Source: a virus. Taken from it: a stretch of DNA of 34,128 nucleotides. Of the stretch, positions 1 through 34,128 are shown in pieces. The notes below the pieces were generated by a model. It was not told the DNA's origin and searched no databases. It worked only from the letters and a program-made list of their open reading frames with translations. The DNA lies in IMG/VR virus record IMGVR_UViG_3300005584_000014, positions 1 to 34,128 of that record. The stretch is one strand, 5' to 3'. Numbering within the stretch: the stretch's first letter is position 1; the number at the start of each line of letters is the position of its first letter. The translations under genes and the position numbers were made by a program.

Positions 1-25
1 AAAAAAGAAAAAAGAGGTGAAATAC

Positions 26-661
26 ATGGCATATACCCGTGGTTCGAACGCTAACATCATCGTTGGCGCAGCGGCTCTCTTCACATATGAAGACGGTACG
101 CTAACAGACGCAGACCTTCCAGCATACGAAGCAGCGACATCATTTAGAGAATCTCTAACAGATGACGCTTCATTCCGCAATGTTGGTTACACCATGAATG
201 GTTTGGAACTTCAGTTCCAGCCAGATTTTGGTGAGGTTGCAGTCGATCAGGTTCTTGACGTTGCTAAGTTGTTTAAGCAAGGCATGCAGGTTAACTTGAA
301 TACTACATTCGCAGAGTCAACTCTCGAAAATCTCTTGTTTGCTATTGCAGGCAAGGACTCAGATCTAACAGCATACAATACGGCTGGAGCAGGGTCATCA
401 GCACTTAATCTTTCAGCAGGCGAAATTGGCGAATGTCCAGTAGAGCGTGGATTAGTTGCAGTTGGTCCAGGAACAGGTGACTGCGAAGCAGGTTCATCTA
501 TTGAACGTATCTACGTTGCATACCGTGCACTCTCAATTGAGAATGTTTCAGTATCAGCAAAGCGTGATGAAGCAACAATGTTTGAAGTTTCATTCCGCCT
601 TCTTCCAAATGACTCAGCGTCATACGGTAAGATCGTTGATCGTGCAATCCCCAACGCATAA
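26..661 (+). CDS. Major tail (tube) protein
   Basis: A 211-residue protein that probably forms the tail tube by stacking rings around the tape measure. The call rests mainly on position: it lies directly before the tail-assembly chaperones and tape measure, where long-tailed phages keep this gene. Its size is also normal for the family. The C-terminal third (about residues 150-205) looks like alternating beta strands, as in tube proteins. I start at ATG 26 because GAGGTGA at 14-20 is an ideal ribosome site 5 bases upstream; the in-frame GTG at 17 lies inside that site. Its GC content is visibly higher than that of the chaperone genes after it, as expected for an abundant product. It is followed at once by a strong terminator. 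A head-completion or decoration protein is possible but less likely. Confidence 0.72.
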   Translation: MAYTRGSNANIIVGAAALFTYEDGTLTDADLPAYEAATSFRESLTDDASFRNVGYTMNGLELQFQPDFGEVAVDQVLDVAKLFKQGMQVNLNTTFAESTLENLLFAIAGKDSDLTAYNTAGAGSSALNLSAGEIGECPVERGLVAVGPGTGDCEAGSSIERIYVAYRALSIENVSVSAKRDEATMFEVSFRLLPNDSASYGKIVDRAIPNA

Positions 662-685
662 TATAATTAAATATATTGCAGATTT

Positions 686-722
686 GCCCAGACCGTAAAA
701 AGTCTGGGCTTTTCTGTTTTGT
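686..722 (+). terminator. Rho-independent terminator after the tube gene
   Basis: A perfect 8-bp stem (GCCCAGAC at 686-693, GTCTGGGC at 702-709) with an 8-base loop is followed by a T-rich tract at 710-722. It sits 25 bases after the stop of the major tail protein. It should end most transcripts from the highly expressed structural genes upstream, so the chaperone and tape-measure genes can be expressed at a lower level from their own promoters. Confidence 0.9.
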
Positions 723-724
723 TT

Positions 725-733
725 TGGTATACT
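725..733 (+). promoter_or_regulatory. Extended -10 promoter, leaderless chaperone gene
   Basis: TGG-TATACT (TGn extension at 725-727, -10 box at 728-733) lies directly after the terminator. No -35 is visible 16-18 bases upstream. With a normal 6-base discriminator, transcription would start at 740, exactly the A of the chosen ATG. No ribosome site precedes that ATG, so a leaderless mRNA is likely. Confidence 0.6.
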
Positions 734-739
734 TGTATG

Positions 740-1423
740 ATGGCCACAGAAGTATATAAAACAAAAATAATATCATTAGTAGATGATACAAAAATAGAGT
801 TGTCTCCATTAAAAATAAAATATCTTAGAAAGTTTATGCTTGAGTTTGAAAATGTTAAAATAGCAAACGGAGACCTAGAAGCCATATCTGCCTTATCCGA
901 TTGCGCTATGATTTGTATGGAACAATATAAACCAGAGATTGCAGTTTCTCAGGAAGTATTTGAAGAATATATTAACCTAGAAATAATCTATAGCATTCTT
1001 GAAGTAGCAGCGGGAGTTAAAATAAATAAAGACTCAGAAGAAGAAGTAAAGAAACAAGCAGTAGATAGCGGATCAACCTGGGATGACTTAGACCTTGCAA
1101 AAATTGAGTCTGAGGTTTTTCTATTGGGCATATGGAAAGATTATGCAGAACTAGAAAATTCTTTATCTATGCCTGAGTTAGTTATAACCCTTTCAACTGC
1201 AAGAGATCTTGAATATCAAGAAAAGAAATTTTTAGCAGCAATGCAAGGCGTAGATTTAGATAAGAACAAAAATGAAAAGAACGCCTGGGAAGAAATGAAG
1301 GCAAGAGTATTCTCAGGAGGCAAGGCAACAGACGCAAATGACATTTTAGCCTATCAAGGAATAAATGCTCAAAAGGCTGGTTTTGGAATCGGCATGGGCA
1401 TGGATTATGAGAGAATAGACTAA
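740..1423 (+). CDS. Tail assembly chaperone, long (GT-like) form
   Basis: A 227-residue protein likely to bind the tape measure and guide tail-tube assembly. Residues about 1-95 resemble the whole of the 106-residue protein encoded next. Shared features include L-x-D-x-T-K near the start, PLKI, FM about 8 residues later, a central DC-x2-I, QY-x-P, and a Y-x-I-x2-A-x-G ending. Residues about 110-227 are an extra charged domain with conserved-looking tryptophans, and end Gly-rich. This matches the G plus T arrangement of lambda-type chaperones, but encoded in one frame with no slippage. The ATG at 740 (or 737, adjacent in frame) has no ribosome site; the -10 box at 728-733 suggests a leaderless message. 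The role is inferred from position and the paralogy. Confidence 0.7.
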   Translation: MATEVYKTKIISLVDDTKIELSPLKIKYLRKFMLEFENVKIANGDLEAISALSDCAMICMEQYKPEIAVSQEVFEEYINLEIIYSILEVAAGVKINKDSEEEVKKQAVDSGSTWDDLDLAKIESEVFLLGIWKDYAELENSLSMPELVITLSTARDLEYQEKKFLAAMQGVDLDKNKNEKNAWEEMKARVFSGGKATDANDILAYQGINAQKAGFGIGMGMDYERID

Positions 1424-1439
1424 AAAATACGCTTGGCTA

Positions 1440-1448
1440 TGGTATAAT
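1440..1448 (+). promoter_or_regulatory. Extended -10 promoter for short chaperone gene
   Basis: TGG-TATAAT is a perfect extended -10 element in the short gap between the two chaperone genes. No -35 hexamer is seen at the usual distance. Predicted start is near 1455, giving a leader of about 20 bases that contains GGAGGAAG at 1464-1471, a strong ribosome site four or so bases before ATG 1475. Confidence 0.65.
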
Positions 1449-1474
1449 TAATTAATTCACATTGGAGGAAGTAC

Positions 1475-1795
1475 ATGTCAGAAAAGATTGAAAAATTTGA
1501 ACTGTCACTAATAGATGGTACAAAGTTCGAAGCAAAGCCACTAAAAATCTCATTGCTAAAGCCTTTCATGAAGGCGTTTACAGGTTTGGCTGATGTTGCA
1601 GATGATAACGAAAAGTCTATGGATGTATTGCTAGACTGTGTTCAGATTGCATTTAAGCAGTATGTTCCAGATCTATCAGAAGATCGAGAAAAACTGGAGG
1701 AAAATCTAGACCTTCCTACAGTGTACAAAATTATTGATGCAGCATCTGGAATTCAACTCTCAGATCCAGCAGCATTGCTAAACGCACTAAAATAA
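1475..1795 (+). CDS. Tail assembly chaperone, short (G-like) form
   Basis: A 106-residue protein that aligns over its whole length with the N-terminal half of the preceding chaperone, at roughly 30 percent identity by eye. It lacks the C-terminal extension. In many long-tailed phages a short chaperone (G) and a rarer -1 frameshifted long form (GT) come from a single gene. Here both forms seem to have separate genes, each with its own promoter, just before the tape measure. I looked for a slippery heptamer near the stop and found none. The strong GGAGGAAG ribosome site and perfect TATAAT suggest that the short form is made in excess, as G is over GT. Assignment by position and paralogy. Confidence 0.7.
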   Translation: MSEKIEKFELSLIDGTKFEAKPLKISLLKPFMKAFTGLADVADDNEKSMDVLLDCVQIAFKQYVPDLSEDREKLEENLDLPTVYKIIDAASGIQLSDPAALLNALK

Positions 1796-1804
1796 AACAG
1801 TAAA

Positions 1805-1811
1805 GAGGGTG
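1805..1811 (+). promoter_or_regulatory. Ribosome site choosing the TTG start of the tape measure
   Basis: GAGGGTG lies 7 bases before TTG 1819. The only nearby ATG (1814) is in another frame and stops after five codons, so the tape-measure gene most likely starts with TTG. Confidence 0.5.
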
Positions 1812-1818
1812 CAATGAA

Positions 1819-4800
1819 TTGTCTGATGTAAATGCAAATATAAGTATCAATTTTGATACTGGTCAAGCACTTGCAAGTTTACGTCAGTTACAGGCGGGTC
1901 TCAGCCGTTTTAATCAATCACTAACTCAGGGCAATGTCGCTGCTGCCAATGCACAAAAGGGTCTTAATGACCAACTTATGCAGGCAATCAATGCCACTGG
2001 AAAGTTCGTTGCTACACAGAAAAATATAGCAACAAGTACATCTTCATTTACATCAGCGCTTGAAAAAAATCAACTCTCAATGCGAGAGTACTTTAGGTAT
2101 ACTGCTGCTGCAGCGACAGCAAACACTAAAGTATTTAAAAACATGTTTGCCCAAGAGCGTGAGATTATTAACCGTGCTCGTAAAGATCGAGTAAAATCTC
2201 TTCAGGCTCAGTATATTCAGTTGTCAGATGCTTCAGGCAATTTTGTTAAAACTTTGCAGGTAGTTCCAAAGCACCTTCAAATGGTAAATGGTCAGTACGC
2301 AGACTATGCTACAAGAATGCAGATGGCAGCACAAAGACAGCAATTCTTGAATCAGTTGCTTAAGCAAGGCTCAACACAACTTCTAAACTTTGGTAAGAAT
2401 ACTCAGTGGGCAGGTCGCCAGTTAATGGTTGGTTTGACAATACCTCTAACACTTCTTGGATCCACCGCAGCAAAAATATTTATGGAAATGGAAAAGGCTA
2501 CAGTTAAATTCTCTAGAGTTTATGGAGATATGACAACTAGCGGAGATGCAACAAACAAAGCAATTGCAGATATTCAAAGATTAGGTAAAGAGTTTACTAA
2601 ATATGGAGTAGCAGTAAAAGATACAATGGAAATGGCAGCATCTGCTGCTGCAATGGGTCTAACTGGAAATGCTCTAAATGCACAAGTAATTGCAGCAACA
2701 AGACTAGCAGTTCTTGGACAAGTTGAACAGCAACAGGCTTTAGAGACAACCATATCTTTAACAAATGCTTTTGGAATCGCAACTCAAGACTTAGCAAATA
2801 AGATTAACTTTCTTAACGCAGTAGAAAACCAAACAGTTCTTTCAATTGAAGATTTAACAATTGCCATTCCAAAGGCTGGACCAGTTGTAAAGCAACTTGG
2901 TGGATCTGTAGAAGATCTTGCATTCTTTATGACTGCAATGAAAGAAGGTGGAATCAACGCATCAGAGGGTGCTAACGCACTCAAATCTGGTCTTGCTTCT
3001 ATGATTAACCCTTCAAAGAAAGCAAGTGAATTCCTTGCAGGCCTCGGTGTTAACATCAAAGGTATTGTAGAGGCAAACAAAGGAAACTTAAAAGGAACAA
3101 TTGTTGGATTTGCACAAGCACTTGATACGCTAGACCCACTTAATCGTGCAAGAGCAATTGAGCAACTATTTGGTAAGTTCCAGTTTGCTCGTCTATCAAC
3201 GCTATTCCAAAACGTAACAAAGGATGGATCTCAGGCATCCAGAGCACTTGCTTTAGCAGGAGCATCAGTTGAAGAACTAGCAATCTTATCTGAACGAGAA
3301 CTTGGAAAAGTAGAGGATGCAACTGGTGTAAAATTTAAGAAGTCTATTGAAGACCTTAAGAATCAACTTATTCCAATAGGAAAAGCATTTCTTCAAGCAG
3401 CAACACCAATTGTAGAATTTGTTGGAAAACTATTAACAAAATTTAACAACTTAAGTGAAGGAACAAAAAAGACTGTAGCAATTATTGTTGGAGTTGTCGG
3501 TGGCCTTGCTCCAGTTGTTTTGATGACATTTGGTGTTGTAATGAATGCACTTGCAAATGGAATTAAATTATTTGCAAAACTTCGTGAGGGAGTTGCTAAA
3601 CTTAACGGATCAAACAATGTTCTTGGCGGAGGGTTTGATTATTTAACACAAGAACAGATTGAGAATGTTGCACAGACAAATGCGCTACATACATCACACT
3701 CTCAATTAATATCTACATTTAATATTGAAAAGTCTGCAGTGGATGGACTTGCAGCAGCATATGGAAACGCAGCAAGCCAAGCAAGAACATTAGCAGCATC
3801 CTCACCAGGATTATTTAACACTGTGCCAGGCCCAGCAGGTGCCGTTTCTGGATTACCTAAAAAGCCAATTGGGTTTGCACAAGGTGGTGTAGTTCCTGGA
3901 AGGGGAGATAAGGATACTGTCCCAGCAATGCTTACCCCTGGAGAAGTTATTCTTACAAAAGACACTGTAAGAAATAATCCAGAGTTAGTTGCAGCATTAC
4001 AAAATAATTCATTTAAGAAATATCATGATGGAACTGGTGGTGGCAGTGAAGACATTGCTGCTAGTTTAAGAGAAAGATTTACATCTACATCAGCACCAGG
4101 ATCAGAAGCCTTCAAGGGAAGAATGAAAACATTAGTAGATGGAGCAATGTCGCAAACACAAAAAGGTGTAGAAAGAGTAATTAGGTTTGCAGCAGAATCA
4201 GGAGTAACAATTACTGCTGAGCAAACAGATCAAATAGAGTTCTATAGAAAAGAAATGCTTAAGTCAGTTCGACAGGCTGGAGATGCTCTAGTTGGTGCAA
4301 TTGATTTAACTAAAGATCAAATTAAAGATAGACTTAAAACAATGTCTCCAATTGCAGGAACACAGGCTGCACCAAACAGAAACACATTTGATTTAGTTGA
4401 TAAGCACGGTAGCCAAAACTTGTCTGAAACATTTGGTCACTTAACACCAGGAGTAAGAATGTCTGGTCCTCAAACTAGAGAAAGACTAGAGCCAGGATCA
4501 AAAGTTGCTACTGAAATTGATGCAATAGAGAGAGCAGCAAAACATTTAAACAACCTTCCACAGTCTGACCCACGAAGACCTAAAACACCAATAGTTCCTG
4601 AATTCAATGTAGTCAGCGGACTTGGTATAGATGGCATGTCACAAGAAACAAATACACTATTAAAAAATGGAACTAAAAATACACAAGAATTCTTAAATGA
4701 ATTAGGCAATGTTGGACCAGTTCAAGCGTGGGATACACTAATGAAACAAAATGGCCTAACTATAGAAGAAAATGGCCGAGAAATAGAAATTTTACACGCA

Positions 4801-7800
4801 AAATTTAAGGCTTTTGTTGCAGACCTTGCAACAAAGAAAAAAGTAATTTCTGATGCAGATGTTACAGGATTCCTAACAGGAATAGAGAATGATCCAGATA
4901 TTAGTCCAAGAATGAAAAATGCAGTATCAAGATCTAACAACACAATAACAGCAGCCCGACTCAGTGGTGTTTCTTCTACAGATGGAGCAAACATAGAAGA
5001 TGTTGTTAGAAGTGGAGAAGTAAAAGTACCTGGTTTAGTAGACCGTACAAAATTTAAAATTGCAAAATCTGGTAGTGCACAGGGTGGAGAGTCTGTATCT
5101 AATAGAGTTAATGGAATTGGATTCTATGATGCAGAAGTAGAAAAACAACTAGCAGCAGAAGCAGAAACACTTAGACCTCCACGAGTAAGGGCTACTCCAG
5201 AAGCAGAAGCAGATGCTGAACTAGAAGGTGAAAAGATTGGCAAAGCAGCGACAAGAGGTGTAAGGAAGGGTGCAAAAACAGAGTCTCCTTCTACAGATGG
5301 AATTGAAGTTGGTAAAGATATTGCAGAAGGAGTTGTCATTGGTTTGCAACAAGGAACACCAGGGGTTGTTTCTCAATCAGAACAACTTGGTAATGCTGCA
5401 GTTCCAAAAGAAGTAATAAACGAAAAGATGGATGTTGGAAACAAGGCATTCTATGATGACCTTAATAATCCAGAAGACTATGAAGAAAGACAAATTCTTA
5501 AATCAGAAGATAGGCAAAGAAGAAAACTTGGTAAGGCTCGTGCAAGTGTTGGCAAAACGGATATCGACAACAAGCAATTTTATGATGATATTGATACTCC
5601 AGAATTTCGTGAACAAAGACAAATACTTAAGTCTCAAGATAGACACAGAAGAAAACTTGCTGCTGTTGGTCAGGTAGGAGCAGCAACGCCAACTGATGTA
5701 CCTTCTCAGACTGCACAGTTAACTGCTGCCTCATCAAAAAGAGTTACAACTGCAACTGAAAAATTAGCAGTTAAAACAGAAGAAGCCGCAATTGCTCAAG
5801 CCCAGATAGTTCAACAAATTAAGGATGAGAGTAGGTCAAGAGTTACGATTAAGGGCAATACTGTAAATATTGGTAAGGCTCGTGAATTAGCGGATAAGGC
5901 TGAAAACGAAGCAGCAATTACTAAAGCCCGTGCACATGCACTTGAAGCAGAACAAGCAAAGCAAAAGAAATCAAACTCACCAACAACAATTACTGATGAA
6001 CAGGTACTTGCTGCTAAAGAAAAAGCAAATGCTGCAGAATTAGAGTATGCACAAATAAGAAAAGAATTAGCAGAACAGGGTATAGGAGCAGCCCAACCAG
6101 CAGAAATTAAAAAAGATCAAGAAGTTATGTCTAATGGAACCGTTGAAGCAGGAGACGGTATGAGACGAATTGTTGAGGGTACAGACGACACAGCAGACTC
6201 AACTGTACTAGTTGCAGATAAAACAGATGAACTTGCCAGCATAACTGGAGAAGCAGTTGATGCTCAGATGGCAAATACAACCAACCTAATAACTGGTAGC
6301 AAATTAACAAATGCAACTACACAAAATCTTGGAGAAGTTCTTCAAGCAACAGATCAAACTGGATTAGCCCAAGGTGATCTTGCAGAATCTTCAGAAAATA
6401 CTGCTAGACTTAGTAAAGATATTGAAGAAAAAAAGAGAAAAGAAAACGAACTAGCCAAAAAAAGACTTGCTCGTCTTATGGCTGAAGAATCTGTGGATGG
6501 AGTTATTCCTCCAGGTACGCAATCAGCAAGCAAGTATATTAACCCAGAAGAAGCCATGGGCGCAGAAGAAGCATATGACTATGCAATGGGAAGCGATCCA
6601 GACCCAAACGATCCAACAGATAAAGGTCAGACTGGTTTTACAAAAGATAAATTTGGCAAAATTCTAATTGATCCAGAAACTGGAAATCCAACACATCTTA
6701 CAAAGAAAGAACTCACAAAAAAGACACGCGGACTTCGTAAGGAGAAGGTTAGTAAGATATCTGGTAAGGCAGCAGGAGCATTAGGAACAGCAACAATGGT
6801 TGCGGGTATGGCTGGTGCTCCACCACAGGTAACAGCAGCACTCGGCGCTGCAGCAACTGTTGCTCAGTTTGCACCAGCACTTGCAGGTATGGGCCCAATC
6901 GGTTGGGCAGTAGCAGGTATTGCAGCAGTAGGTGCATCTGCTTATTTGGTCAACAAACATTTTGAGGGAATGGCAAAAGCACAGGCAGAGTATGTAAGAA
7001 ATACAACTGCAAGTTCTGAAAAACTAAAAGCCATTGGAGAATTAAACGGTGTCGTTGGTGCCAATGAAAAAATGAATAAGCGTAGAGAAAATGGACAACT
7101 TCAGGGATACAACGAAGTAGAAAGAAAAGGAACTGACTACGGAGTTAAGTATTTAGAAAATGCAACTGGAAAGTTAATGATGGATTCTCTTAAAACTAGC
7201 ATTAATAAGACTGGAGCAAAAGAAGCAGCAGAAGAGGTTGCACTACAACTTGCTGCACAGGTATCTGATGGAGTGCTTACTGCTGAGCAGGCAAAGAGTG
7301 TTGCATATCAGATTGGACTTAATCTAAAAGACTCTACAATGACAATGAATATTAATGGAAATCTGAGAGCACTTATTGGACCTAACGGAGAAGATCTTAT
7401 TAACGATCCATTTACAGCAAGAATGAGACTTGTTGCAGTTTCAGAAAACAAAACAAAGACTGCTAAAGCAAATATTAAAAAGGCTCAAAAAGAAAATATT
7501 GGCTGGTCTTGGATGGGTCTTAAAAAATCTGGAGCAAATGAGGCTGCACAGGTCGCAGCGCTTTCTGGTGCTGCAGTTGAAATGGCTTTGCTTCAAGCAG
7601 ACTCAATGGCGGTATATGTTGAAAAGCAAAAAGAAACTCTTGAAGCACAAAAGGCAATCACAAAAGATAAAGCAGAGCAATTAAGAATTGATACGCAACT
7701 AGCAAACCTTGACTCAATGTCAGCAAGAGCAAATGCAAGAGTTGCTGTATCTGTAGACAATGCCGTTGACCAGACAGATGGAATTATTACTGGACAAAGT

Positions 7801-10800
7801 GGTATTACAAATACAAATCCTATTCTTGGAATGATGAGTGGAAAAAACCCTATTGACGCACTGACAGGTGGTTATGGTATAGGTGCCCAAGGTATAGGTA
7901 TGGCAATCTTACAAAGCACCATGCCTGGGGTAGGTGGAATACTTGGTTCTCTGCTCAACAGAGATGGAAGAGTAGAAGATGCTTACTTTGATGCAAACAA
8001 AGACGATGTAAAAGCAAAGTATAAAGGAACATCGCAAGAAGCGTCAGCACAGAGAGTTTTAGATTTAGGTGCAAAAGCAGATGAGGATGCATCATTTAAA
8101 GGTGACAAAATTGCTGGAAGAAAATTTGAAGCCAAGTTACAAATCCTGATGTCTTCTGGAGTAATGGATCCAGATTCAATAGAAAACCTTCTCAGAATAT
8201 TTGGAGGAGATTATAAGAAATTAAATACTATGCTTACAGTTGGTATAAAAATGCACGGTGGAGCAAAGATGGCAGAACTTACTGGCCTTCTTGGCAGCAC
8301 AAATGATGCAAGTGCAAAAAAGATAATTGTTCGAATGGTAAGAAAAAATCCAAAAGAGTTTGATAAAATTGCAAGAGCCCTTGCACTTATAAAAGCATCA
8401 GATGGACTTGAAGTTAGCATGGACCTAATGCTTACAAATATGACTCAATATGAACTAGATCAACTTGCAAACAAACTAGACATAATTGATAAAATGAAAA
8501 CGCCGATTGAGCAAGAAGTAATTATTAAATACGGCAAAGATCATGAAGTAGACATGAGTGGCATTATTGAAGACTGGGATTACTATGGACAAATGAAACC
8601 AGAAGTAAGAAAAGAAGCAGTTGCAACTTATGTAATGCTTAAAGAATTCCTTATGAGTTTTGATAGTCCAGAAGCAAAAAAACAATGGGCAATTGACACT
8701 GCAAAAGCCGCAGCAGAAATGGTTGGAGAAGAAGGCGACGCCAAATATCAAGAGACCTACGAAAAAACTTATAAACTGATAATGCTAGATGATACAGGTG
8801 CAGCAGCGTCTGGTCTTGTTCAAACAAAGTATGGTGAAGATCCAAACCTAGCAATTCTAACAGCAGGAAATATAGGTGATCCTCCAGAGAAAAAAGACAG
8901 AGACACAACATACGATGACCTTCTAAAGCGTCTTCGTAATGTTCGTAATGCTGCTATTGATGCATCAAAGGGAGTTAAGGAACTAAACGCCGCACTTGCT
9001 GCATCTGGAGCAAAATCAGTTCAAAATAGATTTGAAGGTATTTCACAACAACTAAGAAGTAAGGGTGTCAACGAAGAATTTATTGAATACCTAAAGGGAC
9101 TTGACACAAAAGATTTAAAGAAGTTTGCATTTGTTGCTACTAAAAAGGGTACACAAAAATACACAGAAAAAGTTGGAAAAAGAAATAAAGATGGCAGTAT
9201 TGCTAAAGATAAAAATGGCAAAGTCATAATGGTAAACAAAGAGCAGAAGTACAAGGCTGGCGATCTTGTATTGACTGATCTTGGAAATCAAATGAAGCGT
9301 GGTGGAGAAAAGGCTATAATTGGAGAATTCCAAGAAGCACAAAAGATATCTTTAAGAAACCTTAAAGACCAAGAAACCGTACAAAGAAAACTTTCAGCAC
9401 TAGGATATGATCAAATAGCAATAGAAAGAATTCTTGGAGATGAGATGTCAACTCAGATTATTGCTTCTAACAGATTAACAAAAGAAGAGTTAGCCCGAAG
9501 CGCTGCATTAGCAAAAGAAGTTTCTTTAAGAGAAAAAATAAATGGCTTAATTGAAACAGGCAAAGAAGCATTAAAATTAGCAGCAAACATAAAGAAGGCT
9601 CCACAACTTCAAGAGTTCTTTGACAAAATGAAGAGTCAAGGAATAAATCTTTCCCCTGCAGCAATGCAAGGTATGTTAACAGATCCAGCGCAACTAGATG
9701 CTGCAATAGCAGCAATGGCTTTATATGAAGATGGTGCTGATGGAGCCCTTGGAAAACTTCAAGAAATTGTTACAGCACTAGAAGCCATTAAAGCAAATTC
9801 AAATATTCAACTTGCTCTTGAGTTTGCAGCAAAAGATAATTACGGAAAGGTACAGGCTGGCGCTGCAGCAGCGCAAAGAGTAATGGATACTAGGAGAGTT
9901 GCATACAACAACATGACTCCTGCTGAAATACAAAAACAGACTGTAACAAATGCTAGAACTGGAGTAACAACTAATGCTGGCTCAATAGGATATGCAAGTG
10001 CTGTTAAAAATAAGTTTGGTGATGAAAAAACTGCAGCAGCACTCGAAGCAAGCATTGCTGGTAAGTCTTTGGCTGGAGTTCAAAAAGAAAGAGACGCCTT
10101 AGCAAAAAGATCTGCAGTTGCCGCTGCAGCAGCAAATGTTTCACAACAGATGCTTAGTTCTGCACAAGATGCACTTTCAAAATTGCAAGAAGGTTTATCA
10201 AAAACTCTTGATGGTATTAATAAGAAGTATGATGAAATAATTAAGGGGCAGCAAAAGAGTATAGAGACTCTAAACAAAAGACTTAATGACGAGTTTGATA
10301 AGAAGATAAAGTTAAAGCAAGAAAGAATTGGAATGCTTTCTAATGACCTAACCCTTATGGACAAGCAGGCAGAATCTATTAATGAAAAATATGATGCTCA
10401 AGTCACAGCGCTACAAGAAGTTCAAAGAGTTCAAGAAGCCATTACTGCACAACAACAACAGCAACTGGGATTAGCAGATGCACTAACCCAAGGAGATTTA
10501 TCGGCTGCAGCCCGTGCTGCACAAGAAATTAGGGCAGCAAATGCTGCACAATATGGTGGAGGTCAGTTTGAAGCACTTGATCTTTCAAGAAAGAATGAAC
10601 TAGACTCACTTAAGGGTGCAGAAAGTGGACTTACAAGAAAGCAAATTACAGAAGAGCAATTCCAAATTCAGCAAGATTTGTATAAACTTGAAACTGATCC
10701 AGTAAGAAAGAAAATACTTGAAGACATTGAAAAACTTACAGAAGCAATTGCAAAAAATGAAGAACTACGGACAAAAGAACTTGAAGATGCTGAAAAGAGC

Positions 10801-11871
10801 ATAAAGGCTCAAATAGATGCACAACAACTTGTGGTAGATGCAGCACAGGCTGCTTCAGACATTCACTCAAAGATAACTGCTGATCTTGCTTTGCAGGATG
10901 CAGAACTTGCAAGTCAAGAAATTGCCTTAGCAGCAATTGTTGATAGCGTTGTGGATATAGATGACACAACTGGATTGACACTTGAGGACTGGAAAACTCT
11001 TGCTGAGAAAACTCTAGATGTTGAGGGATATGCTCAAGATATTGCACAAGCACTACTTGCAAGCGAAGGAAGTTCAGCAGCAATCGCTGCTTCGTGGGCA
11101 AGCATACTTGAGACGATGAAGAATCTACCAAAGAGTATTACAACAACACAATTTATTAATACAGTTAACACCGTAACTACAAAGACAGTTACAACACCTG
11201 CAGATCCAACATCAACAGCATCAACAGCAAATGCAGCAGTCGATGCAGCAACAAAAGCAAAAGATGCTGCACAACTAGAAGTTGACACTGCAGATAAAAA
11301 TTTACAAGAGGCATACAACAAAGGACAATGGTATAATTTCTCTTCTTTACAGGGTATCCTTGCCGATAAAAAGTTAAAATTAAAAGATGCAATCACAGCC
11401 TTAGATGCTGCCATTGCAGCAGCAGCAGTCAAAAAAGAGCCAACGCCTGAAGAGGTTGCAGCAGCAAAAAAGAAAAAAGATGAAGAAGACGCAGCAGCAG
11501 CCCAAGCAGCAGCAGACAACGGAACATCTAGTTCCAACTGGAAACCAGGAGATCCATTGCTGTATCGTGCTAAGGGAGGAATGATTAACCCAATGAGATT
11601 TGCTATGGGTGGTTTTGCAAAGGGCTCAGATACAGTTCCAGCGATGTTGACACCTGGAGAATTTGTTATGAGTAAATATGCTGTTCAATCACACGGAATT
11701 GGGAATATGAAAGCAATAAATAGTGGTGCCCCACTCGCTGGAGATTCAGTGTATAATTATAGTGTTAATGTTGCTGTGCAGTCAGATGCTAATCCAGATG
11801 AAATTGCAAGAGCAGTAATGAGACAAATAAGACAAGTAGACTCACAGAGAATTACGGGGAATAGAAACTAA
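1819..11871 (+). CDS. Tape measure protein
   Basis: At 3350 residues this is the largest gene of the window. Tape measure proteins line the tail tube, set its length and help DNA enter the cell. Residues about 150-480 resemble the TP901-type tape-measure core: a tail-length region, then 'MEKAT' with helical Ala/Gly-rich segments. Hydrophobic stretches lie near 554-585 and 1650-1712, the usual membrane-inserting segments. Residues 1208-1293 hold two copies of a 43-residue repeat. Around 2780-2880 is a coiled coil rich in K/E/Q. A DTVPAMLTPGE motif, typical of tape-measure ends, occurs twice, at 699-709 and 3271-3281. The region before the end is Ala/Lys/Glu low-complexity. No lysozyme or peptidase domain was recognised. 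Using the known ratio of about 0.15 nm per residue, the tail would be near 500 nm. The start is TTG. Confidence 0.93.
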   Translation: MSDVNANISINFDTGQALASLRQLQAGLSRFNQSLTQGNVAAANAQKGLNDQLMQAINATGKFVATQKNIATSTSSFTSALEKNQLSMREYFRYTAAAATANTKVFKNMFAQEREIINRARKDRVKSLQAQYIQLSDASGNFVKTLQVVPKHLQMVNGQYADYATRMQMAAQRQQFLNQLLKQGSTQLLNFGKNTQWAGRQLMVGLTIPLTLLGSTAAKIFMEMEKATVKFSRVYGDMTTSGDATNKAIADIQRLGKEFTKYGVAVKDTMEMAASAAAMGLTGNALNAQVIAATRLAVLGQVEQQQALETTISLTNAFGIATQDLANKINFLNAVENQTVLSIEDLTIAIPKAGPVVKQLGGSVEDLAFFMTAMKEGGINASEGANALKSGLASMINPSKKASEFLAGLGVNIKGIVEANKGNLKGTIVGFAQALDTLDPLNRARAIEQLFGKFQFARLSTLFQNVTKDGSQASRALALAGASVEELAILSERELGKVEDATGVKFKKSIEDLKNQLIPIGKAFLQAATPIVEFVGKLLTKFNNLSEGTKKTVAIIVGVVGGLAPVVLMTFGVVMNALANGIKLFAKLREGVAKLNGSNNVLGGGFDYLTQEQIENVAQTNALHTSHSQLISTFNIEKSAVDGLAAAYGNAASQARTLAASSPGLFNTVPGPAGAVSGLPKKPIGFAQGGVVPGRGDKDTVPAMLTPGEVILTKDTVRNNPELVAALQNNSFKKYHDGTGGGSEDIAASLRERFTSTSAPGSEAFKGRMKTLVDGAMSQTQKGVERVIRFAAESGVTITAEQTDQIEFYRKEMLKSVRQAGDALVGAIDLTKDQIKDRLKTMSPIAGTQAAPNRNTFDLVDKHGSQNLSETFGHLTPGVRMSGPQTRERLEPGSKVATEIDAIERAAKHLNNLPQSDPRRPKTPIVPEFNVVSGLGIDGMSQETNTLLKNGTKNTQEFLNELGNVGPVQAWDTLMKQNGLTIEENGREIEILHAKFKAFVADLATKKKVISDADVTGFLTGIENDPDISPRMKNAVSRSNNTITAARLSGVSSTDGANIEDVVRSGEVKVPGLVDRTKFKIAKSGSAQGGESVSNRVNGIGFYDAEVEKQLAAEAETLRPPRVRATPEAEADAELEGEKIGKAATRGVRKGAKTESPSTDGIEVGKDIAEGVVIGLQQGTPGVVSQSEQLGNAAVPKEVINEKMDVGNKAFYDDLNNPEDYEERQILKSEDRQRRKLGKARASVGKTDIDNKQFYDDIDTPEFREQRQILKSQDRHRRKLAAVGQVGAATPTDVPSQTAQLTAASSKRVTTATEKLAVKTEEAAIAQAQIVQQIKDESRSRVTIKGNTVNIGKARELADKAENEAAITKARAHALEAEQAKQKKSNSPTTITDEQVLAAKEKANAAELEYAQIRKELAEQGIGAAQPAEIKKDQEVMSNGTVEAGDGMRRIVEGTDDTADSTVLVADKTDELASITGEAVDAQMANTTNLITGSKLTNATTQNLGEVLQATDQTGLAQGDLAESSENTARLSKDIEEKKRKENELAKKRLARLMAEESVDGVIPPGTQSASKYINPEEAMGAEEAYDYAMGSDPDPNDPTDKGQTGFTKDKFGKILIDPETGNPTHLTKKELTKKTRGLRKEKVSKISGKAAGALGTATMVAGMAGAPPQVTAALGAAATVAQFAPALAGMGPIGWAVAGIAAVGASAYLVNKHFEGMAKAQAEYVRNTTASSEKLKAIGELNGVVGANEKMNKRRENGQLQGYNEVERKGTDYGVKYLENATGKLMMDSLKTSINKTGAKEAAEEVALQLAAQVSDGVLTAEQAKSVAYQIGLNLKDSTMTMNINGNLRALIGPNGEDLINDPFTARMRLVAVSENKTKTAKANIKKAQKENIGWSWMGLKKSGANEAAQVAALSGAAVEMALLQADSMAVYVEKQKETLEAQKAITKDKAEQLRIDTQLANLDSMSARANARVAVSVDNAVDQTDGIITGQSGITNTNPILGMMSGKNPIDALTGGYGIGAQGIGMAILQSTMPGVGGILGSLLNRDGRVEDAYFDANKDDVKAKYKGTSQEASAQRVLDLGAKADEDASFKGDKIAGRKFEAKLQILMSSGVMDPDSIENLLRIFGGDYKKLNTMLTVGIKMHGGAKMAELTGLLGSTNDASAKKIIVRMVRKNPKEFDKIARALALIKASDGLEVSMDLMLTNMTQYELDQLANKLDIIDKMKTPIEQEVIIKYGKDHEVDMSGIIEDWDYYGQMKPEVRKEAVATYVMLKEFLMSFDSPEAKKQWAIDTAKAAAEMVGEEGDAKYQETYEKTYKLIMLDDTGAAASGLVQTKYGEDPNLAILTAGNIGDPPEKKDRDTTYDDLLKRLRNVRNAAIDASKGVKELNAALAASGAKSVQNRFEGISQQLRSKGVNEEFIEYLKGLDTKDLKKFAFVATKKGTQKYTEKVGKRNKDGSIAKDKNGKVIMVNKEQKYKAGDLVLTDLGNQMKRGGEKAIIGEFQEAQKISLRNLKDQETVQRKLSALGYDQIAIERILGDEMSTQIIASNRLTKEELARSAALAKEVSLREKINGLIETGKEALKLAANIKKAPQLQEFFDKMKSQGINLSPAAMQGMLTDPAQLDAAIAAMALYEDGADGALGKLQEIVTALEAIKANSNIQLALEFAAKDNYGKVQAGAAAAQRVMDTRRVAYNNMTPAEIQKQTVTNARTGVTTNAGSIGYASAVKNKFGDEKTAAALEASIAGKSLAGVQKERDALAKRSAVAAAAANVSQQMLSSAQDALSKLQEGLSKTLDGINKKYDEIIKGQQKSIETLNKRLNDEFDKKIKLKQERIGMLSNDLTLMDKQAESINEKYDAQVTALQEVQRVQEAITAQQQQQLGLADALTQGDLSAAARAAQEIRAANAAQYGGGQFEALDLSRKNELDSLKGAESGLTRKQITEEQFQIQQDLYKLETDPVRKKILEDIEKLTEAIAKNEELRTKELEDAEKSIKAQIDAQQLVVDAAQAASDIHSKITADLALQDAELASQEIALAAIVDSVVDIDDTTGLTLEDWKTLAEKTLDVEGYAQDIAQALLASEGSSAAIAASWASILETMKNLPKSITTTQFINTVNTVTTKTVTTPADPTSTASTANAAVDAATKAKDAAQLEVDTADKNLQEAYNKGQWYNFSSLQGILADKKLKLKDAITALDAAIAAAAVKKEPTPEEVAAAKKKKDEEDAAAAQAAADNGTSSSNWKPGDPLLYRAKGGMINPMRFAMGGFAKGSDTVPAMLTPGEFVMSKYAVQSHGIGNMKAINSGAPLAGDSVYNYSVNVAVQSDANPDEIARAVMRQIRQVDSQRITGNRN
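5440..5697 (+). repeat. Two 43-residue tandem repeats inside the tape measure
   Basis: Two adjacent 129-base units encode residues 1208-1250 and 1251-1293. Each begins NK-x-FYDD, then P-E-x-x-E-x-RQILKS-x-DR-x-RRKL. About 22 of the first 31 positions match. The DNA has diverged at wobble positions, so this is an old duplication under protein-level selection. Confidence 0.8.
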
Positions 11872-12596
11872 TGCCAAACTCATACGCATATATGCGAGGT
11901 AGACAAAAATACCAAAGACCACAAGGAGTCTTATGGTCTGAGAACTCTGGAACATTAGTAGAAGATCCATCAAGTACTACAACCCCAAAACAAAAGGTTT
12001 ATATTCCAACAGGTATTGAGATAGGAGCAGATCCAGGTTTGGCTACTGGAGATGATGTTCTCAATCAGTTCTTAATATTATCAGATGACAATAGAGGTCC
12101 AATAGATTTTAATCCAACAAGAATTGAAAAACGGGAGAGAATGATTAATGGTCGTATGCGATCATATCATATTGCAGATAAACTTAGCATAAGTTTAAGA
12201 TGGGAAAACCTTCCTTCAAGATCACACGGACTAAATCCATCATTTAATTCGTCTGGTAAGACATCTTTAATAGATGAAGGTTTGAGAGAGCCAGGAACAG
12301 ATGGATTATTTTCACAACTTCCAAATATTACAATACAAAATCAACAATATACTACAGATGGTGGCGCTGGCGGAGTAGAACTTTTAGATTGGTATGAAAA
12401 TCATCAAGGATCATTTTGGATGTATTTATCATATGACAAATATAAAAACTTTGGATCAGACAATAAAGCATATGGACATCTTCCTCAATATAATCAACTA
12501 ATAGAAGTATTCTTTTCAGATTTCAAATACACAGTTTCAAAGCGTGGAAATATGATGGATCTATGGAACATTGATGTAACCTTGGAAGAGGTATAA
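11871..12596 (+). CDS. Distal tail (Dit-like) / minor tail protein
   Basis: A 241-residue protein whose ATG overlaps the last base of the tape-measure stop. The slot right after the tape measure normally encodes the distal tail protein, the ring joining tube and tip. The sequence has a Tyr/Arg-rich N-terminus, a central stretch of likely beta strands ('KLSISLRWENLPS' at about 104-116) and an aromatic C-terminal part ending 'DLWNIDVTLEEV'. This is like the beta-sandwich of tail proteins, and tail-tube-like ends often close with a 'DV(T/S)' strand. No catalytic motif is visible. I call it Dit-like from position and size. It might be another minor tail component. Confidence 0.6.
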   Translation: MPNSYAYMRGRQKYQRPQGVLWSENSGTLVEDPSSTTTPKQKVYIPTGIEIGADPGLATGDDVLNQFLILSDDNRGPIDFNPTRIEKRERMINGRMRSYHIADKLSISLRWENLPSRSHGLNPSFNSSGKTSLIDEGLREPGTDGLFSQLPNITIQNQQYTTDGGAGGVELLDWYENHQGSFWMYLSYDKYKNFGSDNKAYGHLPQYNQLIEVFFSDFKYTVSKRGNMMDLWNIDVTLEEV

Positions 12597-15500
12597 TGTT
12601 TGAAAACGAAGAACTCAAGAATCATCTTGAGACATCCTCAGTAATTAAAACACAGTCTGCGATTATTGCAGAGTGGAATATGAATCTGCCAGGGAATATA
12701 GACACAATTGGAAATTACAGGTATAGACCAAATAGCCCAGAATCTGTATACGAATCTCTTCCAAATACATTTGTTGCAGAAAATGATCAAAGCGCTACTA
12801 GATTTTATTACGGGGCCACAGACTCTGATGTTGTTATTGATGGTACATTTACAGACAATGGACTTCCAACAACCTTGATGTCTAAGGGTGACAGGAATGC
12901 CCTCTTATACTCCCTAGAAGACTGTTTTAAGCCCTTTAGACCAAGGTCTGGGATCAATAAGGCCAGGGTGATGGACAAGTCCTTCATACACCATCCTAAC
13001 TCAAATATGGCAAAAAGACCAAGATTTTATATATCAGACAAAAACGACGGGTTCAAATATTGGTCGTCATTTAGAAAAGAGATACAGTATAAGTATACAT
13101 ACTCAGACTCTACAGTTAGATATGGATTCCTTCCAACATTTGTAGATAATGATGCAAGCCAGACAGTCAGAAATGCTGTATTTTTTGATAACAAAGAGTA
13201 TGGAATATCAAAGCAATCTGGTTCAAGATACTTAATAGACGATACAGTTCCATTTGTTGTATACAAAGAATCTCTACCAGCAAACAGAGTCGTGTTAAAA
13301 ATGCAGACTGGTGTCGGAGATGTTGACCTAGGAATAACTTCAGATCCATTCTTTGGCTATGCAAACCAAAGAACCCCCGTTAAATGGAAAGTTCAATATT
13401 TAGAAAACAACAGTTGGATAGATATGCTTTCATTTAATGAGGCATCGACGAGAGCCGACGGAAGTAGAATTATAAAATCAGATGGATATGTTGAACTGGC
13501 ATATGGATTAAAAATTCCTAATGAGTATAAGGAAATATTTATCTATGCAGAAAGATATTCGTCAGAAGTTCCATTACCTAAAAAATCTGTTAATGGATAC
13601 GCTTACTTGATTGCAAATGATAATGAGATTGGTCAGTTTTATATTTGGCTAGATAGCATAAATAATTATGCAAAGTTTAAACCTTCCTATGGGTGGTATC
13701 TGCAGGAAGAAACAGTTGAAAGATTAACAAATTTTGTTACTGATCTAACAGCCCCAGACTATTATGTAAACTCAACTGATGGAAAAAACACTTATAGAGA
13801 GTTTCAAAACATACAAGGGTTAAGAGTAGTTGTCGAAAGCATAAACACAAATTTATCTGTATTTGATTTAATAGAAATATCTCCAAGACTTTCTGTAAAC
13901 CTAACAGATAAAGCAACAAGTTTTTCAGTTAAAAAGGCTCTTTCTGATCTCGGCAAGAGCGGTCTTCCAGTAGGCCAACTTCTATCCGCAACTGGAACTC
14001 TCGAACTGTTTGATTTTGATGGAGCGTTTAATGAAAATAATCCAAACAGTATGATTTCTAAATATATTTCTAGGCATACCCAGATAAAGTTTTATGATGT
14101 TGTTTCAGATGTATCTGGCTATGACTATTTTATTCCTATCAAGACAATGTACGCATCTGGATTTCCTAAGTCAAATGATAAAGACAGAAGAATAACTCTA
14201 GATCTTAATGACCTATTCTTTTATTTTGATTCAATCGATGCACCACAAACAGTTATGACAAGCGTATCTCTTAGTTCTGCAGTGTGTATGCTTTTAGATT
14301 CTGTAGGTTTTGCTAACTATACATTTAAAAGACTCCCAGGAGAAAAAGAACTTATCATACCGTATTTCTTTATACAGCCAAATATTTCTGTAGCAGAAGT
14401 TTTACAAAGTCTAGCAATCTCAACACAGAGCGCAATGTTCTTTGATGAGTATAATAATTTTGTTATTATGAGCAAAGACTACATGCTTCCATCAAATAGC
14501 GAAAGAGAATCTACATTTACATTCTATGGATCAACAGACCAAGAACATCTAGGTGCAATAGAAAATAAGCCTACAAAGCCAAAACTTGCAAACATTATTG
14601 ACCTTGTTTCTAGTGATAATCTTGTTTATAATGGAGGGAAAATTACATATAGTCCAAAATATATTCAAAGAACATTTGGATCTATTAAGCAAGCAAGCAT
14701 GATTGACAACCAAAAAACTTGGAGATATAAACCAGTTCTTCTTTGGGAAATTGCTGGAACAGAAAACTTAAAATCAATAAACAATGAGGTTGGAAATATG
14801 TCCTCCTACATGTTAAGCGCAATTCCTTTAAATTCAGACTTGTCAAATCAAATACCAGTCGTATCTAATAGAGCAATTACAAATAACATAATTGATTTCG
14901 GAGAAGGTGTATATTGGATATCTAGGTACAATGGATATTTTTATAGTGGCGGAGAAGTAGTTAAGTATGACGCTGTAGAATATAATGTTACTGGAACTGG
15001 AAATGTTTGGATAACAAACTCTAATGAGTATAATGATTACTTTGGATCAGTTCCGTTTAACGGAAAAATATATCCAACAGGTCGTGTAAGAATTTATTGT
15101 GAGCCAGAGTATGAAACGGTGTCTGGTGTCCTTAAATTAAAAAATGGTAAAGTTGCAAAACATGGTAGAGGACAATTTGGAACACCAGTAGTTGTTCATT
15201 CTGCTGGCATTAATCCTAGATGGTATGACAATGCAAATGTCCGTGGCTGTGTTATGGATTCTAATAAATATTTGTTTACAGATACTGCACTTACAGCCCC
15301 AGGATCACTTACAAAAGATTTGTCATTAGAGGAGGGTCCTGCAGGAATATCAAACACTTTAGCCCAGTCAACTGTAAGAAATGGCATCATTAAAAATTTT
15401 ATGTCGACATACCTGGGAACAGAAACAGACCTAAACACAAGAAGAACAACACAATCAGGAAGCATACAGTCTTCTGCATTAATGATGAATGGACCAGCAT

Positions 15501-16993
15501 TTACAACTTCAGAGAAATCAACTGATTTTATTTCTTATGTATATAAACCACTAGATAGCAAATTCAAACATTTTGGAACAAGAATGAGAATCATTGGAAA
15601 ACTGACAACTGGTAACGATGGGCAGTCTGCAGTGGGATCATCAACATACTATGTGGTTCCAGGAACTACTCCAGATAAAAACATAACTGTGTCTGGCGGT
15701 TCTGGTGGTCTAGGCTTAATGTTAAACCCAGAAAATAATAATGGATACTACTTTGAAATTTCAGCACTTGGATCAAAGAAGATAGATAACAAAGCAAATA
15801 AATCTAATGTAAACAATGTTATGTTTTACAAAATAATGAAAAAAGCAGGAACAACTGAAGCAGTTCCAGTAAAACTTTGGGAAGGACTTGCAAATATTAT
15901 TGTTGATGATGGAAACTTTACAGGACAATACAGAATGGCAAATGAAAAAAATCCAACTGTTTATGATCTTGCAGTTGAATATTTAGATATTGGAAAAATA
16001 AGAAAATTCTTTTTATATATAAATGGAACATTAATTAAAACAGTTGATGACGAAAACCCTCTTCCAAAGTATAACAACATGGCAGCATTTGTTCGAGGAT
16101 CATCAAGAGTTATGTTTGAGAATATGTATGCTATATCAGAAAACTATTCACAGATACAAGGAACAAAAATAACCACTCCAGTTCAGTCTATATTTGATGA
16201 AGACGGAATTGATACAAACGAGTCATTCAGAAAACATTCTATGAGCGGAGTAATTCAAGGAACATATCTTAGCGGTATTGGTTCTTCTGAAAATCCAAGC
16301 CACAACATTTACTTTGAAGAGTTTGGCTCAATTATGAGAGAGGCTGCGACATTTAATGTTAAATACGATAAAGCATTTCCAGCATTATATGCAAAGATGT
16401 CTCCAACCTTTAATAGAATAAAAGGATACACCGTGTCTGGATTTAGAGCGGGATCTTATGGTGCAGAGTTTATGATTTTTAATGCAACAGATACAGCCCT
16501 TAGCCTAGACTCAGGTTCTGGAAACTATCTTAGAATTCAGGGAGTTACGTTTACACAAGAAAATAAAAATGAACTAACAGTAGACAAGTTCTTTACAAAA
16601 AATAGTGACTTTTCCAATCCATCATTTAATGGAGAGGATATAGTTACATCTCCGATAAAAGCATCTAAAGAATATCAAGATATTAAGGTTAGCAGAATGA
16701 CCTACGGAGTTAAAGAGTTTTCTCTAGAAACCCAACACATTCAAACAGAAGATGCAGCCACAGAATTAATGTCTTGGCTAGTAAATAAAATAAGTAAGCC
16801 AAGAAAGTCTGTAGGTCTAAAAGTATTTTCTATGCCGATTGTACAACTTGGAGATATTGTTAAGATTGATTATGTCCAAGGTGGAATTAATAAAACTGGA
16901 GATCCAGAAACAGAGTATGTTGTGTATTCTATAGACTACTCTAAAAACTCATCTGGACCAGACATGACAATTTATTTAAGTGAGGTATCATAA
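12596..16993 (+). CDS. Tail tip / baseplate hub protein with lectin-like domain
   Basis: A 1465-residue minor tail protein, overlapping its upstream neighbour by one base. By position and size it is the tail-associated (Tal-like) protein that caps the tube and touches the cell. Residues about 1-500 are rich in aromatic and beta segments. Residues about 985-1183 look like a concanavalin-type (LamG/DUF1080-like) jelly roll: 'GLGLMLNPENNNGYYFEIS', later 'KFFLYINGT' and 'MFENMYAIS'. Such domains bind or trim glycans. The end ('VQLGDIVKIDYVQGG ... VVYSIDYS') matches the hub-type strands that close many tail-tip proteins. I found no clear hydrolase residues. Proposed role: recognition of surface carbohydrate, by inference. 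Confidence 0.72.
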   Translation: MFENEELKNHLETSSVIKTQSAIIAEWNMNLPGNIDTIGNYRYRPNSPESVYESLPNTFVAENDQSATRFYYGATDSDVVIDGTFTDNGLPTTLMSKGDRNALLYSLEDCFKPFRPRSGINKARVMDKSFIHHPNSNMAKRPRFYISDKNDGFKYWSSFRKEIQYKYTYSDSTVRYGFLPTFVDNDASQTVRNAVFFDNKEYGISKQSGSRYLIDDTVPFVVYKESLPANRVVLKMQTGVGDVDLGITSDPFFGYANQRTPVKWKVQYLENNSWIDMLSFNEASTRADGSRIIKSDGYVELAYGLKIPNEYKEIFIYAERYSSEVPLPKKSVNGYAYLIANDNEIGQFYIWLDSINNYAKFKPSYGWYLQEETVERLTNFVTDLTAPDYYVNSTDGKNTYREFQNIQGLRVVVESINTNLSVFDLIEISPRLSVNLTDKATSFSVKKALSDLGKSGLPVGQLLSATGTLELFDFDGAFNENNPNSMISKYISRHTQIKFYDVVSDVSGYDYFIPIKTMYASGFPKSNDKDRRITLDLNDLFFYFDSIDAPQTVMTSVSLSSAVCMLLDSVGFANYTFKRLPGEKELIIPYFFIQPNISVAEVLQSLAISTQSAMFFDEYNNFVIMSKDYMLPSNSERESTFTFYGSTDQEHLGAIENKPTKPKLANIIDLVSSDNLVYNGGKITYSPKYIQRTFGSIKQASMIDNQKTWRYKPVLLWEIAGTENLKSINNEVGNMSSYMLSAIPLNSDLSNQIPVVSNRAITNNIIDFGEGVYWISRYNGYFYSGGEVVKYDAVEYNVTGTGNVWITNSNEYNDYFGSVPFNGKIYPTGRVRIYCEPEYETVSGVLKLKNGKVAKHGRGQFGTPVVVHSAGINPRWYDNANVRGCVMDSNKYLFTDTALTAPGSLTKDLSLEEGPAGISNTLAQSTVRNGIIKNFMSTYLGTETDLNTRRTTQSGSIQSSALMMNGPAFTTSEKSTDFISYVYKPLDSKFKHFGTRMRIIGKLTTGNDGQSAVGSSTYYVVPGTTPDKNITVSGGSGGLGLMLNPENNNGYYFEISALGSKKIDNKANKSNVNNVMFYKIMKKAGTTEAVPVKLWEGLANIIVDDGNFTGQYRMANEKNPTVYDLAVEYLDIGKIRKFFLYINGTLIKTVDDENPLPKYNNMAAFVRGSSRVMFENMYAISENYSQIQGTKITTPVQSIFDEDGIDTNESFRKHSMSGVIQGTYLSGIGSSENPSHNIYFEEFGSIMREAATFNVKYDKAFPALYAKMSPTFNRIKGYTVSGFRAGSYGAEFMIFNATDTALSLDSGSGNYLRIQGVTFTQENKNELTVDKFFTKNSDFSNPSFNGEDIVTSPIKASKEYQDIKVSRMTYGVKEFSLETQHIQTEDAATELMSWLVNKISKPRKSVGLKVFSMPIVQLGDIVKIDYVQGGINKTGDPETEYVVYSIDYSKNSSGPDMTIYLSEVS

Positions 16994-17547
16994 TGGCTAG
17001 TCTTATACCAGGAGATGTTAGCATTATGCCAATTCCTAGGGCTCCAGGAGATGTTAGCATTATGCCAGTTCCAGAGACTCCAACAACAACTAATCCAGGA
17101 ACAACCCCGCCTGCAACAAAGATAGCAAGTCCAGATCTAATAATTATAAGAGATGAAATACTTCCTATTGACACAATGACAGACCTAGTGTTTGAAAATA
17201 TTGGTGGACACGAACTCATAAATGTATCTAGACACGATTTAGTTAACGGCATAGATGTGTTATACCAGCCAATTAAAAATCTAAGCACACTATATCTTCA
17301 ATATAATCCAGAAAACATTTTAAGACTTCAAGATACAACTCAGTCATATTTTAAAAACTTTCCAATTCAGTATTCAAACAAGATACCAAATGTTGGCACA
17401 GGTTCTAACGGTGAGACTATATACATAGAAGAAGAAACTGGGGATTTAATCATAAATGTGATAAACCTTGCAAAAGGAGAGCAAGTCGAAGTTCAGGTTC
17501 TAGCACAAGGAGAGGTATTTGATGATACAATATATGGTGGAGTGTAA
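16993..17547 (+). CDS. Minor tail protein with N-terminal PGDVSIMP repeat
   Basis: A 184-residue protein of unknown function, starting within the stop codon of the tip gene. Residues 6-29 contain two copies of PGDVSIMP-x-P, followed by a Pro/Thr-rich linker (about 30-45) and a C-terminal beta-rich part (about 48-184). The linker plus globular part is typical of proteins hung on the tail tip. Its position between the hub and the fibre supports a structural role. No catalytic motif is seen. The tandem repeat is precise at DNA level. Confidence 0.55.
   Translation: MASLIPGDVSIMPIPRAPGDVSIMPVPETPTTTNPGTTPPATKIASPDLIIIRDEILPIDTMTDLVFENIGGHELINVSRHDLVNGIDVLYQPIKNLSTLYLQYNPENILRLQDTTQSYFKNFPIQYSNKIPNVGTGSNGETIYIEEETGDLIINVINLAKGEQVEVQVLAQGEVFDDTIYGGV
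17008..17067 (+). repeat. Pair of identical 24-base repeats, 36-base period
   Basis: CCAGGAGATGTTAGCATTAT plus GCCA is present unchanged at 17008-17031 and 17044-17067, inside the start of the tail gene. The period is 36 bases (12 codons), so gain or loss of units would keep the reading frame. Confidence 0.9.
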
Positions 17548-17549
17548 AA

Positions 17550-18683
17550 ATGATAACTGAATTTGGCAAGGGAATAATCGGAAAGTACCTTATTGGTCAA
17601 GCACCAGCGTATGCCTCATATATTGCTATTGGCTGCGGACCAACTCCAACTGAAGCAAACTCTCCAGATGTAGACTATTCGGCTAAAAAAACTCTTGATC
17701 TAGAAATGTTTAGGGTACCCGTAGTATCAAGAGGGTATGTAAACGATAACGGGATTAACAAGGTAGTGCTAACAGCAGAACTACCAACAGAAGAAAGATA
17801 TGAGATATCAGAGATAGGATTGTATTCTGCAGGATCAAACCCTTCAGCGTCTGTAAATGACAGTAGAACAATCTTTGCTTTTGATGACTCAAAAGAATGG
17901 GTTGTTGGTTCTGGAACGGCAATTCCTACAATATCAACTCCACTAGATGCTGGTGATGCTGGCGTTGACGATTTGGGCACAGATGAAATATCAGTAACTC
18001 ATCCAGTATTTAAAACAAATGCAGACAACAGAGCCTTTGCTAATGTGAATAGAGTTGCAAGATATGAAAGATGTAGATTTTTAAACAGAATGCTTATTGT
18101 CCGTGGGGATCATTCTACTTTAGGAGTTGTCACTACTAATTCTGTAAATCATTTAAATCCAACAGGCGGTTCTTATATATCTTTAAGCGGAGAATCTCTC
18201 AACTTTACTCAAAATGCTCCAACAGATGAACTTAAACTTGCTTTCTCTGTTATAAATAAAAATCCAAGCCCATCATTTTTTCCAGACAAAGTTAGAATCT
18301 TAATTGATTTTTCTTCATCTGCAACATTTGATGCTGATGAATGGGCAAGGTTTGAAGTTATTTTAGATAACTATGATTTTGAAGCAAATAGATATATTGT
18401 AATAACAAAACAATTGCAAGATCTTTATAAGAGTGCCCCTGGATTTTCTTGGAACTCTGTAGACAATGTAAGAATTTATACATCAGTATTAAAAGCAGAT
18501 GCCACTTCTTCTGATTTTTATGTAGCATATGATGCACTAAGATTAGAAAACAAAAATGAATCAAATCCACTCTATGGAATGACTGGATACACTGTAATTA
18601 AAAACACTAATGCTAAGACAATTGTAAAGCAAGCAAACAAGACAAGTTATGTAGAATTTAGATTTGCTATGGATGTAGGATAA
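17550..18683 (+). CDS. Tail fibre-like protein
   Basis: A 377-residue protein that starts two bases after the preceding gene. The N-terminal part (about 1-110) has the pattern seen in the N-terminal domain of phage tail-collar fibre proteins (DUF3751 type): 'YASYIAIGCG', then 'ELPTEERYEISEIGLYSAG'. That domain attaches fibres to the baseplate. The rest (about 140-377) is beta-rich, with 'FYVAYDALRLEN' and a closing 'VEFRFAMD', consistent with a carbohydrate-binding type fold. Probable role: host recognition or fibre attachment. The family match is from recognised motifs, not from a search. Confidence 0.65.
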   Translation: MITEFGKGIIGKYLIGQAPAYASYIAIGCGPTPTEANSPDVDYSAKKTLDLEMFRVPVVSRGYVNDNGINKVVLTAELPTEERYEISEIGLYSAGSNPSASVNDSRTIFAFDDSKEWVVGSGTAIPTISTPLDAGDAGVDDLGTDEISVTHPVFKTNADNRAFANVNRVARYERCRFLNRMLIVRGDHSTLGVVTTNSVNHLNPTGGSYISLSGESLNFTQNAPTDELKLAFSVINKNPSPSFFPDKVRILIDFSSSATFDADEWARFEVILDNYDFEANRYIVITKQLQDLYKSAPGFSWNSVDNVRIYTSVLKADATSSDFYVAYDALRLENKNESNPLYGMTGYTVIKNTNAKTIVKQANKTSYVEFRFAMDVG

Positions 18684-18856
18684 TGGCAACCCCAGATTTA
18701 GGAATAAAAAAGGTTACAGTACTAGCAGCAGACCTCCCAGACCTGCCTATTGGATCAACAAAGTATATTGTTAGGTTTAGATTTGTTTCTGATGACAAAA
18801 ATAGAACATCTCACTGGTCCCCATCTCAGGAAGTTGATCCGTCTAATCCAGCCTAA
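18683..18856 (+). CDS. Small tail-module protein, fibronectin-strand-like
   Basis: A 57-residue protein whose ATG overlaps the stop of the fibre gene by one base, suggesting translational coupling. The centre reads like paired beta strands of a fibronectin type III module ('YIVRFRFVSDDKNRTSHWSP' at about 29-48), cut short. It has no signal peptide or membrane segment. Similar short proteins occur beside fibre genes, so an accessory tail role is likely. A short hairpin (18849-18864) spans its stop codon. Confidence 0.6.
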   Translation: MATPDLGIKKVTVLAADLPDLPIGSTKYIVRFRFVSDDKNRTSHWSPSQEVDPSNPA

Positions 18857-18870
18857 TAAGGCTGCCTTAG

Positions 18871-18879
18871 TGGTATAAT
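18871..18879 (+). promoter_or_regulatory. Extended -10 promoter, near-leaderless fibre gene
   Basis: TGG-TATAAT is a perfect extended -10 without a recognisable -35. It lies nine bases before ATG 18889, so the predicted start (about 18886-18889) leaves at most a three-base leader. There is no ribosome site in the gap. Confidence 0.65.
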
Positions 18880-18888
18880 AGAATAACT

Positions 18889-19332
18889 ATGCCAAATATT
18901 CCAGCATTACCTGAGCGTGGCCAGCCACTAGATGTATCATATATATATAAAATTGTAGAAGCATTGACAGACATTAATAATGCTATTACTGTTTCAACTG
19001 GAAAAACAATAACTATTGACACAGTAACAACAGGACCTCAAAGTGGAAAAACATCAGATGCCAAGATTATTGGCGGATACAAAGAAATCGTTAGCGGTAC
19101 AAGCGTAACTGCTGGAGAAGAAAAATCTTTTGATTATCCATTTTCTGACTACAAGTATCCACCAATTGTTACTGCAACAGCAGTGAATATCAGCGGATCT
19201 GATGCAGGTAAAAATGTGTCCATTGTTTTAAAGCCAGTAACAACCAATAAGGTTGAAGGTGTTATTAGATTTAATTCCGCAGGTAACGCCACTGTTGGAA
19301 TTAACCTTGTGATAATTGGTATACCTAATTAA
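18889..19332 (+). CDS. Probable tail fibre tip or surface-binding protein
   Basis: A 147-residue protein. Residues about 1-35 are helical ('YIYKIVEALTDINNAIT') and could trimerise. Residues about 65-147 are a beta-rich domain ('SFDYPFSDYKYPPIVTATAVN ... NLVIIGIP') resembling the H-type lectin or fibre-tip pattern, in which a Phe/Tyr-Pro strand is followed by repeated hydrophobic strands. This could be the receptor-binding end of a fibre. It has its own promoter with almost no leader, separating it from the main tail operon. The function is inferred from fold impression and position. Confidence 0.55.
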   Translation: MPNIPALPERGQPLDVSYIYKIVEALTDINNAITVSTGKTITIDTVTTGPQSGKTSDAKIIGGYKEIVSGTSVTAGEEKSFDYPFSDYKYPPIVTATAVNISGSDAGKNVSIVLKPVTTNKVEGVIRFNSAGNATVGINLVIIGIPN

Positions 19333-19523
19333 TGCTAAAGTGTAACAAGTGCAGAGGAAGAATGTTTATTGACAGGATATACAGTTCTCCAATGCATCTA
19401 GAAACATATTGTATTTTATGTGGTAACAGAAAATTTTTTAATCCACCAGAAAGTTCTGAAGAGGGAAAATGGCTACTAAAAAAGGAACAACTGAAAGCGA
19501 AGGCTACAATCTCGCCAATGTAA
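19332..19523 (+). CDS. Zinc-ribbon protein
   Basis: A 63-residue protein with C4-x2-C7 and C27-x2-C30, the spacing of a single treble-clef or zinc-ribbon fold, followed by a charged helix (about 42-58). Its ATG overlaps the upstream stop by one base, and its 3' end overlaps the next gene by 55 bases. Small phage zinc ribbons usually bind nucleic acid or host RNA polymerase. Which applies here cannot be told from sequence. Confidence 0.7.
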   Translation: MLKCNKCRGRMFIDRIYSSPMHLETYCILCGNRKFFNPPESSEEGKWLLKKEQLKAKATISPM

Positions 19524-20011
19524 TACCTGGTAATAAAAAGGTATGGTTTCTCAATGGCGATTTAGTTAGAGTACATCATTTCAACAAATCTAATGGAATT
19601 ATGTCTGTTTATAATATTACAAAAGATCAAATTGAAAGTTGTTTAGTTAGTGATTTTAAAAAGAAAAGAGAACGAGCATACACTGTAGGTCAGACTGCTG
19701 ATTTAGTTAATCGTCATAAAAAGTATATGCCTTCATTAATGAAACGAGGAGTCATTCCAATTCCAACAGGATCTCAAAAAGGCGGGGAAAGAGGATGGCA
19801 AGTAAGATCATACTACTCAGAATCCCAAGTAAGAGCGATTCGTGATATACTTGCTACGCACCACATTGGTAGACCAAGAAAAGATAATTTAATAACAAAT
19901 GATATTACCCCAACTAAACAAGAGTTGACACGAAGAATGGGGGATGGTATACTTACATATACGAAGACAGAGGATGGACGGTTTGTTCCAATTTGGAATG
20001 AATCTATTTAA
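19469..20011 (+). CDS. MerR/excisionase-like DNA-binding protein
   Basis: A 180-residue protein. Residues about 70-130 look like a MerR or excisionase winged helix: 'YTVGQTADLVNRHKKYMPSLM', then 'RGVIPIPTGSQKGG' as the wing region and 'YYSESQVRAIRDIL' as the following helix. Residues 134-138 (GRPRK) match the core of an AT-hook. The gene opens the replication region, and a consensus promoter lies in its own 3' end, so it could regulate the change from replication to late expression. The ribosome site GAGGG lies just before ATG 19469. Its role as regulator is inference. Confidence 0.62.
   Translation: MATKKGTTESEGYNLANVIPGNKKVWFLNGDLVRVHHFNKSNGIMSVYNITKDQIESCLVSDFKKKRERAYTVGQTADLVNRHKKYMPSLMKRGVIPIPTGSQKGGERGWQVRSYYSESQVRAIRDILATHHIGRPRKDNLITNDITPTKQELTRRMGDGILTYTKTEDGRFVPIWNESI
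19925..19953 (+). promoter_or_regulatory. Consensus promoter for the replication operon
   Basis: TTGACA (19925-19930), a 17-base spacer and TATACT (19948-19953), with TGG extending the -10. It sits within the 3' end of the MerR-like gene. Transcription should start near 19960 and drive the small gene at 20025, helicase and downstream genes. Confidence 0.75.
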
Positions 20012-20024
20012 CGAAGGGTATGAA

Positions 20025-20234
20025 ATGGAAAACGATTTAACGAAGGTATCCGTAACACTAGGATACACATTAAACCTTGGAAACTTTCAATCACTAAGAC
20101 TTGATCTTGGCGTTGTTGATTCCAAGCGTGATGGAGAAAATACCGATCAGGCTTTTGAGAGAGTCTATAAGTTTGTTGAAGAAAAACTTACAGAAAAGAT
20201 TAAAGAAGCACAGTCTGAGGCAGACGAAACATAA
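20025..20234 (+). CDS. Conserved small phage protein with LGNFxS motif
   Basis: A 69-residue protein. It opens with two beta strands around 'VTLGYTLNLGNFQSLRLDLGV' and ends in a charged amphipathic helix (about 40-66). A strand carrying LGN-(F/Y)-x-S followed by a helix recurs in small phage proteins near replication genes, but I know no settled function. The start is ATG 20025, with GAAGGG at 20013-20018 as ribosome site. ATG 20020, five bases upstream, is in another frame. First gene behind the 19925 promoter. Confidence 0.65.
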   Translation: MENDLTKVSVTLGYTLNLGNFQSLRLDLGVVDSKRDGENTDQAFERVYKFVEEKLTEKIKEAQSEADET

Positions 20235-20542
20235 TGGCCGAACGCAAAGACCGAATGGCTTTGCTTTCAAGATATGCCAAGTATCACACTGCAAAGTATG
20301 AGTCAAAGCCATCACTTAATCTTAATGTAGAGCAATGGGCTGCAGATGGACTTATAGAGTCTTACACAATCTCTGGTTGCTATGACATACTTGAGTATTA
20401 TTTTAAAGTAGCAGAGACACCCTCATGGAACCATTTTGCATATAATGCAGAAAAGATTTTACAGGCACAAAAGGATAGAATTAAAGATAATCAAGAAAGA
20501 CTAGAGCGCAGACGAATGGCAAAGGAGTGGTTGAGTGAATAA
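20234..20542 (+). CDS. Small protein before helicase, possible helicase partner
   Basis: A 102-residue protein overlapping its neighbours on both sides. It has a basic N-terminus, a Trp/Tyr-rich middle (about 35-70) and a long charged C-terminal helix (about 70-100, 'DRIKDNQERLERRRMAKEWL'). Position directly before a DnaB-like helicase would suit a loader or accessory factor, but no family is recognised, so this is inference. Confidence 0.5.
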   Translation: MAERKDRMALLSRYAKYHTAKYESKPSLNLNVEQWAADGLIESYTISGCYDILEYYFKVAETPSWNHFAYNAEKILQAQKDRIKDNQERLERRRMAKEWLSE

Positions 20543-21761
20543 CACAGAGGGAAAACTTTTATCTGCAGTTCTTCAAGACAAACAAATTCATGTTCTTCTG
20601 CAAAATAACATTGACTCCCTTTTAAGAACTCATACAGATATTTGGAATTTTATTAGACTGTACTCAGAACAAAATGCAGCACTACCACCAGCATCCCTAG
20701 TGGTAGAAAAGTTTAGAGACTTTGAACCAGTTAAGGATATTGGATCTACAAAGCACCACCTTGCAGAACTACAAACAGAATATTTAAATGACAGCCTAAA
20801 AGATATTCTTAGATCTGCAGCATCTGATGTTCAAAGCGGTAACGGCAACGGTGCACTAGAAACTCTTATTACTAAAACATCAGAACTAAAAAAGAACACT
20901 TCCACAATTAGAGATATTGATGTCACAGATCTAGAGTCTGCGATTGCTTACTTTGAAAATGTAAAGAAGCAACAAGCCCTAGGACATATCGGCATCAAGA
21001 CTGGATTGCCAGGATTTGATAACTACTTGCCGTCTGGAATTATGCCAGGGCAGTTAGGAGTCTTCTTGGCATACCCAGGTATAGGAAAATCTTGGCTTGC
21101 TTTGTACTTTGCGGTTCAAGCATGGAAGCAAGGAAAATCTCCCCTTGTAATCTCTCTTGAGATGTCTGAGACAGAAGTTCGTAATCGTGTATTTACTATT
21201 ATGGGTGAAGGATTGTGGTCACATAGAAAAATCTCTAACGGAGAGATAGAATTAGACATGCTAAAGTCTTGGCACCAAAAGAATCTTCAGGGTAAGCCAG
21301 AGTTTCATATCATTTCAAATGACCAAGGCGGGGAGATTAATCCATCAGTACTTCGTGGAAAGATCGATCAGTACAAGCCAGACTTTGTAATTGTTGACTA
21401 CCTTCAGTTGATGGCTCCTAACCAGAAGTCAGACAATGAAACGGTACGAATGAAGAACCTTTCAAGAGAACTTAAACTAATGGCTATTGGCGAAGAGGTC
21501 CCCATTATTGCTATCTCATCTGCCACACCAGATGACGCAAATGATTTAAATAGCGTACCTACTCTTGGACAGACTTCCTGGTCAAGACAGATAGCCTATG
21601 ATGCAGACTGGGTTTTAGCCCTAGGCCGTGCTACAAATAGTGATATCATTGAGTGTGCTTTTAGAAAAAATCGTAATGGTTTTATGGGAGACTTCCTAGT
21701 TCAATGTGACTTTGATAAGGGATACTATAGATACAAAGATTTCGAAGATAAGACGGTATAA
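20535..21761 (+). CDS. dnaB: Replicative DNA helicase, DnaB-like
   Basis: A 408-residue ring helicase that would unwind DNA at the phage fork. Residues about 1-60 resemble the DnaB N-terminal domain, followed by the RecA-like motor. Walker A is AYPGIGKS at 179-186; an Ala in the first position is normal for DnaB. The catalytic Glu is E209 (SLEMS). Walker B is VIVDYLQL at 285-292, with D288. Bacterial DnaB has Gln in motif H3 (LSQLxR). Here the matching segment reads AISSATP (about 327-333), so that Gln is absent. The start is GTG 20535, seven bases after AAAGGAG; it overlaps the previous gene by eight bases. It is shorter than the usual 450-470 residues. Confidence 0.88.
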   Translation: MNNTEGKLLSAVLQDKQIHVLLQNNIDSLLRTHTDIWNFIRLYSEQNAALPPASLVVEKFRDFEPVKDIGSTKHHLAELQTEYLNDSLKDILRSAASDVQSGNGNGALETLITKTSELKKNTSTIRDIDVTDLESAIAYFENVKKQQALGHIGIKTGLPGFDNYLPSGIMPGQLGVFLAYPGIGKSWLALYFAVQAWKQGKSPLVISLEMSETEVRNRVFTIMGEGLWSHRKISNGEIELDMLKSWHQKNLQGKPEFHIISNDQGGEINPSVLRGKIDQYKPDFVIVDYLQLMAPNQKSDNETVRMKNLSRELKLMAIGEEVPIIAISSATPDDANDLNSVPTLGQTSWSRQIAYDADWVLALGRATNSDIIECAFRKNRNGFMGDFLVQCDFDKGYYRYKDFEDKTV

Positions 21762-21762
21762 T
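21757..21762 (+). promoter_or_regulatory. TATAAT box, leaderless GTG gene
   Basis: TATAAT overlaps the end of the helicase gene and ends five bases before GTG 21768. It has CGG instead of TGn, and no -35 is seen. Initiation would be expected at 21768-21769, with no leader. No ribosome site precedes the GTG. Confidence 0.45.
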
Positions 21763-21767
21763 ATAAT

Positions 21768-22094
21768 GTGCAGAATTTTCATCATAGAGCAATCAAGAGG
21801 TTTAACCTTAATGGAGTCATCCATGATGATTCTGCAATTGAAAGATTAAAGGGTGAGTATATTAGACTTCTTGTCTCAGAGATGAAGTTGTCTGGATATG
21901 TGCCAAAGTTTGAGATTGAGCCAGATTTTACGCTAGACTTTAATGAAAGAAAAAAGTACTTTGAGTTTGAATTAACATTATATGGAATATATGTAGGGAA
22001 AAGGAAAAGCGAATGGATAAGCGGAATATACGGAAACAAAGCAATATATACGGAAAAGAGCAAGTTAAAAGAGTTCTCGCAGGATCAGGCATAG
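21768..22094 (+). CDS. Hypothetical protein before primase
   Basis: A 108-residue protein with no recognised family. It is rich in Tyr, Phe, Lys and Glu and looks like mixed alpha-beta. GTG 21768 is the only start that uses the whole frame and appears leaderless (TATAAT at 21757). The 3' end overlaps the primase by 82 bases, longer than other overlaps here. The ATG at 21766 is in another frame and soon stops. The gene could be shorter, or a chance reading frame, though it fills a gap of 250 bases that otherwise has no gene. Confidence 0.5.
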   Translation: MQNFHHRAIKRFNLNGVIHDDSAIERLKGEYIRLLVSEMKLSGYVPKFEIEPDFTLDFNERKKYFEFELTLYGIYVGKRKSEWISGIYGNKAIYTEKSKLKEFSQDQA

Positions 22095-22957
22095 ATGCTG
22101 TCTCTGAACTAGAGAATGAGTATATAGTTTATTGTCCATTTCACAATAACACCCAGACTCCCGCAGGAGAAGTAAACAAAGATCAGGGAACATTTTTTTG
22201 TTTCTCTTGCCACAAAGTATCAGACCTAGTTGAATTAGTTATGCACACTTCTGGAAGATCCTATTTTGAGTGTGTTAGATTTATTAAAAGTAAAGAAAAA
22301 GAAATGGATCTTGAAAAACAAATCAACCAACAACTTTATGTTAAGCCAGAGTTTACAGCATATGATGAACTAATATTAAAACGACTATACAACAACCTTC
22401 TTTCTTTTTCAAGAGGCAAAGATTATTTATCATACAGGAAAATATCAACATCTTCCTGGGCAAAGTTTTCCCTTGGCTACTCAGAAAAACAAGACATGGT
22501 TACAATACCAGTACACAGTCCAGACGGAATACCAATTGGTTTTGTAGGAAGATCAATTGAAGGGAAAGAGTTTAAAAATACTCCAGGACTACCAAAAAGT
22601 AAAACATTATTTAATTTACACAGAGTAAAAACATCTGGAAAGGTTTATGTTGTTGAGTCATCATTTGACGCAATAAGATTAGACCAGGTTGGATTTCCTG
22701 CAGTAGCAACACTGGGTGCAACAGTATCAAATGCACAAATAGATTTGCTTCAAAAGTATTTTAATGATATCATTGTCATAGCAGATAACGATGAGGCAGG
22801 CGGAAACATGATGAAGAGAATTCTTGAAAGACTTGGATCTCGTGTATCTGTAATAAAACTAAATAAAGAATACAAAGACATAGGCGATATGGACGACGCA
22901 GCAATATCTGAACTAGAGTTTAGGTTTGACAACTCCATAGATTCTATGCTAAACTAA
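22013..22957 (+). CDS. dnaG: DNA primase, DnaG-like
   Basis: A 314-residue primase that would make RNA primers for the DnaE-type polymerase. The N-terminal zinc finger has C41-x2-H44 and C63-x2-C66. A helical linker is followed by a TOPRIM domain with the catalytic Glu at E215 (VVESSFDA) and the D-x-D at D258/D260 (IADNDEAGG), and then KDIGDMDD (288-295), the usual late acidic motif. There is no C-terminal helicase-binding domain, so it is half the length of bacterial DnaG. AAGGA at 22001-22005 sits seven bases before ATG 22013. It overlaps the preceding gene by 82 bases. Confidence 0.88.
   Translation: MDKRNIRKQSNIYGKEQVKRVLAGSGIDAVSELENEYIVYCPFHNNTQTPAGEVNKDQGTFFCFSCHKVSDLVELVMHTSGRSYFECVRFIKSKEKEMDLEKQINQQLYVKPEFTAYDELILKRLYNNLLSFSRGKDYLSYRKISTSSWAKFSLGYSEKQDMVTIPVHSPDGIPIGFVGRSIEGKEFKNTPGLPKSKTLFNLHRVKTSGKVYVVESSFDAIRLDQVGFPAVATLGATVSNAQIDLLQKYFNDIIVIADNDEAGGNMMKRILERLGSRVSVIKLNKEYKDIGDMDDAAISELEFRFDNSIDSMLN
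22926..22955 (+). promoter_or_regulatory. Promoter for ssDNA-binding protein
   Basis: TTGACA (22926-22931), an 18-base spacer and TAAACT (22950-22955) extended by TGC. It overlaps the 3' end of the primase gene. Transcription should start near 22962, giving a 20-base leader with AAAGGAG before ATG 22982. The -10 with its extension is the same nine bases as at 31020-31028. Confidence 0.7.
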
Positions 22958-22981
22958 TATAACAAAACAAAGGAGAAATAT

Positions 22982-23632
22982 ATGAGCGTAGTAAAGGGAT
23001 TAAAAGCAATCAACGCCCTGCTCGACAAGCCAAAATCAGATGGACCAAAGGTTAAGTGGTTAAAACTTGCAGATGGTCAATCAGCAAAAATTAGATTCAT
23101 TGAAGAACTGGATGAAGATTCAGCAAACTACAATGAAAATCGTGGCCTTGCACTTGTTGTAAAGGAACACACAAACCCAAAGGACTACAAGCGTAAGGCT
23201 GTAGATACAATGGAATCAGAAGGCCGTGACTGGGCAGAAGAAATGCATCGCAAGGACGTAAAGGCTGGATGGCGAGCACGACTTCGCTTTTATTGCAATG
23301 TTTTAGTAGACGATGGTATTGAAGAGCCTTATGTCGCTATCTGGTCAATGGGTATCAGCAAGCAATCATCATTCAACACAATCAAAGAATATGCTATGGA
23401 GACTGGAAGCATTTCAAATGTTCTGTGGAAGTTAAAGCGTAATGGTCAGGGAACTGAAACTAATTACACACTTATTCCATCAGCACCAGACAAGGAACCA
23501 TTTGACTGGAAAGATATTGAACCATATCCATTGGAGTCAGCACTTAAGAAGATTCCTTATGCAGAACAAGAAGCCTTTTATCTAGGCTTTGACACACCTT
23601 CTATTACATCGTCAACGAATGCCGACTGGTAA
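22982..23632 (+). CDS. Single-stranded DNA-binding protein (gp32-like OB fold)
   Basis: A 216-residue protein between primase and polymerase, the usual place for the phage ssDNA-binding protein. Residues about 25-165 look like a beta-rich core ('KIRFIEELDED', 'ARLRFYCNVLVDDG', 'VLWKLKRNGQGTETNYTLIPSAPD') resembling the OB-fold proteins of other actinophages. The T4 gp32 zinc cluster is absent: only one Cys is present. The tail ends DW. A C-terminal aromatic residue is common in such proteins (compare the DIPF tip of SSB, T7 gp2.5), but the acidic stretch is weak. It has its own strong promoter and ribosome site, fitting a protein needed in bulk. Assigned from position and fold impression. Confidence 0.7.
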   Translation: MSVVKGLKAINALLDKPKSDGPKVKWLKLADGQSAKIRFIEELDEDSANYNENRGLALVVKEHTNPKDYKRKAVDTMESEGRDWAEEMHRKDVKAGWRARLRFYCNVLVDDGIEEPYVAIWSMGISKQSSFNTIKEYAMETGSISNVLWKLKRNGQGTETNYTLIPSAPDKEPFDWKDIEPYPLESALKKIPYAEQEAFYLGFDTPSITSSTNADW

Positions 23633-23635
23633 TAG

Positions 23636-26600
23636 ATGAATTATGTAGGCTTACATGTCCATACCCATTTTAGTTTATTTGATGGGATTGCTACTCCAGA
23701 AGAATACGTGAACCGTGCAGTTGAGTTGGGGATGCCAGCAATTGCCATCACCGACCACGGTACTTTATCTGGGCATAGGGAACTGCACCGTATTGCAAAA
23801 GCAAATGGCATCAAGCCAATTCTAGGTCTAGAAGGATACATGTGTGCAGACATATCTGATAAACGAGATAAGTCTGAAAGAGAAGGTCAACAAGATCTTG
23901 TCTACAACCACATTATCCTTCTAGCCAAGAATCAAATTGGTTTAGAAAACCTTAACAAGATTAGTGAACTATCTTGGACAGATGGTTTCTTTAAGAAGCC
24001 AAGATTTGATTTTACTATTTTAGAAAAATATAAAGAGGGCATTATTGTTACATCTGCTTGCCCAAGTAGTGTCCTTGTGAAAGCATTAGAAGAAGAAGAG
24101 TTTGCACTAGCCAAGAAGTATATCTCTTGGTTTAAGGAACGATTTAAAGATGACTATTACATTGAGGTTATGCCTCACAATGATGCACAGATTAATAAGT
24201 ATCTTATAGAACTCGCAGATGAGTTTGGAATCAAGGTTGTTGTGACACCAGACTGTCACCATGTTGATCCATCACAAAAAGAAGTTCAAGAGTTTAAATT
24301 GCTTATGAACACACACGGTAAGTTTGTAAAAGATGCAACATATGAAAAGTCAAAAAAGAAGGCTAACATGATGGAACGCCTTGACTATCTCTATGGCGAA
24401 GACCGTCAGATCACATTTAATAAGTTTGATATCCACCTGCTTTCATACGAAGAGATTAAAGCAGCCATGGAATCGCAGGGGATAGATAGACCTGACATAT
24501 ACTCAAACACAATCCTATTAGCAGAGACAGTAGAAGACTATGGAATCCAAGAAGGATTAGACTTGCTACCAGTACAGTACAAGAGTCCTGATAAAGAACT
24601 TGCAAAGGCTGCACTAGAAGGTTTGGTAGAGCGAGGTTTGTCAGAGAATCAAGAATACCTTGATAGACTTGAAGAAGAGTTGCAGATTATTAAAGATAAG
24701 AAGTTTGCACCATACTTCCTTGTTGTGAGCAATATGATTAACTGGGCAAAGAAGGAAGAGATTATGGTTGGTCCTGGCAGAGGTTCTTCTGCTGGCTCTC
24801 TTGTTTGCTATGCACTAAAGATTACAGACATTGATCCCATTGAGCACGATCTTTTGTTCTTCCGTTTTATTAATCCAGAGCGTAATGACTTTCCAGATAT
24901 AGATACAGATATTCAGGATACTCGTCGTGAAGAAGTAAAGGACTATCTTGTTAGACAGTATCGACATGTTGCATCTATTGCTACATTCCTACAGTTTACT
25001 GGTAAGGGAATTGTAAGAGATGTTTCAAGAGTCCTAAACATTCCTTTGTCAGATGTTAACAAGGTTTTAAAAACTGTAGACACGTGGGACGACTTCTGTA
25101 GTTCAAAGTCAACTAGAGAGTTTCGTGATAAGTATCCAGAGGTAGAGATTTACGGAGAACAACTTCGTGGTCGTATTCGTGGTACTGGAATCCATGCTGC
25201 TGGTGTTGTAACAGCAAAAGAACCAATCTTTAGATACGCACCACTTGAAACAAGATCTTCTACAGGATCCGATGAAAGAATTCCTGTTGTTGGTGTTGAT
25301 ATGGAAGAGGCTGAAAGAATTGGTTTGATTAAGATTGATGCTTTAGGTCTTAAGACTTTATCTGTTCTTAAAAACACAATTGATATAATTAAAGAACGAG
25401 ACGGAAAAAAGATTGACCTTCTTAAAATTAAAATGGACGACGCAAATGTCTATCAGATGTTATCAGATGGATACACAAAGGGTGTATTCCAGTGTGAAGC
25501 AGCACCATACACAAACCTTCTTGTTAAGATGGGCGTTAAGAACCTAAACGAACTTGCAGCATCAAATGCTCTTGTTCGACCAGGTGCAATGAATACTATT
25601 GGAAAAGACTATGTTGATCGTAAACATGGTCGTCAGAACATATCATACACACACCAAGTACTAAAGGAATTTACAGAAGACACTTATGGCTGCATTCTTT
25701 ACCAGGAACAAGTTATGCAGGCATGCGTACACCTTGGCGGTATGTCCATGTCGGAAGCAGATAAAGTTAGAAAGATCATTGGCAAGAAAAAAGATGCTAA
25801 AGAATTTGATCAATTTAAAGAGAAATTCGTAGAGGGAGCATCTAAGTTTATTGCGCCTAATGCTGCTCGTGATCTATGGCATGACTTTGAGGCTCACGCA
25901 GGGTACTCATTTAATAAGTCACACGCAGTAGCATACTCAACACTATCTTACTGGACAGCATGGCTAAAGTATTATTACCCACTTGAGTTTATGTACTCAG
26001 TGCTAAAGAATGAAAAGGATAAAGATGCGAGAACTGAATATCTTATTGAAGCAAAAAGAATGGGCATTAGCGTTAAGTTACCTCACATTAACGATTCGGA
26101 TATTGATTTTAAAATTGAGGGTAAAGGCATTCGGTTTGGACTCAGTGCTATTAAGTTCATATCTGACAAAATTGGTGAAAGATACATATCTGCACGACCA
26201 TTTAATTCGTACAAAGAACTTGAAGAATTTACCTTTACAAAAGGAAACGGAGTAAATAGCCGTGCACTCCAAGCGCTAAGAGTTATTGGTGCAGCAACCT
26301 TTAATGATAATCCTAGAAATGATCAGGAAATTAAAGAGAACTTGTATGAATACTTAAACCTTCCAGAGTTTAATATTTCAATACCTTCTCATTATTATGC
26401 ATTCATTCAGGACATTGTTGACTTTGAAGAAAAAGGGTCATACATTTTTATGGGTATGGTAAAATCAATTAAGCGAGGAACAGGATGGTCACGAGTTGAG
26501 ATTTTGGACAAGACTGGCAGCGTCGGTATATTTGATGATGAAAATACAACTATCGAAACAGGTCGTTCTTATTTGGTTCTTTGCAATGACAACAGGATTG

Positions 26601-26911
26601 TTTCTTTCATACCTTCTGAAGAAATAAAAGAATCATCACACGCACTTGTTAAATTTCTTGGGTATAAACAGTTACCATACAAAGATGAAGAAATGTTTGT
26701 TGTGTCTTTTAAGCCAAGGATTACTAAGACTGGAAAGAAGATGGCATCTTTGACACTTGCAGACACAAGCAGAGATCTTCATTCTATTACGGTTTTTCCT
26801 ACATCATTTGCAAAAGCATATATGAATATTGAAGAAGGAAAATCTTATAAGTTTGATTTTGGAAAGACTAAAGACGGAACCGTAACATTGGAGGATGTAC
26901 ATGTCAGTTAG
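23636..26911 (+). CDS. dnaE: DNA polymerase III alpha subunit (DnaE-like)
   Basis: A 1091-residue C-family polymerase, a little shorter than bacterial DnaE (about 1160). The N-terminal PHP domain keeps the metal ligands seen in active PHP exonucleases: H7/H9, D40/H41, E66, H92, C142, H181, D206 and H208. The palm contains GPGRGSSAGS (about 381) and PDIDTD with D421/D423; the third catalytic Asp is D568 (KIDALGLKTL). A helix-hairpin-helix region and a C-terminal OB fold (about 925-1000) follow. The ATG is four bases after the SSB stop, with only a weak ribosome site, so translational coupling is likely. No separate DnaQ exonuclease is seen in the window, so PHP may proofread. Confidence 0.93.
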   Translation: MNYVGLHVHTHFSLFDGIATPEEYVNRAVELGMPAIAITDHGTLSGHRELHRIAKANGIKPILGLEGYMCADISDKRDKSEREGQQDLVYNHIILLAKNQIGLENLNKISELSWTDGFFKKPRFDFTILEKYKEGIIVTSACPSSVLVKALEEEEFALAKKYISWFKERFKDDYYIEVMPHNDAQINKYLIELADEFGIKVVVTPDCHHVDPSQKEVQEFKLLMNTHGKFVKDATYEKSKKKANMMERLDYLYGEDRQITFNKFDIHLLSYEEIKAAMESQGIDRPDIYSNTILLAETVEDYGIQEGLDLLPVQYKSPDKELAKAALEGLVERGLSENQEYLDRLEEELQIIKDKKFAPYFLVVSNMINWAKKEEIMVGPGRGSSAGSLVCYALKITDIDPIEHDLLFFRFINPERNDFPDIDTDIQDTRREEVKDYLVRQYRHVASIATFLQFTGKGIVRDVSRVLNIPLSDVNKVLKTVDTWDDFCSSKSTREFRDKYPEVEIYGEQLRGRIRGTGIHAAGVVTAKEPIFRYAPLETRSSTGSDERIPVVGVDMEEAERIGLIKIDALGLKTLSVLKNTIDIIKERDGKKIDLLKIKMDDANVYQMLSDGYTKGVFQCEAAPYTNLLVKMGVKNLNELAASNALVRPGAMNTIGKDYVDRKHGRQNISYTHQVLKEFTEDTYGCILYQEQVMQACVHLGGMSMSEADKVRKIIGKKKDAKEFDQFKEKFVEGASKFIAPNAARDLWHDFEAHAGYSFNKSHAVAYSTLSYWTAWLKYYYPLEFMYSVLKNEKDKDARTEYLIEAKRMGISVKLPHINDSDIDFKIEGKGIRFGLSAIKFISDKIGERYISARPFNSYKELEEFTFTKGNGVNSRALQALRVIGAATFNDNPRNDQEIKENLYEYLNLPEFNISIPSHYYAFIQDIVDFEEKGSYIFMGMVKSIKRGTGWSRVEILDKTGSVGIFDDENTTIETGRSYLVLCNDNRIVSFIPSEEIKESSHALVKFLGYKQLPYKDEEMFVVSFKPRITKTGKKMASLTLADTSRDLHSITVFPTSFAKAYMNIEEGKSYKFDFGKTKDGTVTLEDVHVS
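26890..26894 (+). promoter_or_regulatory. Ribosome site deciding the RecA start
   Basis: GGAGG touches an in-frame ATG at 26895 but lies six bases before the next one at 26901. The second is therefore the better start, trimming two residues. Confidence 0.6.
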
Positions 26912-27911
26912 TATAGAAGAGGCTTTAGCACAACTTGATCCCAAGTTGAGGAAAAGATTGGGTAGCGGAGTTGGAGTTAACTACGAATACCAACCTACTC
27001 CTAGTTTTGGCTTAAACCGTGCTCTGGGTGGAGGTCTTCCTTATGGTAGACAAGTTCTTATTTGGGGCTCAAAGTCCTCTGCAAAGTCTTCTATGTGCCT
27101 TCAGATGATTGCTTTGGCACAAGCAGAAGGTAAACTATGTGCATGGATTGATTCAGAAATGTCATACTCAGAAGACTGGGCTAGACAGATGGGGGTAGAT
27201 CCAGAAAAACTAATCTACTCACAAGCAAGAACTATTAGTGACATGGTAGATGTTGGCGTAGGACTAATGAATGCAGGAGTTGACTTAATCGTGGTAGACT
27301 CTATTACATCAATGCTTCCAGCAATCTATTTTGAAAAAGATACAGATGAGATGAAAGCATTAGAAAATACAAAGCAGATTGGAGCAGAGTCCCGTGACTT
27401 TAGTAACGCATGGAAAATGCTTAATTATGCTAACAACAAGGTTAAGCCTACTCTTCTTGTTCTTATTTCCCAGTCTCGCAATAATATTAATGCTATGTAT
27501 ACTAGCCAGCAGCCTTCTGGTGGTCAGGCTACTAAGTTTTATTCTTCTTGCATTGTTAAACTATTTAGTTCCGAATCAGACAATCAAGCGATTAAAGGAA
27601 AGATTAAAGTAGGAGATAAATTAATTGAAGAAAAAATTGGTAGAACTATTAAATGGGAACTTCAGTTCTCCAAAACCTCTCCAGGGTTCCAATCTGGTGA
27701 GTATGATTTTTACTTTAGAGGTGACGATATTGGTCTTGATACCATTGGTGATTTGGTTACTACCGCAGAACTAAACGGGATTGTAGAGCGCACAGGTGCT
27801 TGGTATATACTTCCTGATGGATCTAAAGTACAAGGCAAAGAAGCATTTGTTAATCGTGTAAGAGAGGATCTTGATTTGCAAAAATCTATAAAGGATAAAT
27901 TAAATGGCTAG
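26901..27911 (+). CDS. recA: RecA recombinase
   Basis: A 336-residue RecA that forms filaments on ssDNA and pairs homologous strands. RecA family matches include the Walker B 'LIVVDSITSMLP' (D133), DSEM with E86, and the loop-2 region 'QQPSGGQATKFYSS'. Walker A (56-63) reads GSKSSAKS, where A61 replaces the Gly normally next to Lys (GPESSGKT in E. coli). It lacks the long bacterial C-terminal tail but has the extra DNA-binding C-terminal domain. The gene overlaps polymerase by 11 bases, and the zinc-finger gene starts within its end. Phage RecA fits recombination-dependent replication or repair. RecA itself is secure; activity with this P-loop is not. Confidence 0.9.
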   Translation: MSVSIEEALAQLDPKLRKRLGSGVGVNYEYQPTPSFGLNRALGGGLPYGRQVLIWGSKSSAKSSMCLQMIALAQAEGKLCAWIDSEMSYSEDWARQMGVDPEKLIYSQARTISDMVDVGVGLMNAGVDLIVVDSITSMLPAIYFEKDTDEMKALENTKQIGAESRDFSNAWKMLNYANNKVKPTLLVLISQSRNNINAMYTSQQPSGGQATKFYSSCIVKLFSSESDNQAIKGKIKVGDKLIEEKIGRTIKWELQFSKTSPGFQSGEYDFYFRGDDIGLDTIGDLVTTAELNGIVERTGAWYILPDGSKVQGKEAFVNRVREDLDLQKSIKDKLNG

Positions 27912-28080
27912 TTTTACTGTATATTACGGAAAGTTTATATGCCATGAATGCAAAACAGAAGTGAAATCTCTTAGGCTTTATGCTGAGACAAAAACAATGA
28001 CTTGGATGTGTCCAGAAAAACATCTAAGCACTGTTAAGTTTGGTAAACAGAAATACAGGGGCAATGACAGAGAAAAGTGA
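27904..28080 (+). CDS. Small zinc-finger protein after RecA
   Basis: A 58-residue protein starting in the last codons of recA. C13-x2-C16 and C36-x3-H40 could bind one zinc. It is basic, with a Lys/Arg-rich C-terminus (about 45-58), suggesting contact with DNA or RNA. No family is recognised. It overlaps the next gene by 17 bases. Confidence 0.6.
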   Translation: MASFTVYYGKFICHECKTEVKSLRLYAETKTMTWMCPEKHLSTVKFGKQKYRGNDREK

Positions 28081-28348
28081 ATCTAAGAGAATAGGTGCTA
28101 AACAGCACAAGAACTCTGGTCGTAATACTCAAAAGGGAGATGCCTCCTGGAAAAACTTTGTTGTAGACTTTAAAGAAGTTGGAAAGTCTTTTACATTAAA
28201 TAAAGAGGTTTGGGCAAAGGCTACAACCGATGCCATGAAGAATGGAAAAGACCCAGCAATAGTGGTTGTTATGGGCGAGGGTAATTCTAAAGTAAGACTT
28301 GCTATAATTGAGATGAGCATATTAGAAGATCTAGTGGAGGGTGTATAA
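28064..28348 (+). CDS. PD-(D/E)XK nuclease-like protein, possible resolvase
   Basis: A 94-residue protein with a basic N-terminus and the pattern D26 ... D35-F-K37 (GDAS ... VVDFK), then K-S-x-T/S-L and a W50 helix and a final beta strand 'AIVVVM'. This is the order seen in small phage PD-(D/E)XK enzymes annotated as Holliday junction or related endonucleases, with E6 a possible extra ligand. Its place between RecA and a Cas4-like nuclease supports a recombination role. ATG 28064 follows AGGGG at a short distance. The pattern is short, so the call is tentative. Confidence 0.55.
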   Translation: MTEKSESKRIGAKQHKNSGRNTQKGDASWKNFVVDFKEVGKSFTLNKEVWAKATTDAMKNGKDPAIVVVMGEGNSKVRLAIIEMSILEDLVEGV

Positions 28349-28349
28349 T
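28344..28349 (+). promoter_or_regulatory. TATAAT box, leaderless oxygenase gene
   Basis: A perfect TATAAT ends exactly six bases before ATG 28356, so the predicted start is that ATG. No -35 is visible. GGAGG at 28336-28340 is 15 bases from the ATG, too far for normal use. Confidence 0.5.
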
Positions 28350-28355
28350 AGTATC

Positions 28356-28958
28356 ATGATAGAACTAAGAAATATTGTAATAGATGACATACTTACACAA
28401 GAAGATTATGCTGTTATCTATAGCGTAATTGATACAACTCCAATGGAGAGTACAAAAGTCCAAACTAGAATTGGTCATCGCGCTTATTTGGTTGACCTTA
28501 CTGAGCCAATTAGGAAGAAACTAGAAAAAACAGTACAAGATATTTTTGGTGACAAGTGGGAACTTAATGCCTACCAGTTTGCAAGATATTCAGATCAAAA
28601 TGGATATGTCCAGAAACTTCCTCCCCATTATGATGATGCTTTTCAAGATCACAAACTAACTCTGGATGTACAACTCAAAAGCAATATGAGTTGGGGAATT
28701 GTTGTTGAGGGAGAAACATACACACTAAGAGATAACCAGGCAGTTGTTTTTTATGGCACTGACCAGATACACTGGAGAGAAGATATTGAATTTCCAAAAG
28801 ATGGAGTTCTGGATATGATATTTTGTCATTTTTCTTTAAAAGATAAAGAGGCTGGGAAAATTTCAGCAGAGCATAAAGAAGACATGAAACAAAGAGAAAT
28901 AGATTGGTTAAAGATTGTTGATATATCAAGAGAAGAACTTACAACTGAAAAGGAATGA
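28356..28958 (+). CDS. 2OG-Fe(II) oxygenase-like protein
   Basis: A 200-residue protein with the core signature of 2-oxoglutarate/Fe(II) hydroxylases: H91-x-D93 (PPHYDD), a distal H139 (DQIHWRE) and K148 nine residues on, where prolyl hydroxylases place the Arg or Lys that holds 2-oxoglutarate. Between them is a beta-rich core with GIVVEGE and a 'DNQAVVFYG' turn typical of the double-stranded beta helix. Such enzymes in phages are thought to modify proteins, nucleic acids or nucleotides; the substrate here is unknown. The N-terminal part (1-70) is helical. A leaderless start at ATG 28356 fits the -10 box. Confidence 0.6.
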   Translation: MIELRNIVIDDILTQEDYAVIYSVIDTTPMESTKVQTRIGHRAYLVDLTEPIRKKLEKTVQDIFGDKWELNAYQFARYSDQNGYVQKLPPHYDDAFQDHKLTLDVQLKSNMSWGIVVEGETYTLRDNQAVVFYGTDQIHWREDIEFPKDGVLDMIFCHFSLKDKEAGKISAEHKEDMKQREIDWLKIVDISREELTTEKE

Positions 28959-28960
28959 CA

Positions 28961-29263
28961 ATGGAAAATAATACAACATTAGATATGGTAAATGGTCTGG
29001 CCGAGATTGCAGAGTATATGGAAGATGAAGAACTTACTACGGCCCTTACATTTATTGCCAAGGTAATTCTTAAACCAGACATTCCAGTTAATGTTGCCCA
29101 TATTGAGATTGTAAGACTTCAAGCAATCGCAGCAAAGATGGCCTTCAAAGCAACATGGATGGCAAATGTTGACAAATCTGATCGTGGCAAAAAGAACTTA
29201 TATTACACTGCAGCAGAATCTATTAACAATTTGGTCTCTGCACTCAAATACATTACACGCTAA
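28961..29263 (+). CDS. Hypothetical helical protein before Cas4-like nuclease
   Basis: A 100-residue, mostly helical protein with no recognised domain. Acidic N-terminal helices (about 1-40) are followed by a long region with 'IEIVRLQAIAAKMAFKATWM' and a closing amphipathic helix 'SINNLVSALKYI'. The ATG at 28955 touches AAGGA, so I take the in-frame ATG 28961, six bases from that site. It overlaps nothing downstream; a promoter lies in the 43-base gap. Confidence 0.6.
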   Translation: MENNTTLDMVNGLAEIAEYMEDEELTTALTFIAKVILKPDIPVNVAHIEIVRLQAIAAKMAFKATWMANVDKSDRGKKNLYYTAAESINNLVSALKYITR

Positions 29264-29267
29264 CATC

Positions 29268-29276
29268 TGCTATACT
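29268..29276 (+). promoter_or_regulatory. Extended -10 promoter for Cas4-like gene
   Basis: TGC-TATACT lies five bases after the previous stop. No -35 is seen. The start should be near 29283, leaving a leader of about 24 bases with AGAGGA before ATG 29307. Confidence 0.55.
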
Positions 29277-29306
29277 TATATAATAAACAGAGGATAAAAT
29301 AAAAAA

Positions 29307-30152
29307 ATGACTAAAAATTTACTAAAGACCGTAATGATAAAAAAGGACAATCTTCCAGAAGATCCCGAATGGATTGAGGGTTTGGCTGCTGAGATGGAAA
29401 AAGGCTACACGATAGATCTTAAGCCAAAGTTTACTAAGAAATATACATTTGCACCATCTACACTGACATACGGAGCAGGAGAGTGTGCTCGATTTTGGTA
29501 CTTGGCATTTGATGGGGCAGTCTTTTACGATAATGCAGATGCCTTTGGTGTTGCTAATAGAACACAAGGAACTCTTGCTCACGACAGAATTCAAGATGCA
29601 GTATTAAAGTCTGGTCTTCTTGCAGAGGATATGGAATTTGATGCTGAACCAAGTAAGTATAAAAAGCAAATTCATCCAGGTTTAGAATTTAGAATTAAAA
29701 GCGATGATCCTCCAATCTCTGGATATGGAGATGTTATGCTTAACTATAAGGGTAACACAATTCTTGGCGAAATAAAAACTGCTCCAATTGAGGGGTTTGA
29801 ATATCGCAAGGCAAAAAGGAAGGGCAAGATCGCTCACCTTATGCAGTTGATTATGTATATGAAGATAATGAAAAAGGATAAAGGAGCACTCATTTATGAA
29901 AATAAAAATAATCACGAGTTGCTTGTTATTCCTGTAGAAGTAAACGATCATTACCGTCGGTGGGTAGACCAGGCATTTGATTGGATGAGGTTAGTAAGAA
30001 AAGCGTGGGAAGATCAGACTTTGCCACAAAAAACATATAGAGCAAACTCAAAGATTTGCAAAGTGTGTCCCATTCAAAAAGCATGTGCCGAAGCAGAGGC
30101 AGGGGTAATCAAAATTAAACCTCTGGAGTTATTAGAAAATGAAGAACTGTAG
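29307..30152 (+). CDS. Cas4/RecB-like exonuclease with Fe-S cysteines
   Basis: A 281-residue PD-(D/E)XK nuclease. The core has H92 (GTLAHDRIQ), D142 (GYGDVM), E155-I-K157 (LGEIKTAP) and Q180 (MQLIMYM), in RecB/Cas4 order. One Cys in the N-terminal part (C60, GAGEC) and three at the end (C251, C254, C260) match the four ligands of a Cas4/AddB-type 4Fe-4S cluster. It would trim DNA ends for RecA or repair. No CRISPR array or cas gene is near, so it is a phage recombination enzyme. ATG 29307 has AGAGGA twelve bases upstream, somewhat far. The zinc-finger gene starts inside its 3' end. Confidence 0.83.
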   Translation: MTKNLLKTVMIKKDNLPEDPEWIEGLAAEMEKGYTIDLKPKFTKKYTFAPSTLTYGAGECARFWYLAFDGAVFYDNADAFGVANRTQGTLAHDRIQDAVLKSGLLAEDMEFDAEPSKYKKQIHPGLEFRIKSDDPPISGYGDVMLNYKGNTILGEIKTAPIEGFEYRKAKRKGKIAHLMQLIMYMKIMKKDKGALIYENKNNHELLVIPVEVNDHYRRWVDQAFDWMRLVRKAWEDQTLPQKTYRANSKICKVCPIQKACAEAEAGVIKIKPLELLENEEL

Positions 30153-30417
30153 TTGGTGTGACAACCAATTTGAAACAAAAATATCTTATCAGATATATTG
30201 TTCGATAGATTGCAGAGAGTCTGCAACTAAAGAAAAAATTGCTGCACGATATTTAATATCAAGAAGACAAAAACGTATTGGAAAAGAAAGACTTTGTAAA
30301 AATTGCAAAGAGGAATTGTCAATATATAATGATGATCCTCTTTGTAATTCTTGTTTGGTAAACCCTGCAGAAGTAGCAAAAGCCTTAAAAGAAATTAAGA
30401 GGAGAACAAAAGAGTGA
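30139..30417 (+). CDS. Double zinc-finger protein
   Basis: A 92-residue protein with two Cys4 sites: C4-x2-C7/C21-x3-C25 and C53-x2-C56/C69-x2-C72. A basic stretch lies between them (about 30-50), and a charged helix ends it. It overlaps the nuclease gene by 14 bases and the RuvC-like gene by four. Probably binds DNA or RNA as an accessory to neighbouring nucleases; no exact family is recognised. Confidence 0.65.
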   Translation: MKNCSWCDNQFETKISYQIYCSIDCRESATKEKIAARYLISRRQKRIGKERLCKNCKEELSIYNDDPLCNSCLVNPAEVAKALKEIKRRTKE

Positions 30418-31010
30418 AACTTTCAGTTGTAACTAAGACCATCAAGCCAAAGACTATATGCGCTATAGATGCAAGCACAAACAGTCTTGCTTTTGCTCTT
30501 TTTGATACCCAACAAAAATCATTGGGTACTGTAGGAAAAATAAACTTTGAAGGAAAAGATACATATGAAAAAGTTATGGATGCAGGCAAAAAGGTAAAAG
30601 CATTTTTTGATTACTATGGTGGGTTTGAGGCAATAGTAATTGAGCATACTGTATTTATGAATAGCCCAAAGACCGCTGCAGACCTTGCTCTTGTTCAGGG
30701 AGCCATACTAGGATCAGCAGGTCAGGTAGGAACAAAAATAATTGGCAAGGTTGCACCTATTACCTGGCAAAACTTTATTGGAAATAAAAAAATATCTAAA
30801 GATGAAAAATTATTTATTAAGTCACAAAATCCAGGGAAGTCAGAATCATGGCTTAAAACCTATGAGAGAGAACTAAGAAAGCAAAGGACCATAAAGTATA
30901 TAAATACTATTTATGATAGAACAATTACTGATAACGATGTAGCAGATGCTTGCGGTATCGGTCATTGGGCCTTGTCAAATTGGAATAAAGCGATAGGAGT
31001 TGACAATTAA
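30414..31010 (+). CDS. ruvC: RuvC-like Holliday junction resolvase
   Basis: A 198-residue RNase H-fold nuclease. Acidic residues fall in the RuvC order: D19 (AIDASTNS), E77 (VIEHT) and the closing pair D175/D178 (TDNDVADACGIG). It would cut branched recombination or replication intermediates so the genome can be packaged. It is longer than bacterial RuvC (about 173). GTG 30414 overlaps the previous stop, and AAGAGGAGA lies nine bases upstream. The DUF3310 and terminase genes follow, fitting a role just before packaging. Confidence 0.78.
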   Translation: MKLSVVTKTIKPKTICAIDASTNSLAFALFDTQQKSLGTVGKINFEGKDTYEKVMDAGKKVKAFFDYYGGFEAIVIEHTVFMNSPKTAADLALVQGAILGSAGQVGTKIIGKVAPITWQNFIGNKKISKDEKLFIKSQNPGKSESWLKTYERELRKQRTIKYINTIYDRTITDNDVADACGIGHWALSNWNKAIGVDN

Positions 31011-31028
31011 TACTATGGGTGCTAAACT
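31000..31028 (+). promoter_or_regulatory. Strong promoter before the HTH microprotein
   Basis: TTGACA (31000-31005), a 17-base spacer and TGC-TAAACT (31020-31028). Predicted start near 31035. AGAGG at 31038-31042 then sits five bases before ATG 31048. The promoter lies across the end of ruvC. Confidence 0.75.
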
Positions 31029-31047
31029 ATATACATCAGAGGTTTTT

Positions 31048-31170
31048 ATGCGTAAGAGATATCTTATGGATAAAAAGACTCCAGAAGATATTGCTAAGGA
31101 GTGCGGAGTGAGTCTAGAGACTATTTACGTATACCTTGCTAAATTTGGATTAAGGAAATCAAAACGATGA
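31048..31170 (+). CDS. 40-residue helix-turn-helix protein
   Basis: A 40-residue protein. Residues about 11-35 read as a helix-turn-helix: 'TPEDIAKECGVSLETIYVYLAKFG', with a helix, a Gly-Val-Ser turn and a recognition helix, ending in a Lys/Arg-rich tail. A longer form from ATG 31015 is possible, but that start lies inside the promoter and its ribosome site is poor. AGAGG precedes ATG 31048. Probably a small regulator; a packaging or late-gene role is inference. Confidence 0.6.
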   Translation: MRKRYLMDKKTPEDIAKECGVSLETIYVYLAKFGLRKSKR

Positions 31171-31289
31171 GCAAAGTAGAAAAAGCATTAGTTGCCATTG
31201 CTGTAGTAGGCATGGTCGGTTTTGGATTTGCAATTACAGCACTAAAAGGAATTCCAGAAGCATTTGATTGGGAGGAAGATGATGAGTGA
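31167..31289 (+). CDS. 40-residue single-membrane-span protein
   Basis: A 40-residue protein whose ATG overlaps the previous stop (ATGA). It has a short basic N-terminus (MSKVEK), one hydrophobic segment (about 7-26, 'ALVAIAVVGMVGFGFAITAL') and an acidic C-terminus (DWEEDDE). It is a likely inner-membrane protein. It could be a small lysis or membrane-modifying factor, but nothing in the sequence says which. It overlaps the DUF3310 gene by eight bases. Confidence 0.5.
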   Translation: MSKVEKALVAIAVVGMVGFGFAITALKGIPEAFDWEEDDE

Positions 31290-31524
31290 AAACTTAAACA
31301 TAACAGTTGATCAAGTAAACAACCCAAGACATTACACATCAGACCCTTCTGGTATTGAGTGTATAGAGATTACTAGACACAGAAACTTTAATATTGGCAA
31401 TGCCTTTAAGTATCTTTGGAGAGCGGGACTTAAAGATGAACAAAAAACAATTCAAGATCTTGAGAAAGCAATCTTTTATATCAAGGATGAAATAAACAGA
31501 CTAGAGGGCAAGTATGTCAACTGA
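31282..31524 (+). CDS. DUF3310 family protein
   Basis: An 80-residue protein. The middle matches DUF3310: 'VNNPRHYTSDPSGIECIEI', then 'NAFKYLWRAGLKDEQKTIQDLEKAIFYI', with the paired Tyr/Trp/Arg and the K-x3-Q-D-L-E-K helix. DUF3310 proteins are common in phages, with no firm biochemical role. ATG 31282 is five bases after GGAGGA, better than ATG 31279. It overlaps terminase small subunit by 11 bases. Confidence 0.8.
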   Translation: MSENLNITVDQVNNPRHYTSDPSGIECIEITRHRNFNIGNAFKYLWRAGLKDEQKTIQDLEKAIFYIKDEINRLEGKYVN

Positions 31525-32050
31525 AGAAGATTTAGTAAAGCATCTTGATCAAGTAAATCAAGTAGTTGAAGAATACTTAAAGGGTAATGACCCAACACAG
31601 ATATCAAAAGAATTAGCAATACCAAGACAAAGAGTTGTTGCATACATTGATGAGTGGAAAGTTAATGCATCTAACAATGCAGTAATTCGTGCTCGTGCAA
31701 GAGAAGCATTGGCTGCTGCCGATGCTCATTATGGAAAATTAATTTCAAAATCTTATGAGGTTATTGATGAAGCATCTATGACTAATAATCTTAGCGCAAA
31801 GACTGCAGGAATTAAACTTGTTATGGATATAGAGTCTAAGCGCATTGACATGCTGCAGAAGGCTGGCTTGCTTGAGAACAAAGAACTTGCAGAAGAGATG
31901 ATAGAAATTGAGCGTCGTCAAGAAGTTCTTGTTGTTATATTAAAAGACATTGCATCTGAATATCCACAAGTCCGTGACGAAATTATGCGTAGACTATCAT
32001 CATTTGCAAAAGACAACGAGGTGATTACAGTTGTCCACGATGTTCAATGA
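31514..32050 (+). CDS. terS: Terminase small subunit (probable)
   Basis: A 178-residue protein before the large terminase. A helix-turn-helix lies at about 28-46 ('TQISKELAIPRQRVVAYID'), as in small terminases that recognise the packaging site. The rest is helical, with a charged stretch (about 100-145) that could oligomerise. It ends in 'VVHDVQ', overlapping terL by 20 bases. GAGGGCAAG before ATG 31514 is a fair ribosome site. Named from position and HTH only. Confidence 0.6.
   Translation: MSTEEDLVKHLDQVNQVVEEYLKGNDPTQISKELAIPRQRVVAYIDEWKVNASNNAVIRARAREALAAADAHYGKLISKSYEVIDEASMTNNLSAKTAGIKLVMDIESKRIDMLQKAGLLENKELAEEMIEIERRQEVLVVILKDIASEYPQVRDEIMRRLSSFAKDNEVITVVHDVQ
32018..32024 (+). promoter_or_regulatory. 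Ribosome site deciding the TTG start of terL
   Basis: GAGGTGA lies six bases before TTG 32031 and fifteen before ATG 32040. The same heptamer at 14-20 serves the major tail gene, five bases before its ATG. TTG 32031 is therefore preferred. Confidence 0.55.
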
Positions 32051-33812
32051 GTTTCTTGAAGCACTAAAGTCTGATCATTTTGAAGAGATTCCTGTAGATA
32101 CAAGGACATTTGTTGAAGGCGAAGATTTTTTAGGTCAACCACCCTTATCAGATATTCAGTATGACATTGTTGAAGCAATGAGTCAGATATATCGCAAAGA
32201 AGATTTAGTCAATCTTATGGGTGAAGAAGCAGGAACAAGGTACTATGAAAAATACACAAAGAATGAAATCATTCTTCAACTTGGAAAGGGATCTGGAAAA
32301 GACTTTACATCAACAGTAGCATGTTCATACATTGTATACAAACTGCTATGTTTAAAAGATCCAGCAAAATATTTTGGTAAGCCATCTGGTGATGCTATTG
32401 ACCTCATCAATGTGGCTATTAACGCACAACAAGCAAAGAATGTTTTCTTTAAAGGATTTAAGTCTAAGATCGAAAGATCACCTTGGTTTATAGGAAAATA
32501 TTATGCAAAGGCTGACTCTGTTGAGTTTAATAAATCAATTACAGTTTACTCTGGTCACTCCGAAAGAGAGTCTCACGAGGGTTTAAACCTTTTACTTGCG
32601 GTGCTTGATGAGATTTCTGGTTTTGCGTCTGAGGTCAACACAGGAAATGAGCAAGGAAAGACTGCTGATAATATTTACAAAGCATTCCGTGGATCAGTAG
32701 ACTCTCGTTTCCCTGACCTTGGAAAGGTTGTTCTTCTCTCATTCCCAAGATTTCCAGGAGACTTTATTTCAGAAAAGTATGATGCAGTTATTGCTGAAAA
32801 AGAAGTAATTGAAAGAACCCATGAATTTATAATTAACCCATTGTTGCCAGACACAGACCCAGGAAATAAATTTCAAATATCTTGGGATGAAGATCAGATT
32901 GTCTCGTATAAGTATCCAGGAGTTTTTGCACTAAAGCGGCCTACCTGGGAAGTAAACCCTACTAGAAAGATTGATGACTTTAAAATTGCTTTTATGACAG
33001 ATCTTGGAGATGCTATGCAAAGATTTGCTTGTGTTCCAACATTTGCTTCTGATGCATTTTTTAAGCAGGCAGACAAAGTAAGATCCTGTATGACTCTTCG
33101 TAATCCTGTGGATAACTTTAGAAGGTTTGATGAAGCATTCAAGCCTGATCCAGACAAGGTTTATTATGTCCATGCTGACTTAGCCCAAAAGCACGATAAG
33201 TGTGCGGTAGCAATTGCTCACGTAGATAAGTGGGTAAATATCCAGGTAATTAACAACTACGAACAAGTAGCACCAATAGTTATAGTTGATGCCGTCGCTT
33301 GGTGGGAGCCAAAGGTAGAAGGCCCAGTTAATCTTTCAGAAGTTAAACAATGGATTCAGAATTTAAGAAGACTTGGTTTTAATATTGGAATGGTTTCGTT
33401 TGACCGTTGGCAATCATTTGATATTCAAAATGAATTAAAGCAGGTTGGAATAAGAACTGATACTGTTTCTGTTGCTAAAAAACATTATGAGGATATGGCT
33501 ATGCTTGTGTATGAGGAAAGAGTTGCCATGCCATCTATCGAACTTCTGTTTGATGAACTAACCCAGTTAAAGATAATGAAAAATGATAGAGTTGACCACC
33601 CCCGCAAAAAGTCAAAGGACTTGGCAGATGCTGTGTGTGGAGCAATATTTGGGGCAATATCACATACCCCAAAAGACCAAAACCAGGTCATAGAAGTTCA
33701 TACTATTAGTGATCGACCTAAGCAGGTTGACATGGGTAAGAACAATGTGATACACTATAAACCTATGCCAGATGATGTAAAAGACTATCTGGATAGATTT
33801 AATCTATTATAA
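32031..33812 (+). CDS. terL: Terminase large subunit
   Basis: A 593-residue packaging motor. The ATPase P-loop is GKGSGKD at 85-91; Asp takes the place of the usual Ser/Thr after Lys. The Walker B is 'LLLAVLDEI' with D193/E194. The C-terminal RNase H-like nuclease shows D383 ('VHADLAQKHDK'), D458 ('VSFDRWQSF') and D530/D533 ('KSKDLADAVCG'). The last, a Lys/Arg-rich stretch ending in D-x2-D-A, is a familiar terminase ending. I start at TTG 32031 because of the GAGGTGA six bases upstream. A strong promoter for the next gene lies in its 3' end. Confidence 0.9.
   Translation: MSTMFNEFLEALKSDHFEEIPVDTRTFVEGEDFLGQPPLSDIQYDIVEAMSQIYRKEDLVNLMGEEAGTRYYEKYTKNEIILQLGKGSGKDFTSTVACSYIVYKLLCLKDPAKYFGKPSGDAIDLINVAINAQQAKNVFFKGFKSKIERSPWFIGKYYAKADSVEFNKSITVYSGHSERESHEGLNLLLAVLDEISGFASEVNTGNEQGKTADNIYKAFRGSVDSRFPDLGKVVLLSFPRFPGDFISEKYDAVIAEKEVIERTHEFIINPLLPDTDPGNKFQISWDEDQIVSYKYPGVFALKRPTWEVNPTRKIDDFKIAFMTDLGDAMQRFACVPTFASDAFFKQADKVRSCMTLRNPVDNFRRFDEAFKPDPDKVYYVHADLAQKHDKCAVAIAHVDKWVNIQVINNYEQVAPIVIVDAVAWWEPKVEGPVNLSEVKQWIQNLRRLGFNIGMVSFDRWQSFDIQNELKQVGIRTDTVSVAKKHYEDMAMLVYEERVAMPSIELLFDELTQLKIMKNDRVDHPRKKSKDLADAVCGAIFGAISHTPKDQNQVIEVHTISDRPKQVDMGKNNVIHYKPMPDDVKDYLDRFNLL
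33727..33756 (+). promoter_or_regulatory. Promoter for the secreted protein gene
   Basis: TTGACA (33727-33732), an 18-base spacer and TGA-TACACT (-10 at 33751-33756). It lies inside the 3' end of terL. Transcription should start near 33763, with AAGGAG at 33815-33820 before ATG 33829. Confidence 0.65.
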
Positions 33813-33828
33813 ACAAGGAGAATACCGA

Positions 33829-34128
33829 ATGAATTCATTCAAGAAAATCGCTCTAGCCATGGTTGCAGCCATGACTCTGGGCACAATCGTAGCAACGCCT
33901 GCAAACGCTGCTGTAATGACAGTCGCTGTATCGCTTGACACTGTAGCAAACACTACAGCATCAGCAATCGCAACGCCTGCATCACTACCAGTCCCTGCAG
34001 ACAACTCAGTAGATGCTGCTGACGCACTAAAGTTTATTGCAACAGTTGATGTTGGAACAAGCGTTTCAGTCGTAGCAACAAATGCAACAATCGTGTCTGC
34101 ACTACACACAACTGCTGCACCAGTAGGA
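33829..34128 (+). CDS. Secreted Ala/Thr/Val-rich protein, partial
   Basis: The window ends inside this gene after 100 codons. The start is a clear Sec signal peptide: MNSFKK, a hydrophobic core (about 7-22), then an A-x-A site with likely cleavage after 'TPANA' (about 27). The mature part is rich in Ala, Thr, Val and Ser ('AVMTVAVSLDTVANTTASAIA'), beta-like, with few charges. My hand count over 33841-34080 gives about 49 percent GC (117 of 240), above its neighbours. AAGGAG eight bases before ATG 33829 and a consensus promoter suggest high expression. It resembles bacterial surface proteins more than a capsid protein. A protein exported from the infected cell is most likely. Function unknown. 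Confidence 0.7.
   Translation, partial: MNSFKKIALAMVAAMTLGTIVATPANAAVMTVAVSLDTVANTTASAIATPASLPVPADNSVDAADALKFIATVDVGTSVSVVATNATIVSALHTTAAPVG

Follow-up and report, generated by a model that had tools for sequence, protein, structure and literature searches.

Fused and separate tail assembly chaperone genes as a probable replacement for programmed frameshifting in an environmental phage clade

Most tailed phages produce a short and a long tail assembly chaperone from one gene by a programmed ribosomal slip. This G/GT frameshift serves as a standard case of conserved recoding in which the ratio of the products matters. In 2004, Xu, Hendrix and Duda reportedly described the −1 frameshift as conserved among long-tailed phages, including that of the lambda G/GT chaperones. 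The G:GT ratio of lambda is ~ 30:1 and is crucial for tail assembly (review, PMC5009743). T4-like phages have been described as managing without a frameshift, with one gene for the short form and another, longer gene that includes the short part (Vladimirov, Gautam and Davidson 2022, as cited in PMC10885494), so a split pair is not new in principle. Among named phages related to the locus studied here, the Streptomyces phages BillNye, Genie2, Annadreamy and Coruscant (Stanwilliamsviridae) carry G and T in overlapping −1 frames, and the two are often labelled tail assembly chaperones there. Rhodococcus phages (Trinavirus and a relative; NiceHouse, Trina and Francesca) also have these parts in overlapping −1 frames; in the more distant NiceHouse and Francesca, the annotation joins both into one frameshift gene.

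The gene pair and its neighbours

The locus lies in a single fragment record of 34,128 bases from an environmental virus (hereafter the window), and the features of the locus are on its plus strand. Two open reading frames, gene A (740–1423, 227 residues) and gene B (1475–1795, 106 residues), were recovered at the positions given by the initial annotation, which had proposed that two paralogous genes stand here in place of one frameshifted chaperone gene. They follow the major tail protein gene and precede the tape measure protein gene, an order shared with annotated relatives. The former (26–661; ORF 17–661, with a likely ATG at 26) matched phrog_2175 (E 3e-30) and occupies the same place as the annotated major tail protein in the Streptomyces relatives, and the latter (1819–11871; 3350 residues, TTG start) matched phrog_10030 (E 9e-93) and other tape measure families.

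The proteins encoded by A and B are paralogous. BLASTP aligned residues 10–96 of B with residues 11–96 of A (34% identity, 63% similar, E 3e-18); the full-length alignment claimed initially thus holds for nearly all of B, and its last 10 residues fall outside the match. In the profile search that had been suggested as a check, both proteins matched phrog_10504 (A residues 1–108, E 2e-16; B, E 4e-19), and A continues in frame into an extension that matched a second PHROG, phrog_10474 (residues 131–213, E 7e-14). A Pfam search of A and B gave no chaperone family, only sub-threshold chance matches. The G domain of A is placed at residues ~ 1–97 (740–1030) by phrog_10504, the BLASTP match to B and a predicted secondary structure that is the same as in B. 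Its T domain, in frame with G, is placed at residues ~ 108–227 (1061–1420) by phrog_10474 and by alignment with the −1 frame T of the Streptomyces phages. Since the homologous G and T are overlapping ORFs in different frames at the same genome place in those phages, gene A is, on this comparison, a single-frame fusion of the two parts, and gene B an additional G encoded separately. Gene A is accordingly described here as a putative in-frame GT chaperone gene, on the evidence of its PHROG and BLASTP matches, its model and its GT relatives, and gene B as its putative G-only paralogue, on the evidence of its PHROG match, BLASTP and model. A chaperone function of both would follow from homology and position. 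Median dN/dS was 0.056 and 0.054 for the two domains of A and 0.087 for B, indicating purifying selection.

AlphaFold models of A and B were of middling confidence (mean pLDDT 73 and 76). In both, the G part runs from two strands into helices, so that the predicted topologies match, and the second half of A is extra relative to B. Foldseek found no significant match to either model in the PDB. Against the viral models of BFVD, the model of A had modest matches that include tail assembly chaperones and N15 GT (E 1e-4 to 0.05). For the model of B, the HK97 chaperone 2ob9 was among the top three solved structures (Z 4.2, rmsd 5.0, 86 aligned), a match too weak to be used alone.

Elsewhere, the window carries a replication block (20535–31010) with a DnaB-like helicase (20535–21761), a primase with Toprim (22013–22957), a DNA polymerase III alpha (23636–26911), RecA (26895–27911), a sub-threshold Cas4-like domain (29307–30152) and a RuvC-like resolvase (30414–31010). 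A 593-residue ORF at 32031–33812 had a weak match to a terminase large subunit, with residues 86–154 on profile positions 405–473 of 940, and its layout may be unusual.

Start signals of the two genes

Each gene had been credited with its own −10 element and the shorter one with a strong ribosome site, and all three were found. Gene A is preceded by the extended −10 TGGTATACT (725–733), the hexamer of which ends 6 nt before the ATG. Gene B is preceded by the extended −10 TGGTATAAT (1440–1448) and by a Shine-Dalgarno GGAGG (1464–1468) 6 nt before its ATG. Two further features had gone unmentioned in the initial annotation, namely the closeness of the −10 of A to its ATG and an intrinsic terminator hairpin followed by TTTTCTGTTT (686–709), which a terminator scan located between the major tail protein gene and A.

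These signals are conserved among 92 representatives of the fused class. A strict scan detected a terminator-like hairpin upstream of A in 83 of them, against 1 of 92 upstream of B and 4.8 in shuffles, and in the remaining nine the hairpins upstream of A are visible by eye. The −10 box of A ends exactly 6 nt before the ATG in 79/92, and a Shine-Dalgarno before A is absent in 91/92. Upstream of B, the −10 box reads TATAAT in 90 and carries the extended TGn in all 92, mostly 24–28 nt before the ATG, and a Shine-Dalgarno is likewise present in 92/92. Because the −10 box lies 6 nt before the ATG and no Shine-Dalgarno is present, the mRNA of gene A is predicted to be leaderless and not merely weakly started, the leaderless reading as such being drawn solely from the −10 spacing. 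For mycobacteriophages, similar leaderless promoters have been predicted (PMC4351075). In the frameshifting Streptomyces relatives, G starts as B does, behind a promoter-like box and a ribosome site, and the leaderless start of A therefore looks derived. Two further genes of the window may also be leaderless, with TATAAT within ~ 5–9 nt of the start codon (18871–18889 and 21757–21768).

In one relative (L081), two genes are inserted between GT and G, and G retains its own promoter and Shine-Dalgarno, as would be expected of an independent unit. The inserts (L081:2750–3970) code for proteins of 211 and 155 residues; the former has a sub-threshold match to a 2OG-Fe(II) oxygenase (E 9e-5) and the latter is a DUF6817 protein (E 4e-17).

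Fused and frameshifting arrangements among related loci

At least 343 related loci were collected by protein-guided scans of viral contigs and named phages, together with the window's own copies and one match in a bacterial genome. Among the matches listed, 268 of the 343 have a fused GT with a separate G behind it, and in 66 a G is paired with a −1 frame T and a second G is absent; the others lie at contig ends or belong to the distant Rhodococcus loci. Because some loci overlap on a single contig, distinct sets were counted separately, which gave at least 168 protein triples in the fused class and 53 loci in the frameshift class. No intermediate with a frameshift pair and a second G was present among the matches listed for the 343 loci, for which the best 80 of 600 homology matches were kept, so that rare intermediates may be missed. 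A fused GT without a following G was seen in only three of the loci listed, all of which stop at the contig end, and B without a fused GT likewise only where the contig ends. The scan of bacterial genome contigs contributed one relative of the frameshift type (L263), on a contig binned into an uncultured cyanobacterium MAG. Misbinning of a phage contig or an unexpected host is the probable reason.

The slip signal is present throughout the frameshift class. All 53 distinct frameshift loci have an in-frame slippery heptamer in the overlap (GGGAAAC in 24, CCCAAAT in 12, CCCGGAA in 8, CCCAAAC in 8 and CCCAAAA in 1), where CCCGGAA is a non-canonical variant at the conserved slip site, and synonymous-site constraint reaches ~ 2-fold of expectation at the 3′ end of their G genes. 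This constraint is much weaker in A and B, at 1.16–1.27 at the end of B and up to 1.39 in the linker of A. In the window, a scan for X XXY YYZ heptamers found none in frame in either gene, which confirms the initial remark that no slippery heptamer is visible. A −1 frameshift that would fuse B to the tape measure protein was also considered and rejected; relative to B the tape measure gene is in the −1 frame, but the two are separated by a stop codon.

Phylogenetic trees of the G part placed the G domains of A in one group (100/99) and the B proteins in another (100/94). The B group adjoins an environmental frameshift clade with the slip site GGGAAAC, and B is closer than A to the frameshifting G proteins. 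A T tree grouped the fused class and the GGGAAAC frameshift clade together against all others (94/90), and the fused class did not form a single clade in one of the T trees. The G domain of A is on a long branch and is not beside B in the free tree; forcing A with B gave a tree 9.6 log units worse, which was not rejected (p-AU 0.33). A more complicated origin of this domain is thus possible. The trees indicate a single duplication of a frameshifting gene as the simplest reading, a view that also draws on the frameshifting seen in both the Streptomyces and the Rhodococcus phages. The ancestor would have been a single gene with a −1 programmed frameshift that was duplicated; in one copy, G and T would then have been fused in frame and the slippery site lost, and the second copy would have shed T along with its slippery site.

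Other explanations of the two genes were weighed against this evidence. It could be argued that the fusion of G and T is an artefact of annotation or assembly, for instance an indel joining the two or a misassembled duplicate, given that the window is a single 34 kb fragment record from an environmental virus. The same arrangement recurs in 268 loci and 168 distinct protein triples from many metagenomes, with low dN/dS and conserved signals, and this number of independent loci refutes an artefact, the chance of which we consider negligible. Hidden recoding would be another objection: ribosomal or transcriptional slippage on the A-rich linker stretches of A could also give a short G. Among 94 fused-class representatives, 14 do have an in-frame heptamer in the linker of A, mostly poly-A, and 14 have one near the 3′ end of B, and the constraint of up to 1.39 in A falls at residues 106–114. 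However, the linker is free of heptamers in 80/94, the window included, and constraint of similar height (1.30–1.39) is found elsewhere in A, among other places at its start. The −1 and +1 frames of the window's linker are closed by stops, so that a slip there would meet stops at once and could add only a redundant short form. As the heptamer, frame and synonymous-constraint scans gave no consistent signal, including for a slippage site that would join the short gene to another frame, hidden slippage in A or B was rejected and is regarded as very improbable.

A and B might instead be chaperones for different jobs, for example B for the very long tape measure protein and A for another tail part, with no ratio to be kept between them. 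The low identity of the two proteins (34%), their separate deep groups and the long branch of the G domain of A would fit such a division of labour. If B were an added function, however, loci with a frameshifting G/T beside a second G would be expected, and none was present among the matches listed; nor does B occur there without a fused GT except at contig ends, and it is B that is the closer relative of the frameshifting G proteins. Different jobs are for these reasons considered unlikely. Two genes in the place of a frameshift, as initially proposed, remain the better reading: the homologues carry the same G and T parts in −1 frames, and no related locus among the matches listed has both arrangements.

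Probable ratio control and comparison with known systems

We conclude, with a probability of about 0.88, that A (GT) and B (G) are a tail chaperone pair that descends from a duplicated frameshift ancestor and is now expressed as two separately started genes. The G part of A would bind the tape measure protein and its T part would recruit the major tail protein. The source of GT would be a predicted leaderless mRNA that begins immediately after the terminator of the major tail protein gene. G would come from a separate extended −10 promoter and a strong Shine-Dalgarno, in addition to any read-through from A. As transcripts from the promoter of A can run into B, G should exceed GT, as in lambda. 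The proposal that the phage sets its ratio by transcription and translation of two genes is supported by the separate, differently built and conserved start signals, from which we infer it.

On a wider scale, it appears moderately probable that a large environmental, probably actinobacterial phage clade left the frameshift once, by duplication and fusion, and that its ratio is now fixed by a leaderless GT against a Shine-Dalgarno-led G with a consensus promoter. Seen beside its frameshifting sister group, the fused class, with at least 168 distinct protein sets, shows how such a replacement may proceed, with the gene duplicated and each copy given its own promoter and its own mode of translation initiation. 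It offers a natural experiment on whether selection keeps the ratio rather than the slip itself. It also cautions against treating a chaperone gene as misannotated only because it has no slippery site.

The pair resembles lambda G/GT in that a short G and a long GT share the G part and are flanked by the genes for the major tail protein and the tape measure protein. The lambda mode, with overlapping frames and a slippery heptamer, was not found in the window; G and T are in one frame, no heptamer is present, and two genes are used without a slip, GT first and then G, each with its own promoter. The Streptomyces and Rhodococcus phages share with the window homologous G and T parts and the same gene neighbourhood, and the Streptomyces phages, which are ~ 35–43% identical to A, also have a terminator after the major tail protein gene. 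In contrast to the window, both have a single G with T in the −1 frame, a slippery site and no second G, and the Streptomyces phages have, unlike A, a promoter with a Shine-Dalgarno before G.

The separate short gene and separate in-frame long gene containing the short part, as used by T4-like phages, are found here as well. We take the T4-like short and long genes to be T4 genes 26 and 51. Their products are weakly alike (E 2e-6) and both belong to phrog_150, with gp51 also in phrog_634, and the two genes are on opposite strands. The pair described here belongs to different protein families (PHROGs 10504/10474 against 150/634) and is arranged in tandem; in addition, its frameshifting sister group is visible and its leaderless and Shine-Dalgarno starts are conserved. 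One related frameshifting G (L248) had a weak match to phrog_150 (E 0.05).

Some Microbacterium cluster EA phages are said to express their chaperone ORFs separately, and a fused GT with a paralogous G is not reported there (PMC7302621). Papers on freshwater actinophages and Stanwilliamsviridae contained nothing on this gene pair. Searches for a duplicated or leaderless chaperone in a set of open-access papers turned up no account of this arrangement, and an earlier mention is possible. Judged by these comparisons, A and B apparently constitute a second case of a split pair, independent of that in T4-like phages. It is set apart by its different protein family, its wide spread, its visible frameshifting sister group, the strict exclusion of the two arrangements and the conserved contrast between leaderless and Shine-Dalgarno starts.
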